DNA from: Prevotella sp. | Lineage (GTDB): Bacteria > Bacteroidota > Bacteroidia > Bacteroidales > Bacteroidaceae | Assembly: GCA_017617615.1 (NCBI GenBank) | Contig: JAFZVV010000005.1 | Location: 1-64,000 of the forward strand | Reading direction: 5' to 3' | DNA length: 64,000 nt | Shown: piece by piece, positions 1-64,000 of the stretch | Position numbering within the stretch: the stretch's first letter is position 1 | Layout: every line of letters begins with the position of its first letter | Program-made: the position numbers and the translations under genes | Notes under the pieces: generated by a model | What the model was told of the DNA's origin: nothing | Seen by the model: the letters and a program-made list of their open reading frames with translations, nothing else | The model's database searches: none

Positions 1-136
1 ATAATTCAAACTCTATTTTTGCTGTTGTTCAACTGTAAGGCAATTCAGAATCGCAGGGACAGGTTTGATTCTTCTGCTCACACGGGAGCTGGCATCCATG
101 CCCACTTCCAATGCCTAACACACCTGACAAAGGGTA

Positions 137-226
137 ATTTTCCATAGGCTATGGCGCTCCACTTTTTATAAAGCTTTGGTTTTTAGGAGTTTATGATTTA
201 TCTTTATTTACCTATTTTCCATAGGC
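137..226. repeat. 13-bp direct repeat upstream of the TPR regulator
   Basis: ATTTTCCATAGGC occurs at 137-149 and again at 214-226. The second copy lies inside a short palindrome (CCTAT-ttttcc-ATAGG region, 211-225). Both copies are between 30 and 120 bp upstream of the candidate -7 box of the next gene, so they could be operator half-sites. Nothing else is recognisable in the first 281 bases. Confidence 0.35.
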
Positions 227-254
227 AACTGATACAACTATCGAAAAAACAACG

Positions 255-262
255 TAACTTTG
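255..262 (+). promoter_or_regulatory. Bacteroidetes -7 box (TAACTTTG) for the TPR regulator
   Basis: TAACTTTG fits the Bacteroidetes TAnnTTTG consensus and lies 19 nt before the ATG at 282. No clear TTTG -33 element is present at the expected distance, which would suit an activator-dependent promoter. Confidence 0.5.
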
Positions 263-281
263 CAACCGAGAATTATTCATT

Positions 282-1733
282 ATGCATTCGAAGTCAATAT
301 ACATATTTATTATAGGCATTCTGATGATTGCTTGTTGTCCGTCTCATAAGGAGGCAGATTCACAGACGGCAAAAAGTTGTCTGGAGGAGGCAGAAACAGC
401 TTTGGCCAACGACAGCATCCGCTTGGGCGAGACCTTGCTTCGTAAAACCATCCATCTGGCAGAAGCGTCTGAGGATTGGCACACCTGTTATATCGCATAC
501 CAGCGATTGGCGGAATCATTGTCGCAGAGCAATCCGGAGGAGGCATTGCGGCTGATGATGAAAGCCCTGACCGTCTACGAGCAGCATCCTGACGATGAGC
601 GAAACCATGTCATCCTGATGGACTATGCTGGTACATACGCAGCACAAGTGGCTTTCATTAAAGAGGAATCCTTCGATGAAGCACTCGGGATCATCAACAA
701 AGCATACGATATCGCTGAGAAAAACCAGATGACCGACATGATGTGCCAGACGCTCACCAGTCTTGCAAACATCGCATGGGCAAAGGAAGACTATCGTCTG
801 GCTATCGACCATGCCCGTCATGCGGAATCCATGGCAACGGACCACCTGCTACCTGGTACGCTACAGGTGCTCGCTCGCAGTTATCTCAGCCTCAACATGC
901 TCGATTCGGCGGAAACGGTCTATCGACAGATTGAACCCGGAGAAGATGTCCATATGGCATACATCGTCCAGAGCAGCCTTGCCAAAATTGCACTTCGACG
1001 GATGAATGCCAAACAGGTGGAAGACGATATTGAGGAAGCCTTCGAGAAAATTGAAGACTTCTATTACAAGGCACTAGAACAGAAGGATCTCTACTATCAG
1101 GAGACACTGAAGCAGGAAAAGGCGAATCAGCAACTTGAATACCGTAACCAGTTATATGCTCGTACCCTTCTGATTGTCATCATTGCAGCAGCAATCATCA
1201 TCCTCGCGGTTGTAATGGCTCTCCGATATCGCATCCGCATGCTTCATCGTCAGCGAGAGTATGAGCAATCGAAATTGGAAAACGAACTGTTCAGGCAGGA
1301 ACAAGAGAAGCATCGACTCCAGCAGGAGGCAGAACATCAGAAGACCCAACTGCATCAAGCCAACGAAGTGGTGGCATTCCTTCAGAATTTCATCCTCGAA
1401 CGTTCGGAGGTGATGAAGAAACTGAACCAACAGAACCAAAATGGCGATTCGCTCATCACCCTCAAAGCACATGAATGGAAGGAGATAGAACGCACACTCA
1501 ACGCCATCGACAATGACCGTTTCGCCCATATCCGTGAGCAACACCCTGACATGCAGGAAGATGACATACGCCTGTGCATCCTTACCCGACTCGGCATCAG
1601 CAACCGCACCATTGGCAACATCTACTGTATCACCATCTCAGCCGTCCAGCATCGTAAACTCAAGTTGAAGAAGGACGTGTTCGGAGAAAGCAATCCAGAC
1701 ATCACGCTGGAACAGGTAATCAATAGCAAATAA
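282..1733 (+). CDS. Membrane-anchored TPR regulator with C-terminal HTH
   Basis: The 483-residue protein begins with a hydrophobic signal ending in a Cys-Cys pair (about residues 18-19), which resembles a lipoprotein signal or a first membrane anchor. TPR-like helical repeats fill roughly residues 30-270. A strong transmembrane segment follows at about 292-313, then a Gln/Glu-rich coiled coil to about 370. The C-terminal 60 residues resemble a LuxR-like helix-turn-helix (DDIRLCILTRLGISNRTIG). This periplasmic TPR / membrane / cytoplasmic HTH arrangement is a known Bacteroidales regulator design, thought to pass an envelope signal to DNA. It stands 100 bp upstream of two co-oriented secreted FISUMP proteins, so control of those genes is a reasonable inference. 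The exact family name is not certain. Confidence 0.75.
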   Translation: MHSKSIYIFIIGILMIACCPSHKEADSQTAKSCLEEAETALANDSIRLGETLLRKTIHLAEASEDWHTCYIAYQRLAESLSQSNPEEALRLMMKALTVYEQHPDDERNHVILMDYAGTYAAQVAFIKEESFDEALGIINKAYDIAEKNQMTDMMCQTLTSLANIAWAKEDYRLAIDHARHAESMATDHLLPGTLQVLARSYLSLNMLDSAETVYRQIEPGEDVHMAYIVQSSLAKIALRRMNAKQVEDDIEEAFEKIEDFYYKALEQKDLYYQETLKQEKANQQLEYRNQLYARTLLIVIIAAAIIILAVVMALRYRIRMLHRQREYEQSKLENELFRQEQEKHRLQQEAEHQKTQLHQANEVVAFLQNFILERSEVMKKLNQQNQNGDSLITLKAHEWKEIERTLNAIDNDRFAHIREQHPDMQEDDIRLCILTRLGISNRTIGNIYCITISAVQHRKLKLKKDVFGESNPDITLEQVINSK

Positions 1734-1834
1734 AAACCAAATGTAAAAACAATATGAAAAAGCAAATTTTGTTTCTTGTGATGATGACTACGACTCAACT
1801 TAATAAACAACAACTCAATACAATCACTACGACG

Positions 1835-3427
1835 ATGAAAAAGATTTCACTTTTACTCTTGATGTCGTTTATGACATTGTGGACTGCCAAAGCGCAGAAT
1901 GATATCACCTTGTCCTGTCCCGATGACAATCATCCTCATGCCATCGACCTCGGACTGCCCTCTGGCACCCTTTGGGCCTGTTGCAATGTGGGAGCAGACA
2001 AGCCAGAAAGTTATGGTGGCTATTACGCTTGGGGCGAGACAGAGGAGAAGACAACCTATAACTTGAGCGAATACTTGTACTATCAAAATGGAAGCTATTT
2101 GAACCTCGGCAGTGAAATAGCTGGCTCTTCGTATGATGTGGCTCATGTTATGTGGGGCGGCTCGTGGATGATGGCGTCCAAAGCCCAGCAGGATGAGTTG
2201 CGAGAAAACTGCACCTATGAGTGGACAACAGTGAACGGTGTAAAGGGAGGCAAGTTCACCAGCAAGAAGAATGGGGGTACGATCTTTCTGCCTGCGGCGG
2301 GCCTCCGCAACCATGACAAACTCTATGACATTGGCTCGGACGGATTCTATTGGTCATCAACACAGAGTACCTCATACACGAAACACGCCCACGGCCTCAC
2401 CTTCCGGTTGGGCGAAATCTACTGGGATAGCTATATCCGCGAGAGCGGCCACACAGTGCGCCCGGTTATCTGTGAATCAGCTGTTGCCAATCTTCAATTA
2501 TCATCACCCACATTGACCGTTACGGAAGGGGATATGGCATCGGTGGATATTACCTCCGGCAGTGGCAGCTATTCAGTTGAGAGCAGCAACGAGACTGTTG
2601 CAACCGCAACAATCCAGGACAATGCTGTAAGTGTTGCTGCCGTTTCAGTCGGCATCGCCACTATTGTCGTGACCGACACGAAGAGCGGTCAGACAGCAAC
2701 AGTCATTGTGACGGTAACTATATGTCCCGACAGCAATCATCCCCATGCCATCGACCTCGGACTGCCCTCCGGCACACTTTGGTCATGCTGCAACGTGGGA
2801 GCCAAAACGCCCGAAGAAGCTGGCGGTTACTACGCATGGGGAGAAACGGAAACCAAGACCATATACAACGAGGGCACCTACAATTATAAAGCCAATTATG
2901 TGAGTTTTGGTAGCGACATCGCTGGAACGGAGTATGACGTTGCCCATGTGAAGTGGGGAGGGACTTGGCAGATGCCGACAATCGACCAACTAAAAGAGTT
3001 GCTCAACAATTGCACATACGAATGGACAATGGAGAATGGAGTAATGGGTGGCAAACTCACCAGCAAGGAGAATGGGGGTACAATCTTTCTGCCTGCGGCG
3101 GGCATCCGCATGGATTACAGTCTCAACACACCCGAAAGCTTCTACTGGTCATCCACGCAGGACCCGGCGAGCTCGAAAGGTGCTTACTACCTCTGGTTCT
3201 ACTTAAACTACTACGACTGGTTCAACAACAGCCGCTGCTACGGCATGCCGGTTCGCCCCATCATAAACGAAACCAACAACGCCATTTTTCCTAAATCATC
3301 TTCAGTCATATCTAATCAAGCCGTTTATAACGTTTTCGGTATAAAAGTCGCCGACGACATGGAAAAAGCGGGCATTCTGCCTTCTGGCATCTACATCCAC
3401 GGTGGCAAGAAGGTCGTTGTAAAATAA
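1835..3427 (+). CDS. Secreted protein with two FISUMP-like domains and T9SS tail
   Basis: The start at 1835 is preferred over an upstream in-frame ATG at 1754 because it gives a clean signal peptide (MKKISLLLLMSFMTLWTAKA). The mature protein, from 530 codons, has a FISUMP-like domain (about 28-213), an Ig-like BIG2-type domain (about 217-295), a second FISUMP-like domain (about 297-478) and a C-terminal tail of the T9SS type A kind (VYNVFGIKV... GIYIHGGKK). The FISUMP assignment rests on the order DLGLPSGTLW, YYAWGE, a W-x-MP-like segment, LPAAG-R, YWSSTQ and a terminal VRPV. The function is unknown; members are surface or secreted proteins in Bacteroidetes and Fibrobacter. The two domains are partly identical in DNA, and the first closely matches the domain in the next gene. 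Confidence 0.8.
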   Translation: MKKISLLLLMSFMTLWTAKAQNDITLSCPDDNHPHAIDLGLPSGTLWACCNVGADKPESYGGYYAWGETEEKTTYNLSEYLYYQNGSYLNLGSEIAGSSYDVAHVMWGGSWMMASKAQQDELRENCTYEWTTVNGVKGGKFTSKKNGGTIFLPAAGLRNHDKLYDIGSDGFYWSSTQSTSYTKHAHGLTFRLGEIYWDSYIRESGHTVRPVICESAVANLQLSSPTLTVTEGDMASVDITSGSGSYSVESSNETVATATIQDNAVSVAAVSVGIATIVVTDTKSGQTATVIVTVTICPDSNHPHAIDLGLPSGTLWSCCNVGAKTPEEAGGYYAWGETETKTIYNEGTYNYKANYVSFGSDIAGTEYDVAHVKWGGTWQMPTIDQLKELLNNCTYEWTMENGVMGGKLTSKENGGTIFLPAAGIRMDYSLNTPESFYWSSTQDPASSKGAYYLWFYLNYYDWFNNSRCYGMPVRPIINETNNAIFPKSSSVISNQAVYNVFGIKVADDMEKAGILPSGIYIHGGKKVVVK

Positions 3428-3539
3428 CCCCGGTTATAATTTCCTCTTCCGTGGCTACAGGGATTGGGTGAAAGATGGTGTCGGAAATTCACAATTCATA
3501 TTCTACATCTTGACATTAATCAAATCAAACAATACCTCT

Positions 3540-6500
3540 ATGAAAAAAATCATATTATCAGCATTATTGCTGACATTCTCACTGTTAGCCAGTGCAGACG
3601 ATGTTGAAATAGACGGCATCTGCTACAACTTGAACCCAAGTGAAAAGGTTGCCGAAGTGACGCACCTGCATTATGGCCTTGGCGAGATCAACTGGAGCAC
3701 AAACTATCGCTTCGCTCCAGCGAACAATTCTACTGGCGAAGAGTGCTATGCCGTTCCCATGGATATGTGGGAAAGGCTGAAAACAGAAACATTCTATGTG
3801 ACAATAAAGGGTGGCTATCCCATGATTTACCTCTGCGATGGTTGGTGGGCCAACATGTTTACAGGCAATTTCATACAGCCTGGCAATAACTTGCTTGCAG
3901 ACAACGGCGACGGCACATGGACCCTCACCGTGAACTTTGCAGGCGACCCGATTCTAGATGTTCTTGACGAAAGGCACCTTCTCTTCACCGGTAGTGGATA
4001 TTCAGTTGGGGACATCTACCTGAAGGGAGCAGCCACGGGTGAAGGTTCTGAAGAGGGTCAGGAGACAATCTATGTCTGGAAAAACGGCACTTATCTATCT
4101 AATGAGGCGAACATCCCCGAGAAGATCACATATAATGATGTGGAATACACCGTGACGAGCATCGGGGAAAAAGGACTTACCGGTTTCAGCGGCCTGACCT
4201 CCGTGACCATCCCCAAATCGGTGACCTCGATCGGGCGCAATGTTTTCTTACAATGCTACAAACTGGTCTCTGTCAAGGTGGAAAGCGGCAACACGGTTTA
4301 CGATTCCCGTGAGGATTGCAACGCCATCGTCGAAACAAGCACCAACACGTTGATTGCCGGTTGCAAAAGCACGGTCATCCCCAACACCGTCACGACTATC
4401 GGAGACTTTGCATTCAACAATTGCAGTGGCCTGACCTCCATAACCATCCCCAATTCGGTGACGACAATAGGCGAGAGCGCTTTCAGTGCTTCAGGTCTTA
4501 CCTATGTGGAGATACCTGGTTCCGTGACATCGATTGGAATCTTTGCTTTCGGCGCTTGCAGTCACCTTGCCTCTGCAACCATCCCTAACTCCGTGACGAG
4601 CATCGGAGACTGGGCTTTCAGTAGCTGTATGTCCCTGACCTCTGTGACCATCCCCAACAGTGTGAAAAGAATAGGAAACCATACCTTCGCCTATTGCTAC
4701 GACCTGGCCACCGTCATCATTCCCAATAGTGTGACAAGCATCTGTGATAGCGCATTCCTAAGTTGTACTCGTTTGAAAGACATGTACTGCCATGCAGAAC
4801 AAGTTCCTGAAACCGGCACCAACATTTTTGACAATTCCAATCAAGCAAATGCAACGCTCCACGTGCTTTCCGCCTCTGTGGATGCCTACGGCAACGCAGA
4901 GCAATGGAAAGACTTTAAGGAAATCGTGGCACTGCCGGTTATGGATGATTACCGCAAGATGGTAAAAGATGGCAAGGTATGGAAGACTGGACTCTACGGC
5001 TCAGGCAATCCTGTGCGGCTTATCGAGTACTTCTACTTCGATGGCGACACCATCATAGACGGGAAAACCTGCAAGCAGATGATGTGCCAGCGGTATAACA
5101 ACCTGGATGCATCAGATGATGACTCACAACTTTCATCATTGACTTACGTTGGAGCATGGTATGAAGAGGATCGGAAAGTGTACACTTACGACACGGCAAA
5201 CAAGCAATTTGTGCTGATGTACGACTTCTCCGTTGAAGCCTATGACACCCTGGTGATCAATCAGGAATATTATAGGATAGGGCCAAAGCAGACAGGAGGA
5301 TTAAAAGGCTTCAAGGGTGTCTATAGAGATGTTTGGTATTTGGTGGAAGAAGGCAACCCCATCTACAGCCCAACTTGGTTGGAAGGCGTAGGAAGTATTG
5401 ATGGCCCTACAACAAACGTCTATTCCGGGTATGTAGATCCTCTGAGATTCCTCATGTCATGTACCGATGCTGACGAAGTCATCTATTTCAACGACAAATA
5501 TGAGGATGGAGCCACACCAGAGGAGATGAATGCCAACAAACACCGTTTCGACTTCACCCATACTGTTAAGACACAGCCTAAAGCACCGAGTATGGGAGGG
5601 GAAGAAAGGCAAAAGGGAGTCGAGCCAGCGGATACGCTGTCGATATATGGTGAATACAGCCAACAACAGTTGAGCATTCACCTCGACCCGCTCGTTGAAA
5701 CCTACGTGGTATGCATTACAAACGAATCAAACGAGGTCGTCTATGAAAGAACCATCAATACAGTCGATATTGTCGGCCTCAACATCGACATCTCCACCTA
5801 TGCAGAAGGTTGTTATACGGCAACTGTGGAGAATAGCAATGAATCTTTCGTTGGAGAATTCGAAGTGCAAGCCACTGGGAATGACATCACCTTGTCCTGT
5901 CCCGATGACAACCATCCCCATGCCATCGACCTCGGACTTCCCTCAGGCACGAAATGGGCGTGCTGCAACGTTGGGGCGAGCACCCCAGAGGGTTACGGCG
6001 GCTATTATGCTTGGGGCGAGACGGAAGAGAAAGATGTATACGATTGGGAGACATATCAATATGGCAGTGGTTTGTTTAATTGTCAGGATCTCGGCGATAT
6101 TGCCGGCACTAGTTATGACGTGGCCCATGTCAAGGGCTTTGGCCCAGAGAAGGGTTCATGGCAGATGCCATCTAGGAATCAAATCGAGGAACTTTATAAC
6201 AACTGTACCTACGCAGGGATATCCAAGAACGGTGTCAATGGTGGTCTGTTCACTGGACCGAATAGCGGCAAAATTTTCATGCCGGCTGCGGGCTTCCGTT
6301 GGCTTGACGGTCTTAGCAACGCTGGTAGCGGTGGCTACTATTGGTCCTCCACGCAGGATCCGTTATATTCGCACTACGCCTACCACCTCGAATTCTTTTC
6401 GGTCAATGCGTATTATAGCGAATACTTCCGTAGCGTCGGTCACAATGTTCGTCCCGTCCTTAATGGAACCAACAACATCAATCCTCCTGAATCACCTTCA

Positions 6501-6623
6501 GACAAAGCCAGCCATACCATTTACAACATCTACGGCATAAAGGTTGCATCTTACCCGAAAGAAATAGACAACCTACTCCCCGGCATCTACATTGTCAACG
6601 GCAAAAAAATCGTGATAAAGTGA
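3540..6623 (+). CDS. Large secreted BspA-LRR / FISUMP protein with T9SS tail
   Basis: The start at 3540 gives a typical signal peptide (MKKIILSALLLTFSLLASA). A frame-extending ATG at 3468 adds residues with no signal. The 1027-residue product has an aromatic-rich N-terminal domain (about 20-175), seven or so BspA-type leucine-rich repeats (about 190-410, units like LTSVTIPNSVTSIG..AF), a Prevotella-type middle domain beginning MVKDGKVWKTG (about 465-720), one FISUMP-like domain (about 784-977) and a T9SS-type tail (IYNIYGIKV... GIYIVNGKK). BspA repeats are associated with adhesion in oral and gut Bacteroidetes. The FISUMP segment is nearly the same in DNA as the first one in the preceding gene, which suggests domain shuffling. 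A surface or secreted adhesin is the most likely role. Confidence 0.8.
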   Translation: MKKIILSALLLTFSLLASADDVEIDGICYNLNPSEKVAEVTHLHYGLGEINWSTNYRFAPANNSTGEECYAVPMDMWERLKTETFYVTIKGGYPMIYLCDGWWANMFTGNFIQPGNNLLADNGDGTWTLTVNFAGDPILDVLDERHLLFTGSGYSVGDIYLKGAATGEGSEEGQETIYVWKNGTYLSNEANIPEKITYNDVEYTVTSIGEKGLTGFSGLTSVTIPKSVTSIGRNVFLQCYKLVSVKVESGNTVYDSREDCNAIVETSTNTLIAGCKSTVIPNTVTTIGDFAFNNCSGLTSITIPNSVTTIGESAFSASGLTYVEIPGSVTSIGIFAFGACSHLASATIPNSVTSIGDWAFSSCMSLTSVTIPNSVKRIGNHTFAYCYDLATVIIPNSVTSICDSAFLSCTRLKDMYCHAEQVPETGTNIFDNSNQANATLHVLSASVDAYGNAEQWKDFKEIVALPVMDDYRKMVKDGKVWKTGLYGSGNPVRLIEYFYFDGDTIIDGKTCKQMMCQRYNNLDASDDDSQLSSLTYVGAWYEEDRKVYTYDTANKQFVLMYDFSVEAYDTLVINQEYYRIGPKQTGGLKGFKGVYRDVWYLVEEGNPIYSPTWLEGVGSIDGPTTNVYSGYVDPLRFLMSCTDADEVIYFNDKYEDGATPEEMNANKHRFDFTHTVKTQPKAPSMGGEERQKGVEPADTLSIYGEYSQQQLSIHLDPLVETYVVCITNESNEVVYERTINTVDIVGLNIDISTYAEGCYTATVENSNESFVGEFEVQATGNDITLSCPDDNHPHAIDLGLPSGTKWACCNVGASTPEGYGGYYAWGETEEKDVYDWETYQYGSGLFNCQDLGDIAGTSYDVAHVKGFGPEKGSWQMPSRNQIEELYNNCTYAGISKNGVNGGLFTGPNSGKIFMPAAGFRWLDGLSNAGSGGYYWSSTQDPLYSHYAYHLEFFSVNAYYSEYFRSVGHNVRPVLNGTNNINPPESPSDKASHTIYNIYGIKVASYPKEIDNLLPGIYIVNGKKIVIK

Positions 6624-6680
6624 AAGTAAAAAATTTGCTTGCTCGAGATCTTCCGAACGTTAACGATTTGGAGCAACGCT
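6608..6680 (+). repeat. Dispersed repeat, copy 1, at the 3' end of the FISUMP gene
   Basis: AATCGTGATAAAGTGA, then a TTGCTTGCTCGA core and TTCCGAACGTTAACG. It begins in the last codons of the gene. Related copies stand at about 50537 (again the end of a FISUMP gene) and 60811. Confidence 0.5.
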
Positions 6681-7003
6681 CAAAATCGCATTCATATAAC
6701 AATTGATAATTGAAGATAGGAACAACTTTGTGTTAATCCTATTAAACCGAATGAAAACCTGCTGAAAATCAGTTTAATAAAAGATTTTTGAAGCCCTAAA
6801 AAAGGTTTTTGATTGTTTTGTGCTGTCGGCATTATCGAATACTTTTGCAGTGTTTGATGGTGCCGACAACTGTGTTTTGGAGGTTTCTATAGCAAGAGGT
6901 TTTTTCGTAACACGAAAAACTCTTGAACACCTGGCAACAGGTGTTGGAATCTGAGTACTCGCAGGCTCGCACCTCTATGTTTAACGCTAAACGGAAATGA
7001 AAG
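6624..7003. other. 380-bp gap before the mobilisation genes
   Basis: It holds the tail of dispersed repeat copy 1, an AT-rich stretch, and a near-perfect Bacteroidetes promoter at 6817-6847. The leader after that promoter is about 150 nt and contains an inverted repeat around 6895-6930 (GAGGTTTTTTCGTAACACG / CGAAAAACTC-like arms) plus an AACACCTGGCAACAGGTGTT palindrome at about 6925-6944. This is the left edge of the accessory island. Confidence 0.5.
6817..6847 (+). promoter_or_regulatory. Consensus Bacteroidetes promoter for mob genes
   Basis: TTTG at 6817-6820, a 19-nt spacer, then TACTTTTG at 6840-6847. Both elements match the sigma-ABfr consensus. The first downstream start codon is at 7004, leaving a leader of about 150 nt that includes a 20-bp palindrome. 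Confidence 0.7.
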
Positions 7004-7405
7004 ATGAAGGATAACGACACACGCAAAAGAATCATGAGGAGAAGGGGAAGACCTCGCAAGTCGACGACCGACAACTCCCCAACCAGAAAGACCAAAACGC
7101 TCCGACTCACGGAGGAAGAAGTGAAGCACATCGCCGAGAATGCCAGACGATGCCGTAAGAACTTCAGCGAATACTGCCGGCAGGTGCTCATGGGCTACAA
7201 GCCCGGCGTGCCCGACCCCGAACTAAGGGACGGACTGTTTGCCGCAAGGAAGGACATGGTCAACTTCATCAACAACATCCGAGGGCTGAACATGACCAGG
7301 GAAGAAAGGTCGAGATTCCTCGCCTCGATGCCGACCATCAGGATATGGTGGAAGGCGTTGTTCTCAGAAATTGAATGGATTGACAAACATATGGAAAGGA
7401 TGTAG
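7004..7405 (+). CDS. MobC-like relaxosome accessory protein
   Basis: This is a 133-residue basic protein. Its N-terminus is rich in Arg and Lys (RKRIMRRRGRPRKS). The next part resembles a ribbon-helix-helix DNA-binding segment (KTLRLTEEEVKHIAENARRC). A helical C-terminus containing FINNIRGLN follows. In Bacteroides mobilisable plasmids and transposons such a protein precedes the relaxase, binds oriT and helps nicking. The next gene starts 3 bp after its stop and looks relaxase-derived, which supports the assignment. Start: ATG at 7004, about 150 nt after a consensus promoter. It appears intact even though its partner is not. Confidence 0.75.
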   Translation: MKDNDTRKRIMRRRGRPRKSTTDNSPTRKTKTLRLTEEEVKHIAENARRCRKNFSEYCRQVLMGYKPGVPDPELRDGLFAARKDMVNFINNIRGLNMTREERSRFLASMPTIRIWWKALFSEIEWIDKHMERM

Positions 7406-7408
7406 GAT

Positions 7409-8113
7409 ATGATAGCAAGGGCAAGAGCCATCGCGCATGGCAACGCATACACCACATACTCCACACTGAAACGGGACGCGGAGTTCATCTGCAGTGAGAA
7501 CATGGTTGGGGATATGACCGTGGCCGTCACGGAAGATGACCTCGAGAGCATCTGGATGCAGTTCAAATACGCCAGGGAGAACTATCTCTCCAAGGGCAAG
7601 CCGGTGACCAGGAACCTCATCGCCATGGAGGTGTCACCAACCAAGGAGGAGTCCAGGGGATGGACGGCGGAACAATGGAGCCTGTTCGCACACCGATTCA
7701 TCGAGGAGATGGACAAAATCGAGTTCAGGGACAAGGAGGGCAATGTGTCATCGAGACGGACGTATGCCGAGCGGGAGTACCTTCGACGAAGCCAAAAGCC
7801 CATAGACTCATCGGGTCAAAGCACGCCAAAACTGACCAATGTCGATTCCATATACATTGCCAAGCACAAGAATGGAAAGTACTACTTACGGGTCGTCTTC
7901 AACAACTATGGCCGTTCAGAGATATTCTTCCTTTCAAAGGAAGAGACACGCACCTTCCTGTTGGCGGCAGATACCAAAAAGCGAGAACAACTCAAAGAAC
8001 AGTTCGCCTTCAAGTATCTCCTGCGTGCTTCTGGCGGCAGCTATGACCAAAACAGGGAATGGGAAGTTGGCAATGGATATGATGACGATGATGGAAGGGG
8101 ACTGAAAAGATAA
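7409..8113 (+). CDS. Relaxase, internally deleted, without catalytic histidines
   Basis: The N-terminus (MIARARAIAHG, then a segment reaching EVSPTKEESRGWT) resembles the start of Bacteroidetes MobB-type relaxases. The C-terminus (FAFKYLLRASGGS, DQNREWEVG) resembles their end. The HUH motif region (a Thr/His-rich strand of the kind H-x-D-x-x-x-H-x-H) that should follow around residue 125 is absent: the frame passes from a Lys/Glu-rich linker straight into the C-terminal region. At 234 residues it is shorter than the roughly 300-400 usual for the family. I infer an in-frame internal deletion and a catalytically dead product. Its last 190 bp recur at 11712-11898 and its extreme end at 9640-9738. 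An alternative is a divergent accessory protein that only borrowed both ends. Confidence 0.6.
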   Translation: MIARARAIAHGNAYTTYSTLKRDAEFICSENMVGDMTVAVTEDDLESIWMQFKYARENYLSKGKPVTRNLIAMEVSPTKEESRGWTAEQWSLFAHRFIEEMDKIEFRDKEGNVSSRRTYAEREYLRRSQKPIDSSGQSTPKLTNVDSIYIAKHKNGKYYLRVVFNNYGRSEIFFLSKEETRTFLLAADTKKREQLKEQFAFKYLLRASGGSYDQNREWEVGNGYDDDDGRGLKR

Positions 8114-8138
8114 TGCTTTTTCCCTTTGATTTCACATA
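7928..8138 (+). repeat. Relaxase 3'-end repeat, copy 1 (within the gene)
   Basis: From TTCCTTTC at 7928 to about 25 nt past the stop at 8113. Copy 3 (11712-11920) aligns along the whole length at about 85 percent identity by eye. The similarity continues past the stop codon (AAAAGATAATG versus AAAAGATGATG, then a TTTCCCT run). Confidence 0.75.
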
Positions 8139-8527
8139 ATTTGCCAAATTGAACTTTTTTGCTTTTTATAGCAGAATATCCCGATTGGGATAGCAGAAAG
8201 AACTGCAGCAAAACCCAAATCAATGAAAAACAACAAGACCGTCAAAGCATCTCTTACATCCCAACTTTTCACAAAAAAGTATAGGAAAACAAACAAGATG
8301 ATGTTTACCCCTAAGGTGATTGCCAATGCGGGTATCCACCAAGCCTTGTGTTTTAATACATTCCAAATAAGATTTCCAAATATTGTGTAAGCGAGAATGT
8401 GGAGGAAAAAGTATGATGGGCAATCCATATAGAACCCTATTCCAGCGAAATATAACAAAGGATGCAGCAACAAGGCAACAAATGCCAGGAAAAGCATCCA
8501 CAAAGTGGAATTGATTATCGTTTTCAT
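8132..8527 (-). CDS. Small four-helix membrane protein, unknown
   Basis: The 131-residue product from the start at 8527 (an ATG 15 nt further upstream is also possible) is almost entirely hydrophobic. It has about four predicted transmembrane segments, near residues 7-28, 42-60, 68-92 and 100-122. I recognise no family. It is cargo in the first interval between relaxase-tail copies. It runs convergently to the relaxase gene, with only 18 bp between the stop codons, and its base composition is more AT-rich than the core genes to the right. The upstream gene on the same strand is a lipoprotein. Confidence 0.65.
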   Translation of the reverse strand: MKTIINSTLWMLFLAFVALLLHPLLYFAGIGFYMDCPSYFFLHILAYTIFGNLIWNVLKHKAWWIPALAITLGVNIILFVFLYFFVKSWDVRDALTVLLFFIDLGFAAVLSAIPIGIFCYKKQKSSIWQIM

Positions 8528-8605
8528 CTTATTTGATATCATAAAACTTCCCTTGTATCAACTTTTCTGGATCATGACATCAGGGATGATTGTTCATGGG
8601 AAGAC

Positions 8606-9499
8606 TTACTCGAATGAAAAAGGCGAGCTATTGCCATTGACATTTTTAAACTGGCCGCTGTATGACCCGTTTCGCAATGTGCCAATCAATTTACCTGTCT
8701 CTTTTTCATCTTTCACAACACTCAGCACTAATTGTCCCGCATCGTAGCTGACGAACTTGACATCACGCTGCTGGTTGAACTCATAGTCTTTTCCTCTGGA
8801 ATTGTATAGCAAATAGCCTTGTTTGTTGTCAAACGATAGACGGGTGGCACAACCGTCCATTGGACCTTCCACGCAGAAAGACAATGGCTCTTTGGCAACC
8901 ACTATCTTTTCTTGCGTCTTGATGAGTTCCTCGATTTCCTTTTCTGAGAGATGAAATAGCGATACGAATTCATCGAAAGATAAGTCGCAGATTTTCAACA
9001 GTTGACTACTTTCACTTTCCGTTGAGGATGATAATTCCTTGGTTTTCAAGGTGGCAGTTCCTCCACGCATTATATCTACGCCGGGAATGATTTCCTGTGC
9101 CATTTTTCCATTACCCCAATAACCTTCCTTATAGAGTATGGAATAAGCTTTGCCCGGTATGTCGTATGGCGTGTCGTTCTTCACCGTGAATGTGATGCCC
9201 TCACAAGATATCCATTCGCCTTCGTGAAAACAATCGCCATAGGTATCACTCTTGATTATGGTCAGACCGTTTCTCAATTCGGGATAGAATCTTTGATACA
9301 GATAAAATAACTGTTCATCTTTCAAAGCTTCGGAACCGACATTGCCCGTGCGCAAGTCTTGAGAAACGAAGTGTTCTTGTTCACTCGTTTCTGCTTCCAT
9401 AGCCTTGCCTTTTTCTTTTCTCATACAGGATAATTGCATAAATAATGCAATGCTCAAGGTCAACAGGAAGATTATGATGTTACAATATGTATGTTTCAT
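8606..9499 (-). CDS. Putative lipoprotein, unknown function
   Basis: The start at 9499 is chosen because it gives a lipoprotein signal (MKHTYCNIIIFLLTLSIALF, then MQLSC, with the Cys as lipid site). The longer frame to 9637 has no signal. The 297-residue protein has no motif I recognise. Its middle reads FTVKNDTPYDIPGKAYSI..., which suggests a beta-rich periplasmic domain, followed by a Ser/Glu-rich linker and a helical part (LSEKEIEELIKTQ). It is the second cargo gene in the interval between relaxase-tail copies 1 and 2. It may be co-transcribed with the small membrane protein 78 bp downstream. Confidence 0.65.
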   Translation of the reverse strand: MKHTYCNIIIFLLTLSIALFMQLSCMRKEKGKAMEAETSEQEHFVSQDLRTGNVGSEALKDEQLFYLYQRFYPELRNGLTIIKSDTYGDCFHEGEWISCEGITFTVKNDTPYDIPGKAYSILYKEGYWGNGKMAQEIIPGVDIMRGGTATLKTKELSSSTESESSQLLKICDLSFDEFVSLFHLSEKEIEELIKTQEKIVVAKEPLSFCVEGPMDGCATRLSFDNKQGYLLYNSRGKDYEFNQQRDVKFVSYDAGQLVLSVVKDEKETGKLIGTLRNGSYSGQFKNVNGNSSPFSFE

Positions 9500-9639
9500 A
9501 CATCGATGATGCTTGTTTCTCATCCGCAAATATAGGAAATAAAGCGGAATGAACTTGTCTTTATTGGCATTTCTTAACACAATAGACTGATTTTTTGCAT
9601 CATGATTCTTTTCTGCTTTCACAGCACAAACAACCATAG

Positions 9640-9738
9640 AAAGTGAAACTTGTCCCGGATGGAGGCGGGAGTCTCGACCAAAACAGAGAATGGGAAGTAG
9701 GACGTGAGCAATATGAAGGTGATGATGGAAAAAAATGA
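9640..9738 (+). pseudogene. Relaxase 3'-end fragment, copy 2
   Basis: Reading aaa at 9640 to the TGA at 9736-9738 gives KVKLVPDGGGSLDQNREWE followed by VGREQYEGDDGKK. This aligns with the C-terminus of the relaxase at 7409-8113 (ASGGSYDQNREWEVG...). A TAG lies directly upstream in frame and no start codon is present, so it is a remnant. It has the same orientation as the parent gene. Confidence 0.75.
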
Positions 9739-9838
9739 AAGGTGTGAAGAAAGAATCTACAAGTTAAAAGCAATTTTCAGAAAATATAATAAAGGCATTT
9801 TATTCACGTTATTTTCATTGAAAACCAAACAAATAAAT

Positions 9839-10678
9839 ATGGCAAGTGTTAGACCCACACTGGAAGATTTTAGCAATTCCATTAACAAGTACATAGGCTT
9901 TATCCCTATGTGCTTTGTAAGTTGGTTCGTCTGGTCAATGATAGATGACCCATTTATGGCCGATTTGCTTTTCGCATTGGGTTTTTGGTTTATAAATCCA
10001 TTAGTAGTGTGGGCAATTGTGGTCTTTCTGCAGTCTTTTTGGACGAAAGGACTTCTGTGGAAAATCTATATGATTTGGGGATGTGCCATTATCATATTGA
10101 TTGGAGCATATTATATCTCCCCAACAAAGTTTGGCACGATATGCAATCCCGACATCATGGCTGAACATTATGACAAGAACAAGTCGGAATTACAAGAACT
10201 TATCAATTACACCAACCAAAGCTTAGACAAAGGGGCTCAAATGCAACTTGAATTCGAGCATGGTGAGATTTCGATATTCCATGTATTAGGGAAGAATGAT
10301 TCATTAAGGTCGAATAATTGGGATGTCCGTTCAGAAGAGAGAATTGACTCCTTAATGCATGTGGTGGGATTGAATCATGAAGAACTCAAAAATATCCGAC
10401 GTAAACTAAAAAAGTTAGGCTGCATTTCCATTGAAACAGCAACCACACATTCTGATTTTGTTGACATCGGTTTTCGACGCGTGGATTTGGGCATGTATTC
10501 CTATCGCATCTATAACCGTCCCATGAACGCCGAGGAAAAAAAGAAATACGACGAGGATCCAATGTTCATACCCTATACCGACAGAGTTGTATTCGAATAT
10601 GGCGGAGGTGCTATCGGCCCTCAAACATTTGGAGAAGAAATCAAGGAAGAGTTTATGAAAAAACATTCAGTGAAGTGA
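9839..10678 (+). CDS. Membrane protein with C-terminal soluble domain, unknown
   Basis: The start at 9839 (MASVRPTLEDFSN) is preferred; the in-frame ATG at 9704 overlaps the relaxase remnant. The 279-residue product has three or four transmembrane segments in residues 17-105 (FIPMCFVSWFVWSM, LLFALGFWFINPLVVWAIVV, IYMIWGCAIIILIGAYYI). A hydrophilic domain of about 170 residues rich in charged helices follows. I recognise no catalytic motif. It lies in the second interval between relaxase-tail copies and runs 49 bp ahead of a secreted protein in the same direction. Composition is AT-rich relative to the core genes. Confidence 0.65.
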   Translation: MASVRPTLEDFSNSINKYIGFIPMCFVSWFVWSMIDDPFMADLLFALGFWFINPLVVWAIVVFLQSFWTKGLLWKIYMIWGCAIIILIGAYYISPTKFGTICNPDIMAEHYDKNKSELQELINYTNQSLDKGAQMQLEFEHGEISIFHVLGKNDSLRSNNWDVRSEERIDSLMHVVGLNHEELKNIRRKLKKLGCISIETATTHSDFVDIGFRRVDLGMYSYRIYNRPMNAEEKKKYDEDPMFIPYTDRVVFEYGGGAIGPQTFGEEIKEEFMKKHSVK

Positions 10679-10695
10679 GTTTTTCTGAAAAGTTG

Positions 10696-10703
10696 TATAT
10701 TTG
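10696..10703 (+). promoter_or_regulatory. -7 box (TATATTTG) before secreted cargo protein
   Basis: TATATTTG matches TAnnTTTG and ends 24 nt before the ATG at 10728. No good -33 element is visible. Confidence 0.5.
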
Positions 10704-10727
10704 CAATGTAAAATCTTATATACTATA

Positions 10728-11645
10728 ATGCCAAGAAAAGTCAGTCTTTTATGCATCCTTCTGGTTTTGTGCACGGCAATTCAGGGACAGAACCGGTCAC
10801 AGGCAACCTTGTTGAAAAAAGCCTATAAACAGAACTCGACATCGTTGCTGTATCAGTTTTTTGACAATTGGTCCAATGATGTTTCATCTAATGAGAATGA
10901 AACAAAAAGCAAATGGGTGGCTGAGGCCCATAAGGTTTTTGCCGCTTTCTATCAACCACTCCAACTGGAAAAAATCGGGTGTAGAAGCGAAGACAAAGAC
11001 CTGTATGAAGATATGCCGTATTTTATTGTGCAAAGCACATTAGATGAGATTTGCGTGACGGATACCATCCCGATCAGCCCTGACGAACTTGAGGCCTATT
11101 ACACAAATCGTATCAATCAGATTTACTCGGAAGACAGTATTCGCAAAAAACAACTGGATATGCTCCGAAGATTCAAAGAAAGAGGAGAGTTATCCCCAAA
11201 ATTTGATTTTAAATACTATGGCTTCTCTGGGGGAAAAATTCCTACCACCAAGGTGGATTCAACTGTTTCGTTTCGCCCTCCCGTAAACATCCCCGACAAG
11301 AAAATTGTCTATCTAACCACTGAGTACAAACAGTTGCTCGACAACTTTTTGGGTAACAGCCACGTCGGTTTTGCAAAAGAGAGCATCATGCAAGTCGCCT
11401 CTTCAAAAGGTGAAAGCCAGAAAAGGATGGATTTCTTCAATACTGCCGCCAGGATATTCTATGGACACTGGGGAGGCTATTGGCAATATGAAACCTATCC
11501 CAAAGCCACATCCATCGTTATTGATTCCCAAATGCAACGTGCCGTCGTTTTCTTCCGATTCGTCTATGAGGGTGGTGAAGTAATCTTGGAAAAACAGAAT
11601 GGCGAATGGACCATTGTATCTGGCAAACTCACATGGATGGAATAA
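10728..11645 (+). CDS. Secreted protein of unknown function (island cargo)
   Basis: The start at 10728 gives a signal peptide (MPRKVSLLCILLVLCTAIQG) and follows a -7 box at 10696-10703. The longer frame from 10701 begins inside that box and is unlikely. The mature protein, from 305 codons, is hydrophilic with many Tyr, Lys and Glu residues. Its C-terminus (AVVFFRFVYEGGEVILEKQNG) looks like the last strands of a small alpha/beta domain. I recognise no family. It ends 66 bp before relaxase-tail copy 3. It may form a pair with the membrane protein just upstream. Confidence 0.65.
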   Translation: MPRKVSLLCILLVLCTAIQGQNRSQATLLKKAYKQNSTSLLYQFFDNWSNDVSSNENETKSKWVAEAHKVFAAFYQPLQLEKIGCRSEDKDLYEDMPYFIVQSTLDEICVTDTIPISPDELEAYYTNRINQIYSEDSIRKKQLDMLRRFKERGELSPKFDFKYYGFSGGKIPTTKVDSTVSFRPPVNIPDKKIVYLTTEYKQLLDNFLGNSHVGFAKESIMQVASSKGESQKRMDFFNTAARIFYGHWGGYWQYETYPKATSIVIDSQMQRAVVFFRFVYEGGEVILEKQNGEWTIVSGKLTWME

Positions 11646-11711
11646 ACAAACATCATCAATGTCTTGATGAAACGATGTAAGAACCTCATCTTTTAGTGGC
11701 TTATCAAAATG

Positions 11712-11898
11712 GTTCCTTTCCAAGAAAGAGACACGCGCCTACCTGTTGGCGGCGGATGCCATGGAACGAGAACGACTCAAACAACAATTCGCTTTCAAGT
11801 ATCTTCTGCGTGCCTCAGGCGGCAGCCATGACCAAAACAGGGAATGGGAGGTTGGCAATGGGTATGATGGCGATGATGAAAGGGGGATGAAAAGATGA
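11712..11898 (+). pseudogene. Relaxase 3'-end fragment, copy 3
   Basis: In the frame ending at the TGA 11896-11898 it reads FLSKKETRAYLLAADAMERE, then a stretch to FAFKYLLRASGGSHDQNRE, WEVGNGYDGDDERGMKR. This is clearly the C-terminal 60 residues of the relaxase at 7409-8113, about 85 percent identical in DNA by eye. It has no N-terminal part and no start, so it is a remnant. The orientation is the same as copies 1 and 2. Confidence 0.8.
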
Positions 11899-11934
11899 TG
11901 TTCCTTTCCCTATGGTAAGAACCCATCCTATTCT

Positions 11935-13350
11935 TTATTGAGGGTCAATATTTAATGGCATAAAGTGTTTTTCACGCACAGGTTTTCCGTGAAGCATTGC
12001 AGGTTCCCATTTGGGCATAGACTTAACCACACGAACCATTTCTCTATCCAATGCCGACATTTCACTTTGTTCAACTAGGACTGTGCTTGATGTGCCATCT
12101 TCCTTTATGCAAGGTCGCTCCACATTGACATCACTAATCGAACCGTCTTTCTCTACATAAAATGACACAAGCACACGTCCTTGCGGACACTCTTTCATTT
12201 CTTCAGGATATTGGATGTTTTTTGCAAGCCACGACATCAGTTTCCCTTGTCCGCCAGGGAAACTGGCACGTATTTCCGCTATTTGTATATTTGCTTCATC
12301 TGATTCGTCTATCGAATCCAAATCAGCCAAAGATAGTTCACCTATTTCACCCACTTTTATAAAAGATTTGATTCCGAGTGAATAGGTGTCAATCATAGCA
12401 TCTAACATTGTGAATACAATTCTATTATTGATAGAATCAAAATCAGCAGTGATGAAATTAGGGCCAGACACTCTTCCCCTTGCCACATTTTCCCATTGAC
12501 TTTTCCCCTGCTTAAAAATATTAATTAGAAAAATAGATACCCCTGACCCTATTGGTAAAAAACAACAATAATAACTTTTCCCTTGTATTTTTAATACCTT
12601 AGTGAAATCCTTAATATATTGTTGTGGAAAGTCTTTAAAATAGTAATCTCTAATTTGGCAGGTATCAGGAAAACCTATATGTTCAAGGCTGTCTTGATTA
12701 ACCCATTCTATCTTATTGCAATTCATTTTTCTGGCTTCCTCCGTCTGCCAATTTCCATTATAGACAGAATCCATCAACTCATTGGCCAACTCGACAAGTG
12801 TGTTCTGCAACAAGTATGATTTGGCCCGTCGGTTCCCAACGAAAAACTCCCAAGTCGGATCTTCAAAGATGAATTCCTCCTCCTTGGACTCTGCATTTTG
12901 GATTGCATTAGTCCAAACCTCTTTCAATTTTTGAGCCTGTTCGTCAGTAATGTTGAGCGTATAGGTTCCCACCTCAGGTGCCGCATAATTGTATATGTGT
13001 TTCCTTGGCACTATCCTTACCTTATTGCCAACCTTATTTCTCTTGGTAGTGGCCATGCTTGTGGCCTCATAGATGTTTCTAAATGCTTTGATGTAAACGA
13101 GCGTGTGGTTGACAGAATCATATGTCAACGATGATTCGGAATGGAAATATGGAACACGAATGACACCGAACAGAGTATTCTTTGGAACAAGCAACCGAGC
13201 CAATTCCTTGTCGTAGAGAGACAAAGTTAAATCTTTCTGTCGCCATGCAATTGATGCGCTGTCAACACGTATGAGTCTATCCTGTGCAAATCCGGATAAA
13301 GAGAAAAGGACAATTGCCAAGACTAAAAAAGATTTTGAAGTCTTTTTCAT
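11935..13350 (-). CDS. Secreted protein with TonB C-terminal domain
   Basis: The 471-residue protein has a signal peptide (MKKTSKSFLVLAIVLFSLSG, then FAQ) and a large unassigned N-terminal region. It ends in a TonB_C domain (about residues 385-471): SWLAKNIQYPEEMKECPQG, then VLVSFYVEKDGSISDVNVE and a final VKSMPKWEPAMLHGKPV motif. Many Bacteroidetes envelope proteins carry this domain after unrelated N-terminal parts. Here there is no N-terminal transmembrane anchor and no Pro-rich spacer, so classical energy transduction is doubtful. It is cargo in the third interval of the island. A broken TonB_C fragment lies 146 bp upstream of its start in the opposite direction. Confidence 0.75.
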   Translation of the reverse strand: MKKTSKSFLVLAIVLFSLSGFAQDRLIRVDSASIAWRQKDLTLSLYDKELARLLVPKNTLFGVIRVPYFHSESSLTYDSVNHTLVYIKAFRNIYEATSMATTKRNKVGNKVRIVPRKHIYNYAAPEVGTYTLNITDEQAQKLKEVWTNAIQNAESKEEEFIFEDPTWEFFVGNRRAKSYLLQNTLVELANELMDSVYNGNWQTEEARKMNCNKIEWVNQDSLEHIGFPDTCQIRDYYFKDFPQQYIKDFTKVLKIQGKSYYCCFLPIGSGVSIFLINIFKQGKSQWENVARGRVSGPNFITADFDSINNRIVFTMLDAMIDTYSLGIKSFIKVGEIGELSLADLDSIDESDEANIQIAEIRASFPGGQGKLMSWLAKNIQYPEEMKECPQGRVLVSFYVEKDGSISDVNVERPCIKEDGTSSTVLVEQSEMSALDREMVRVVKSMPKWEPAMLHGKPVREKHFMPLNIDPQ

Positions 13351-13495
13351 AATTTCATCTTTTTCTTTTATAACGTATGATTATCGGATTTATTACAGGA
13401 ATAAGTGTAAATGAGAACCATGAAAATCTTTGATTTGATGATATTTAAGAATAATTGGCAGAATAAGAATAACTGATTCATAGGGAGGGTTGTAA

Positions 13496-13732
13496 CAAAA
13501 TATCCATTATCCATCAGGGTGCGCTTGTGTTCAGGGGCTAGTGGTGATATCTTTCTTTGTCGAACTAGATGGTTCTTTAAGCGACATTGAGATTGTGCGC
13601 AAAGTTAATCCGGAACTTGATGAAGAAGCACTCCGTGTAGTGAAAGCTATGCCGAAATGGTTTCCTGCAAAGCAGAATAACACACCGATAAGAGCGAAAA
13701 TGACCATGCCCATCGAATTCAGATTGCAATGA
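13496..13732 (+). pseudogene. Orphan TonB C-terminal domain fragment
   Basis: Directly after an in-frame TAA at 13493-13495 the frame reads QNIHYPSGCACVQGLVVIS, then FFVELDGSLSDIEIV, ALRVVKAMPKWFPAKQNN and MPIEFRLQ. This is the whole TonB_C domain from its usual NI-x-YP start, with no N-terminal protein and no convincing start codon (GTG at 13541 is internal to the domain). It resembles the C-terminus of the gene at 11935-13350 but lies on the other strand. I treat it as the 3' remnant of a deleted gene at the island edge. Confidence 0.7.
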
Positions 13733-13777
13733 GTGGTTCTTCATAAGTCGGGAAAAAGTCGGGAATTTTAGACATAC

Positions 13778-13819
13778 AAAAATCGCCAAGACTTGAAAAT
13801 CAAGCACTTGGCGATTTTT
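13778..13819 (-). terminator. Rho-independent terminator after tRNA-Gln
   Basis: The hairpin arms AAATCGCCAAG and CTTGGCGATTT flank an inner ACTTGA/TCAAG stem, with a T-run on the minus strand. It stands 5 nt beyond the 3' end of the tRNA and also separates it from the island. Confidence 0.8.
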
Positions 13820-13823
13820 AAAG

Positions 13824-13894
13824 TTGGGGTACTCGGACTCGAACCAAGAATGACAGGACCAGAATCTGTAGTGTTACCATTACACCATACCCCA
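13824..13894 (-). tRNA. tRNA-Gln (anticodon CTG)
   Basis: On the minus strand the acceptor arms TGGGGTA and TACCCCA pair over seven bases. The D-arm (GTGTAATGGTAACAC) and the T-arm (CTTGG TTCGAGT CCGAG) are intact. The anticodon loop is TTCTGGT, giving CTG, which reads CAG (Gln). The discriminator is A and CCA is not encoded. There is one mismatch at the base of the anticodon stem. A promoter lies at 13940-13970 and a terminator follows at 13778-13819. The tRNA's 3' end faces the accessory island, the usual side for integration into tRNA genes. No duplicated attachment core was found by eye. Confidence 0.88.
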
Positions 13895-13939
13895 ATGTTT
13901 CAGCGCAATTCAGAACACCCTTGTTCCGTTTTGCGGATG

Positions 13940-13970
13940 CAAAGGTAGAATGTTTTTTTGAAATCCGCAA
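13940..13970 (-). promoter_or_regulatory. Promoter for tRNA-Gln
   Basis: On the minus strand TTG (13968-13970), a 20-nt spacer and TACCTTTG (13940-13947) fit the Bacteroidetes consensus. The tRNA 5' end is 46 nt downstream. Confidence 0.7.
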
Positions 13971-14061
13971 GGTTTTTTGCGTTTTTTTCTAAAAAAATCA
14001 AAATTATTGATGTTTGGAATGATTTTCGGGCAAATCACATGGTATTTTGGCGGAATTAAGT

Positions 14062-14069
14062 TATCTTTG
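14062..14069 (+). promoter_or_regulatory. -7 box (TATCTTTG) for the rsfS-ftsH-cdsA cluster
   Basis: TATCTTTG lies 56 nt before the rsfS start. The -33 region has only a weak TTTTGG at poor spacing. Confidence 0.5.
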
Positions 14070-14125
14070 CCCTTTGTGGCGAAATATGCGCCGCACCGTA
14101 ACCGAAAACAATATCATAACCATAC

Positions 14126-14485
14126 ATGAACAGTACAAAAGATTTATTGAGAGAAATAACCAAAGGAATACAAGAGAAAAAAGGAAGTGGCATAGTTATT
14201 GCAGACCTACAGAAAGTAGAGGGAGCCATCTGCAAATATTTCGTAGTCTGCCAGGGCAATTCACCCTTACAGGTAGACGCCATCGCCAATTCGGTGATTG
14301 ACGTGGTGCGTGATACCCTGCATGAGAAGCCCGTGGGGGTGATTGGCCTTGACCATGCCCAGTGGGTGGCAATGGACTACACCGACGTGATGGTGCACGT
14401 GATGCTCCCAGAGATGCGTGATTTTTACAGTCTGGAGACCCTATGGTCGGACGCCGCCCTTGAGCGTCTGCCCGACCTGGACTAA
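14126..14485 (+). CDS. rsfS: Ribosome silencing factor RsfS
   Basis: This is a 119-residue protein of the Iojap/DUF143 family, close to the usual length. Characteristic stretches are DLQKVEGAICKYFVVCQGNS, followed by HEKPVGVIGLDHAQWVAMDY and FYSLETLWSDA. RsfS binds ribosomal protein uL14 on the free 50S subunit and blocks joining with 30S, which lowers translation when nutrients are short. It heads a cluster with ftsH and cdsA, the order usual in Bacteroidales. ftsH begins 49 bp after its stop. ATG 14126 is the only start that gives the family N-terminus. Confidence 0.95.
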   Translation: MNSTKDLLREITKGIQEKKGSGIVIADLQKVEGAICKYFVVCQGNSPLQVDAIANSVIDVVRDTLHEKPVGVIGLDHAQWVAMDYTDVMVHVMLPEMRDFYSLETLWSDAALERLPDLD

Positions 14486-14534
14486 AGCCTGAACCAACCT
14501 TTCATCCAACATCGATTTTACACAATTCTACACA

Positions 14535-16565
14535 ATGGAACAAAATAACAAAGACAAGCCCAACATGCCCAAGTTCAACATGAACTGGATATACATCACC
14601 ATCATGGTGGCACTGGGTATACTCTTCTTTACCGGCTACGGCGACAGCAGTTCGGCGTCAGGCGGTAAGGGCGGCATCGCCAAAGACGACAACTACTACA
14701 ACTTCAAGGACTGGGTGTCGAAAGGCGCTGCCAACGAAATCATCATCAACGGCTCGGAGAAGAAACTGAAGATGTTTGTGAAGCCCGAGTTCATACAGGA
14801 CGTCTTCCATGCCGACATCAAGAAAACCGGTCCCAACCCCTATATCGACGTGGAGTTCGGCTCGGTAGAAACGCTGGAGCAGTTCCTCGACGAAGCGCAG
14901 AAGTCAGGGAAGTTCAACGGCCATGTCACCTTCGAGAACAAGAAAGACGGCGACATGTTCAACACCATCATCAACCTCACGTCGGTGATTTTCTTCATCG
15001 CCCTGATGATTTTCCTCTTCCGCAGGATGGGAGGCGGTGCCAGCGGTGGCGTGTTCAGTGTGGGCAAGAGCAAAGCCAAGATGTACGAGAAAGGCAACGA
15101 CCTGGGCATCACGTTCAAGGACGTCGCCGGACAAGAAGGTGCTAAGGAAGAAGTGCAGGAGATTGTAGACTTCCTGAAGAACCCGAAGAAATACACCAAC
15201 CTCGGAGGAAAAATTCCCAAGGGCGCACTCCTTGTAGGGCCTCCGGGCACCGGCAAGACCCTGCTCGCCAAGGCAGTGGCCGGTGAAGCCGGTGTGCCCT
15301 TCTTCTCGATGAGCGGCAGCGACTTCGTGGAGATGTTCGTAGGCGTGGGTGCCAGCCGTGTGCGCGACCTCTTCCGCCAGGCGAAGGAGAAGTCGCCCTG
15401 TATCATCTTCATCGACGAGATAGACGCCGTGGGACGTGCCCGTACGAAGAACCCGTCGATGGGTGGTAACGACGAGCGCGAGAACACCCTCAATGCCCTA
15501 CTTACCGAAATGGACGGCTTCGGCACCAACAGCGGCGTCATCATTATGGCTGCCACCAACCGTGCTGACATGCTCGACCAGGCATTGCTCCGTGCCGGCC
15601 GTTTCGACCGCCAGATCAATGTCGACCTGCCCGACCTCAACGAGCGCAAGGAAATCTTCATCGTGCACCTGAAACCCATCAAGGTAGACGACTCCGTAGA
15701 CATCGACCTCCTCGCCCGCCAGACACCCGGTTTCTCGGGTGCCGACATCGCCAACGTGTGCAACGAGGCTGCGCTAATCGCCGCCCGCCGCGACGCCCAG
15801 ACCGTTTGCCGCCAGGATTTCCTCGATGCCGTGGACCGCATCATCGGCGGCCTGGAGAAGAAGACGAAGGTAATGACCGCCCAGGAGAAGCGAACCATCG
15901 CCCTGCACGAAGCCGGCCATGCCACCATCTCTTGGTTCTGCGAGCATGCCAACCCCCTGGTGAAGGTGTCGATCGTGCCCCGTGGCAAAGCCCTCGGTGC
16001 CGCATGGTACCTGCCCGAGGAGCGGCAGATTACCACGAAGGAAGAGATGCTCGATGAGATGTGTTCACTTATGGGTGGGCGCGCTGCCGAGGAACTCTTC
16101 ACCGGCCATATCTCCACGGGAGCAATGAACGACCTGGAACGCGCCACGAAGAGTGCCTATGGCATGATTGCCTATGCGGGTATGGGCGACAAGTTGCCCA
16201 ACATCTGCTACTACAACAACCAGGAATACCAGTTCCAGCGCCCCTACTCCGACACCACCGCAAAGGTCATCGACGACGAAGTGCTGAAGATGGTGAACGA
16301 GCAATACGAACGTGCCAAGCAAATCCTGCTGGAGCACAAGGAGGGTCACAACGCCCTTGCCGAACTCCTCATCAGCCGTGAGGTAATCTTCGCCGATGAT
16401 GTGGAACGTATCTTCGGCAAACGCCCGTGGATAAGCCGTTCCCAGGAAATCATGAACATGGAGGCCGAAGTGGCCGAAAAGGCTGTAGAGACCGAAATAC
16501 CCAAGATATCCGAGAATACCGAAGAATCCGGGGAGACCGCCAATAACGACACCACCCAGCCATGA
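14535..16565 (+). CDS. ftsH: ATP-dependent zinc metalloprotease FtsH
   Basis: The 676-residue protein degrades membrane and short-lived cytosolic proteins as an inner-membrane hexamer. Two transmembrane segments (about 18-36 and 145-163) enclose a periplasmic domain. The AAA module has Walker A GPPGTGKT (about 235-242), Walker B IIFIDEID and the SRH region ending in RAGRFDRQ. The zinc site HEAGH is near residue 457, and the third ligand Asp lies in MNDLERATK. The C-terminal tail is Glu/Thr-rich. The last 4 bp overlap the cdsA start (ATGA), indicating translational coupling of a membrane protease with phospholipid synthesis. Confidence 0.97.
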
Positions 16566-17416
16566 CCGAGAAGAAGAAGAATTTCATCGTGCGCACCATC
16601 ACCGGTGTACTGTTCGTTGCCATCCTGGTGACCTGTTTCCTGCGTCCCATCTCCATGATATTCCTCTTCGCCCTCGTCACGGGACTCACGGTGTGGGAAT
16701 ATGGTGGACTGGTGAACCAATTCGACGACATCCAGGTGAACCGCTTCATCAGCACGGCGGCGGGCGTCTACCTCTTTCTCGCCTTTGCGGGCTATTGCAC
16801 GGGATTCACCCCTGCCACGGTTTTCATCCCCTATCTGGTGACAGTGATATACCTCATCATCTCCGAACTGTTCACCATGGCGCCCAACCCCATCAACAAC
16901 TGGGCCTATGCCATGCTCAGCCAGATGTATATCGCCCTACCCTTCTCGATGATTAATGTACTGGCCTTCCAGAGCAATGCCGAGGGTGAGGTCACGTTCA
17001 ACTACCTGCTGCCACTGAGCCTCTTCATCTTCCTCTGGGTGAACGACACCGGTGCCTACTGCGTCGGGTCGTTGCTCGGACGACACAAGCTCTTCCCGAG
17101 GGTGTCGCCAGGCAAGAGCTGGGAGGGGTCGATAGGCGGTGCCGTCTTTGTGCTCATCGCAGCAGCAGTGATTGGCTACCTGGTAGGCGGTATGGCAGGC
17201 GGCTACTCCATACCCGTATGGATGGGGCTGGGACTAACGGTGGTGGTCTTCGGCACTCTGGGCGACCTCGTGGAATCGCTGTTCAAGCGCACGCTGGGAG
17301 TGAAAGACAGCGGCAACATCCTGCCGGGTCACGGTGGCATGCTCGACCGTTTCGACTCGTCGCTGATGGCTATTCCCGCTGCAGTAATCTACTTCTACAC
17401 CCTATCCTTGTTCTAA
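16562..17416 (+). CDS. cdsA: Phosphatidate cytidylyltransferase CdsA
   Basis: CdsA makes CDP-diacylglycerol from CTP and phosphatidic acid, the branch point of phospholipid synthesis. The 284-residue product has about eight hydrophobic segments. It carries the family signature near the C-terminus: SLFKRTLGVKDSGNILPGHG, then GMLDRFDSS. The DR-x-DS core is intact. The start overlaps the ftsH stop by 4 bp, and the next gene begins 1 bp after the stop. Confidence 0.95.
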   Translation: MTEKKKNFIVRTITGVLFVAILVTCFLRPISMIFLFALVTGLTVWEYGGLVNQFDDIQVNRFISTAAGVYLFLAFAGYCTGFTPATVFIPYLVTVIYLIISELFTMAPNPINNWAYAMLSQMYIALPFSMINVLAFQSNAEGEVTFNYLLPLSLFIFLWVNDTGAYCVGSLLGRHKLFPRVSPGKSWEGSIGGAVFVLIAAAVIGYLVGGMAGGYSIPVWMGLGLTVVVFGTLGDLVESLFKRTLGVKDSGNILPGHGGMLDRFDSSLMAIPAAVIYFYTLSLF

Positions 17417-17417
17417 G

Positions 17418-18518
17418 ATGCGGATGGCATTCTTCATCATGTTCCTTTTGCTGATTTTCACCGCTCTGGGCTATGTGTTGTGGCATGTCTGGCATATCCT
17501 GCCCCTATGCAAATGGGCAAGATGGCTAGTGGTCATCGCTATGGCAGCCTGTCCGCTCAGCATGTTCCTCATGTTCGGAGGAGCTTTCGAGCGCTTGCCC
17601 CTATCTGCTGCAAGCATCGCCTACGAAGTGAATACCTCGTCGGTCATCATCCTGCTCTACCTGCTCATTACCTTCCTCGTGCTCGACATCTGCCGGCTGT
17701 TGCACATTGTGCCCAAGAGTTTCCTTTTCGACAGTTGGGCAGGCACCATTAGCGTATTGCTACTCATGGTGGTGGTCTTCGTGGCAGGCAATATCAAATA
17801 CCATAATAAAGTGCGGGTGCCGCTGGAACTGACGACGAAGAAGGCACTACCCCACGACTACCGCATGGTCATGGTGAGCGACCTGCATCTTGGCTACCAC
17901 AACCGCCGCGACGACCTCGCGAAATGGGTAGACCTCATCAATGCGGAGCACCCAGACATGGTGCTCATCGGAGGCGACGTGATAGACATCAGCCTGCGGC
18001 CCCTACTTGAAGAGAACATGGCCGAAGAGTTCCGTCGCATCGAAGCACCCGTCTACGCCTGTCTGGGCAACCACGAATACTACAGCAACGAGCCACGCGC
18101 GCGACAGTTCTACGAAAAGGCTGGCATACACCTGCTCATCGACAGTACCGTCGTGATAGACAGCACCCTCTGCATCATCGGTCGCGACGACCGCACCAAC
18201 CCCAGCCGCAAACCCCTGGCGGCGCTCACCACATCCACCGACCCCTCGCTCTATACCATCGTCCTTGCCCACCAACCCCACGAACTGGAGAAGACCGAGC
18301 AGTGCAAGGCCGACTTCCAGTTCAGCGGCCATACCCACCGCGGACAGGTGTGGCCCATATCGTGGATTACCGATGCCATCTATGAGTGTTCATGGGGAGA
18401 GCACCAACGAGGCGCCACCCGTTTCTACGTGAGTTCAGGCCTCGGCATTTGGGGCGGGAAATTCCGTATCGGCACACAATCGGAATATGTCGTGGCCACG
18501 CTGAAAAAAGAACCTTAG
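17418..18518 (+). CDS. Membrane-bound metallophosphoesterase
   Basis: The N-terminal third (1-125) has about four transmembrane segments. The remainder is a calcineurin-like phosphoesterase with the metal-binding blocks in order: DLHLG (about 156), GGDVID (about 185), GNHEYY (about 214), HQPHE (about 288) and GHTHRGQ (about 305). This is the YaeI/YkuE-like layout, in which a cytoplasmic or periplasmic phosphoesterase is tethered to the membrane. Related enzymes act on UDP-sugars, lipids or cyclic nucleotides, and the substrate cannot be told from sequence. It starts 1 bp after cdsA and probably belongs to the same transcript. An exactly periodic satellite begins at its stop codon. Confidence 0.88.
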   Translation: MRMAFFIMFLLLIFTALGYVLWHVWHILPLCKWARWLVVIAMAACPLSMFLMFGGAFERLPLSAASIAYEVNTSSVIILLYLLITFLVLDICRLLHIVPKSFLFDSWAGTISVLLLMVVVFVAGNIKYHNKVRVPLELTTKKALPHDYRMVMVSDLHLGYHNRRDDLAKWVDLINAEHPDMVLIGGDVIDISLRPLLEENMAEEFRRIEAPVYACLGNHEYYSNEPRARQFYEKAGIHLLIDSTVVIDSTLCIIGRDDRTNPSRKPLAALTTSTDPSLYTIVLAHQPHELEKTEQCKADFQFSGHTHRGQVWPISWITDAIYECSWGEHQRGATRFYVSSGLGIWGGKFRIGTQSEYVVATLKKEP

Positions 18519-18652
18519 CCCGGAAAAACCGGAAAGCCCGGAATATCCGGATAGCCCAAAAAATCCGGATTGCCCGGGATATCCGGATAGCCCATCTTGC
18601 CCATCTTGCCCAAATTGCCCATCTTGCCCATAACGCCCACAAAGCCCATACC
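18518..18652. repeat. Compound satellite: 18-nt x4 then 9-nt x6
   Basis: GCCC recurs with exact spacing. Four units of 18 nt (GCCC followed by 14 nt containing CCGGA, e.g. GGAATATCCGGATA) run from 18518 to 18589. Six units of 9 nt (GCCC plus ATCTT, AAATT, ATAAC or ACAAA) run from 18590 to 18643. The pattern decays into CCCCATA runs by 18664. Both periods are multiples of three, so frames stay open through it on both strands. Confidence 0.85.
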
Positions 18653-18687
18653 CCCATACCCCCTAACCTAAAAAAATCAACAAGACA

Positions 18688-19647
18688 ATGAAAAGAAAGA
18701 TTCTTACAATGATGGCAGTGCTGCTGACGGCACTCACCACCCAAGCCACCGGCCCCGTGAAACAATGGGGACAACTGCAAGTAAAAGGCACCCAACTCTG
18801 CGACCAACAGGGTAATCCCGTGGTACTGCGGGGCGTGAGCCTGGGGTGGCACAATATCTGGCCACGATTCTACAACAAGAAAGTGGTGCGCACACTGAAA
18901 AACGACTGGAACGCCACGGTAGTGCGTGCCGCCATGGGCGTGACCACTGTCGAAGACAACTACCTCGACAACCCCTCGTTCGCCCTGGAATGCGTAGAGA
19001 AGGTGGTGAAAGCCGCCATCAAGGAAGATATCTATATCATCATCGACTGGCATGCCCATGAAATGCACACGCCAGAGGCGAAGGCGTTCTTCGGTGAGAT
19101 GGCAAGGAAATACGGCAAGTATCCCCATGTCATCTATGAGTTATACAACGAGCCTGTGGAGGACTCATGGGAGTCGCTGAAACAGTATGCCACGGAGATT
19201 ATCACCGAAATCCGCAAATACGACCCCGACAACATTATCCTCATGGGATGCCCACACTGGGACCAAGACATCCACCTCGTGGCAGACAGTCCGCTCCGTG
19301 GTTTCAGCAACATCATGTACACGCTGCACTACTACGCCTCCACCCACAAGGAATACCTACGCGACCGCATGGAAGAAGCCGTGAAACGCGGCGTGCCCGT
19401 ATTCGTGAGCGAGAGTGGCGTGACCGAGGCTTCGGGCAACGGTGTCATCGACCCGGAGTCACAACAACAGTGGCTCGACCGGATGGAGAAGCTGAAAATC
19501 AGTTGGTTGCTGTGGTCGCTGAGCGACAAAGACGAGTCGTGCTCCATGCTCCTTCCCCGTGCCACCTCCACGGGTCCCTGGCCCGAAGACGTCATCAAGC
19601 GGTCGGGAAAGATGGTGCGTGAGTATCTGAAGAGATACAATAAATGA
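18688..19647 (+). CDS. Secreted GH5 endoglucanase-type glycosidase
   Basis: The 319-residue protein has a signal peptide (MKRKILTMMAVLLTALTTQA) and one catalytic domain. The acid/base Glu is in YELYNEP (E155). The nucleophile Glu is in FVSESGVTEASGNG (E242). Other GH5 subfamily-2-like features are IIIDWHAH, MYTLHYYA and WLLWSLSDKDESCSML. It should cleave beta-1,4-glucan or a related hemicellulose in the periplasm or outside the cell. There is no CBM or T9SS tail, so it may be periplasmic. The satellite sits just upstream, in place of a recognisable promoter. Confidence 0.88.
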   Translation: MKRKILTMMAVLLTALTTQATGPVKQWGQLQVKGTQLCDQQGNPVVLRGVSLGWHNIWPRFYNKKVVRTLKNDWNATVVRAAMGVTTVEDNYLDNPSFALECVEKVVKAAIKEDIYIIIDWHAHEMHTPEAKAFFGEMARKYGKYPHVIYELYNEPVEDSWESLKQYATEIITEIRKYDPDNIILMGCPHWDQDIHLVADSPLRGFSNIMYTLHYYASTHKEYLRDRMEEAVKRGVPVFVSESGVTEASGNGVIDPESQQQWLDRMEKLKISWLLWSLSDKDESCSMLLPRATSTGPWPEDVIKRSGKMVREYLKRYNK

Positions 19648-19650
19648 TTT

Positions 19651-19701
19651 CGGGCAAAGCCCGATTGAAGATTGAAAATTGAAAATTGAAGATTGAAAAT
19701 T
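19651..19701 (+). repeat. Hairpin plus ATTGAA-type repeat, copy A
   Basis: CGGGCAAAGCCCG can form a hairpin and is followed by five ATTGAA(A/G)-type units. It lies between convergent genes (GH5 and lpxB) and may end both transcripts. A similar GC-hairpin plus ATTGAA block is at 54715-54760, and an inverted AT part is at 35485-35530. Confidence 0.6.
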
Positions 19702-19710
19702 ATTCGGTCT

Positions 19711-20853
19711 TCAATTTTTCTGCAGTAGAACGTTATGGATGATGCGGGCGGCATGAGCAGGTGCGCCAGGTTTTCCGATAGCCTGTCGCACCTCTTCGTA
19801 TCCGTTCAGCATGGCATCGCGGCGACTGCCGCCAGGAAGGATGGCAGACAGTTCACTCACCATATTCGGTACGCTGAAAGTATCGGCCACCAATTCTGTC
19901 ACGACCTCTCGGTCGGCAATGAGGTTGACGAGCGAGATATACTTCACCTTGAGGAGATGTCGGCGAAGGAAAGCGATGAAGCGCGGCAACGGCGTTTCGT
20001 AACACACCACCTGAGGCACGCCGAAGAGCGCGGTTTCGAGCGTGGCGGTGCCACTCGTGACGAGAGCCGCCGTGGCATTGGCGAGCACAGCGAAGGTCTC
20101 GCCGGCAACCATCCTCACCTTCGCGATGCCTTCGAAACGCTCGTAGTAAGACCGTTCGATGGATGGAGCGCATGCCAGCACGAACTGGTAATCGGGGAAC
20201 TGCTCTGCCGCCTGTAACATCGCCGGCAAGTTATCCTTGATTTCCTGTCGGCGGCTGCCTGCCAGCAATGCCACGACAGGCCGGTCATCAAGCCCATGGT
20301 GCCGTGCGAACTCCGCAGGAGTCTCATGATAGCCTTCGCGGAAAGCCATTACCTCGTCGGCGGTGGGATTGCCCACATAATGGATGGGATAATGATGCTT
20401 CTTCTCGAAGAAATCCACTTCGAAAGGCAGGATGGACAACAGGTGGTCCACATCGCGCTTGATGTTCTTGACACGGTATTCCTTCCACGCCCATATCTTC
20501 GGCGAGATGTAATAGAACACCTTCGCCAGTCCATGCTTATGCACAAACTTGGCAATGTCGAGATTGAAGCCTGGGTAATCGACAAGGACCACCGCGTCGG
20601 GGTTCCACATGCGGATATCCTCCTTACACTGGGCCATATTGCGGAAGATGGCAGGCAGATGGAGGAGTACCGGGATGAACCCCATGTAAGCCATCTCGCG
20701 GTAATGGCGCACCAGCGTGCCCCCCTCGGCAGCCATGTTATCGCCGCCGAAAAACCGGAACTCCGCCTGCGCGTCGGCAAGCGCCAGTTCACGCATCAGA
20801 TGTGCGGCATGCAGGTCGCCGCTCGCCTCTCCTACTATCAGGTAATATTTCAT
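19711..20853 (-). CDS. lpxB: Lipid-A-disaccharide synthase LpxB
   Basis: LpxB joins UDP-2,3-diacylglucosamine and lipid X to form the lipid A disaccharide at the inner membrane (GT19). The 380-residue product is of normal length and starts MKYYLIVGEASGDLHAAHLM, the conserved family N-terminus. Further blocks are FFGGDNMAAEGG, VLVDYPGFNLDIAKF, YYISPKIWAWKEYR, ALLAGSRRQEI and TSGTATLETALFGVP. It begins 13 bp after the surE stop on the same strand, so the two are probably one transcript driven from upstream of surE. Confidence 0.96.
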   Translation of the reverse strand: MKYYLIVGEASGDLHAAHLMRELALADAQAEFRFFGGDNMAAEGGTLVRHYREMAYMGFIPVLLHLPAIFRNMAQCKEDIRMWNPDAVVLVDYPGFNLDIAKFVHKHGLAKVFYYISPKIWAWKEYRVKNIKRDVDHLLSILPFEVDFFEKKHHYPIHYVGNPTADEVMAFREGYHETPAEFARHHGLDDRPVVALLAGSRRQEIKDNLPAMLQAAEQFPDYQFVLACAPSIERSYYERFEGIAKVRMVAGETFAVLANATAALVTSGTATLETALFGVPQVVCYETPLPRFIAFLRRHLLKVKYISLVNLIADREVVTELVADTFSVPNMVSELSAILPGGSRRDAMLNGYEEVRQAIGKPGAPAHAARIIHNVLLQKN

Positions 20854-20866
20854 CGGGAAATGTTGG

Positions 20867-21640
20867 TCAGTCGTCGTAGCGCCACGACTCCATGGCGCTG
20901 ATCATATCATAGTCGGTCACATCGATACGCGTGGGCGTGATGGCAGCGAAGCCATGCTGCAACGCCCAGTTGTCGGTATCTTCCGAGTCAGGCTCGTCGT
21001 TCTTATACTTGCCCACCATCCAGAAGTAGTCGTAGCCCCGTGGGTGATGCTCCTTCACACACTCGTCATACCATGTGCCCCATGCCATGCGACACACCTT
21101 CACACCGCAGTATCCCCCTCGTGGCACATTCACGTTCAGGCACACCCCCTTGGGAAGTCCCTCGCTGAGCACCCGTCGTGTGATGGCCCTGACAAGCGGG
21201 CGCATAGGCTCGAAATCGGCATCGGCACTGTAGTCACATATCGAGAAAGCCACCGACGGAAGGTATTTCATGCAGCCCTCTGCCGCCACGCCCATCGTAC
21301 CCGAATAGTGGGTGTTCACCGAGGCGTTATCGCCGTGGTTGATGCCTCCGATCACCATATCGGGCCGTCGGTCGGCGCACAATTGGTTGAGCGCGAGTTT
21401 CACACAGTCTACGGGCGTGCCGTTGCTCGACCACACCTCCACCCCTTCCTCACGATGTCTTGGCGTGAGGTCGAGCGGTGTAGTGGCAGAGAAGGCACGG
21501 GCATAGCCCGAGCGGGCGGAGTCGGGCGCGCAGACCAACAGGTCGGCCATGTCACGTATCATGTCCACCAGCGCATTGATACCTTTAGCCTTGTAGCCAT
21601 CGTCGTTGGAAATCAGAATGAAAGGTCGGTTGTCGTTCAT
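20867..21640 (-). CDS. surE: 5'/3'-nucleotidase SurE
   Basis: SurE is a metal-dependent nucleoside monophosphatase. The 257-residue protein has the N-terminal ISNDDG metal site (about residues 10-15), APDSARSGYARAFS, the GTPVDCVKLAL stretch, GINHGDN and the SGTMGVAAEG loop. The family usually has SGTVGAAMEG, so small changes are present but the metal ligands look intact. It is followed 13 bp later by lpxB. A -7 box lies at 21660-21667. Confidence 0.95.
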   Translation of the reverse strand: MNDNRPFILISNDDGYKAKGINALVDMIRDMADLLVCAPDSARSGYARAFSATTPLDLTPRHREEGVEVWSSNGTPVDCVKLALNQLCADRRPDMVIGGINHGDNASVNTHYSGTMGVAAEGCMKYLPSVAFSICDYSADADFEPMRPLVRAITRRVLSEGLPKGVCLNVNVPRGGYCGVKVCRMAWGTWYDECVKEHHPRGYDYFWMVGKYKNDEPDSEDTDNWALQHGFAAITPTRIDVTDYDMISAMESWRYDD

Positions 21641-21659
21641 CTTCTTTACTTTGTTTGGG

Positions 21660-21667
21660 CAAAGGTA
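21660..21667 (-). promoter_or_regulatory. -7 box (TACCTTTG) for surE-lpxB
   Basis: On the minus strand TACCTTTG stands 19 nt upstream of the surE ATG. No TTTG is found at -33. Confidence 0.55.
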
Positions 21668-21782
21668 GGAAAAAATAATAAAATACAGGAAAAGAGTGAT
21701 GCCGAAACAATAAAACCCACCTTAAATTTGTTTGTTAAGTATGAAAAAAGGTTTAATTCGTCCTTTTCTCGTATAAAATATG

Positions 21783-21790
21783 TATCTTTG
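21783..21790 (+). promoter_or_regulatory. -7 box (TATCTTTG) for the parA operon
   Basis: TATCTTTG lies 109 nt before parA and fits TAnnTTTG. The divergent surE box is 116 nt to the left. The 5' leader of about 100 nt contains no structure I recognise. Confidence 0.55.
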
Positions 21791-21899
21791 CACAATCGTA
21801 GCAAAAATATGCCGCACCTAAGATAGGTACAAGATGGGCTGCACCAAGTGCACAATGCCCACTTTGTTAAGGAAAAAAGATTCTATAAGAGGTAACTAA

Positions 21900-22664
21900 A
21901 TGGGAAAAATCATAGCTTTAGCCAACCAAAAGGGAGGTGTGGGCAAGACCACCACCACCATCAACCTTGCGGCCTCGTTAGCGACCTTGGAGAAGACGGT
22001 GCTTGTCATCGACGCCGACCCACAGGCCAATGCATCCAGCGGTCTGGGTGTAGATGTGAACAACCTGGAGTGCTCGCTATACGAATGTCTTGTCGACCAC
22101 GTCGACGTGCGCGAAGCTATCTACACCACTGACATCGAGGGTCTCGACATCATTCCCAGCCACATCGACCTGGTGGGTGCCGAAATAGAGATGCTCAATA
22201 TCGACAGCCGCGAAAAGGTAATCGACCGTCTCCTTGCCCCTATCCGCTCTGAATACGACTACATCCTGATAGACTGCTCTCCCTCACTGGGACTGATTAC
22301 CGTCAACTCACTCACCGCTGCCGACTCCGTCATCATTCCCGTGCAGTGCGAGTATTTTGCCCTCGAAGGCATCGGGAAATTGCTCAACACCATCAAGATC
22401 ATCAAGAGCAAACTCAATCCCCGTCTGGAAATCGAGGGGTTCCTCTTGACAATGTACGACAGCCGTTTGCGGCTTGCCAACCAGATTTACGACGAGGTGA
22501 AGCGCCACTTTCAGGAATTGGTGTTCAAGACCGTCATCCAGCGTAACGTCAAGCTCAGCGAGAGTCCGAGCCATGGTCTGCCCGTGATTCTCTATGATGC
22601 CGACAGCACCGGCAGCAAGAACCATCTTGCCCTGGCTAAGGAGATTATCAACAAGAACAGTTAA
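21900..22664 (+). CDS. parA: Chromosome partitioning ATPase ParA (Soj)
   Basis: The 254-residue MinD/ParA-type ATPase begins [20 protein letters not shown], with the deviant Walker A lysine. The switch regions [13 protein letters not shown] and [16 protein letters not shown] are present. ParA binds nucleoid DNA with ATP and moves ParB-parS complexes to position chromosome origins. parB follows 39 bp later. The length and lack of an N-terminal HTH fit chromosomal type rather than plasmid type Ia. Confidence 0.95.
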
Positions 22665-22703
22665 AGCCACGGTGGCAGCGCCACCGCCCGACACACATAT
22701 TCT

Positions 22704-23597
22704 ATGGCAGCAAAAAAGAAATTCAATGCACTGGGCCGCGGCCTGGATGCCCTTATCTCCACCGACGAGATACATCCACAGGGCAGTTCCACCATCAGCG
22801 AGATAGCCCTCGACCAGATAGAAGCCAATCCCAACCAACCCCGTCGCGACTTCGACCCCGACAGCCTGCAGGAGTTGGCCAATAGCATCCGCGAGATTGG
22901 CATCGTGCAGCCCATCACTCTCCGCCAGATCAGCGACACCAAATACCAGATTGTGGCGGGAGAACGCCGCTATCGTGCCTCGCAGATGGCAGGCCTCAGC
23001 TCCATTCCCGCCTATATCCGCACCATCGACGATGAGAGCGTGATGGAGATGGCATTGGTGGAGAATATCCAGCGCGAAGACCTCAATGCCATCGAGATAG
23101 CACTGGCCTATGCCCACCTGCTCGAGAACGAGGGGATGACCCAGGAGAAGGTGGCAGAGCGTGTAGGAAAGAGCCGCGTGGCCGTGGCCAATTACCTCCG
23201 CCTGCTCAAACTGCCCGCCCAGGTGCAGATGGCGCTTCAGAAACATACCATCGACATGGGCCATGCCCGTGCCCTCCTTTCCCTCGACAGCCCGTCGCAG
23301 CAACTCGCCGTCTTTGAGACCATCCAGAAGAACGGCTCGTCGGTACGTCAAGTAGAAGAAATCGTGAAAAAGCTGAAGAACGGCGAGGACGTGAACCTTG
23401 GTGGCAAGAAGCTTGCGTCGGGAACCCGTTTTCCCGAGGAGTACACCATCCTGCGTGAACAACTCACGGGGTTCTTCGGAAAGAAAGTATCACTCAATAT
23501 CTCTCCCTCGGGAAAGGGGAAAATCAGCATCCCCTTCGCCGACGAGGAAGAGCTGGAGCATATCATGAGCGTGTTCGACCGGTTGAAACGTAATTGA
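22704..23597 (+). CDS. parB: Chromosome partitioning protein ParB (Spo0J)
   Basis: The 297-residue protein has the ParB N-terminal CTPase region (IEANPNQPRRDFD, then IVAGERRYRASQMAGL), an HTH that reads parS (TQEKVAERVGKSRVAVANYL) and a C-terminal dimerisation segment after a Lys/Gly linker. It loads on parS and recruits ParA and SMC. No GTTTCACGTGAAAC-like parS was found by eye near the operon. The next gene starts 1 bp after its stop. Confidence 0.95.
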   Translation: MAAKKKFNALGRGLDALISTDEIHPQGSSTISEIALDQIEANPNQPRRDFDPDSLQELANSIREIGIVQPITLRQISDTKYQIVAGERRYRASQMAGLSSIPAYIRTIDDESVMEMALVENIQREDLNAIEIALAYAHLLENEGMTQEKVAERVGKSRVAVANYLRLLKLPAQVQMALQKHTIDMGHARALLSLDSPSQQLAVFETIQKNGSSVRQVEEIVKKLKNGEDVNLGGKKLASGTRFPEEYTILREQLTGFFGKKVSLNISPSGKGKISIPFADEEELEHIMSVFDRLKRN

Positions 23598-23598
23598 C

Positions 23599-24333
23599 AT
23601 GACCGTGAGAACCAACAGATTGTCTTTCATCCGTACAGCCGTTGCCGCCCTGCTGCTCACCACAGCATCACTCGGCAGCGCACAGGAAGTGATTGTCGCC
23701 GACAGTTTAGCACCCGGCGACGATGTCATCGAACTGATGATAGACGATACCTTGCAAGTGGGCCGTTTCTTCGCGGCCGACACGCTAACTATGGCGAAGC
23801 CCCCTCGCGACTGGAGCACCTGGCGCCCCAGCGCAAAACGGGCGATGTGGCTTGCCATCGTCCTGCCCGGTGCCGGACAAATATACAACCGCAAATACTG
23901 GAAACTCCCCATCTTCTATGGTGGGTTTGTGGGATGTATCTATGCCATGCGTTGGAACAACATGATGTACAACGACTATTCCAGGGCGTTTCTCGACATC
24001 TCAGACAACGACCCCGCCACACAGAGTTACAACCAGTTCCTGCATCTCGGCTCTCGCATCAACCCCGATAACGAGAAGAACGAGACCCGTTACAAGACGC
24101 TTTTCCAGAAGCGCAAGGATTATTACCGACGCTACCGCGACTTGAGTTTTTTCATACTCATCGGCGTGTATGCCCTCTCTGTCATCGACGCGTATGTCGA
24201 CGCATCCCTGTCGGATTTCGATATCAGCAAAGACCTGAGTCTGAAGGTCTCACCGACAGTCATCAACAGCCGCACCGACCGCAACCCTATCAGGTCAGGT
24301 GCCATCGGACTGCACTGCAGCCTGAATTTTTAA
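23599..24333 (+). CDS. DUF5683 membrane protein
   Basis: This 244-residue protein has a signal-like N-terminus and the DUF5683 core (about 75-200): WLAIVLPGAGQIYNRKYWKL, followed by a Gly-rich helix FYGGFVGCIYAMRWN and later FFILIGVYALSVIDAYVDA. The LPGAGQ-Y-N signature is shared with P-loop-free membrane proteins of the TM2 type. The gene nearly always sits between parB and a lytic transglycosylase in Bacteroidetes, as here, but its role is unknown. It starts 1 bp after parB and lies 30 bp before the next gene. Confidence 0.88.
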   Translation: MTVRTNRLSFIRTAVAALLLTTASLGSAQEVIVADSLAPGDDVIELMIDDTLQVGRFFAADTLTMAKPPRDWSTWRPSAKRAMWLAIVLPGAGQIYNRKYWKLPIFYGGFVGCIYAMRWNNMMYNDYSRAFLDISDNDPATQSYNQFLHLGSRINPDNEKNETRYKTLFQKRKDYYRRYRDLSFFILIGVYALSVIDAYVDASLSDFDISKDLSLKVSPTVINSRTDRNPIRSGAIGLHCSLNF

Positions 24334-24363
24334 GAACAAAATGTCAAGAAGCAAAACAAGAAA

Positions 24364-25692
24364 ATGAAGAAGACCCTAACACTCATCCTATTGTTATTGT
24401 GTTGCACCATTCACCTCTCAGCCCAAATCAGTGAAGACTACGAGATTTTCTTCACTGACGAGAACGGCCATCAAGACGTCATGGAACTGCCCGAGTCGAT
24501 GATGATGTCAGAACTCGACAGCATGCTCGCCCTTTACCATTCCAAGACCTACCTCATCACCGACGAAGCATGTGAGTCGACAGGTGAGAACCCCTACTAC
24601 TCCGACGATGTGTATGCCGAGCGACTGAGCCGCATGCCCACCGCCATCGACATGCCCTACAACACCATCGTAAGACAATTCATCGACCGTTACTGCACAC
24701 GCCTGCGCAGGTCGGTGAGCGTAATGCTCGGCACGTCAAACTTCTACATGCCCATCTTCGAGCAGGCCCTTGAAGCCTACAACGTACCCATGGAGCTGAA
24801 ATACCTGCCTGTCATCGAGTCGGCACTCAATCCCAAGGCCGTATCGCGCGTGGGCGCCACCGGACTATGGCAGTTCATGCTCGCCACTGGCAAGCAATAC
24901 GGTCTTCGCGTGAACTCCCTCGTCGACGACCGCCGCGACCCCATCCGAGCCTCGTATGCTGCCGCACGCCTGTTGCGCGACCTCTTCCGCATCTTCGGCG
25001 ACTGGACTCTTGCCATCGCTGCCTACAACTGCGGTCCTGCCAACGTGAACAAAGCCATCCGGCGCAGCGGTGGCCAGCGTGACTTCTGGAAAATCTACCC
25101 CTATCTTCCCGCTGAGACCCGAGGCTATGTGCCCGCTTTCATCGCTGCCAACTATGTGATGACCTACTATTGCGAGCACAATATCTGTCCGATGCTCACC
25201 AATCTTCCCGAGCGTACCGACACCATCATCGTCGACCGTAACATCTCGCTATCCACCATATCGAAGTTCTGTGACATCAACATCGAGTTGCTCCGCGAAC
25301 TCAATCCACAATACCGTCGCGACCTGGTGAACGGCAGCACCGAGCCATCCACCATCCGCATGACCATCCCATCGATGAACAAGTTCCTGGAGTTGCAAGA
25401 CTCCATCTTCGCCTATGATGCCGCACATGTGGGAGGCAAGCATGCCTATACCGCAGTAGAAGACAAAGGCTCATCGCGCGAGAGCACGTCACGGCGCTCG
25501 TCCGAAAGCCGTTCATCGGCCTCAAGGAGCAGCAGGCGCAGCAGTTCCGCGACCACGGCCACGGCAGCAGCTACAAGCAGTTCGTCGTCGCGCTATGGTC
25601 GCAGTTCACGAAGTGCTTCCTTCAACCAACGCACCACCGCCTCCTCCAACAGCAATTCCTCTGGGAAACGCCGCAGTGGGCGCCGTGGCTGA
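24364..25692 (+). CDS. Membrane-bound lytic transglycosylase (MltD-like)
   Basis: The 442-residue exported enzyme (signal MKKTLTLILLLLCCTIHLSA) cleaves peptidoglycan glycan strands with formation of anhydroMurNAc. The SLT domain covers about 130-290: the catalytic Glu is E152 in LPVIESALNP, and GATGLWQFM and AIAAYNCGPANVNKAI are typical. A LysM-like segment follows (IIVDRNISLSTISKFCDINI). The last 75 residues are a low-complexity Ser/Arg tail (RSSRRSSSATTATAAATSS) that is unusual and may be disordered or cell-wall binding. It lies in the par operon, 27 bp before relA/spoT. Confidence 0.92.
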   Translation: MKKTLTLILLLLCCTIHLSAQISEDYEIFFTDENGHQDVMELPESMMMSELDSMLALYHSKTYLITDEACESTGENPYYSDDVYAERLSRMPTAIDMPYNTIVRQFIDRYCTRLRRSVSVMLGTSNFYMPIFEQALEAYNVPMELKYLPVIESALNPKAVSRVGATGLWQFMLATGKQYGLRVNSLVDDRRDPIRASYAAARLLRDLFRIFGDWTLAIAAYNCGPANVNKAIRRSGGQRDFWKIYPYLPAETRGYVPAFIAANYVMTYYCEHNICPMLTNLPERTDTIIVDRNISLSTISKFCDINIELLRELNPQYRRDLVNGSTEPSTIRMTIPSMNKFLELQDSIFAYDAAHVGGKHAYTAVEDKGSSRESTSRRSSESRSSASRSSRRSSSATTATAAATSSSSSRYGRSSRSASFNQRTTASSNSNSSGKRRSGRRG

Positions 25693-25719
25693 CCCCACCC
25701 CTTCCAACACAACCTATCT

Positions 25720-28026
25720 ATGAACGAACAGGAGCATATAGGGAAAGAGGCTGAACGCGATGCCATCGACAACCAACTGGTAGACGAAGCCTACCAGGCG
25801 CTGATCGACAGTTACATCTCGTCGCCCCACCGCAAGAAGGTCGACATCATCAACAAGGCCTTCAATTTTGCCCGCCAAGCGCACAAAGGCGTACGGCGCC
25901 TCTCGGGCGAGCCCTATATCATGCACCCCATCGCCGTGGCCACGATAGCCTCGAAAGAGATGGGACTGGGTTCTACCAGCATCTGTTCCGCCCTTCTGCA
26001 CGACGTTGTGGAAGACACCGACTATACCGTGGAAGACATCGAGACCATCTTCGGCTCGAAGATAGCCCAAATCGTCGACGGCCTTACGAAGATATCAGGA
26101 GGTATCTTTGGAGATCAGGCCTCTGCCCAGGCCGCCAATTTCAAGAAACTGCTTCTCACGATGAGCGACGACATCCGCGTTATCCTCATCAAGATTTGCG
26201 ACCGTCTCCACAACATGCGTACGCTGAGCAGCCAGCCCGCCAACAAGCAATATAAGATTGCCGGTGAGACATTATATATATATGCGCCGCTATCCAACCG
26301 TCTCGGTCTCAACAAGATAAAGAACGAACTTGAAGACCTGAGTTTCAAGTACGAGCATCCCGAGGAATACGAAAGCATCAAGACAAAACTCGCCTCTACC
26401 GAGACGATGCGTAACCAGCTGTTCGAGGATTTCACCGCCCCCATCCGCGAGTCCCTCGACAAGATGGGCATGAAATACGTAATTCATGCGAGGGTGAAGA
26501 CCCCCTACTCCATCTGGACGAAGATGCAGAACAAGCATGTCACCTTCGACGAAATCTACGACATCCTTGCCGTGCGCATCATCTTCAAGCCCGAGAGCAA
26601 GGAGCAAGAGATCAACGACTGCTTCAGAATCTATGTGGCCATCAACAAAATCTACAAGTCGCATCCCGAACGTCTCCGCGACTGGGCCAACCACCCCAAG
26701 GCCAATGGCTACCAGGCACTCCATATCACCCTGATGTCGAAACAAGGGCAGTGGGTGGAGGTGCAGATACGGTCGGAACGCATGGACGACATCGCCGAGC
26801 AGGGATTTGCCGCCCACTGGAAATACAAGCAAGGTGCCGACGGCAGGGTGACAGCCGTCAGCGAGACGGGCGAGGACGGCGAGCTCAACGACTGGCTCCA
26901 CACCATCAAGGAGATTCTCGACGACCCCCAGCCCGATGCCATGGATTTCCTCGACACCATCAAGCTCAACCTCTTTGCCTCGGAGATATTCGTCTTCACC
27001 CCCAAAGGTGAGATACGCACCATGCCGGCAGGGAGCACGGCCCTCGACTTTGCCTTCCAGATACATACCTTCCTTGGCAGCCACTGCATCGGTGCCAAGG
27101 TAAACCACAAGCTCGTGCCTCTGAGCCACCGCCTGCAGAGTGGCGACCAGGTAGAAATCCTCACCTCGAAATCACAGCACGTCAGTCCCACATGGGTAAA
27201 CTTCGCCACCACAGCGAAGGCGAAGACCAAAATCCTCGCCATCCTCCGCCGCAACGAGCGTGAAATCCAGAAGAGTGGCGAAAACACCCTCCGCGAATTT
27301 CTCGCTGCCCACGACCTGGAGATGACCACGTCGGCCATCGACCGCTTGTGTGCCCTGCACGACATCAGCAAGCCAGAGAAATTCTTCCAGGCATTAGGCA
27401 ACAAGAACATCATCCTCGGCGACAAGGACATCGACGAGGTGCTCGACAGCAAAACGGGCAAGAAATCAGGATGGCGCAAACTCGTTCCTTTCCTCGGCAA
27501 CGAGAAGAAGAGCAAGGAAAACAGCAACTACGACGACGACAACACCGAGCTGTTCCTTGTCGACAAGTCATTCAACCGCAAAAAGCCCTTCATCATCAAC
27601 GACACCAACTTCGGGCGGCTCATCTTCCCTCCCTGCTGCCGACCTATCCCCGGCGATGATATCCTCGGCTATATCGACAACCGCAACCATATCGAAATCC
27701 ACAAACGTGCCTGTCAGGTGGCCAACAAACTCAAGAGCAGTTTCGGCAACCATATCATCGACGCGAAATGGGACATGCACCGCCGCATCCTCTTCGATGC
27801 TACCATCCAGATTTCCGGTATCGACCGCATCGGCCTGCTCAACGAACTGACCCATGTCATTTCCAGCCAGCTCAATGTCAACATGCAGAAGCTGGTCATC
27901 TCGACCACCGATGGTATCTTCGACGGCACCATACAACTGAAGGTCTACGAACGCAAGGACGTCAGACTCATCATCGACAGCCTGAAGGCCATCGAAGGCC
28001 TTGAGGAAATCAAGCAAATCCAATAA
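25720..28026 (+). CDS. RelA/SpoT bifunctional (p)ppGpp synthetase/hydrolase
   Basis: The 768-residue protein controls the stringent response. The order is an HD hydrolase domain (about 45-200, HDVVEDT near residue 94 intact), a synthetase domain (about 245-365, IYDILAVRIIF and PKANGYQALH with EVQIRSERMDDIAEQGFAAH), a TGS domain (about 420-480, FTPKGEIRTMPAGSTALDFA), a linker with paired Cys (FPPCCRPIPGDD) and a C-terminal ACT domain (ISGIDRIGLLNELTHVIS). Both catalytic sites look complete. It is the last gene of the par cluster, 27 bp after the transglycosylase. The CE8 gene 11 bp downstream may be read with it. Confidence 0.95.
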   Translation: MNEQEHIGKEAERDAIDNQLVDEAYQALIDSYISSPHRKKVDIINKAFNFARQAHKGVRRLSGEPYIMHPIAVATIASKEMGLGSTSICSALLHDVVEDTDYTVEDIETIFGSKIAQIVDGLTKISGGIFGDQASAQAANFKKLLLTMSDDIRVILIKICDRLHNMRTLSSQPANKQYKIAGETLYIYAPLSNRLGLNKIKNELEDLSFKYEHPEEYESIKTKLASTETMRNQLFEDFTAPIRESLDKMGMKYVIHARVKTPYSIWTKMQNKHVTFDEIYDILAVRIIFKPESKEQEINDCFRIYVAINKIYKSHPERLRDWANHPKANGYQALHITLMSKQGQWVEVQIRSERMDDIAEQGFAAHWKYKQGADGRVTAVSETGEDGELNDWLHTIKEILDDPQPDAMDFLDTIKLNLFASEIFVFTPKGEIRTMPAGSTALDFAFQIHTFLGSHCIGAKVNHKLVPLSHRLQSGDQVEILTSKSQHVSPTWVNFATTAKAKTKILAILRRNEREIQKSGENTLREFLAAHDLEMTTSAIDRLCALHDISKPEKFFQALGNKNIILGDKDIDEVLDSKTGKKSGWRKLVPFLGNEKKSKENSNYDDDNTELFLVDKSFNRKKPFIINDTNFGRLIFPPCCRPIPGDDILGYIDNRNHIEIHKRACQVANKLKSSFGNHIIDAKWDMHRRILFDATIQISGIDRIGLLNELTHVISSQLNVNMQKLVISTTDGIFDGTIQLKVYERKDVRLIIDSLKAIEGLEEIKQIQ

Positions 28027-28037
28027 CCTTTCACCCC

Positions 28038-29006
28038 ATGCGCACCCTTCTCTTCCTTCTCGCCATGACACTCTCCCACACTGCCATGGCCGCCGGCAAG
28101 TACGACAATCCCGACACGCTCTTCGTGGCACGCGATGGCACCGCTGAGTTCCGCAACATCAACGATGCCATCGAGGTATGCCGCGCATTCATGGACTATC
28201 ACAAGGTGATTTTCGTGAAACGTGGCACCTACAAGGAAAAGCTCATCATCCCCTCATGGCTCGACAACATCGAGATTGTGGGCGAAGATGCAGACAACAC
28301 CATCATCACCTACGACGACCATGCCAATATCCGTCTTGAAGGTACCGAAAGAGCCATGGGTACCTTCCGCACCTATACCCTGAAGATTGAGGGTAATGGC
28401 ATCACGCTGAAGAACATCACCATAGAGAACAACTCCGCCCGTCTGGGGCAAGCCGTGGCCCTGCATACCGAGGGTGACCGCCTGCGCTTCATCGGTTGCC
28501 GTTTCCTGGGTCATCAAGACACCATCTACACCGGCAAGGCCGGCACACGTCTCTATTTCGACAACTGCTTTATAGAAGGTACTACCGACTTCATATTTGG
28601 ACCTTCCACCGTGTGGTTCGAAGGATGCACCATCAAGAGCAAAGCCAATTCCTATGTCACGGCGGCATCCACGCCAGAAAACATCGCCTTCGGCTATGTG
28701 TTCAACCACTGCCGTCTGATTGCCGACAACGGTGTTGATAAGGTGTATCTGGGACGTCCTTGGCGACCCTATGCCTACACGGTGTTCATGAACTGCGAGT
28801 TGGGTGGACATATCTGCACTGCAGGGTGGCACAACTGGGGCAACGAGGCCAATGAGCACACTGCCCGTTACCTGGAATACAACAACTACGGCGAGGGAGC
28901 CGCCACCAACGGCCGTGCCCCATGGAGCCGCCAACTGAGCAAGAAAGAGGCCGCTGCTATCACCTTGCAAAACGTTTTCAAGGTAGAGAGCAGTTGGGTT
29001 CCATGA
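28038..29006 (+). CDS. Secreted pectinesterase (CE8)
   Basis: Pectin methylesterase removes methyl groups from homogalacturonan. The 322-residue product has a short signal peptide (MRTLLFLLAMTLSHTAMA) and a right-handed beta-helix with family blocks in order: KRGTYKEKL, GHQDTIYTG (first catalytic Asp), TTDFIFGPS (nucleophile Asp), YVTAAST and LGRPWRPYAYTVF (substrate Arg). Length is typical. It follows relA/spoT by 11 bp, an odd partner, so it may simply be inserted downstream of the operon. With the GH5 and CE15 enzymes it indicates plant-polysaccharide use. Confidence 0.93.
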   Translation: MRTLLFLLAMTLSHTAMAAGKYDNPDTLFVARDGTAEFRNINDAIEVCRAFMDYHKVIFVKRGTYKEKLIIPSWLDNIEIVGEDADNTIITYDDHANIRLEGTERAMGTFRTYTLKIEGNGITLKNITIENNSARLGQAVALHTEGDRLRFIGCRFLGHQDTIYTGKAGTRLYFDNCFIEGTTDFIFGPSTVWFEGCTIKSKANSYVTAASTPENIAFGYVFNHCRLIADNGVDKVYLGRPWRPYAYTVFMNCELGGHICTAGWHNWGNEANEHTARYLEYNNYGEGAATNGRAPWSRQLSKKEAAAITLQNVFKVESSWVP

Positions 29007-29090
29007 CCTTCAACAAAAGAGCCTAACTAACCTAAAAGACCAAAAATCTAAAGACAAAAAACGGGAAAACCATAAACGACAGCCGACTGG

Positions 29091-29432
29091 TCAAGAGAGG
29101 GTGTCGAGTTGTTTCTTCAGTTGCTGTAACTCCTCGCGGATGCCGATGAGGCACTCCATTACCTTCGCGCTCTTGTCTACGCCGGCGCGGTTCTCGTTGA
29201 GCATCTTCCGTGCGGCAGCGAGCTTGAATCCCCTTACCTTCACCAAGTTGTAGATGAGGCCAATCTGGTCGATGTCCTTTTGCGTGTATTGCCTCACGTT
29301 GTTGCTCGTGGTTTGTGGCTTGAGATGTGGGAATACACCTTCCCAATAGCGCAGCAGACTCTCCTTGACGTCGTACATCGCCGCCACTTCCTTGATAGAA
29401 TAATATACTTTCTGTGTTTTGGTTTTCTCCAT
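29091..29432 (-). CDS. MerR-family regulator
   Basis: The start at 29432 (MEKTKTQKVYYSIKEVAAMY) is chosen because a -7 box lies at 29468-29475; the longer frame to 29531 would begin upstream of it. The 113-residue protein has a MerR winged helix (KVYYSIKEVAAMYDVKESLL, then RYWEGVFPHLKP) and a coiled-coil dimerisation end (REELQQLKKQLDTLS). There is no effector domain, as in the single-domain MerR proteins next to core genes in Bacteroidetes. It is divergent from alaS across about 200 bp. Confidence 0.88.
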   Translation of the reverse strand: MEKTKTQKVYYSIKEVAAMYDVKESLLRYWEGVFPHLKPQTTSNNVRQYTQKDIDQIGLIYNLVKVRGFKLAAARKMLNENRAGVDKSAKVMECLIGIREELQQLKKQLDTLS

Positions 29433-29467
29433 TTTCAATGCCTTTATCCCTTGCTGATTTGGATTTG

Positions 29468-29475
29468 CAAAAATA
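29468..29475 (-). promoter_or_regulatory. -7 box (TATTTTTG) for merR
   Basis: On the minus strand TATTTTTG stands 35 nt upstream of the ATG at 29432 and decides the shorter start. Confidence 0.55.
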
Positions 29476-29548
29476 AGGAAAAAGAGAAACAAAACAAAAT
29501 TAAAATGCATGATTTTCACCGACAAAGACATACATTTTAATAATAATG

Positions 29549-29580
29549 TTGTCTATTCTTGAAAAAAAGCAGTATTTTTG
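29549..29580 (+). promoter_or_regulatory. Promoter for alaS
   Basis: TTG at 29549-29551, a 21-nt spacer and TATTTTTG at 29573-29580. Transcription should begin near 29587, so the in-frame ATG at 29559 is upstream of it and cannot be the start. Confidence 0.65.
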
Positions 29581-29633
29581 CACCACTTATAGTTTCAAGA
29601 AACGTAAAAAAAGAGAATTATCACAGAAGCAAG

Positions 29634-32258
29634 ATGATGACAGCCAATGAAATCCGCGACTCTTTCAAGAAATTCTTCGAGTCGAAAGGCCATGCCATTG
29701 TGCCATCGGCACCGATGGTAGTAAAAGACGACCCTACCCTGATGTTCACCAATGCCGGTATGAACCAGTGGAAAGACATTATCCTGGGCACCCGTGACCC
29801 AGAACCACGACGGCGTGCCGACAGCCAGAAATGCCTGCGTGTGAGCGGCAAGCACAACGACCTGGAGGAAGTAGGTCACGACACCTACCACCACACCATG
29901 TTCGAAATGCTGGGCAACTGGAGTTTCGGTGATTATTTCAAGGAAGGTGCCATCGACTGGGCATGGGAATACCTTGTCGACGTGCTGCACCTTAACCCGA
30001 AAGACCTCTACGTCACCGTGTTTGAGGGTTCTGCCGACGAAGGCCTGGAGCGCGACGACGAGGCAGCACAGATCTGGCTGAAGCATGTGCCTGCCGACCA
30101 TGTCATCAACGGCAACAAGCATGACAATTTCTGGGAGATGGGCGACACGGGCCCCTGTGGACCCTGCTCTGAAATCCACCTCGACTCACGCACCGAGGAA
30201 GAGAAGCAGAAGGTGCCTGGCCGTGAGTTGGTGAACAAGGACGACCCCCAGGTGATAGAGATATGGAATCTCGTGTTCATGCAATACAACCGCAAGGCCG
30301 ATGGCTCGCTGGAGAAACTGTCGATGAACGTCATCGACACCGGCATGGGCTTCGAGCGCCTCGTGCGTGCCCTTCAGGGCAAGCACTCCAACTACGACAC
30401 CGACATCTTCCAGCCCATCATCCGTGAGATAGAGCGTATCTCGGGCATGCGTTACGGCGAGAAGGAAGAGACCGATGTCGCCATGCGCGTGGTGGCCGAC
30501 CATCTGCGCGCTGTTGCGTTCAGCATCGCCGACGGCCAGTTGCCCAGCAATGCGAAGGCTGGCTATGTCATCCGCCGTATCCTCCGCCGTGCCGTGCGCT
30601 ACGGCTACACATTCCTCAACCAGAAGGAGTCGTTCATCTATCGCCTCGTTCCCACGCTGGTGGCAGAGATGGGTCCCTCGTATCCCGAGCTGCCTGCCCA
30701 GCAAACACTCATCAGCCGTGTGATGAAAGAAGAGGAGGAGTCGTTCCTCCGCACCCTCGACAAGGGTATCAACCTGCTCAACGGAGCTATGGACGAACTC
30801 ATGGCCCATGGCGAGACCGTGCTCGACGGCACCCAGGCCTTCCGCTTGTTCGACACCTATGGCTTCCCCCTCGACCTTACCCAACTCATCTGCCGTGAGC
30901 ATGGCTACACCGTCGACGAGCAACAGTTTGCCGAAGAGATGGCGAAGCAGAAAGCCCGCGCACGCAATGCTGCAGCCGTGGAGAACTCCGACTGGGTGGA
31001 GTTGCGCGAGGGAGAACAGCAGTTCGTGGGCTACGACTACACCGAGTACAGCTGCCATATCCTGCGCTACCGTAAGGTGACGCAGAAGAAAGCCACCTTC
31101 TACGAACTGGTGCTCGACCACACCCCCTTCTATGGCGAGATGGGTGGTCAGGTGGGCGACCGCGGCGTACTGGTGAACGAGGCTGAGACCATCGACATCA
31201 TCGACACCAAGCGCGAGAACAACCAGAGCGTACATATCGTCAAGAACCTGCCCAACGACGTGGAGGCAGAGTTCATGGCCTGCGTCGACACCGACCTGCG
31301 TGAAGCCAGTGCCGCCAACCATACCGCCACCCACCTGCTCGACTATGCCCTGAAACAGGTGTTGGGCGACCATGTGGAGCAGAAAGGCTCGTATGTGAGT
31401 GCCGATACCCTGCGTTTCGACTTCTCCCATTTCCAGAAAGTCACCGACGAGGAGTTGCGTCAGGCCGAGCGCATCGTCAACGATATGATCCGTCAGGACC
31501 TGCCACTCGACGAGCACCGTGCCATCCCCCTCGCCGAAGCGAAGCAACTGGGAGCCATCGCCCTCTTTGGAGAGAAATACGGCGACAAGGTGCGTGTGGT
31601 ACGCTTCGGCCCGAGTTGTGAGTTCTGCGGTGGCGTGCATGCCAGTTCCACCGGTCGCATCGGGTTCTTCAAAATCGTGAGCGAGAGCAGCGTGGCCGCA
31701 GGCATCCGCCGCATTGAGGCAAAGACAGGCAAGGCGTGCGAGGAACTCCTCTATCTGTTGGAAGACACGATGAAGTCGATTCGTGAGTTGTTCAACAATG
31801 CCAAAGACCTGAGCGGTGTAATCACCAAATACATCAACGAGCACGACTCGATGAAGAAACAGATTGATGAGTTCAAGGCCCGTGGTGTGGAACGTGCCAA
31901 GGAAAGATTGGTGCAGAACGCCAAAATCATCAATGGCATCCATGTGGTGGCATCGGTGCTGCCCCTTGACCCTGCGAGTGCGAAAGACCTGGTGTTCAAG
32001 GTGCGCTCGGCTTTCGACGGCAACCTACTGTGCGCCATCGGCACAATCCATGAGGGCAAGCCCATGATCAACGTGATGGTGAGCGAGGACCTGGTGAAAG
32101 ACCACGGCCTACATGCCGGCCAGATGGTACGCGAGGCAGCGAAGTTCATCAAGGGCGGTGGCGGCGGACAGCCCCACTATGCCTCTGCCGGTGGCAAGGA
32201 TACCGACGGTCTCTCTGCCGCCATTGACAAGGTAGTGGCATTGGGCACCCAACAATAA
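29634..32258 (+). CDS. alaS: Alanyl-tRNA synthetase
   Basis: AlaRS charges tRNA-Ala and edits mischarged Ser and Gly. The start is 29634 or 29637 ([20 protein letters not shown]). This follows the promoter at 29549-29580 and gives the family N-terminus and 874 residues. Class II motifs include [32 protein letters not shown] and GMGFERLVR. The editing domain has the zinc ligands HTATH and CEFCGGVH. The C-terminal DHHA1-type region ends with Gly-rich [16 protein letters not shown]. It is complete, with nothing unusual. Confidence 0.97.
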
Positions 32259-32284
32259 GACCTCAACCATTAAACACGAATAAT

Positions 32285-33547
32285 ATGAAAACAACAGAAA
32301 GACTATCTATCGTCGTTGTCGCCCTGGCCATATGTGTCTCTGCCAGTGCCATCGACATCAAGTTCAAGAAAGACAAGACGGTGGTCGACGACATCACCTA
32401 CACCCTCAACGCAAAAAAGCAGTCGGCCGTGGTGGTGCGGGGCGAGCAGCCCTACGTAGGCGATATCGTGATACCCGAGAAGATTACCGTCGACAGCGTC
32501 ACCTTCTATGTGGAAGAGATTGCCTCCAACGGGTTCAAGGAATGTCCGGGTGTCACCTCCATCCTCATCCCCGACTGCATCACGAAGATAGGTTCCTCGG
32601 CATTCATGGGCTGTTCGAGCCTTACCGAGATTACCATTCCCACACGCATCCAGGAATTGGCAGACGACCTTTTCGAGAATTGTGCCAGCCTTACTACCAT
32701 CAATTTCTCCGGCAGCGTGAAGAAGTTGGGTTCCGACATTTTCAAGGGTTGCAAGTCACTTGTCGACTTCGAGGTTCCCAGTGCCGTGACTGAGATTCCA
32801 GGGGAGGCGTTCATGGGTTGTTCCGAACTCCGCAACGTCACCCTTCCTGCTGGTATCAAGAAGATTGGAACAAGTGCTTTCGAGAGCTGCTCGAGTCTGG
32901 AGTATATTGACATCCCCACGGGAGTAAGCATCATCAGCAACGATGCCTTCAATGGCTGCACCAGCCTGAAGGAGTTCCGCTTCCCCGCTGGAGTGAGCAC
33001 TATTTCCGCCAATATCTTCAAGAACTGTACCGAACTGCAACTCGTTGAGATTTCCAACTCCATCCGCAAGATTGAGCACGATGCCTTTTTCGGATGCGCT
33101 GCGCTCGACAGCCTCAACCTCACCAACTCCATCACGTCGTTGGGCAGCAGTGTTTTCGAAGGCTGCGCCACACTGAAGAAGGTGAAGATTCCCAATGGTC
33201 TGACAGAGGTTCCCTCCGATGCATTCAAGAACTGCTCCAGCCTGCAGGAAGTGACCTTCTCCAACGCACTGAAGAAGATTGGCAGTGGTGCCTTCGAGAA
33301 TTGCGCCAGCCTCACTCAACTCACGCTCCCCGTATCGCTGAAGGAAATCGGCAATGATGCTTTCGAGGGATGCAATAACATCATGGACATCTACATCAAC
33401 AGTTCCGTACCCATCAAGATTAGCGGTGGTTCGTTTGCCAAGGCCACGATGAAAGAAGCCATCGTGCACGTGAAGAAAGGTGCCACCACCAACTTCAACC
33501 TCGACAAGCAGTGGAAGAAGTTCCTCAACATCATTGAGTGGAAATGA
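32285..33547 (+). CDS. Secreted BspA-type leucine-rich repeat protein
   Basis: The 420-residue protein has a signal peptide (MKTTERLSIVVVALAICVSA) and then about twelve BspA-type LRR units of about 23 residues (e.g. GCSSLTEITIPTRIQEL, NCASLTQLTLPVSLKEIG). A short capping domain at the end (VHVKKGATTNFNLDKQWKKF) closes it. Such LRR_5 proteins bind host or bacterial surface ligands in Bacteroidetes. There is no T9SS-type tail, unlike the BspA protein at 3540-6623, so export beyond the outer membrane is uncertain. It starts 26 bp after alaS with no obvious own promoter and ends before a strong terminator. Confidence 0.85.
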   Translation: MKTTERLSIVVVALAICVSASAIDIKFKKDKTVVDDITYTLNAKKQSAVVVRGEQPYVGDIVIPEKITVDSVTFYVEEIASNGFKECPGVTSILIPDCITKIGSSAFMGCSSLTEITIPTRIQELADDLFENCASLTTINFSGSVKKLGSDIFKGCKSLVDFEVPSAVTEIPGEAFMGCSELRNVTLPAGIKKIGTSAFESCSSLEYIDIPTGVSIISNDAFNGCTSLKEFRFPAGVSTISANIFKNCTELQLVEISNSIRKIEHDAFFGCAALDSLNLTNSITSLGSSVFEGCATLKKVKIPNGLTEVPSDAFKNCSSLQEVTFSNALKKIGSGAFENCASLTQLTLPVSLKEIGNDAFEGCNNIMDIYINSSVPIKISGGSFAKATMKEAIVHVKKGATTNFNLDKQWKKFLNIIEWK

Positions 33548-33576
33548 TGCTGCCCATATGGGTCTGAGCACTTATT

Positions 33577-33616
33577 ATCTATCCCCTGCCCCCATGTTGG
33601 GCAGGGGATAGATTTT
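33577..33616 (+). terminator. Strong intrinsic terminator
   Basis: The arms ATCTATCCCCTGCCC and GGGCAGGGGATAGAT are perfect over 15 bp around a 7-nt loop and are followed by T's. It ends the alaS-LRR transcript. The near-perfect symmetry would work in both directions. Confidence 0.85.
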
Positions 33617-33641
33617 ACCAATAAACCATCAAAACGAAGAT

Positions 33642-34571
33642 ATGTTCAGAATTTGTAGTTTCATCAGCCGTTGGATGGCAGTCATCGTGCTTCTGATGGC
33701 AGCTGCCGCACTGTTATGGCCTGATGTTATCGGTGTAATCAAGACCTCTTGGATCAGTTGGCTGCTGGGTATGGTGATGTTTGGCATGGGACTGACATTG
33801 CGGTTGGAGGATTTCCGTATCGTCTTCTCCCGTCCGAAAGACATCATTATCGGCTGCCTCGCCCAATTTACCATCATGCCCCTTCTGGCGTGGCTGCTCA
33901 CACAGTTGTTCGCCCTGCCCGCCGAACTCGCCGTTGGTGTCATCCTCGTGGGCTGCTGTCCGGGAGGCACCTCTTCGAATGTCATCACCTATCTTGCGGG
34001 CGGTGACCTGCCTCTGTCGGTAGGCATGACCAGTGTCTCCACGATTCTCGCCCCGCTGCTTACCCCGCTACTCACCTGGTTGCTGGCAGGCACCTACGTC
34101 GATGTGGACGTCTGGTCGATGTTCATGAGCATCATACAAGTCATCATCCTGCCCATTGTGCTGGGCCTGCTCATCAAGCGTTTTCTTACCTTGTCCGAGA
34201 ACGTTTTGCATCATGTCCTGCCTGCCTTCTCCACGGTGGCCATTACTCTGATTGTGGGTGCGGTGGTGTCGGCCAATGCCGACAAACTGGTTACCTGCAG
34301 TATGTTGGTGATTGCTGTTGTCGCCCTCCACAACCTATTGGGCTACCTCCTGGGGTTCGTTCTTGGCAAGTTGCTCCACCTGTCGAGAGCGAAGTCTACT
34401 GCCATCAGCGTGGAAGTAGGCATGCAGAACTCCGGTCTGGCCTGTTCTCTGGCCCAGCAACATTTCCAGACCATGGCCATGGCCACTGTTCCCGGTGCTA
34501 TCTTCAGTGTATGGCACAACATCTCGGGCGCACTGTTGGCAAAGGTGCTCAACAGGAAGGAAAATGCCTGA
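33642..34571 (+). CDS. BASS-family transporter (bile acid:sodium symporter-like)
   Basis: The 309-residue integral membrane protein has about ten segments. Family landmarks are MVMFGMGLTLRLEDFRIVF, the VGVILVGCCPGGTSSNVITY sodium-site region, the ALSVAMT-type stretch PLSVGMTSVSTILAPLLTP, and SVEVGMQNSGLACSLAQQHF. Bacterial members take up organic anions such as pantoate, keto acids or bile salts; the substrate cannot be inferred here. It stands alone between two terminators. Confidence 0.9.
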   Translation: MFRICSFISRWMAVIVLLMAAAALLWPDVIGVIKTSWISWLLGMVMFGMGLTLRLEDFRIVFSRPKDIIIGCLAQFTIMPLLAWLLTQLFALPAELAVGVILVGCCPGGTSSNVITYLAGGDLPLSVGMTSVSTILAPLLTPLLTWLLAGTYVDVDVWSMFMSIIQVIILPIVLGLLIKRFLTLSENVLHHVLPAFSTVAITLIVGAVVSANADKLVTCSMLVIAVVALHNLLGYLLGFVLGKLLHLSRAKSTAISVEVGMQNSGLACSLAQQHFQTMAMATVPGAIFSVWHNISGALLAKVLNRKENA

Positions 34572-34617
34572 AGGCGCTACCTTTCCTTTTGGCTTAATGG
34601 CCTAACCAGTAGAATGC

Positions 34618-34661
34618 CGACAGCCACCCCCTCTCAGCGAGAAGGGATGGCTGTCGTTTTT
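34618..34661 (+). terminator. Intrinsic terminator after the BASS transporter
   Basis: CGACAGCCA and TGGCTGTCG arms, a partly paired C-rich/G-rich inner part, and TTTTT at the end. It lies between convergent genes. Confidence 0.8.
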
Positions 34662-34678
34662 AGGGATTGTCAACAATT

Positions 34679-35287
34679 TTATCTTCCGAGGTCGAAGCCG
34701 AGGCGCACCCCATCGTAATTCTTGCTCAGTTCACCGATGGTAGCCAAGGTGGTGTTGCCACTCAAGCCTCCAATGGTCTGCAGGATGGTGAGCAGTTTTT
34801 GCGACTCAAAGAGCAGGCTGATGCCCGAGGTCGAGGCAGTGATATACGAATTGAGGGTAAAGAGCATGGTTTTGATGGTCATCTGTCCAGTACTGGGGTC
34901 ATAGGCATAACTACCGCTGATGGTCTTCCCTGCCACCTTTGCCGTGAAAGTATTGTTGTTTGCAAACGTGAAATAAGTATTGGAAGAACTGATGCCCACA
35001 CTGTTGTAGTAGGAAAGCAGTGTCGACTTGATTTTCTGTGATGCCACCTCACCGCCTGCCTGTGCCAAGAGGTTGTCGCTGGTGAAGGCACATCCCGGAC
35101 CAGTATATTTCCAGGTGCCCACGAGGTTCTCCTGTGAGATTTTGTTCAGTCCGAGCACGCTGCCAAGCACGTTGCCGAGGATACTGGTGCCGTCGATACC
35201 GCTTAATATACCACCCTGATTGCCTAAAGAGCCACATCCTGCCAGCATGATGACAGCGGTGGCCATCGCTAAAATAGTTTTTTTCAT
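34679..35287 (-). CDS. DUF4923 lipoprotein
   Basis: The 202-residue product has a lipoprotein signal (MKKTILAMATAVIMLAGC, Cys 18). The DUF4923 core includes LVGTWKYTGPGCAFTSDNLL, NTYFTFANNNTFTAKVAGK, GISLLFESQKLLTILQTIGG and LSKNYDGVRLGFDL. It should be an outer-membrane or periplasmic lipocalin-like beta barrel. The role is unknown, and the family is confined to Bacteroidales. It is a single gene with a -7 box at 35337-35344. Confidence 0.88.
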   Translation of the reverse strand: MKKTILAMATAVIMLAGCGSLGNQGGILSGIDGTSILGNVLGSVLGLNKISQENLVGTWKYTGPGCAFTSDNLLAQAGGEVASQKIKSTLLSYYNSVGISSSNTYFTFANNNTFTAKVAGKTISGSYAYDPSTGQMTIKTMLFTLNSYITASTSGISLLFESQKLLTILQTIGGLSGNTTLATIGELSKNYDGVRLGFDLGR

Positions 35288-35336
35288 AAGAATTGTATTT
35301 TTTGTTTTATAGATGCTGTTATCTACTTAGTTTTTG

Positions 35337-35344
35337 CAAAATTA
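35337..35344 (-). promoter_or_regulatory. -7 box (TAATTTTG) for the DUF4923 gene
   Basis: TAATTTTG on the minus strand, 49 nt before the ATG. A TTG at 35366-35368 gives a 21-nt spacer. Confidence 0.5.
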
Positions 35345-35484
35345 GGCAAAAAGGATGAATGAAACAACAATCTGCAAGGAAATATCATAAAAACCCGACA
35401 ACTTGTTCTCGTAACCGACTCCTATATCGTGCAAGCCGAATGCAGACGACAGTTCGCTTTCAGTATGCCGAGGCACCGCCGATG

Positions 35485-35530
35485 TTCAAGCGAAGCTTAA
35501 TATTCAATCTTTAATATTCAATCTAAAATT
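35485..35530 (-). repeat. ATTGAA-type repeat, copy C
   Basis: On the minus strand two ATTGAATATTAA units, one with GATTGAATATTAAAG, are followed by AAGCTTCGCTTGAAC. The block overlaps the last codons of the helicase gene: the final Leu-Asp-stop (TTAGATTGA) is read from it. Confidence 0.5.
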
Positions 35531-36948
35531 ACCGTCTGTGTCTTCGGCCAATTCACGAGAAACAGCTGGCTTGTGGCACGGGTGAAGGCGGTGTATAGCC
35601 AATGCAGGTAGTCGGGTGTTACCATGTCGTCGGTCATATACCCCTGGTCCACATACACATGCTCCCACTGTCCGCCCTGAGCCTTATGGCATGTCACGGC
35701 ATAGGCATACTTCACCTGAAGGGCGTTGTAATAGGCATCGTCGCGCACCTTGATCATCCTGTCGTGCTTGAGAGGGATGTCGGCATAGTCGTCGCTCACC
35801 CCCTGGAAAAGCGCATCGCTCTGTTCTCTCGTGAGCGAGGGCGCGTCCGACCGGAGCGAGTCAAGAACCACCGTACAGGTTATTTCCCGGTCGTCGTAGT
35901 CGGGCAAAGTGAGCGCCACGTCGGCAAAGCGCAGTCCGTAGAGACTGCGATAGTTGCGCACGCGCCTTACCCTTGCCCTGTCGCCATTGGCGAGGAAGTC
36001 GAGACCCACCTTCTGCTGTTCTGTCCAGTAGTAGTTGTTTCTCACCACCATGAGCATGTCGCCCGATGCCAGTTCCTCCTCCCTGCCGAGCACACTGTTT
36101 CGTATGCCCTGATTGTAGATATTGGCACGTTTGTTCGACCGGGTGAGCACAATGGTCTCGTCGTGCCCTACATGGCTATAACTGGTATCTAACGACTCTA
36201 TGAGTTCATCGCCAGGCACCATCCGTATGTCGGCGAACCCCTCGAACCTCACCTTGGGCAGCAGGGTTGTCCCATCGCGGTCGACCATCCTCCGCACCAC
36301 GGTGGCATTGTAGAGGATGCCCGACTCCCGCCCCTGTCGGAGCACTTCGTCGAGTTGACAGTAGAGCACGCGTAACCCGTATCCCGCCATGAAGTCGGGA
36401 TTGAGTGCCGGTGACTCCTCCTCGCCCACCGGTGGCAGCTGTGCGGTGTCACCAATGAGTAGCATCCGGCAGTTCTGTCCGGAATACACAAACTTCACCA
36501 AGTCGTCGAGCAGTCTGCCGCTGCCGAAGCGTGCCTCACCATCCCCTTCGTTGGCTATCATCGAAGCCTCGTCGATGATGAAGAGGGTGTCGCGGTGTAG
36601 GTTGTCGCCAAGGAGGAACCCTGTCATCTGTCCGGTGAACGACTGCTGCCGATATATCCTGCGGTGGATGGTATATGCGGCATGGCCGCTGTTGAGAGCG
36701 AACACTTTCGCTGCCCGTCCTGTGGGTGCCAGGAGCATTACTTTCTGTCCGATGGCTGTCATCGACCTGACGAAAGCCCCAGCCACGGAAGTTTTCCCAG
36801 TACCCGCAGCCCCACACATAATCATCACTGGCGGCGCGCCAGTTTCGGTCATGAACTGCGCAAACGTCATGATAGCCTGTTCCTGTTCGGCCGTAGGCTG
36901 CATCCGCAATGCCTCGCCTACCCTATACGCCAATTCGCTCTCCGTCAT
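35518..36948 (-). CDS. RecD-like DNA helicase (AAA_30 / UvrD_C_2)
   Basis: The product of 476 codons from 36948 is a superfamily 1B helicase. Motif I is GAAGTGKTS (about 47), motif Ia LLAPTGRAAKV, motif II IIDEASM (about 125), motif III LLIGDTAQLPPVG and motif VI LYTAFTRATSQL, with VTCHKAQGGQWEHV before it. There are no RecB/RecC partners. Bacteroidetes carry such stand-alone RecD2-like proteins, thought to act in DNA repair. A -7 box at 36968-36975 puts the transcript start near 36961, so the ATG at 36948 is favoured over those at 36966 and 36990. The leader would be very short. Confidence 0.88.
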   Translation of the reverse strand: MTESELAYRVGEALRMQPTAEQEQAIMTFAQFMTETGAPPVMIMCGAAGTGKTSVAGAFVRSMTAIGQKVMLLAPTGRAAKVFALNSGHAAYTIHRRIYRQQSFTGQMTGFLLGDNLHRDTLFIIDEASMIANEGDGEARFGSGRLLDDLVKFVYSGQNCRMLLIGDTAQLPPVGEEESPALNPDFMAGYGLRVLYCQLDEVLRQGRESGILYNATVVRRMVDRDGTTLLPKVRFEGFADIRMVPGDELIESLDTSYSHVGHDETIVLTRSNKRANIYNQGIRNSVLGREEELASGDMLMVVRNNYYWTEQQKVGLDFLANGDRARVRRVRNYRSLYGLRFADVALTLPDYDDREITCTVVLDSLRSDAPSLTREQSDALFQGVSDDYADIPLKHDRMIKVRDDAYYNALQVKYAYAVTCHKAQGGQWEHVYVDQGYMTDDMVTPDYLHWLYTAFTRATSQLFLVNWPKTQTVILD

Positions 36949-36967
36949 CTTGCACGTTTTTTCCATG

Positions 36968-36975
36968 CAAAAATA
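36968..36975 (-). promoter_or_regulatory. -7 box (TATTTTTG) for the helicase
   Basis: The box lies only 20 nt before ATG 36948. It suggests a short leader and rules out the upstream start at 36990. Confidence 0.5.
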
Positions 36976-37006
36976 CGGCAAAGCGCACAAATGTCAAAGC
37001 AAATGC

Positions 37007-37037
37007 TTGTGAAAAAGAAGAAAAAATAGTATCTTCG
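37007..37037 (+). promoter_or_regulatory. Promoter for the phosphoethanolamine transferase
   Basis: TTG at 37007-37009, 20 nt, then TATCTTCG at 37030-37037 (one mismatch to TAnnTTTG). It is divergent from the helicase box about 35 bp away. Confidence 0.5.
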
Positions 37038-37052
37038 CCACATCAATCATCA

Positions 37053-38858
37053 ATGTCCTTGACGATGGGTCATCGTAAAGCCAATATCCTAAGCTACATC
37101 TGTGCTCCAGTCATACAAGAGTTGCCTTTTTTCCTCACGTTCATCATCCTGATGGGAATGAGGCCGATACGCAACATCCTCTTTCCGAAGACCATCCTCG
37201 ACCCCGACACCACGGCATTCGACCTGGCAGGACGCGTGGCTATCGTGGTACTCTTCGCATACCTTTTCGCCACCCTCGTATACTGGGTGGGCAAGCGATG
37301 GATGAGGATACTGGCCTATGTCGTGGTACTGGCGTTCTTCATCGTCGATTTCTTCCTTCTCAGGTCATACAACATGGTTCTGCGCCCTGATGTGCTCATG
37401 CTCGTGGCAGAGACCAACAACGAGGAGTCGTCCGAATTCCTGCGTCTCTTCGTGCTGTCGAAGCATGGTCTGGTCTACCTTTTCGTCATTGGCATTGTCA
37501 TCGCAGCCATCATCACCGGTGAGTGGGCATACTGGCGATGGTGCCTCCCCCGGTTGCACGGGAAGCACAGCATGGCAGGGGGATTGCTCCTCAGCGTGTT
37601 GCTGCTCTTCGGCATGTTTTCCTGCGGCACATTCGTCAGGCTATTCCAATGCACTGACATCGAACAGTATTTCGGTCAGCAAGAAGAAGACTTGGTGCGA
37701 CCCTCCGACCCCATCAGTTGTCTCGTCCAGAGCGTCTATGGCCTTCGGCTCATGAGAGAAGAGATGCGGGCGGCCATTACCACCAACACCCGCCTCAACC
37801 ACACGGCGACGGTGACCGAAAGCGACTCGCTCAACGTGGTGCTTGTCATCGGTGAGTCGCACAGCAAATGGCACTCGAGCCTCTATGGCTATCATCTCCG
37901 TACCAACCCACTGATGGAAGAAGAGCGTCAACGGGGTAACCTGTTTGTCTTCTCCGATGCCGTCGCTCCCTTCAGCATCACCAGTCCGGCGATGAAGAAC
38001 ATGCTCTGCTGCAACAGCATTGCCAACGGCGAGCGCTGGCAAGACTTCCCCTATCTCCCCGTCATCTTCAAGACGGCAGGCTACAACGTATATTTCTGGG
38101 ACAACCAGCGGAAAATCAGTCCCAACGCGCTCTACACCTTTGCCATCAACTCCTTCCTATACAACGATACCATCTCGCGCCTGTCGTATACCGATACGAG
38201 CGACCACAGTTTCGCCTGCGACTACCCCATCGTGCATACATTCGCCACCAGCCACCAGCAGATGGGCAAGCACAACCTCGTGGTGTTCCATCTCATGGGA
38301 CAGCATTTTGCCCCCGCCGAGCGGTTCCCACACGTGGAACAGTTTGAGCGATTCACCGCCGACAGCATCACCCGCCAAGCACCCTATCTCACCCGTGAGA
38401 AGAAGCAGTTCATCGCCGACTACGACAATGCCACGCTATACAACGATTATGTGCTGAAGCGCATCATTGACCTTTTCCGTCAGCAGAACACCGTGGTGGT
38501 GTATCTCTCCGACCATGGAGAAGAGACCTACGACTACCGCGACTCCATGGCTCGCCACTATACCCAGATGGACGACCCGTGGCTGAAATACGTGCACGAG
38601 GTGCCTTTCTTCGTGTGGTGTTCCGACAGGTTCATCGCCTCGCATCCTGCCATGGCAGAACAGATAGCCCGGTCGGTCGACAGACCTTTCACCACCGACA
38701 ACATCTGTCATCTGCTCTTCCACCTTGGCGGATTGCAGACCCCATACTACAAGGCCGACCGTGATGTCATCGGCGACCATTTCAAGACACGCCGCCGTAT
38801 CGTCGAGGGGAAAGACGACTTCGTAAGAGTAGACTTCGACAGCGTGAGGGTAAAGTAG
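37053..38858 (+). CDS. Phosphoethanolamine transferase (sulfatase family)
   Basis: The start at 37053 (MSLTMGHRKANILSYI) is chosen because the promoter is at 37007-37037; the frame open from 36909 lies over the divergent promoter. The 601-residue protein has five transmembrane helices (about 15-230) and a sulfatase-fold domain. Features are VVLVIGESHSKWHSSLYGY, APFSITSPAMKNMLCC (nucleophile Thr/Ser region), VVFHLMGQHFAPAERFP and VVYLSDHGEE for metal ligands. Such enzymes (EptA/CptA type) add phosphoethanolamine to lipid A, core sugars or glycans and can lower cationic peptide binding. The exact acceptor is unknown. An HlyD-ABC cluster follows 52 bp later. Confidence 0.88.
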   Translation: MSLTMGHRKANILSYICAPVIQELPFFLTFIILMGMRPIRNILFPKTILDPDTTAFDLAGRVAIVVLFAYLFATLVYWVGKRWMRILAYVVVLAFFIVDFFLLRSYNMVLRPDVLMLVAETNNEESSEFLRLFVLSKHGLVYLFVIGIVIAAIITGEWAYWRWCLPRLHGKHSMAGGLLLSVLLLFGMFSCGTFVRLFQCTDIEQYFGQQEEDLVRPSDPISCLVQSVYGLRLMREEMRAAITTNTRLNHTATVTESDSLNVVLVIGESHSKWHSSLYGYHLRTNPLMEEERQRGNLFVFSDAVAPFSITSPAMKNMLCCNSIANGERWQDFPYLPVIFKTAGYNVYFWDNQRKISPNALYTFAINSFLYNDTISRLSYTDTSDHSFACDYPIVHTFATSHQQMGKHNLVVFHLMGQHFAPAERFPHVEQFERFTADSITRQAPYLTREKKQFIADYDNATLYNDYVLKRIIDLFRQQNTVVVYLSDHGEETYDYRDSMARHYTQMDDPWLKYVHEVPFFVWCSDRFIASHPAMAEQIARSVDRPFTTDNICHLLFHLGGLQTPYYKADRDVIGDHFKTRRRIVEGKDDFVRVDFDSVRVK

Positions 38859-38910
38859 CCCGTTGAGCGAATATGAAACTTCATTAAGATTCAATTACAA
38901 TAGAGAAAAT

Positions 38911-39906
38911 ATGTCAGACCAAGCAAAAAAACAGCACAACAACATCCTGCTTGCCATAGCAGGTTTTTCAACAGTGGTAATCATCGTGGCCCTTATCGGT
39001 TTTCTTGCTCTCGACCGTGACCCGGATGTCATTCAGGGCCAGATGGAGGTAGATGAATACCGGGTGTCGAGCAAGGTGCCCGGCCGTATACTCGAACTCC
39101 GTGTGAAGGAGGGAGATTACGTGCACAAGGGCGACATTCTCGCCATCATCGACGCCCCTGAGGTGCAGGCCAAGAAGGTACAAGCCGAGAGTGCGCGCAG
39201 TGCAGCCTCTGCCATGCATGAGATGGCCAACAATGGGGCTCGCGAGGAAATGATACGCGGTGCCCACGAACTCCTGCAGCAGGCAAAGGCTGCCAACGAC
39301 ATCGCCCGCAAGACCTACGAACGCGTCAACAACCTCTTCAACGAGGGTGTGGTGACCGCTCAAAGGCGCGACGAGGCACTGGCCGCCGTGGAAGCCACCG
39401 ATGCCCAGGTGAAAGCAGCCCAAAGCCAGTACGACATGGCCCGCAACGGCACCCGTCAGGAAGAACGGAAGGCCAGTTCGGCCCACGTCAGACAGGCCAG
39501 TGGTGCCGTTATGGAAGTAAATTCCTACATCAACGAGACCCGACAGGTAGCCCAGATGGACGGTGAAGTCAGCGAGGTCTATCCCAAGGTAGGCGAACTG
39601 GTGGGTACTGGCACGCCCATCATGACCATTTCCTTGATGGACGAGCCATGGGCAACGTTCAACATACGCGAAGACCAGTTGAAGGGAATTGCCGTAGGCT
39701 CTGAGGTGACCGTATTTTTACCTGCCCTTGACAAAGAAATGAAGATGAAGGTGTTCTATATGAAGGACAAAGGATCGTTTGCCGTGTGGAAAGCCACGAA
39801 GGCCAGCGGACAGTACGACCAGAAGACTTTCGAGGTGAAGGCCCGTCCTCTGGGAAAAGTCGAGGGTATGCGTCCTGGCATGTCGGTGGTTCTAAAAAAT
39901 ACTTGA
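38911..39906 (+). CDS. HlyD-family membrane fusion protein
   Basis: The start at 38911 (MSDQAKKQHNNILLAIAGF) gives a single N-terminal transmembrane helix; an upstream frame from 38863 is unlikely. The 331-residue periplasmic adaptor has a biotinyl-lipoyl-like half motif (VSSKVPGRILELRVKEGDYV), a long Ala/Glu/Lys alpha-hairpin (about 90-190), and the second half motif (AQMDGEVSEVYPKVGELVG) with beta-barrel end. It resembles EmrA/YhiI adaptors that couple an inner-membrane transporter to an outer-membrane channel. Two ABC-2 permease genes follow directly. Confidence 0.9.
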   Translation: MSDQAKKQHNNILLAIAGFSTVVIIVALIGFLALDRDPDVIQGQMEVDEYRVSSKVPGRILELRVKEGDYVHKGDILAIIDAPEVQAKKVQAESARSAASAMHEMANNGAREEMIRGAHELLQQAKAANDIARKTYERVNNLFNEGVVTAQRRDEALAAVEATDAQVKAAQSQYDMARNGTRQEERKASSAHVRQASGAVMEVNSYINETRQVAQMDGEVSEVYPKVGELVGTGTPIMTISLMDEPWATFNIREDQLKGIAVGSEVTVFLPALDKEMKMKVFYMKDKGSFAVWKATKASGQYDQKTFEVKARPLGKVEGMRPGMSVVLKNT

Positions 39907-39919
39907 CAAATCCTTGCCG

Positions 39920-41089
39920 ATGAAATACCTCAGACAAATCTGGCGCATCGCACTGCGTGAACTCGACATCTTGAGGAAGAACCCCATCTACGGTTTCTGC
40001 ATGGTGGTGTTTCCACTGATTACGGTGCTCTTCTTCACCACGATGCTCAGAGACGGACTGCCGCAAGACCTCCCCATCGGTGTGGTAGACATGGACGACA
40101 GTTCTACATCACGTGGTCTTGTGCGCAACCTCGATGCCATGCAGAGTTCGCATGTGGCATACCATTTTGCGTCGGTCAGCGAGGCCCGCTGCGCCATGCA
40201 GGAGAACAAGATCTACGCCTTCCTCTACATCCCGGAGGGCACGGCGGCAAAACTTCTCGCAGGGCGCCAGCCGAAGATTTCGTATTACTACACGATGACT
40301 TGCTTGACGGCAGGCTCAATGGCCATGAAGGACCTGAAAACCATCGGCACGCTCGGTTCGGCAGCGGTGGGACAGGCCATGCTGAGAGCCAAGGGCGCCA
40401 CCCCCATGCAGATCAGGGCTGCCCTACAACCCGTGACCATCGATGCGCACCAGATAGCCAACCCTGAGAGCAGCTACAACGTCTACCTGACCACTGCCCT
40501 CGTGCCAGGCATCATGATGCTTTTCATGGCGCTGCTCTCGTCCTACTCTCTCGGTATGGAACTGAAATTCGATACAGGCAAGGAATGGCTTGCAAAAGCC
40601 GATGGCAACATTGTCGTGGCCATCATCGGCAAGTATCTTGTCCATATGCTCATCTTCCTCGTCGTTGTGTTCCTGTTCCAGTATTACATATACAACGTGC
40701 TCCATTTCCCGCGACTTGGCGGAGTATGGAGCATCGTGCGGCTCTGCGTGCTGCAAGTCATCGCCTCACTCGGTTTCGGCATCTTCGCGTTCGGACTGAT
40801 GCCATCGCTCCGTATGTCGATGAGTATCAGTTCGCTGTGGTCGGTGCTCAGCATCTCGATGTGCGGCTCTGCATTCCCTGTCATGGGCATGGACGCTCCG
40901 TTGCAGGCCCTGTCTTGGCTTTTCCCCCTGCGACACTATTTCATGCTCTATCAAGTGACGGTGTTCAATGGGTTCCCGGTCATCGACTCCTGGTTCCACC
41001 TCGTGGCACTCGTGGGTTTCACGTTGCTGCCGTGGTTCGTTCTCCGTAAAGTCAAAAACGCAATGCTCAATTATGTCTATATTCCGTAA
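39920..41089 (+). CDS. ABC-2 type permease, first
   Basis: The 389-residue protein (ATG 39920; a TTG 6 nt upstream is less likely) starts MKYLRQIWRIALRELDILRK and has one N-terminal helix, a large extracytoplasmic domain (about 45-175) and five C-terminal helices (about 190-385). This is the ABC-2 membrane layout seen in YhhJ and YbhS/R. No nucleotide-binding domain is present in the protein. It overlaps the next permease gene by 17 bp. With the HlyD adaptor it should form an exporter; the cargo is unknown. Confidence 0.88.
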   Translation: MKYLRQIWRIALRELDILRKNPIYGFCMVVFPLITVLFFTTMLRDGLPQDLPIGVVDMDDSSTSRGLVRNLDAMQSSHVAYHFASVSEARCAMQENKIYAFLYIPEGTAAKLLAGRQPKISYYYTMTCLTAGSMAMKDLKTIGTLGSAAVGQAMLRAKGATPMQIRAALQPVTIDAHQIANPESSYNVYLTTALVPGIMMLFMALLSSYSLGMELKFDTGKEWLAKADGNIVVAIIGKYLVHMLIFLVVVFLFQYYIYNVLHFPRLGGVWSIVRLCVLQVIASLGFGIFAFGLMPSLRMSMSISSLWSVLSISMCGSAFPVMGMDAPLQALSWLFPLRHYFMLYQVTVFNGFPVIDSWFHLVALVGFTLLPWFVLRKVKNAMLNYVYIP

Positions 41090-42269
41090 GCTCAAGGAAC
41101 ACTTTACCGATGTGCTCTACATCTGGCGACAAGAGATGCGGCAGGTTTTCCGCGATGAGGGCGTGCTGATGTTCCTCGTCATCGTTCCGCTTGGTTATCC
41201 GCTGCTCTATTCGTGGATATACAACAACGAGGCGGTGCATGAGGTTCCCGTGGTCGTTGTCGACCAGTCGCATTCGCTACTCTCGCGGCAGTTCGTCCGC
41301 GACTGCGATTCTTCGCCCGATGTCCACGTGGCATTCTATGCTGAGGACCTCGACGAGGCGAAGTCGCTCGTCAGCCGCCAACTGGTCAAAGGCATCTACC
41401 TCATCCCCACCGACTTTGCCAAACGCATCAACCGTGGAGAGCAGGGCACGGTCAGTGTCTACTGCGACATGTCGCTCATGCTCGCCTACAAGTGCATCTA
41501 CCAGACTGCGATGATTGAGGCAGGGCGTATCGGAGCAGGCCTGAGTATCAAGAAGTCGGGCAACTACACCAAGCGCGAGGATGCCATCACCGTGCAGCCC
41601 CTGGCGGTAGACGACGTGGCGATGTTCAATCCCTCTGGTGGTTACGGCAGTTGCGTGCTGCCCGCTGTGCTCATGCTCATCCTGCAACAGACACTCGCCC
41701 TCGGCATTGGCATGTCGGCAGGCACGTCACGCGAGCGCAACCGCAATGGCCATCTCATCCCCATTGATAACCCGCACTATCAGGGTGCCTACCGCATCGT
41801 CTGTGGCAAGGCCCTGTGCTACGCCATGGTCTGTGCCGTCACCAGTGCCTACCTTGCCTTGGTCATTCCCAAGTTGTTTTCCTTTCCGCATCTCGCCAAC
41901 CGTTGGGACTTGCTGCAGATGATGATTCCATATATTCTGGCCAGCATCTTCTTCGGGATGACTATCAGTTGCCTCGTACGTTACCGCGAGAATGTCATGT
42001 TGCTGATGGTCTTCGTTTCCGTTCCGCTACTGTTTATGACTGGTGTTTCCTGGCCGCAGGCCAGCATCCCAGGTGCCTGGCAGGGCGTGTCATGGCTCTT
42101 TCCCAGCACCTTCGGCGTCCGCGCCTACGTCCGCATCAACTCCATGGGTGCCACTATCGACCAGGTGTTGCCCGAGGTGCACATTCTCTGGATCCAGGCT
42201 GCAGCCTATCTCGGCCTCGCCTGCTTGGTGTACCGTCACCAGTTCCGTCTGGCAAGGAAATATAGTTAG
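41073..42269 (+). CDS. ABC-2 type permease, second
   Basis: The start at 41073 (MSIFRKLKEHFTDVLYIW) is inside the end of the preceding gene, a 17-bp overlap that implies coupled translation. The 398 residues have the same topology as the first permease: one N-terminal helix, then an extracytoplasmic domain with VPVVVVDQSHSLLSRQFV, then five to six helices. The pair probably forms a heterodimer. Neither this gene nor its neighbours encode an ATPase or an outer-membrane TolC protein, so these must come from elsewhere if the pump is active. Confidence 0.88.
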   Translation: MSIFRKLKEHFTDVLYIWRQEMRQVFRDEGVLMFLVIVPLGYPLLYSWIYNNEAVHEVPVVVVDQSHSLLSRQFVRDCDSSPDVHVAFYAEDLDEAKSLVSRQLVKGIYLIPTDFAKRINRGEQGTVSVYCDMSLMLAYKCIYQTAMIEAGRIGAGLSIKKSGNYTKREDAITVQPLAVDDVAMFNPSGGYGSCVLPAVLMLILQQTLALGIGMSAGTSRERNRNGHLIPIDNPHYQGAYRIVCGKALCYAMVCAVTSAYLALVIPKLFSFPHLANRWDLLQMMIPYILASIFFGMTISCLVRYRENVMLLMVFVSVPLLFMTGVSWPQASIPGAWQGVSWLFPSTFGVRAYVRINSMGATIDQVLPEVHILWIQAAAYLGLACLVYRHQFRLARKYS

Positions 42270-42376
42270 CTGTTCGTTCGACACCATGCAGCAATCGTTG
42301 ATGCGGCATGACCTCACCATGCTCCTCATCAGATGCACAAAACGCGTTGAAGAGGGTTAAAAAACGGAGGGTTTCG

Positions 42377-42407
42377 TTGGGTTTTCCATTATTATGAACT
42401 ATATTTG
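42377..42407 (+). promoter_or_regulatory. Promoter for the DUF4421-like gene
   Basis: TTG at 42377-42379, 20 nt, TATATTTG at 42400-42407. The TTG start codon at 42431 is 23 nt downstream. Confidence 0.65.
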
Positions 42408-42430
42408 TAATCGAAATAATCTTTTTTAAT

Positions 42431-43444
42431 TTGAGTAAACGATTTTTGTGCATCAATAAAGTTCTTGTCGTGACGGCGCTGCTGACCATCAGCATGGCTA
42501 CCGTCGCACAGACACGTCGTGAACTGATGAGGGCGCGTGTAGACAGTGCACTCTCCGCCCGTTATTACAAGACGCCTTACGATACGAACTACGTCATCAG
42601 GCCAGAGGGAAAACTGACGCTGAAACTCAGGCTGAACCAGACGGGCAACGACATCCATGCGAAAGGTACCGTCAACGACATTTATTCGAGAGCCGACCTG
42701 AAGACCAGCAACAAGACCACCATTTCCGTGGCTGCCGCCTATCGCGGGCTATCCCTCGGACTATCTGTCAATCCCGCAAAGATGAAAGGCGTGTACAAGG
42801 ACTATGAGTTCAACCTCAACTACTTCAGCAACCGTCTGAGCCTTGATGCCAGCTATCAACGCTCATCCACACTCTCGGGCGACATCGAACGGAATGGGAT
42901 GCAACACCTCGAGTCTGGCGATATCTCCATGAAAGTACTCAATCTGGCGGGTTACTACACCTTCAACCACCGCCGTTTCTCCTTCCCCGCTGCCTTCACA
43001 CAGTCGTACATCCAGCTTCGTTCGGCTGGTTCATGGCTCGTGGGGTTCAGTTATCAAGGCGGCAGCATCAGGACGACAGACGATTTGAAAACAAGAAACC
43101 CGAACGCTCCCGACGTGCACATCGATTTAGGCCATGTCGGCATTGGTGGCGGCTATGGCTACAATCTCGTATTGGGCAAGAAATGGTTGCTTCATTTCTC
43201 CATGCTGCCCACCTTCGTGGTTTACAACCGCAACAAATTCACCGTGAACGACGAACGCAAGAGAGCAAAGCATATGCGCTTCAACATGATATTCAACGAG
43301 CGCGTTGCCATCGTCCGCAACTTCTCGCCACGCTTTTTCGCCGGTGCCACACTGGTCATGAACAACTCCGTCTTCGACGATGACGTAGTTATCGTCAACC
43401 AAAACAAATGGCGTGCCCGCGCCTTCGTTGGAATACGGTTGTGA
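42431..43444 (+). CDS. DUF4421-like outer-membrane beta-barrel protein
   Basis: The start is taken as TTG at 42431: it follows the promoter at 42377-42407 and gives a full signal peptide (SKRFLCINKVLVVTALLTIS, then MATVAQ). The first ATG would cut the signal. The 337-residue product has the DUF4421-like features YDTNYVIRPEGKLTLKLRLN, YSRADLKTSNKT, and alternating amphipathic strands (LGLSVNPAKMKG, GGGYGYNLVLGKKWLLHFSM) ending in an aromatic-rich strand FVGIRL. It should sit in the outer membrane; function is unknown. It is separate from the ABC cluster by 161 bp. Confidence 0.8.
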   Translation: MSKRFLCINKVLVVTALLTISMATVAQTRRELMRARVDSALSARYYKTPYDTNYVIRPEGKLTLKLRLNQTGNDIHAKGTVNDIYSRADLKTSNKTTISVAAAYRGLSLGLSVNPAKMKGVYKDYEFNLNYFSNRLSLDASYQRSSTLSGDIERNGMQHLESGDISMKVLNLAGYYTFNHRRFSFPAAFTQSYIQLRSAGSWLVGFSYQGGSIRTTDDLKTRNPNAPDVHIDLGHVGIGGGYGYNLVLGKKWLLHFSMLPTFVVYNRNKFTVNDERKRAKHMRFNMIFNERVAIVRNFSPRFFAGATLVMNNSVFDDDVVIVNQNKWRARAFVGIRL

Positions 43445-43523
43445 GGCCTTTTCACCTCATTCATCATGCGGGTTATCAGACGAATAAGAAAACCAACATA
43501 ATATACAATAAACTCTAATTATC

Positions 43524-44801
43524 ATGAAGAGAATCTATAAAGCACATATCCTTTTTACGAAGGAGCAAAGCCGTTTCGAGGTGCTGGAGAACGGCTATGT
43601 CGCCGTAGACGCCAATGGGCTTGTGACTGGTGTGGCGACAGATTTGGCATCGCTCGACAGTGAGGATGCGGAGGTCGTTGATTTCGGCAACCGTCTGCTG
43701 ATACCTGCCATGAACGACATGCACGTGCATGCCCCGCAAGTACGCAACCAAGGTGTGGCGATGGACCTGGAACTGCTGCCATGGTTGCAGAACTACACCT
43801 TCCCCGAGGAATCGAAGTATGCCGACACGCATTACGCTGAGTACATGTATCGCCGTTTCCTGCATACCCAATGGCTTTTTGGTACCATGCGCAGTTGCGT
43901 GTTCGGAACCGTCCACACGGAGAGTACCCGCCTGCTGATGAAACTCTATCAGGAAGCCGGCATGGGAGCACTGGTAGGCAAAGTGGCCATGAACCGCAAC
44001 TGTCCCGATGCACTCAGCGAAGACGTGGAGGCTGCCGTCGAAGGCAATGAGCGGCTGATTGCTGAATTCAACCAACCCGATGCGCTGGTACGTCCCATCA
44101 TCACGCCACGTTTCGTGCCGTCGTGTACGCCGGAGTTGTTGAGCGCCTGTGGCGAACTGGCCAACAAGTACCAGTTGCCCGTACAGTCGCATCTGTCGGA
44201 GAACATATCAGAGATTGCCTGGGTGGCGGAGCTGGAGCCAGAAAGCGAGCATTATGGTGATGCCTACAACCGCTATGGGCTCTTCGGCCAGACGCCCACC
44301 ATCATGGCCCACTGCGTGTGGACGGATGGCAGCGAAATGGAACTGATGAAGCGCAACGGAGTTATGGTCGCTCATTGTCCCACGTCGAACTTCAACATCG
44401 CGTCGGGTATGGCACCCGTCCGCACCTTCCTCGAGGAGGGTCTGCGTGTCGGACTGGGCAGCGACATCAGCGGAGGCCACGATCTGAATATGTTCCGCAT
44501 GTTGGTATATGCCATTCAGGTCAGCAAGATGCACTACCAACAAAACCACGACAAGCGGTTCCTTACCCTGCCCGAAATTTTCTGGATTGCCACCAAGTCG
44601 GCAGGCAGCTTCTTTGGCAAGGTGGGCAGCTTCGAGCCTGGCTATGAGTTCGACGCTCTGGTCATCGACGATAGCGTCCTCAACTTCGACAACTACACCC
44701 TGTTGGAGCGTTTGGAGCGATACATCTATCTGGGCGACGACCGCCAGATCGTGCACCGCTTCTGCCGTGGGAAAATCATCACCGAACCAAAGGTTATCTG
44801 A
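43524..44801 (+). CDS. guaD: Guanine deaminase
   Basis: The enzyme converts guanine to xanthine. The 425-residue amidohydrolase has HxH zinc ligands in MHVHAPQVRNQG, the substrate segment LPWLQNYTFPEESKYAD, QSHLSENISE, IMAHCVW, HCPTSNFNIASG and GSDISGGHDLNM with the metal Asp. All these match the guanine deaminase subset rather than atrazine or cytosine deaminases. There is no -7 box directly upstream. A secreted protein starts 19 bp after its stop, a pairing with no clear functional link. Confidence 0.9.
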   Translation: MKRIYKAHILFTKEQSRFEVLENGYVAVDANGLVTGVATDLASLDSEDAEVVDFGNRLLIPAMNDMHVHAPQVRNQGVAMDLELLPWLQNYTFPEESKYADTHYAEYMYRRFLHTQWLFGTMRSCVFGTVHTESTRLLMKLYQEAGMGALVGKVAMNRNCPDALSEDVEAAVEGNERLIAEFNQPDALVRPIITPRFVPSCTPELLSACGELANKYQLPVQSHLSENISEIAWVAELEPESEHYGDAYNRYGLFGQTPTIMAHCVWTDGSEMELMKRNGVMVAHCPTSNFNIASGMAPVRTFLEEGLRVGLGSDISGGHDLNMFRMLVYAIQVSKMHYQQNHDKRFLTLPEIFWIATKSAGSFFGKVGSFEPGYEFDALVIDDSVLNFDNYTLLERLERYIYLGDDRQIVHRFCRGKIITEPKVI

Positions 44802-44820
44802 TTCAAGTACATTATTATCG

Positions 44821-46269
44821 ATGAGAAGATATATACTTGTTTCCTTGCTCATGCTGACATCTGCCATGGCTTTGGCCGACGATGAATATGCTTACAAGGA
44901 AGTGATTGCTCCGGATGAAGTCTATTCGGTGGATGTGGGCGCACCCCTTATAGCCACAAAACCATGCAACCGTGTAGAAATGCTTTATAAAATCGAATAT
45001 TTGAATTCCAATCGCGGAGACATGGTCACGCAACTGACCTTTAAAGGTTATAATCCTGGCGAGGCCTTCACGCGGCATGTTGTCGTGTGGATGTCGAATA
45101 CATTGAGTCGAAGAATTGAAGACACCGACTCGGAATCATTGACGAAGGTTTTTGAAGGCGATTGCATCATCGCTTCAGGAGGCAGTGCCGATGAACGTAT
45201 TCCCCTGCTGACCATTCCCTTGGAACATCCCTTGGAATATGATGGCTATTCGATACGGGCAATCATAGAGAGCACAGGCGACCCCGTAGACCAGGAAGTG
45301 TTTTTTGAACGTTTCCAATATCCTTGGTATTGTTGCCTTTCTACTGCCGAAGAGACAGGCGGCGAATGGAGCGAGCCTGAATATACCTATTTTCCCATCA
45401 CCACACTTACAATAGCCACACCTGTGGTCTATATGACGGGGAAGGTGTGCAACCAAGACAATATCCCCATCGCTGGTGCTACCATCCAGATGAAGAGTAC
45501 GGATTGGCCAACACCAACCGTTTATTCGGCCGAGACTGATGAAAACGGGAACTATTCCATCAGAATCGAAGATGGGAACAAGTATTTTTTGGCAACGGTG
45601 TCGGCCCCAGGCTGTGCCACATATACAGAGACATGTTCGGGAAATACTGCAAATCATGAATCGATACGGAATTTCACGCTCTACGACGCAGTAGAATACA
45701 AAGCCGGGCGGCGTGCCACCATCATGATGCCAGTGCCTCCAGATGCTTCGTTGGGGAAATACTTCAGGATGGACAGGACGGAAGACATGCAACTTATCTT
45801 TGAGCGCGAGCTCTCGCCTCAGGCCAATGTTCCATATGTCATCTTCCCAGACACAGACTTCTCCATAGACCTGAAACCATTGGACTTGACCATGGAGGCG
45901 GGAAAGACAAGCATACCTTATGTCGACTTTGTCGGGTCATACATCAATTATGATTTCCCGACGACCACTAACCAGGAACTGATATTCTTAGATGAAACAC
46001 CCGACTGTGGATTTGCCTATTACTACATTGAATTATGGGATGAATGGGTTGTCGGTGGCGGGCGGATAGGCGCGCTTAGGACTTGTATCATCGAGGACGG
46101 ATGGTATGGCAAGGAGTTGGTCTTCCACGATGGCACCAGCGACATAACGACAACGGCAAACGACGCAGTTGATGATGCCGCCGTTTATGACCTGCAAGGC
46201 CGACGGCTGACCGCCACTCCGCAAAAGGGCATATACATTGCCAAAGGCAAGAAAATCGTTGTTGAATAG
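44821..46269 (+). CDS. Secreted protein with carboxypeptidase-regulatory domain and T9SS tail
   Basis: The start at 44821 gives a signal peptide (MRRYILVSLLMLTSAMALA); the frame is open far upstream over guaD but has no function there. The 482-residue product has an N-terminal beta domain (about 30-195), a CarboxypepD_reg-like domain (about 200-270, VYMTGKVCNQDNIPIAGATI then DENGNYSI) and further beta strands. Its tail is of the T9SS type A kind (VYDLQGRRLTATPQKGIYIA). It is probably sorted through T9SS like the FISUMP proteins. A terminator follows 43 bp later. The function is unknown. Confidence 0.78.
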   Translation: MRRYILVSLLMLTSAMALADDEYAYKEVIAPDEVYSVDVGAPLIATKPCNRVEMLYKIEYLNSNRGDMVTQLTFKGYNPGEAFTRHVVVWMSNTLSRRIEDTDSESLTKVFEGDCIIASGGSADERIPLLTIPLEHPLEYDGYSIRAIIESTGDPVDQEVFFERFQYPWYCCLSTAEETGGEWSEPEYTYFPITTLTIATPVVYMTGKVCNQDNIPIAGATIQMKSTDWPTPTVYSAETDENGNYSIRIEDGNKYFLATVSAPGCATYTETCSGNTANHESIRNFTLYDAVEYKAGRRATIMMPVPPDASLGKYFRMDRTEDMQLIFERELSPQANVPYVIFPDTDFSIDLKPLDLTMEAGKTSIPYVDFVGSYINYDFPTTTNQELIFLDETPDCGFAYYYIELWDEWVVGGGRIGALRTCIIEDGWYGKELVFHDGTSDITTTANDAVDDAAVYDLQGRRLTATPQKGIYIAKGKKIVVE

Positions 46270-46311
46270 ACAAGCAGAATAGAAACACCTTTTGGGGGCA
46301 ATAGCCCGGGG

Positions 46312-46349
46312 GCGAGCGAGGATGGAAGTAGCGCATCCTCGCTCGCTTT
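46312..46349 (+). terminator. Intrinsic terminator
   Basis: GCGAGCGAGGATG and CATCCTCGCTCGC pair perfectly over 13 bp around a 9-nt loop, with a short T tract. It ends the guaD/secreted protein transcript. Confidence 0.8.
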
Positions 46350-46442
46350 GTAAAGAGAAGAGAGAGAAAAAAATGAAGGAAAATCAAAAAAAGTAGCGAT
46401 TTCTTGTTTAGATTGTGAAAGGTTGTTCGTTATATAAGTGTA

Positions 46443-46940
46443 ATGACACAAGAAGATTTCAAATACATGGCGAACGAGACGCGGACAAAGGCCGTGTCGG
46501 TAGCAGAAAAATTCGGGTTTTCCCAATATGACGCAGAAGACATTGCGCAAGACGTGATGCTTCGGCTATGGAGCTTGCACGAGCAGTTCGCCAATGCTGC
46601 CCATCTGAAAGCCTCTGCGACCATTACCGCCCGACACTTGTGTATTGACAAATGGCGCACAGCACATCAGCACAAGGAGATTGACAATGCCATACCGATT
46701 GCAGATGAGGACACACTCTACGACCGACTCGAATACACGGAACTGGAGCAATGGCTGGAAGGACAGATAGACCACCTGCCTTCCACATCGGCGACGGTGT
46801 TGAGGATGCGCCAGTTGGAGCATCGGGAAGTAGGCGAGATTGCCGACATCTTAGGCATACGTCCCGGCTCTGTATCCACGTTGCTCTCACGGGCAAGAAA
46901 CGAATTGCTAAACAAATTGAAGAGGAGGAACCAACAATGA
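46443..46940 (+). CDS. ECF-type RNA polymerase sigma factor
   Basis: The 165-residue product has sigma region 2 (DAEDIAQDVMLRLWSLH near residues 31-47, then ARHLCIDKWRT) and region 4 (HREVGEIADILGIRPGSVST, LLSRARNEL). It redirects RNA polymerase in response to an envelope signal. The anti-sigma gene overlaps its stop by 4 bp (ATGA). The DNA upstream lacks a TAnnTTTG box but reads GGTTGTTCGTTATATAAG, so the operon may be transcribed by its own sigma factor. There is no FecR/TonB-receptor partner, which differs from the usual polysaccharide-locus ECF systems. Confidence 0.9.
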   Translation: MTQEDFKYMANETRTKAVSVAEKFGFSQYDAEDIAQDVMLRLWSLHEQFANAAHLKASATITARHLCIDKWRTAHQHKEIDNAIPIADEDTLYDRLEYTELEQWLEGQIDHLPSTSATVLRMRQLEHREVGEIADILGIRPGSVSTLLSRARNELLNKLKRRNQQ

Positions 46941-47674
46941 ATAGACAGTACGACAAACAGGAAATAGCCCAGTTGCTCAGCAAGTTCATGGCAGGCGAGA
47001 CAAGCCTTGCCGAGGAACAAGAGTTGGCACAGTATTTCCGTACACATGAGGTAGACGAAGAGTGGACGGAATATAAGGAAATGTTCACACTTTTCGACAA
47101 TGGCGAGGTGGACATTGAGTTGGAAACCGAAACGTCAGAACATCTTGACAATGGCGACAGCGGGAAGATCAGGATGCTTCCCAAGACGGTCAGGGAGAAA
47201 CCAAAGATTGTCGCTCTCAAGTGGCTGACTGCTGTTGCCGCATGCGTACTCCTGCTTCTGATATTCCATTTCAGACAGAGCCCAACAGAGGAAAAGCCCA
47301 TTGTGGCAGAGGTGACAGAGCATCACACTCCTCAGGCCGATTCCCCGGCCACCTCTCCGTCAGTCTCCCCGTCTGTCGTTGAAGAGAAGAAGGAGGAGCA
47401 ATTGGCCGAAGTGCAGCCTGCATCACAGCCTGTGAACAAGCCAACGAAAGCCGTCAAGAGAAGAAGCACACAGGAAAGAACCATGCATGCAGAGGCTGAA
47501 CCAAAGCAGGAAAGCACTGAACCTGACAACCTTCCCGACGGTCCCGACACGACACCTGCTTTCAGACCATCGATGGAAGACCCGTTCCTCTTGGCAGCAG
47601 CACATGCGCAAGACATCCGTTCTCGCGGAGAACGGCTACATCAAGAAATCGCAATGTTAATGAACAACCCATAA
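46937..47674 (+). CDS. Putative anti-sigma factor
   Basis: The product is 245 residues. The N-terminal cytoplasmic part (MNRQYDKQEIAQLLSKFMAG..) resembles an anti-sigma domain and holds KFMAGETSLAEEQELAQYF, a pattern common in Bacteroidetes anti-sigmas. A single transmembrane helix is at about 95-113 (WLTAVAACVLLLLIFHF). The periplasmic part is a low-complexity Pro/Thr/Ser/Glu stalk with a short C-terminal helix (DIRSRGERLHQEIAMLM). There is no FecR domain. The 4-bp overlap with the sigma gene supports the role; the assignment rests on position and topology more than on motif. Confidence 0.75.
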   Translation: MNRQYDKQEIAQLLSKFMAGETSLAEEQELAQYFRTHEVDEEWTEYKEMFTLFDNGEVDIELETETSEHLDNGDSGKIRMLPKTVREKPKIVALKWLTAVAACVLLLLIFHFRQSPTEEKPIVAEVTEHHTPQADSPATSPSVSPSVVEEKKEEQLAEVQPASQPVNKPTKAVKRRSTQERTMHAEAEPKQESTEPDNLPDGPDTTPAFRPSMEDPFLLAAAHAQDIRSRGERLHQEIAMLMNNP

Positions 47675-47684
47675 ATACAGAATC

Positions 47685-48821
47685 ATGAAAAAGTTTATAT
47701 TTACCATATTGCTGGCGTTCCTCACTGCCACAGCACAGGGGCAGCCCAACCAGCGTCTCCAACAGTTGGATGAATTCCTTCAGCAGCAAGGCATCAACGT
47801 CAGCCACAAGCAGACCAATGCCATCGACGGCAGTATCACGCATTTGATGCATGCTTATCCTAACTTGGTCAATCTGCACCCCTCTTTCTCGCAGGATATG
47901 AGCGAGGAAGAGAAGCAAAGGCTCATCCACGAGTACGACAGTGTCAATGCCTTGCGACGCCAGTTTTTTGACAACATCCTCGACTCCATCCGCATCACCT
48001 TCGCCTGTCTGGGCAAGGAAGCTTCGGAGAACTATATGTACGAATACCACAAGAACGGCGTGGATACCATCAGTTACTCCTTGGCCTTCCTGAGTGAAAA
48101 CGATACGCTCCGTCCTTCACGCTACAACAATCTTGTGATTTTTGGCAGAGCCCGCGAAGCCGCCTTATTTGACTATCATGAGGGATACAGCGAATGGTTT
48201 GGGGGAATTGAGGGGATTGGCAACTACAACCACTCCTATTCCATACCTTCCGGCATCACATGGGACGACATGCAACCCTTTGATACCGTTGCTTTCTGTT
48301 CACACATTCAGCCTGTGTTGAAACAGTTGAAAAAACTGAAGGGGGCGAAGGCATATCCGGTTTACTGGCGGCACGACGAAGGCTTTAAGAAAGACGATGA
48401 TTTTGTTTCTTGGACAACTCGCCAAAGCGAATATAGTGACAACAAGCATACAGGACTGACTACTGGCATTCACTATTTCATCCCGTCTCAGCATAAAGAC
48501 GAGGCTGAAGCCCTCTATCGGCAACTCGACTCACTGGCATACGACTATGTCAACAGTCACCCCAAGCAGCCTTATAGCTACAATTTCACCCAGCGCTTCC
48601 CCTTTTTAAATCTCAAGCACATCGTCCAAGGGCATAGTTTTAAAGACGACAGCGAGTACTATCTCAGTTGCATGTGCGACAAAGACGGCAATTACCACAT
48701 CCTCACCCTCAACAACAATGGCGAACTCTGGGTTCCCCGCGACTGGCAGAACCTTAAGAGTTACATCAACGGAGAGAGGGTTTATCTCAAAGGAATGGAA
48801 CCAAAAAAAGAGAATGAGTAG
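47685..48821 (+). CDS. Secreted protein of the ECF operon, unknown
   Basis: The 378-residue protein has a signal peptide (MKKFIFTILLAFLTATAQG) and starts 10 bp after the anti-sigma gene, so it belongs to the operon. It has a helical N-terminal part (QRLQQLDEFLQQQGINVSH). A central region, YPVYWRHDEGFKKDDDFVSW followed by GIHYFIPSQHKDEAEALYRQ, is rich in aromatic and charged residues. I recognise no catalytic motif. It may be the signal sensor, substrate or effector of the sigma/anti-sigma pair. Confidence 0.7.
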   Translation: MKKFIFTILLAFLTATAQGQPNQRLQQLDEFLQQQGINVSHKQTNAIDGSITHLMHAYPNLVNLHPSFSQDMSEEEKQRLIHEYDSVNALRRQFFDNILDSIRITFACLGKEASENYMYEYHKNGVDTISYSLAFLSENDTLRPSRYNNLVIFGRAREAALFDYHEGYSEWFGGIEGIGNYNHSYSIPSGITWDDMQPFDTVAFCSHIQPVLKQLKKLKGAKAYPVYWRHDEGFKKDDDFVSWTTRQSEYSDNKHTGLTTGIHYFIPSQHKDEAEALYRQLDSLAYDYVNSHPKQPYSYNFTQRFPFLNLKHIVQGHSFKDDSEYYLSCMCDKDGNYHILTLNNNGELWVPRDWQNLKSYINGERVYLKGMEPKKENE

Positions 48822-48938
48822 TCTATTCCCTCACGACCCTTTTACCGCGAGATACACTCACTGAACAAGTCCATCAAGAAAATAGACGAATTCGGCAAAA
48901 GTTCAGAATGAAATCATCAACCACACCCTATCGTGATA

Positions 48939-48971
48939 GGCGGCTGTCGCTGTTGAAGCGCAGCCGCCTTT
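48939..48971 (+). terminator. Intrinsic terminator after the ECF operon
   Basis: GGCGGCTG and CAGCCGCC arms with an inner CGC/GCG pairing, followed by TTTC. Confidence 0.75.
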
Positions 48972-49053
48972 CATGTGTATTCGTATGGAAGCAAATGTTA
49001 AGACACCATGTCACTTTTCTCCCGGATCACGCTTTATATAGAAAAAAAAGATG

Positions 49054-49061
49054 TATTTTTG
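49054..49061 (+). promoter_or_regulatory. -7 box (TATTTTTG) for the FISUMP gene
   Basis: The box lies 114 nt before the ATG at 49176. No -33 TTTG was found. Confidence 0.5.
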
Positions 49062-49175
49062 TGACTGAAAATATGGGAAATGAGGATAATCTGTCTACAA
49101 AAGAAGGATTATTGATTTCAATGCCAATCACACATATCATTATAGCAAACAACCAACATAAAAACCGTTACAACG

Positions 49176-50552
49176 ATGAAAAAACTACTTTCTGTTCTTT
49201 CCATGATTATTGTAGTGTTAACGACCTATGCACAAACTTGTCCCGATGACAACCACCCACATGCCATCAACCTGGGGCTACCGTCGGGCACGAAGTGGGC
49301 GTGCTGCAACGTAGGGGCAGACAAGCCCGAAGGATTTGGTGGTCACTATGCTTGGGGCGAGACAGAGGAGAAAGAAGCGTATAATGAAGTCACATATCAA
49401 TATTGTACAGGTGAAGACCCCAACGATTACGGATGGTATGGCCAAAATACGCAATATCAGGACATTGGCAATGATATCGCAGGCACGCAATACGATGTCG
49501 CGCACGTGAAATGGGGCGACTCGTGGGTAATGCCGTCGGTTGATGAAATCAAAGAATTGTTCTACAACTGCACTTGCACTTTGACGTATATGAACGGTGT
49601 TTTTGGTCAAAAATTCACCAGTAAGAGCAATGGTGCTTCCATTTTCTTGCCTGCAGCGGATCTCTCCTACCCCGGTCTCATCGGCGAATACTGGTCGTCT
49701 ACGCAGCAACAGTCGAACTTGAAATGGGCCTATGGTCTGTATTTCCATTCAGACGGCACGAACTGGGATTACTTCGCCCGCGCCATCGGTCTCACGATAC
49801 GCCCGGTCAAAAAAGGAACCGATGCACAAACTTGTCCCGATGAAAACCATCCACATATCATCGACCTGGGCCTGCCGTCCGGCACGAAGTGGGCGTGCTG
49901 CAACGTGGGGACAGACAAGCCTGAGGGCTACGGTGGTTACTATGCATGGGGAGAGACGGAGGAGAAGACTTCTTACGATTGGAGCACCTACACGCTTTGC
50001 GACGGTAGTGAAAGCACCTGCCACGATATAGGCAGCAACATTGCCGGCACGGAATACGACGTTGCGCACGTGAAATGGGGTGGTTCCTGGGTGATGCCGA
50101 CAAAAGACCAGCTGGCGGAATTGTTGTATTATTGCACCAGTCAGTGGACAACGAAGAACGGGGTCAATGGTCGGGCTTTCACAGGTCGAAATGGCTGCAC
50201 GATATTCTTGCCTGCGGCAGGCTTCTATTGGTTTGATGAAATCCTCGACACTGGCATCATCGGCGACTACTGGTCGTCCACACAGGGTCAGTCAGGTTCG
50301 CACACCGCCTGTGGCATGGATTTCAATGACGGTGGCAGGTCGCGGTTTGAAGGCTACCGCTACTGCGGTCGCTCGGTTCGCCCAGTCTTAAGCGAAACAA
50401 ATAGCATAAATCTTCCTCAAATATCTTCTTTCAAATCAAGCCAAGCCATCTATAACCTCTACGGTATAAAAGTCGCAGACACCATAGCCCACATCGAAGC
50501 CCTGTCTCCTGGCATCTACATCGTCAATGGCAAGAAAATCGTGATTAAGTGA
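49176..50552 (+). CDS. Secreted protein with two FISUMP-like domains and T9SS tail
   Basis: The 458-residue protein has a signal peptide (MKKLLSVLSMIIVVLTTYAQ) and then two FISUMP-like domains (about 21-208 and 219-404). The domains share LGLPSGTKWACCNVG, YYAWGETEEK, VAHVKWG-SWVMP, FLPAA and YWSSTQ. A T9SS-type tail follows (IYNLYGIKV... GIYIVNGKK). It is a close paralogue of the genes at 1835 and 3540 and even shares their signature in DNA. It contains only FISUMP units and no Ig spacer. The 3' end runs into dispersed repeat copy 2. Confidence 0.8.
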   Translation: MKKLLSVLSMIIVVLTTYAQTCPDDNHPHAINLGLPSGTKWACCNVGADKPEGFGGHYAWGETEEKEAYNEVTYQYCTGEDPNDYGWYGQNTQYQDIGNDIAGTQYDVAHVKWGDSWVMPSVDEIKELFYNCTCTLTYMNGVFGQKFTSKSNGASIFLPAADLSYPGLIGEYWSSTQQQSNLKWAYGLYFHSDGTNWDYFARAIGLTIRPVKKGTDAQTCPDENHPHIIDLGLPSGTKWACCNVGTDKPEGYGGYYAWGETEEKTSYDWSTYTLCDGSESTCHDIGSNIAGTEYDVAHVKWGGSWVMPTKDQLAELLYYCTSQWTTKNGVNGRAFTGRNGCTIFLPAAGFYWFDEILDTGIIGDYWSSTQGQSGSHTACGMDFNDGGRSRFEGYRYCGRSVRPVLSETNSINLPQISSFKSSQAIYNLYGIKVADTIAHIEALSPGIYIVNGKKIVIK

Positions 50553-50600
50553 GAGGAAAGATGAACTTGCTCGATCTTTCCTGAACGTTTGGAGCAGCGA
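50537..50600 (+). repeat. Dispersed repeat, copy 2, at the 3' end of a FISUMP gene
   Basis: AATCGTGATTAAGTGAGAGG, then AACTTGCTCGATCTTTCC and TGAACGTTTGGAGCAGCGA. It aligns with copy 1 (6608-6680) and, in its first half and end, with copy 3 (60811-60873). AAAGTCGTGATTAAGTAA at about 50678-50695 is another short echo of the coding tail. Confidence 0.5.
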
Positions 50601-50742
50601 GAGCCATAAAACTAGTTTAAATGGCCGAGTCGTGACAAACGAAGACAAAGTCAACGGGAACGAGTTAGAGCGAAGCTCAAAGTCGTGATTAAGTAATGGC
50701 AGAATGAAATCGAATAATAGGGAAAAATATCCATATTTTTAT

Positions 50743-50750
50743 TACCTTTG
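50743..50750 (+). promoter_or_regulatory. -7 box (TACCTTTG) for the thioredoxin-fold gene
   Basis: TACCTTTG is 38 nt before the ATG at 50789. Confidence 0.55.
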
Positions 50751-50788
50751 CATTCGATTAATTATAGATTGCTGAAAAATAATTAAGA

Positions 50789-53125
50789 ATGAATTTGAAA
50801 CAAACCACCATCACCATCCTCCTTGCTTTCGTCGCTGTGACGGGATGGGCGCAAACAAAAGTATGGAACACTATTGTGACGGGCTACGCCAACACACCCA
50901 TCATCAATGTAACCAAAGTATCCATCTACGACGACCGCACAGAGGTGTTCGTACATCTTGAAATGCCAGAACAAGCGGCAGGGGAATCTGTCCCCCTCGC
51001 CACCACCCCTACGCTGCACGCAGATGGGAAGCAATACGCCGTGAAGGGGGCAACGGTCATCTCCCTGACCGAACCCTACAAAATCCCAGCGGACGGCAAG
51101 GTGGATTTCTCGCTTATCTTCGACCCTATACCTGCCGACACCAAGTTGATAGATGTGGCTGAGCCTAACGCATGGAGTATTTACAACATCCGTGACGCAG
51201 AGGCCCAGCCCAACGAAATAACCGATACCTATTGGCGCAATGAGGCCACGGGCGACTGGCTGATTGGATTTACGCCGAAGCATGTCATATATGACAACAA
51301 AATATGGGACATCGCCGGTAAGACGGAAAAGAAGGATACCTATACCTTTACGCTCAGCAATGGCACCACCATCAAGGTGGGCAAGATGAAGAAAGGTCAA
51401 CGCACCATCGCCATTGGCAGCGACAAACCCGTTAAATGCAGTCTTATCACTGGCACCTCTCTGCCCGACTATCCGACAAAGGACACACGCAAGGGTTTTG
51501 TGGACAATGGCTACAGAACGGGTGACAGCGTGACGATTATAGGCTGGCTGAAAGATATGCCGAAAGAAGCATGGGAGAGAAAAGGCCGTGAGTTTGGGGT
51601 GATTGTTGAAAATATCTTAAATTTTAAAGAAGAGAGCACATACGCCTTGATGGACTCACTCGGACGCTTCACCTTGAAAATGCCGCTGCTCAACACGTCG
51701 GAGGCGTTTCTCGATGGGAACTGGACGGGCAGAAGTACGGTTTTGGAGCCAGGCAAGGTATATTTTTTCCTCTTCGACTTCAAGACTGGACAGAGACTAT
51801 GGATGGGCGACGATGTCAGGTTGCAGAACGAACTCTTTACCCATCCCCATTTGTATGACCATGATGAGATAGACCGTAGTCGTCATGACCTTGACGCTAT
51901 GACTTATCTGGCCCGGGAGGACAGTGTCAGAAAAATGCAGATGAGCGAGTTGGAGCAATTGGTCACAGACTACCCCAATCTCTCACAACGCTATCAGGAT
52001 TATGTGGCAGGATACTATCAGAACTTACAAGGAGAATCGATGATGCAGGCTCGCTTCTATTTCCCAAACAACGAGATGCCACAGGAATATATGGACTACG
52101 CTGGCAGGGAAATATGGCAGAAGGCCATCAAGCCCTACACGCTGTATCGTGATTTTAGCACTTTCATGCGTGGCTATCTCCACGAGGTCATGCGCAAACG
52201 AGTCTGGACAGTCAACTGGAACATCTATGATTACATCAATGAGATAGCCTCGAACGACGAGGAACTGTCGCTACTGACCCAATGGAAGGCCTGGTATATC
52301 GATGCCGTCGCCAAGGTCGATGCCGCTCCAACCCCGGAAGAAAAGCAGAAAGTTGCAGAACAACTGAATGCCGACAATGCCGACATGTTGTCGGAGGTAA
52401 ATAGAATTTTCAGCAGTCCGAAAGGCCTGAAAGTGCAGAACGGTATCCACCTCACCATCCGGATGAAGCAAGAAGTCTTTGCACTGGATTCAATGGGTAC
52501 CGACCCCATTCTCAAGGACATTCATCTTTCACAGTTAATCAATGCTATGATTGATGAAACACACACATCACTGGCACCGATGGCCATCGACACGCTGAAA
52601 GCACTGTATACCCATCATATTGGCATCGAAGGCATTGAACAGAAGAATGCCTACTATCTGGCCCTCGAGAACCGCGAGTTCGACAAACTGGTGCTCAAGT
52701 CGTCGGACAATCTCAAGGATATTTCAGAGGGCGAGGCACTGCTGAAGAGACTCATCGAACCCTATAAGGGCAAGTTCGTGCTCCTCGACATCTGGGGCAC
52801 TTGGTGTGGCCCTTGCAAGGAAGCCCTCAGTCACTCCACGGAGGAATATGCCCGTCTGAAGGATTATGACATCCAATATCTCTACCTCGCCAACCGCAGT
52901 CCCCAGGATGCATGGGAGAACATCATCAAGGAGTACAACGTCAGCGGTCCGAACGTAGCCCACTACAATCTGCCAAACGACCAGCAGGCCGCCATCGAGC
53001 ACCACCTCAACGTACACTCTTTCCCCACCTACAAACTCTTCGACCGCAACGGCAACCTACTTGACTTGCATGTCGACCCCCGCAACCTCGAAGGGTTGGC
53101 CAGCCTCTTGGAACAGATGAAGTAA
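50789..53125 (+). CDS. Large secreted protein with C-terminal thioredoxin domain
   Basis: The 778-residue product has a signal peptide (MNLKQTTITILLAFVAVTGW, then AQ), a long unassigned beta-rich N-terminal region (about 25-330) and a helical middle. A thioredoxin-like domain is at about 640-778, with WGTWCGPCKEAL (Cys 673 and Cys 676) and HSFPTYKLF containing the cis-Pro. In Bacteroidetes, TlpA-type proteins with long N-terminal domains are common and act as periplasmic disulfide reductases or isomerases, often inside carbohydrate or stress loci. The substrate is unknown. No coding neighbour suggests a partner. Confidence 0.85.
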   Translation: MNLKQTTITILLAFVAVTGWAQTKVWNTIVTGYANTPIINVTKVSIYDDRTEVFVHLEMPEQAAGESVPLATTPTLHADGKQYAVKGATVISLTEPYKIPADGKVDFSLIFDPIPADTKLIDVAEPNAWSIYNIRDAEAQPNEITDTYWRNEATGDWLIGFTPKHVIYDNKIWDIAGKTEKKDTYTFTLSNGTTIKVGKMKKGQRTIAIGSDKPVKCSLITGTSLPDYPTKDTRKGFVDNGYRTGDSVTIIGWLKDMPKEAWERKGREFGVIVENILNFKEESTYALMDSLGRFTLKMPLLNTSEAFLDGNWTGRSTVLEPGKVYFFLFDFKTGQRLWMGDDVRLQNELFTHPHLYDHDEIDRSRHDLDAMTYLAREDSVRKMQMSELEQLVTDYPNLSQRYQDYVAGYYQNLQGESMMQARFYFPNNEMPQEYMDYAGREIWQKAIKPYTLYRDFSTFMRGYLHEVMRKRVWTVNWNIYDYINEIASNDEELSLLTQWKAWYIDAVAKVDAAPTPEEKQKVAEQLNADNADMLSEVNRIFSSPKGLKVQNGIHLTIRMKQEVFALDSMGTDPILKDIHLSQLINAMIDETHTSLAPMAIDTLKALYTHHIGIEGIEQKNAYYLALENREFDKLVLKSSDNLKDISEGEALLKRLIEPYKGKFVLLDIWGTWCGPCKEALSHSTEEYARLKDYDIQYLYLANRSPQDAWENIIKEYNVSGPNVAHYNLPNDQQAAIEHHLNVHSFPTYKLFDRNGNLLDLHVDPRNLEGLASLLEQMK

Positions 53126-53205
53126 GACAGCAATTTTGGAAAAACTGAGCCCAAATAGTGTGGCACCACATAAAAAGAATTTTCGTAAACGAACTATGCT
53201 ATACG

Positions 53206-54567
53206 CTACTTGCAGACCACTTCACGCTCAAAAAAGTCCAGGAAGAAAGGCCAGTTGGGTCCCGCTTCATGACCGCCGTGGTGCTGGCGATAGGTGAGCC
53301 GACCCTCCATCAGGCCATTGTCCATACCCGGGAAAAGGTCTGTGCCTAAACCTTTATAACCGAGCAGTTCATACACAGGCGAAGCCTTTGAGGCCGATAT
53401 GAACGAGCCTACCACATCCTGCCATTTGTCGCCGTTCCAACTGCCGGTGGAGATGAAACAGGCACGTGGGGCGCAGAGGGCTATCAGTTCGTGTTGGTCG
53501 ACAGGCATGTCGTTTTCTGTCATGGGGTCTGCGCCGTATTTAATCAGATTGCCACATACCCAATGGTACTCCTGGTTGGAGACGATATTGCCGATGCTCT
53601 CTCCACAGTCACGGCGCCAGCCTGCTGCGCCAGCCTTTCCGGAAGAGACGATGAACCCAGCTGCGACGCGCTCGTCGAAGGCCATGGCCACGAGTGCGGC
53701 CTTGCCATAGCGTGAGACACCCTCAATGGCGCACTTGGTGGCATCGAAGGTCTTGTCTGTCGCGAAGTAGTCTATCAGACGTGAAAGGCCCCATCCCCAG
53801 GCACGGAGTGAGCCCCAGTCTGTCGGTTGGCGGTACGCACCCTTGTTGCATAGACCGATGATGCCGTTTGTCAGTCCCGACCCAGCATCGGCCTGGATGG
53901 AGGAGGGGTTGATGGTGGCGGCAGCCCATCCGCGTTCTATCACCATCTGTTTCCAGGATGTAATACCCGGACGGGTGCGGGTGGGGTCGCCGCCGAAACC
54001 GAATTCAATAATCACGGGCATGTTAAGTTGGCCGTTGTCGGGATATACCACGTTGGCTTCCATCTCGACCTTTATGGATGGACAACTGGAGTTGTCGACT
54101 ACGCCTTTCAGATAACGAATCACTACCGGCTTCCCCTCAAAATCCTTCTTTTCCTCACTGATGATTTCCCACTTCACGGCGGGCACATGCTCAGGGATGC
54201 GTCCGTATACGTTGTCTTCAAACAGTTTGATAATCTCCGGACGACGCACCTTGTACCACATCTTGGCACTGGTAACCTTCTTTCCACTTTCCGTGACGAG
54301 CGGATCAGGATAGAAGGGATAGGGATTGGCTGTCAGTTCATCGTAGTTGGGATGCTTGCTCTCGTCAGGGCTGTTGGGCTGACGGCCTTCACGGGGCTGG
54401 CCTACTCCAACTTTTGCCAACATGTCGGCATAATCGGCTTCTGCTATTCTGCGAAGACTGTCCTGGTTGGCACGGTTTCCACCTCCGAACGTCATGAACT
54501 GTGCGTTCGCTGTAAACGGGAGGCAAGCGATGAGCATTGTCCCGATAAAATAGTTCAAGGTTTTCAT
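53206..54567 (-). CDS. Secreted glucuronoyl esterase (CE15)
   Basis: The enzyme hydrolyses the ester between 4-O-methylglucuronic acid on xylan and lignin alcohols. The start at 54567 (MKTLNYFIGTMLIACLPFTA) gives a signal peptide; the frame to 54699 extends above a -7 box at 54613-54620. The 453-residue protein has the CE15 nucleophile motif GVSRYGK (Ser 285), a catalytic acid region, and the His in YRQHHGGHEAGPNW. It is convergent with the thioredoxin-fold gene. There is no carbohydrate-binding module or T9SS tail. Confidence 0.9.
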   Translation of the reverse strand: MKTLNYFIGTMLIACLPFTANAQFMTFGGGNRANQDSLRRIAEADYADMLAKVGVGQPREGRQPNSPDESKHPNYDELTANPYPFYPDPLVTESGKKVTSAKMWYKVRRPEIIKLFEDNVYGRIPEHVPAVKWEIISEEKKDFEGKPVVIRYLKGVVDNSSCPSIKVEMEANVVYPDNGQLNMPVIIEFGFGGDPTRTRPGITSWKQMVIERGWAAATINPSSIQADAGSGLTNGIIGLCNKGAYRQPTDWGSLRAWGWGLSRLIDYFATDKTFDATKCAIEGVSRYGKAALVAMAFDERVAAGFIVSSGKAGAAGWRRDCGESIGNIVSNQEYHWVCGNLIKYGADPMTENDMPVDQHELIALCAPRACFISTGSWNGDKWQDVVGSFISASKASPVYELLGYKGLGTDLFPGMDNGLMEGRLTYRQHHGGHEAGPNWPFFLDFFEREVVCK

Positions 54568-54612
54568 GACTTTACTATGATAATGGGGTATTCTATGATA
54601 TCTGTTCGGGTG

Positions 54613-54620
54613 CGAAGATA
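54613..54620 (-). promoter_or_regulatory. -7 box (TATCTTCG) for the CE15 gene
   Basis: TATCTTCG on the minus strand is 45 nt upstream of ATG 54567 and decides the start. Confidence 0.5.
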
Positions 54621-54714
54621 CACAATTTCTCTCACTTAACCACAACAACAGGCCTTTTCTGTGAGCATTTTTGTTCAACATTGCCATGGCGAGAACCAAT
54701 GGTTGCTGGTCATA

Positions 54715-54760
54715 GGGCCTTCGGCCGATTGAATATTAAAAATTGAAGATTGAAGATTAA
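54715..54760 (+). repeat. Hairpin plus ATTGAA-type repeat, copy B
   Basis: GGCC-TTC-GGCC hairpin followed by GATTGAATATTAAA, AATTGAAGATTGAAGATT. The same order as copy A (19651-19701). Confidence 0.6.
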
Positions 54761-54970
54761 GTTCGGCTCTATCCAGTTATGAAAACAACCTTCACAACAC
54801 AGCCTCCATGTGGAATTCATATGGAAGCATAGAGCTGATAGGTAAATCTCTGATAATCAGAACCGATAGAAAAGTCTCCCGTTTTAAACGGTACAAATCT
54901 GTACTACCCGATAACGTACACCTTAGAATCTCTTTGTTGAATTTTTTGACATTCATGAAGCGGTCGAGAA

Positions 54971-55117
54971 GCAACAAAGTTTAAGATTTGGTTATGGTTA
55001 TTTAACTATATCCTGAATTTGAAAAAACTGCGTAATATTGAGTTTTTAGCCACTTTTCGAAGAATTTTGAAAAACAATTCATACCTTTGCCATCACAAGT
55101 ATGCAACAAAGTTTAAG
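54971..55117. repeat. 15-bp direct repeat flanking the trkA promoter
   Basis: GCAACAAAGTTTAAG occurs at 54971-54985 and 55103-55117, 132 bp apart, on either side of the -7 box at 55082-55089. It could be an operator pair or a small duplication. Confidence 0.5.
55082..55089 (+). promoter_or_regulatory. -7 box (TACCTTTG) for trkA
   Basis: TACCTTTG lies 64 nt before the trkA ATG. A TTTG at 55066-55069 is too close (12 nt) to be its -33. Confidence 0.55.
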
Positions 55118-55153
55118 GTAGCAGAGTCATCGCATCGGAATATATACAAAATT

Positions 55154-56491
55154 ATGAGAATAACAATTGTTGGTGCCGGGTCTGTAGGCACACATTTGGC
55201 CAAGTATTTGTCGGGTGAACATATGGACATTTTTATCATAGATAAAGATGCTGGCAAACTGGCGATGCTTGATGCTGAATACAACTTGATGGCCGTCATG
55301 GGTGATGGTACAGATTTCTCAACACTCAGACATGCAGAAGTAGAAAAATGCGACTTGTTTATTGCTGTCACTGATGTGGCGGAACGAAACATCGTAGCTT
55401 GTGGCATGGCCAAATCAATGGGAGCCAAAATGACGGTTTCGCGTGTGGACCGTTATGATTATATGGAAAAGCACAATCAGGATGTGCTCCACTCGATGGG
55501 TGTCGACAAGGTTATCTTTCCCGAGTTTCTCATATCTAAAAGCATCATTGAATCATTGAAACACTCATGGGCAAGAAACTGGTATGAGTTCAATAATGGT
55601 GAGATGATCATGATTGGGGTAAGGCTTACTCAAAACGCCCCTCTTTCTGGGATTTACCTTCGTGACTTGCCATTGGCACAACGTTTCTTTCACGTGGTGT
55701 TGATACGAAGGAATTTCATTACTTTGATTCCTAACGGCAACTGCCAACTTCTGCCGAACGACGTTCTGTATATCACCACTTCTGCCCCGAAACATGAAGA
55801 AGTGGCCTTGCTTGCGGGAAAGCAACCATTTGAGATAAAACGCGTGCTGATTACCGGAGGCGACAAGATTACGGAGATGACACTGAACAATGCTCCGAAG
55901 CAATTCATGTTCACCGTGGTGGAAAATGATTTGGAACGGGCACGTGCGTTGACACGTAACTGTCCCAATTGTGATGTCATTCATGGCGAACCGAGCGAGT
56001 ATGAGGTGCTGGAAGAGGCTGGAGTGAAGAGAGCAGATGCTTTCGTGGCATTGGCAGACACTTCAGAGGGCAATATCCTCTCTTGTCTCATGGCACGTGA
56101 TTTAGGTGTGAGGAAGACCATCGCCGACGTGGAGCGGCAACAGTTTCTCAACATGGCCGAATCGTTCAAAATAGGTGCCATACTCAACAAGCAAATGTTG
56201 ATGGCGAATGCCATTTTCCAGATATTGATAGATGCAGGCTCGTTGTCATCAAAATGTCTGGTTCTCCCAGGGGCAGAGGTCGTAAGGCTTGAAATCAAGG
56301 AGGGAGCAAGAATAACAAAGGCAAAGGTGAAAGACTTGAACATCCCGGAGGAGATTACGTTTGCTGGCCTGATACGCAATGGCAGAAGCGAGTTGGTGAC
56401 CGGGCACACTTTATTTGTCCCAGGCGACCACATCTTGGTGGTTTGCTTGAAAGGAGCCCTTCAGAAAGCGAAGAAACTATTTGGTTTTTAA
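55154..56491 (+). CDS. trkA: Trk potassium uptake regulatory subunit TrkA
   Basis: The start at 55154 (MRITIVGAGSVGTHLAKYLS) gives a Rossmann domain at the N-terminus, and the long in-frame extension from 55019 is upstream of the promoter. The 445-residue protein has two RCK modules: NAD-binding GAGSVG (7-12) with a TrkA_C domain at about 140-220, then a second RCK whose Gly motif is degenerate (ITGGDK), and a second TrkA_C. It gates the TrkH channel by binding NAD(H) or ATP. trkH starts 2 bp after its stop. Confidence 0.95.
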   Translation: MRITIVGAGSVGTHLAKYLSGEHMDIFIIDKDAGKLAMLDAEYNLMAVMGDGTDFSTLRHAEVEKCDLFIAVTDVAERNIVACGMAKSMGAKMTVSRVDRYDYMEKHNQDVLHSMGVDKVIFPEFLISKSIIESLKHSWARNWYEFNNGEMIMIGVRLTQNAPLSGIYLRDLPLAQRFFHVVLIRRNFITLIPNGNCQLLPNDVLYITTSAPKHEEVALLAGKQPFEIKRVLITGGDKITEMTLNNAPKQFMFTVVENDLERARALTRNCPNCDVIHGEPSEYEVLEEAGVKRADAFVALADTSEGNILSCLMARDLGVRKTIADVERQQFLNMAESFKIGAILNKQMLMANAIFQILIDAGSLSSKCLVLPGAEVVRLEIKEGARITKAKVKDLNIPEEITFAGLIRNGRSELVTGHTLFVPGDHILVVCLKGALQKAKKLFGF

Positions 56492-56493
56492 CT

Positions 56494-57981
56494 ATGGCCA
56501 ATCTATATGTCAAACCTGCCAACAACGCCATCAATTACAAGATGATATGGCGTGTTTTAGGGCAGTTGCTGATGGTGGAAGCGGGATTCATGGCATTCCC
56601 GTTGTCTGTATGCTTGTATTATAGGGAACATGACGCGGTGGTGTTTATTGCCATACTGCTGTTGACATTGTTGGCAGGTATGGGACTGAATTATTTCAAC
56701 CATCCACAAAACAGCGTGTTGAAAAGACGCGATGGGCTGTTGCTGGCGTCTGTGGCATGGGTGGTTTTCTCTCTCTTTGGTATGTTGCCTTATCTTTTTT
56801 GCTCTACTCCGCTCAATGTGAGCGAGGGCTTTTTTGAGGCCATGTCTGGCTTCACAACCACGGGAGCCACCGTCATCCGTGACGTGGAGAGTTGCAGCAA
56901 GGGGATTTTGCTCTGGAGATCCATCTCTCAGTGGATAGGCGGGTTGGGTATCATCTTGTTTACCTTGACCTTCATACCGGCACTGAACAACAGCGGCAGT
57001 CTGATGTTGTTTCATGCTGAGGCTACAGGCATCACCCACGACAAATTGGGTGCCCGCATTTCCCGTACAGCGAAGATTCTATGGCTGTTGTATACTTTGC
57101 TGACATTTGTCTTGATATTGATGCTGTGGTTGGGTCCCATGAGTTTCTTCGATAGCATCTGCCATAGCCTGACAGCCATTTCCACGGGTGGTTTTTCTAC
57201 GAAGAACGATGGAATTGCCGCCTTTGACTCACCCTACATTAAGTCGGTGCTGACCCTCTTCATGTTCATCGGAGGCGTAAGTTTCGGACTGATTATTTCT
57301 GCCTTAAGAAATTCATGGCGGGAATTTTGGGAAAACGATGTGTTCCGAACATATGTTTACATCGTCATCATTTTCTATGTGCTCATGGTGATAGCCATTA
57401 TCGGAACACATCACTATAGCGGTTGGCAAAGCATCACGACTGACCCATTGTTCCATATTGTCTCTGCCATGACCTCCACCGGGTTTAGTGCGGGAAATTG
57501 GGAAGGCTGGGGAATACTTGTGCTCACCCTCACATTCTTCATGATGTATGTAGGGGCTTGCGCAGATTCCACCACAGGTGGAGCCAAGATTGACCGTCTG
57601 CTGTATATGCTGAAAAACTTCCTCTTTGTGGTCCGACAATACGTGAGGCCTCGTCTGGTTCATTCGGTAAATGTGAACGGGCAACATTTGGATTCTGAAA
57701 GGGGCAGTGAGATTGTGGCATTTGTCTTCATATATAGCATGCTTATCGTTGTGGGTGGACTTGTATTGGTAGCCGAGGGGTTCCCTATAGTCGATGCCTT
57801 TTTCTCATCGTTCTCTTGTGTCTCTAACAATGGCTTGGGGGCGGGAGTGACGGGCGTCACAGGTTCTTATGATTTCTTGCCCGCTTTCGGAAAATGGGTG
57901 ATGTCGCTGATGATGTTGGCCGGACGTCTGGAAATCATTACTTTGATAGCTTTGTTCGTACCTGATTTCTGGAGGAAATAA
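56494..57981 (+). CDS. trkH: Trk potassium uptake channel TrkH
   Basis: The 495-residue integral membrane protein (start 56494, MANLYVKPANNAINYKMI) has about ten helices. Four pore-loop filters can be seen: AMSGFTTTGATVI, HSLTAISTGGFST, AMTSTGFSAGNW and SFSCVSNNGLGAG. TrkH moves potassium with TrkA control. The gap of 2 bp from trkA implies coupling. It ends before a long non-coding stretch. No protein of the Trk accessory TrkE type is present. Confidence 0.95.
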   Translation: MANLYVKPANNAINYKMIWRVLGQLLMVEAGFMAFPLSVCLYYREHDAVVFIAILLLTLLAGMGLNYFNHPQNSVLKRRDGLLLASVAWVVFSLFGMLPYLFCSTPLNVSEGFFEAMSGFTTTGATVIRDVESCSKGILLWRSISQWIGGLGIILFTLTFIPALNNSGSLMLFHAEATGITHDKLGARISRTAKILWLLYTLLTFVLILMLWLGPMSFFDSICHSLTAISTGGFSTKNDGIAAFDSPYIKSVLTLFMFIGGVSFGLIISALRNSWREFWENDVFRTYVYIVIIFYVLMVIAIIGTHHYSGWQSITTDPLFHIVSAMTSTGFSAGNWEGWGILVLTLTFFMMYVGACADSTTGGAKIDRLLYMLKNFLFVVRQYVRPRLVHSVNVNGQHLDSERGSEIVAFVFIYSMLIVVGGLVLVAEGFPIVDAFFSSFSCVSNNGLGAGVTGVTGSYDFLPAFGKWVMSLMMLAGRLEIITLIALFVPDFWRK

Positions 57982-58212
57982 AATATGAATCACAGGGACT
58001 GAGATTTTGATTCATTATTCATGTGGGATTGCTTGGTAATTTTGTAAACAATTGCTACACAAGGATTTGCGCAATATACTCAAAGTTGAAAGGTACAAAA
58101 AAGTGCATTAGGGCAAAATGGTAAATCTATGAGTTTTGCACAGCAAAACCAGTCTTCAAAAGTAAGAAAGATTTAACAAATCGTTAAGATTATTTAACTT
58201 TTAATTTTGGGG

Positions 58213-58220
58213 TATTTTTG
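58213..58220 (+). promoter_or_regulatory. Distal -7 box (TATTTTTG)
   Basis: A second, upstream TAnnTTTG box about 135 nt before the proximal one in the gap before the dehydrogenase. Confidence 0.4.
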
Positions 58221-58288
58221 CCATTTGCTAAGTCTGTTTGCCATTGAAGAACTCATCATAAACAAATATCGCTAACTATTTTTTTCCA

Positions 58289-58321
58289 TCAGTAATTTGT
58301 ATACACCTTTCAGTAATTTGT
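58289..58321 (+). promoter_or_regulatory. Candidate AraC-type operator (two direct repeats)
   Basis: TCAGTAATTTGT at 58289-58300 and 58310-58321, centres 21 bp apart (two helical turns). The second copy ends 26 bp before the -7 box at 58348. Tandem direct sites at this spacing just above a promoter are typical of AraC-family activators, and an AraC gene lies 1.3 kb downstream. Confidence 0.55.
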
Positions 58322-58347
58322 TTAGTGCCAGTTTGACAAAATCACCG

Positions 58348-58355
58348 TACCTTTG
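58348..58355 (+). promoter_or_regulatory. -7 box (TACCTTTG) for the dehydrogenase
   Basis: TACCTTTG is 73 nt before the ATG at 58429. The expected -33 region has no proper TTTG, which suits activator dependence. Confidence 0.55.
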
Positions 58356-58428
58356 CAGCATGATTCAATCACACCGCGAAACTCTGCGGCGAGAGCAATT
58401 AAAACAAATCCTTAATTAAACGTACATT

Positions 58429-59175
58429 ATGAAGAGAACAATTATCATTACAGGTGGTACAACAGGTATCGGTAAGGCTACGGCTTATCAGTTTGCAAAG
58501 AACGGTTGGAATGTGGTCATCACAAGCAGAATCGAAAAGAAGGGTAACGCCTTTGTCGAGGAAGCCAAGAACGAGGGGCTGGATATGACCTTTTTTCAGT
58601 TGGATGTGACGAAAGAGGAGCAGGTGGCTCAGGTCATCGAGCAGACGGTGGCAAAGTTCGGCAAGCTGGACAGCATCGTCAACAACTCGGGAATCTCGCT
58701 GGGGGCCGCACCCCTGGCCGACACCGAGACGGAGGAGTTCAAGCAGCAGCTGGACACCAACGTGCTGGGCGTTTACTACGGCATGAAGTACGCTATCCGC
58801 GCCATGCTGAAGACTGGCGGTGGCACGATTGTCAACCTGGCATCTATCGCAGGACTCAACGGTCTGATTTACACCGCTCAATATTGCGCATCGAAGCACG
58901 CCGTAGTGGGACTCACCAAGGCTGCTGCCATCGACTACGCCCAGCAGGGAATCCGCATCAACGCCGTTGCTCCCGGTGCCATTAAGACCGACATCCTGAA
59001 GCACGCCATCGATGCCGGTGCCTACGACGAGAAGGGCATTGCCGCCATCCATCCGATGAACCGCATGGGCGAGGTGCAGGACATTGCTCTGGCCATCTAT
59101 TACCTGGCAAGTCCCGACAACAAATTCCTGACGGGAACCATCCTCAACGTTGACGGCGGATATAATTGCAAATAG
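58429..59175 (+). CDS. Short-chain dehydrogenase/reductase (SDR)
   Basis: This is a 248-residue classical SDR. The coenzyme motif is TGGTTGIGKA (8-17), the structural motif NNSG (about 85, usual form NNAG), and the catalytic set is Ser in LASIAG with Tyr-Lys in YCASKHA. The C-terminus IYYLASPDNKFLTGTILNVD, then GGY, is typical. R16-like basic residues and TSRIEKK after strand 2 suggest NADP(H). The substrate is unknown: it could be a FabG-like or sugar/steroid alcohol enzyme. A small membrane protein starts 1 bp after its stop. Confidence 0.9.
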   Translation: MKRTIIITGGTTGIGKATAYQFAKNGWNVVITSRIEKKGNAFVEEAKNEGLDMTFFQLDVTKEEQVAQVIEQTVAKFGKLDSIVNNSGISLGAAPLADTETEEFKQQLDTNVLGVYYGMKYAIRAMLKTGGGTIVNLASIAGLNGLIYTAQYCASKHAVVGLTKAAAIDYAQQGIRINAVAPGAIKTDILKHAIDAGAYDEKGIAAIHPMNRMGEVQDIALAIYYLASPDNKFLTGTILNVDGGYNCK

Positions 59176-59176
59176 A

Positions 59177-59686
59177 ATGGAACTGATTGACTACACAAAC
59201 AAATGGGTGACAGGCGAAATCCAAGAGGATTTGGCTATGATAGCAGGAGGCACGATATGCCTTCTGCTTGCCCTTGTAGCTTGGCGCTGGGGTACGTCGG
59301 AGTCGGCTCGCGCCATCATCCTGCCGCTGACGGTGGTGGCAGTCATCCTTATTGCACTCGGAGGCTCGTTGGCCTATAGCAACCACACGCGCCAGAAGCT
59401 GTTCGTGGAGCAATATCAGGAGTCACCGCAGAAGTTTCTGGAGAGCGAGAAAGCCCGCGTGGACGATTTCATGAAGATATATCCGCAGACCATCATCGTC
59501 TCTGTCGTCATGATGGTCATCGCCATCTGCGTGTTTGCCTTTTGCGATAAGCCCTGGCTCCGTGCTTCCGCATTGGCACTCATCCTAATAGCTCTTGCCG
59601 CCCTGACCATCGACTTCTTCTCAAAGGAGCGAGGTGTTATCTATCAGCAGGAGCTGGATAGCATAAAGATAGAAAAAGTGGGATAA
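59177..59686 (+). CDS. Small membrane protein downstream of SDR
   Basis: The start at 59177 (MELIDYTNKWVTGEIQEDLA) lies 1 bp after the SDR stop, so the two are co-transcribed. The 169-residue protein has four hydrophobic segments (about 20-42, 50-70, 107-130 and 132-152) with a charged loop between the second and third. I recognise no family. The pairing with an SDR suggests a shared pathway but no specific function. Confidence 0.8.
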   Translation: MELIDYTNKWVTGEIQEDLAMIAGGTICLLLALVAWRWGTSESARAIILPLTVVAVILIALGGSLAYSNHTRQKLFVEQYQESPQKFLESEKARVDDFMKIYPQTIIVSVVMMVIAICVFAFCDKPWLRASALALILIALAALTIDFFSKERGVIYQQELDSIKIEKVG

Positions 59687-59711
59687 TAATCATTATCTTC
59701 AGAAATCTTTG

Positions 59712-59719
59712 TATCTTTG
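59712..59719 (+). promoter_or_regulatory. -7 box (TATCTTTG) for the AraC gene
   Basis: TATCTTTG ends 4 nt before ATG 59724, so the transcript would be almost leaderless, or begin with ATG 59730. Confidence 0.45.
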
Positions 59720-59723
59720 CACC

Positions 59724-60617
59724 ATGAAGATGAAACAAATATATTTTCCCACGGTGTCGGCATTCATGCATGCCCTCGGACGCGACGATGTGCGCCACCC
59801 GCTCATTGAGGTCATCCATCTTGATGACCTTGCCGATTGCAGCTCGTTCAGTAACACACGCTATACGTTTGGATTCTACTGCGTGGTCTATAAGGATGCG
59901 CGCTGCGGCACCGTTCGCTACGGGCGCAATGAGTACGACTACGACAACGGCACGCTGCTTTTCTTCGCCCCCGAGCACGATGTTGAACTTGGCACACTCG
60001 AACAGAGCTACAAGGGTGTGATGCTCATCTTCTCACCGACGCTGATGCAGGGGCTGTCGATGTCGCCCTACACCTTCTTCGGATATTCGGTCAACGAGGC
60101 TCTGCACGTCTCGGAGCGTGAGCGCCAGCAATTGTACGACATCCTCGGCAACATCGAGATGGAGCTGGAGCGCAGCATTGACCGTCACACCCGCCAGTTG
60201 ATGGCACAGAATATCTCGCTGATACTGAATTACTGTGTGCGCTTCTACGATCGCCAGTTCATCACCCGCGAACCCATCGACAGCCAGCTCATGCAGCGTT
60301 TCACCATCCTGCTCGAGGATTATTTCGCCCATGGACTTGCCGCCCGTCAGGGAGTGCCCACCGTGCGTTATTTTGCTGATGCGCTTAACCTCTCGGCCAA
60401 CTACTTCGGCGACCTCGTAAAAGCCCAAACAGGCAATAGTCCGCAGCAGCTCATCCAGCAGCAGCTCATCGCTCAGGCCCGCCACCGCCTCACCACAACC
60501 ACCGACACCGTCAGCCAGATAGCCTATGCCCTCGGCTTCGAGTATCCCCAATACTTCTCGCGCCTGTTCAAGAAGCATACTGGCCAGACACCGCAGGAGT
60601 TTAGAAAGGTAGGGTAA
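59724..60617 (+). CDS. AraC-family transcriptional regulator
   Basis: The product is about 297 residues. The start is 59724 (or 59730), not the TTG at 59709, because the -7 box is at 59712-59719. The N-terminal half is a ligand-binding region (DCSSFSNTRYTFGFYCVVYK and LLFFAPEHDVELGTLEQSYK). The C-terminal half (about 195-297) is a double HTH: VRYFADALNLSANYFGDLVK, then SQIAYALGFEYPQYFSRLFK and KHTGQTPQEFRK. It lies 37 bp after the SDR-membrane protein pair and is a good candidate to bind the direct repeats at 58289-58321. Confidence 0.9.
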   Translation: MKMKQIYFPTVSAFMHALGRDDVRHPLIEVIHLDDLADCSSFSNTRYTFGFYCVVYKDARCGTVRYGRNEYDYDNGTLLFFAPEHDVELGTLEQSYKGVMLIFSPTLMQGLSMSPYTFFGYSVNEALHVSERERQQLYDILGNIEMELERSIDRHTRQLMAQNISLILNYCVRFYDRQFITREPIDSQLMQRFTILLEDYFAHGLAARQGVPTVRYFADALNLSANYFGDLVKAQTGNSPQQLIQQQLIAQARHRLTTTTDTVSQIAYALGFEYPQYFSRLFKKHTGQTPQEFRKVG

Positions 60618-60810
60618 GCATCATTTGGGGGCATTGCAGAAGGTTCGAAAATCGGGTAAAAACAGGGTTCTTGTACCGCTATTGTATCTCGGACGCTCTA
60701 AGTGTCTGGGATTCAATGGCGGTTAATAATTCAAAGTCAACTATGGATAACCCAAACGGCTGTCAGCTCTCTGTTTTTGTTTACGGCTGTTTGCTCTGTC
60801 AAACATACCA

Positions 60811-60873
60811 AATCCGTGATTAAGCGAGAGCAAAGTAAAGCTTGCTTTTGTTTTGCCGAGCGTGAACGGATTA
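60811..60873 (+). repeat. Dispersed repeat, copy 3
   Basis: AATCCGTGATTAAGCGAGAG, then CAAAGTAAAGCTTGCTTTTG, TTTTGCCGAGCGTGAACGG. CAAAG and CTTTTG arms around AAGCTT give it a hairpin. It is intergenic here, unlike copies 1 and 2 that begin in FISUMP gene tails. Confidence 0.5.
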
Positions 60874-61083
60874 TTTAATGTTTATGTGTCGCCAGACAGA
60901 TAATCTTTGGCTGGAATAAATTCCTTCGTTTTCTCGCCAAGGCAAAATGCAAGCACTATGCTCTTCTGGCTTAACGAAAACGTTCAAATTGATTCAAAAA
61001 GGTAGGGAAAAGAAAGGTTGGGATGGCATTTTGAGGCAAAATGAAGATTTTTAAGCCAATTTTATGCTTTTTCTACGAAAAAG

Positions 61084-61115
61084 TTTGGCTATTCCAAATT
61101 AAAGCAGTACCTTTG
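61084..61115 (+). promoter_or_regulatory. Promoter for the Abi_2 gene
   Basis: TTTG at 61084-61087, 20-nt spacer, TACCTTTG at 61108-61115: close to the full consensus. Transcription should start near 61122, so start codons at 61041 and 61059 are excluded. Confidence 0.7.
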
Positions 61116-61145
61116 CACCACCAGAACCCGCCAAGCCTCTCCACG

Positions 61146-62096
61146 ATGCTCAAATGTGCGGGTCGTTTTATGTTTATGCAGATGAGCAACAGAATTCCAT
61201 TCCAGAAGCCGTACACCAGTGCGCACGACCTTGTCTGTCTCTTGCAGTCAAGAGGCTTGATGTTTACAGATACAGCAAAGGCTGAGAGTTATCTCGAATA
61301 TATAGGCTATTACCGCCTGACAGCCTATATGTATCCTTTACTACAGATGCCGAAGGAGCAACATCGCTATAAACCGAACGCAACGTTCAGCCAAGTGATG
61401 ATGCTATATCGTTTTGATAAGAAACTTCGTTTGCTTATCTTCAATGAGATAGAGAAGATTGAAGTGGCAGTAAGAAGTGCTATTGTCAATATCGGCTGCG
61501 ACATGACGGGCAATCCCTTCTGGATGAGCGACAGTAGCAATTTCATTGACCAAGGGAAATTTCGTCACACGATGGACTTGATAGACGCTGAGCTTCACCG
61601 TTCACGCGAGGATTTCATCGTCCACTTCAAGCAGACCTATTCTGATGCCTATCCTCCTGCATGGATATTGGTAGAAGTGCTTCCCTTTGGAGTCATCACC
61701 AATATCTTCAGCAACATCAAGGTCGCCCGAATCAAGAAAAGCATCGCTCGGAGATTTGGTTTGCAAGTGGCACCTTTCGAGTCGTGGCTTACCATCGTAA
61801 CACTAACCCGCAATTCCTGTTGCCACCATGCTCGTGTGTGGAACAAGCAAAACACTATACGTCCGATGCTTCCCAACCGTATGGCTGGCAGCTGGATAAC
61901 TCTGCCCACCGATACGCTCCGTATCTATTTTGACCTCTGCATCATCAAGTATTTCTTAAACATCATTTCGCCGAACAATGATATGAAGGATAAGATCGAC
62001 GTCCTGCTGTCCGACTATCCAGCCATTGACATCAACGCAATGGGGTTTCCTCGTGGATGGGAAAGCGAGCCATTATGGAATCCTCCTATTGTTTAG
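61146..62096 (+). CDS. Abi_2 (AbiD/AbiF-like) HEPN protein
   Basis: The protein, about 316 residues from 61146 (61176 or 61182 also possible), has Abi_2 family features: YLEYIGYYRLTAYMYPLLQ, FDKKLRLLIFNEIEKIEVAV, then WILVEVLPFGVITNIFSNIK, and LTRNSCCHHARVWN with the HEPN R-x4-H motif (Arg 222, His 227). Such proteins are abortive-infection or toxin-like HEPN RNases in phage defence. It stands alone, with its own strong promoter, no partner antitoxin visible, and repeat copy 3 upstream. The cysteine pair in the motif is unusual but the key Arg and His are present. Confidence 0.85.
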   Translation: MLKCAGRFMFMQMSNRIPFQKPYTSAHDLVCLLQSRGLMFTDTAKAESYLEYIGYYRLTAYMYPLLQMPKEQHRYKPNATFSQVMMLYRFDKKLRLLIFNEIEKIEVAVRSAIVNIGCDMTGNPFWMSDSSNFIDQGKFRHTMDLIDAELHRSREDFIVHFKQTYSDAYPPAWILVEVLPFGVITNIFSNIKVARIKKSIARRFGLQVAPFESWLTIVTLTRNSCCHHARVWNKQNTIRPMLPNRMAGSWITLPTDTLRIYFDLCIIKYFLNIISPNNDMKDKIDVLLSDYPAIDINAMGFPRGWESEPLWNPPIV

Positions 62097-62302
62097 CAGA
62101 TTGTGAGTCTTTTGAAATGTTTTTTTCAAACACAAAGAGATAGTTTATGTACCTCAAAGAGAATATGATAAATATTATTAAGAGAGCAAAAAGAATGGCC
62201 GAATTCCTTGGTCATTCCAAAGATTTGATTACTCTCTCTCTCAAATACTCACCTACAATAGCTTATACATTATTAAGTTGCGCGGGCACCCGCGTCAATA
62301 TA

Positions 62303-62345
62303 CGGCTTTCTTTGCATCCGTGCAAGGGAAGCCGCAGTGTTTTTT
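62303..62345 (+). terminator. Hairpin plus T-run, terminator or leader element
   Basis: CGGCTTTC and GAAGCCG-type arms with inner TTGCA-TCCG-TGCAA form a long stem, followed by TTTTTT at about 62340-62345. It is preceded by a CGCGGGCACCCGCG palindrome at about 62281-62294. It lies 207 bp after the Abi_2 stop and 50 bp before the next ATG, so it could end the former or regulate the latter. Confidence 0.55.
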
Positions 62346-62394
62346 ATCCTAAAGGAATAAAGAGAATAATATAAATAATTAAATCATAAAAACA

Positions 62395-64000
62395 ATGACA
62401 ACACATCAACCTTTTAGAAGATTGCTTTCAAGGATAGCCATGATGCTATTCATGATGATGCTCACGACCATGACGGCGTGGGCAGCAGACGAAACGAAGA
62501 CGTTTGAAAACGCCACTATTCAGAAGGGCAACACAGGGCAACTGACTTACAATGGTGAAATCCTTTTCAGTGCCGTGGGCAATGAGACTGTTAAAAAGTC
62601 GACAAGCAGCGGCCAAGTAACGCTCCTTCCTCCAATTAACGATGCAGGAGAGGTCGAAGAGGGTACGGTCAGATTCTATCCGCGCATCAGCGGCAAGGTG
62701 AAGAGCATCGTTTTCTCAAGTGCATATACGACAACGGCCGGCGGTTACGTGAAATTTGGTAAAGGCAGCACATGGACCAACCCCGTATCGGAAACCATGA
62801 CTGGCAACAATGCTTGGACTTCTATCTCATTCACCAACAGCGATGGCATCCAACTTGACAACGAGGGTGACTATCTCGAAATCAAGTTGTTTGGAACGGC
62901 ACAAGATGGCGGCGGTATTATATCCAAAGGCTCCATCACAGTCACCTACGAGCCTACGTCATCGGTGCAGACGCACACACACAACTTCTCGTATAGCCAG
63001 AACGGCAGCACGCTGACTGCCACCTGCGCCCACAACGACGGAAAGGATTGCAGCCTTGCGTCGGACAACTGGCAGGTTTCGACGACGCTGACTCCACCGA
63101 CTAACGCCGCCTACGAGCAATATAGGTATCACCCTGCCACGCTGTCGAACATTGCGCTTTTCACGACGGAGACGGGAGCCGCGGTGGGCGACATCACCTA
63201 CGTGAACAATACGACTGGCGCAAGCCTCGGGACCTCATCGCCACATGACGTAGGAGCCTACACTGCCAGTGTCACCATCACCGCAGGAGGCACGGGCTAC
63301 ACGCTGACGACGAGTTATAGCGTGGGAACATTCTGCGGCATCAACACCAACTATCCGCAGTTCACTACCGACAAGGAAGGAAATTATTCCATTGACGGTG
63401 AGACCGTCACCCTCACCTTCACGTCGCTGTATGGCGAGACATTGACGGGGCTGACCGTGACGGGCGCAACGACAAACTACAGCATCGGCAGCGGTATCAC
63501 TGACAATGGCAACAACACCTACACATTCACCATGCCTCAGGAAGAAGTCAGCATCGGCGCTACGTTCACAGCACCCGACGCCAGCCACTTCGAGCAGAAC
63601 GGCGACACCTACACCATCAAGACCGCCAACGGCTGGGGCTGGTTCTGCTTTGCCACGAACTACGACTTGGCTCCCGACGGCTTCAGCGGCAAGAACGTGA
63701 AACTCGACGCAGACGTCAGTTCGTCGGAGATGGCAGGCACGAGCGGTCACCCGTTCAAGGGTACGTTTGACGGACAAGGCAATACGCTGACCTTTAACCG
63801 CACTGCCGCCGAGGACTTCTGCGCCCCGTTCCACTACATCAATGGCGCCACCATCAGCAACCTCCACGTCCAGGGCACCATCACGGGCGGCAACTATGAG
63901 CGCTCAGGCGGTCTGGTGGGCCATTCCGAGGGCAATATCACCATCAATAACTGCCGCGTGAGCACCGAAATCAGCACCACAGTCAGCGGCGTTGCCTTTC
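62395..64000 (+). CDS. GLUG-type secreted surface protein (5' part)
   Basis: An ATG at 62395 opens a frame that stays open to the window end, giving 535 codons without a stop. It begins with a long hydrophobic signal (after MTTHQPFRRLLSRIAM, MLFMMMLTTMTAWA). Residues about 25-185 form a beta-rich domain (YNGEILFSAVGNETV, FYPRISGKVKSIVFS). Ig-like and MBG-like domains follow (VGAYTASVTITAGGTGY, ETVTLTFTSLYGETLTG). Near residues 410-530 a GLUG-type repeat begins (TFDGQGNTLTFNRTAAE, GATISNLHVQG, SGGLVGHSEGNI). It should be a large adhesin-like surface protein; the C-terminus, which would show anchoring or a T9SS tail, is outside the window. Confidence 0.75.
   Translation, partial: MTTHQPFRRLLSRIAMMLFMMMLTTMTAWAADETKTFENATIQKGNTGQLTYNGEILFSAVGNETVKKSTSSGQVTLLPPINDAGEVEEGTVRFYPRISGKVKSIVFSSAYTTTAGGYVKFGKGSTWTNPVSETMTGNNAWTSISFTNSDGIQLDNEGDYLEIKLFGTAQDGGGIISKGSITVTYEPTSSVQTHTHNFSYSQNGSTLTATCAHNDGKDCSLASDNWQVSTTLTPPTNAAYEQYRYHPATLSNIALFTTETGAAVGDITYVNNTTGASLGTSSPHDVGAYTASVTITAGGTGYTLTTSYSVGTFCGINTNYPQFTTDKEGNYSIDGETVTLTFTSLYGETLTGLTVTGATTNYSIGSGITDNGNNTYTFTMPQEEVSIGATFTAPDASHFEQNGDTYTIKTANGWGWFCFATNYDLAPDGFSGKNVKLDADVSSSEMAGTSGHPFKGTFDGQGNTLTFNRTAAEDFCAPFHYINGATISNLHVQGTITGGNYERSGGLVGHSEGNITINNCRVSTEISTTVSGVAF

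Follow-up and report, generated by a model that had tools for sequence, protein, structure and literature searches.

A probable composite of decayed mobilizable elements with repeated relaxase gene ends at a tRNA-Gln gene of Prevotella

In the analysed stretch of Prevotella sp. DNA, 64,000 nt long and called the window here, an island abutting the tRNA-Gln(CTG) gene (13823-13894, minus strand) is probably a composite, decayed integrative and mobilizable element (IME) that grew at the 3' end of this gene by tandem accretion and deletion. Accretion with deletion is a described process and a known route of genomic-island growth, here unusually readable. The original prediction had placed an island at 7004-13740. 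The island was recovered with wider limits. On the right it reached the integration target, where a terminator stem and the tRNA 3' end (13775-13837) correspond to the att repeat of a related genome, G002, and represent the putative attR side. On the left, comparison with G002 suggests that the island runs through the genes of TPR-like and LRR proteins up to the left edge of the window; an integrase would lie farther left, outside it. A search for a second att copy in the window gave only short, chance-level matches; the window shows the tRNA side of the island only.

As predicted, a relaxase 3' end recurred in the same orientation (plus strand). Tail1 (7793-8124), identified by the repeat and by comparison with relatives, is the 3' end of a MobB-type relaxase gene. 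Tail3 (11713-11909) was recognized as a relaxase 3' end by DNA comparison, and tail2 (9645-9738), also present in G002, comprises the last ~30 codons of a relaxase outside any complete gene. The direct repeat 7928-8124/11713-11909 covered 197 nt at about 85 % identity, and a section of 63 nt occurred in three copies (8032-8094, 9663-9725, 11817-11879), the outer ones 70-73 % identical to the middle copy. BLASTN of 7793-8130 against 8131-13740 yielded 231 bits for the copy at 11.7 kb and 44.6 bits for that at 9.7 kb, whereas 200 dinucleotide-shuffled versions of the target scored 31.9 bits at most. All three tails were 70-86 % alike; tail2, of ~90 bp, had 70-78 % similarity to the other two. 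A duplication of the tail inside the island was not favoured: tail1 and tail3 shared 86.1 % identity, and each was nearer to the relaxase end of G399 (87.7 and 88.8 %, respectively). Tail1 and tail2 were colinear across the stop codon with the relaxase-cargo junctions of G399 and G003, thus they are relics of separate elements and not local duplicates. This agrees with the original idea of a repeated joining of elements that left mob-gene ends beside different cargo. Statements on the tails rest on DNA comparisons and open reading frames. The prominence of the 3' ends is partly an ascertainment effect, because the tails served as search bait.

The relaxase-like gene ending at 8113 had been taken for a single gene. 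The relaxase assignment held, while the open reading frame (7409-8113, plus strand) proved to be a fusion of two relaxase types: an MbpB-like N-terminus (residues 1-118) is joined to a MobB-type C-terminus, and the repeated part belongs to the latter. The middle part of either parent is missing, hence the island is a decayed derivative rather than an intact IME. The breakpoint at 7762 falls within the relaxase linker, in a short dispersed repeat, at the left edge of the repeat's right half (7763-7793, plus strand). Upstream are the gene of a NikA-like relaxosome accessory protein (7004-7405, plus strand; PF21983, E 2.8e-10; 91 % amino acid identity to G071) and a hairpin-rich candidate oriT (6846-7003, plus strand) of predicted function, colinear in G071. 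The fold of the latter had a z of -3.0, with an equally good fold in 2 of 200 shuffles, and its sequence was 94 % identical in G002, though the island there had lost nikA and the relaxase N-terminus. With NikA and the candidate oriT present and the relaxase chimeric, the window does not possess the mobilization module of its own that is expected of an IME. Further island cargo on this side encodes a BspA-type LRR surface protein (3468-6623, plus strand; PF13306, E 1.5e-50; colinear in G002 and G071) and a TPR/regulator-like protein (282-1733, plus strand), the latter with 92 % amino acid identity to a protein of the att-bounded G002 island and 93.4 % nucleotide identity over 1343 bp. Up to 7762 the window was colinear with an MbpB-type element at the tRNA-Gln site of G071 (84 % over 3068 bp), which has a complete NikA-like and MbpB-like pair (NCBIfam MbpB, E 8e-26, below its cut-off).

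The cargo stretch was AT-rich, as had been noticed before, with a GC content of 0.35-0.45 per 500 bp versus ~0.52 in the mob genes. Tail1 is followed by the gene of a small membrane protein (8132-8542, minus strand), found behind the relaxase in G399 (85 % amino acid identity) and behind tail1 in G002 (88 %); tail and gene together matched the relaxase and membrane gene of G399 with 86.5 % over 771 bp. Of the lipoprotein-like gene of the same unit (8606-9496, minus strand), G002 has lost most and retains the first 12 codons. The tail2 unit contains a membrane protein gene (9839-10678, plus strand; 89 % amino acid identity in G002), and tail and gene are colinear with G003, where the homologue (80 %) is located directly behind the relaxase of an att-bounded IME. 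The slot behind this membrane gene is occupied by alternative genes in different genomes; in the window it holds the gene of a secreted protein (10728-11645, plus strand) with a 78 % amino acid homologue in one of 20 genomes searched, G071, also preceded there by a remnant of the membrane-gene end. Beside tail3, the TonB_C-domain protein (11935-13350, minus strand; PF03544, E 6.2e-09) had been predicted as the last gene. The domain was found, and a 5'-truncated TonB_C remnant at 13541-13732, within a feature extending over 13497-13732 (plus strand), has to be added; its complete homologue lies beside tRNA-Gln in G399 and G094. For the unique part of the protein at 11935-13350 only ~50 % homologues were obtained, and the homologue search revealed no source element for tail3 with the TonB protein. 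The tail3 unit stands left of the remnant, whose gene other genomes carry behind unit 2 cargo; without further steps, simple stacking at attR is therefore insufficient. A viral origin was rejected (19 stretches pattern-matched in a viral-contig scan, no relatives by tblastn), as were defence and phage cargo: among 7 proteins, PADLOC gave one weak match (2TM 'Effector', E 0.004) and PHROGs two weak matches of unknown function.

In related IMEs, a MobB-like relaxase (PF03432, E 1.8e-21; Bacteroid_MobB match below cut-off) is the last backbone gene, and any cargo follows its stop codon, ahead of an attR at the 3' end of a tRNA gene; intact relatives have the order integrase, further genes, NikA, relaxase, cargo if present, attR/tRNA. 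Perfect 32-bp repeats flank the IME of G003, which lies at tRNA-Gln(TTG). At the site of the window, G002 has an island of ~11.0 kb between 55-bp repeats (one mismatch) with a tyrosine integrase beside attL (PF00589, E 2.6e-6) and two of the same tails. It has kept integrase and candidate oriT and has no relaxase; because of the retained integrase, it does not count as a strict CIME. Most island pieces were 88-94 % identical between window and G002 (LRR gene 81 %), the flanking chromosome 66-76 %; this higher similarity of island DNA between species may be an indirect sign of excision or transfer of the composite. At the same site, G399 carries a longer relaxase piece with cargo, and G208 and G094 cargo alone. 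A 0.78-kb element in G094 lies between two exact 13-bp att cores and by those cores fits a CIME. In G001, the closest genome at RsfS (92 % amino acid identity), the order was cargo relic, att core, ~24 kb, att core, tRNA-Gln, the ~24-kb segment being a prophage with integrase and tape-measure protein. Elements arranged in tandem at a common att of one target gene were thus observed in G001; in the window such a tandem is presumed. Cargo order and content, whose constancy would have spoken against an assembly process, were compared, and cargo differed between related genomes, so that objection does not apply.

The tRNA-Gln/RsfS stretch was matched in 280 of 299 genomes of the genus. Examined were the best 30 loci, biased to the most similar sites, each with no more than ~1.5 kb of upstream sequence. 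The tRNA-Gln(CTG) gene was present in 29 of these best 30; cargo homologues were upstream of it in three of the 29 (G002, G094, G208) and a second exact 13-bp core in one (G094), several others having a variant core invisible to an exact search. Weak matches in L154 (19 codons to the tail3 query) and L165 (27 % to the protein at 1754-3427) were taken as chance. In L166 and L175, RsfS was on the opposite side.

We infer the following history, including the deletions, the order of events and, at each junction, accretion with deletion instead of recombination between elements. New elements would settle next to residents at the att they share, and deletions would afterwards take away the inner att and integrase along with the 5' portion of the following relaxase, leaving from each layer a relaxase 3' end with the cargo behind it. 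Layer 1, of MbpB type as in G071, would comprise the LRR protein, candidate oriT, NikA and relaxase N-terminus; layer 2, of MobB type as in G399, tail1 with membrane protein and lipoprotein; layer 3, a second MobB-type element as in G003, tail2 with its membrane protein. Tail3 and the TonB protein probably represent layer 4, a third MobB-type element.

Illegitimate or short-repeat crossovers between co-resident or incoming IMEs, in or near the relaxase gene, may instead have built a mosaic, each adding a relaxase end with cargo and leaving the older tail. The junction at 7762 would suit such an origin: G002 is broken at the same dispersed repeat with a different left side, and in P0054, among 88 matches listed, ATPase-like sequence is joined to the tail at this repeat. 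The alternative genes that follow the unit 2 membrane gene and the seeming insertion of the tail3 unit into older cargo point in the same direction. However, the breakpoints that could be placed (7762, 8529/9461, 10679/13669, 13497) do not coincide with any tail boundary, which also argues against the predicted role of the tails as recombination points for cargo import. Tail2 and tail3 have breakpoints at their left edges too, with no relative displaying an earlier state. Both in unit 1 and in unit 2, relaxase and cargo are colinear with elements found elsewhere, as an origin from whole elements predicts, and G001 displays tandem occupancy of the same site. Recombination is hence regarded as an unlikely account of the island as a whole. 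Searches for att remnants at the inner junctions found none, and no element left end matched the spacers that precede tail2 or tail3.

In the window as well as in G002 and at G001:C37, unrelated cargo genes are parted by tails, as in a cassette system with the tail as attachment site. Yet the tail is ordinary coding sequence for a C-terminus conserved in several relaxase groups, tail2 is short and divergent, and neither a recombination site at each unit boundary, as in an integron-like array, nor precise tail-to-tail gain or loss was seen among the compared genomes; such a system is exceedingly improbable. Collapsed or mis-joined relaxase repeats in a draft genome are a concern since the relatives are drafts as well, but the order tail1, membrane gene, tail2, membrane gene recurred in the separate assembly of G002, and the window tails share no more than 70-86 % identity, the independent support covering tail1 and tail2, not tail3. 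An artefact is very unlikely.

Mobilizable elements of the MbpA/MbpB type in Bacteroidales, which we take to be of the Tn4555 kind from the link of MbpB to Tn4555, resemble the left layer in the NikA-like and MbpB-like pair, complete in G071; in contrast to theirs, the window relaxase breaks off after residue 118 and continues as the end of another relaxase. Polymorphic toxins form orphan toxin-tail/immunity arrays, in which gene 3' ends are likewise repeated, each with its own downstream gene; here, however, it is the conserved relaxase end that recurs, not a variable one, and no toxin or immunity family reached the cut-off. The prediction that no described system has this arrangement has to be withdrawn: passages of PMC5704250, citing Pavlovic 2004 and Bellanger 2011, describe tandem accretion of IMEs and ICEs with cis-mobilizable elements (CIMEs) and decayed elements at tRNA 3' ends. 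Both share integration into the 3' end of a tRNA gene, decay, stacks that include prophages, and mini-elements with att sites but no integrase, whereas the window has lost its inner att sites, and its layers are distinguished by relaxase 3' ends and cargo. The same passages list NBU1 and NBU2 as MobP IMEs at tRNA-Leu and tRNA-Ser. PF03432 relaxase, tyrosine integrase and tRNA target make the MobB-type elements alike to this MobB/MOBP type in general; their targets here were tRNA-Gln and tRNA-Leu. Among the papers listed by literature searches, none dealt with relaxase-tail arrays or a MobB C-terminal signal, a weak negative.

It is a rather improbable, speculative thought that the MobB-type relaxase end with the linker repeat is a preferred breakpoint, where inner integration and transfer genes are shed and cargo is kept; accretion would then act as a ratchet towards larger composites with integrase and oriT but no relaxase, like G002, that need mobilization in trans. 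For Prevotellaceae, the island records in readable form how mobile elements stack and erode at a single tRNA gene, with each relaxase 3' end marking a layer and thereby the element of origin of a cargo gene. Orphan relaxase tails may help to uncover IME relics that are otherwise hidden. Mobilization in trans could be tested on the G002 island, which has an integrase and a candidate oriT but no relaxase.

The 3' end of the relaxase gene recurs at window positions 11713-11909 (197 nt, 85% identity), and a short portion of it also lies at 9663-9725. With scores of 231 and 44.6 bits, compared to a maximum of 31.9 among 200 dinucleotide shuffles, the recurrence claimed in the original prediction was borne out. 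Tail 1 (7793-8124) and tail 3 (11713-11909) were 86.1% identical to each other and 87.7% and 88.8% identical, respectively, to the relaxase end of the related genome G399. In two of the three units, tail and cargo belong together: tail 1 plus the following membrane gene matched the G399 relaxase end plus membrane gene (86.5% over 771 bp), and tail 2 (9645-9738), spacer and next membrane gene were colinear with relaxase end, spacer and membrane gene in G003. Together with the identities among tail 1, tail 3 and G399, these matches assign tails 1 and 2 to different elements. For tail 3 and its TonB protein no source element was found by sequence matching of the protein in 20 genomes; the query matched 20 of 20 genomes, mostly via the common TonB_C domain, and reached at best 50-51% over its unique part. 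A second cargo-tail-cargo array was present on contig G001:C37: one gene shares 92% identity with a cargo gene from the G003 element, and behind it come a relaxase end (94% to G003) and then 54 bp left over from the unit 1 membrane gene.

The tail is the normal C-terminal end of intact relaxases. It closes open frames of 476-566 codons in five loci (L004, L005, L006, L007, L009), and the last ~33 residues also terminate other groups of relaxases, whose open frames span ~500-540 codons. A C-terminus GGSxDxNREWEVG...DDxRxLKR (window 8033-8110; L004-L009, L022-L042) was common to several otherwise divergent relaxase groups; as a guess, it might serve as transfer or coupling-protein signal. The blocks of L005 and L007 start with an integrase-like gene, so named by similarity, and end with the relaxase. 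The G003 element carries its cargo between relaxase and attR, and perfect 32-bp repeats bound the whole element at tRNA-Gln(TTG). The tail motif occurred at E <= 1e-4 in only 16 of 398 genus genomes, thus the array is not common.

The mob gene of the window (7409-8113) is a chimera of two relaxase types. Most of 88 homologues aligned solely to residues ~1-125 or solely to ~119-234 of its product; full-length MobB-type relaxases fell outside this set, because the search was limited to proteins whose length was 0.55-1.75 times that of the query. Window 4713-7762 was colinear with G071 (84%, 3068 bp), a stretch holding the LRR gene, the candidate oriT (6846-7003), NikA (7004-7405; 91% aa) and relaxase residues 1-118 (93% aa). 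Beyond it, G071 runs on with a 423-codon relaxase (NCBIfam MbpB, E 8e-26, 91 bits, below the cut-off of 400), one further gene and tRNA-Gln(CTG). The window past 7762 encodes the C-terminus of the second type, a full relative of which carries PF03432 (E 1.8e-21) and matched Bacteroid_MobB below cut-off (E 1.3e-23). Within and beyond the island, a domain starting CPD(D/S)NHPHAI(D/N)LGLPSGT recurs in proteins (1754-6623 and 49176-50552). An Rfam abiF RNA (55.7 bits, E 1.1e-7) was located at 61127-61163, where the region of ORF 61041-62096 starts.

The switch at 7762 falls within a dispersed repeat, ~70 bp by its loci, tandem in places and found both inside and outside genes. It was noted at window 7763-7798, with copies in G001, G002, G004, G005, G208 and G399. 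Its core, CCGAGCGGGAGTACCTTCGGCGAAGCC, was present with <=3 mismatches in 6 of 13 genomes searched; the reversed control pattern gave no match in that search. In MobB-type relaxases the repeat occupies the linker, with two different reading frames in different genes. G002 also breaks at this repeat, with a left side differing from that of the window. One regular expression detected the repeat-coded peptide in 19 of the 88 homologues, mostly preceded by relaxase linker, otherwise by ATPase-like (P0054), G002-type (P0032, P0037) or unrecognised (P0006) sequence.

The window island terminates at a tRNA-Gln(CTG) adjoined by genes which we take to be RsfS-like and FtsH-like. Related material occupied this site in six genomes, including G094 (see below). 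The island of G002 (RUG071), bounded by a 55-bp repeat with one mismatch, comprises tyrosine integrase, AlbA-type regulator, TPR-like protein, LRR protein, candidate oriT, tail 1, membrane protein, tail 2, membrane protein and TonB_C remnant. G399 has a 382-codon relaxase piece cut by the contig end, a membrane protein, further cargo and a TonB_C gene; G208 has the unit 2 membrane gene end, a lipoprotein-like gene and a TonB_C remnant; G071 has an MbpB-type element. G001, whose RsfS is 92% identical to that of the window, has a unit 2 cargo relic, an att core, ~24 kb, an att core and tRNA-Gln. This prophage-like stretch between the two att cores (G001:C47:2189-26442; L129, L130) encodes an integrase (PHROG E 9e-18) and a tape-measure protein (E 1e-33).

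Most pieces of the island were 88-94% identical in the window and G002 (LRR gene 81%), compared to 66-76% for the flanking chromosome, hence the composite probably moved between species. G002 retains just the first 12 codons of the unit 1 lipoprotein gene, so this difference is a deletion in G002. The junction of the unit 2 membrane gene with the TonB_C remnant was common to G001 and G002. Since cargo shared by window and G001 was only 79% identical compared to 91% for the chromosome, separate acquisitions are suggested.

Accretion at the tRNA-Gln att plus deletion most likely made the window island. Elements of the tail-bearing relaxase family would integrate at this att, later ones would settle beside residents, as seen with the prophage in G001, and deletions from the cargo of one layer to the relaxase of the next would leave tail plus cargo. 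PMC5704250 describes the same course: an element integrates and decays to a cis-mobilizable element (CIME), and a further one then integrates at attR. End stages were present at two sites in G094: a 0.78-kb tRNA-Gln element that holds one TonB_C gene between two exact att cores, and a short relic at tRNA-Leu(TAG), in which an element left end is joined to the last ~40 relaxase codons. However, searches of the window detected neither an inner att nor an element left end, and the tail 3 unit, which seems to have truncated the TonB_C gene, lies left of its remnant (13497-13732); both count against accretion with deletion. In addition, tails were the search bait, so 3' ends are over-represented by design. 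Recombination between elements is a serious rival, given that the slot following the unit 2 membrane gene holds alternative cargo and that the dispersed repeat lies at the 7762 junction.

The repeated tails are real, and a process of a known kind explains them. The original prediction knew of no described arrangement of this type; the island is a clear case of such a process that bears an unusual signature, and not a new system. The G002 island (L055, G002:C12), with integrase, regulator and candidate oriT and without a complete relaxase, is a candidate for mobilization in trans.
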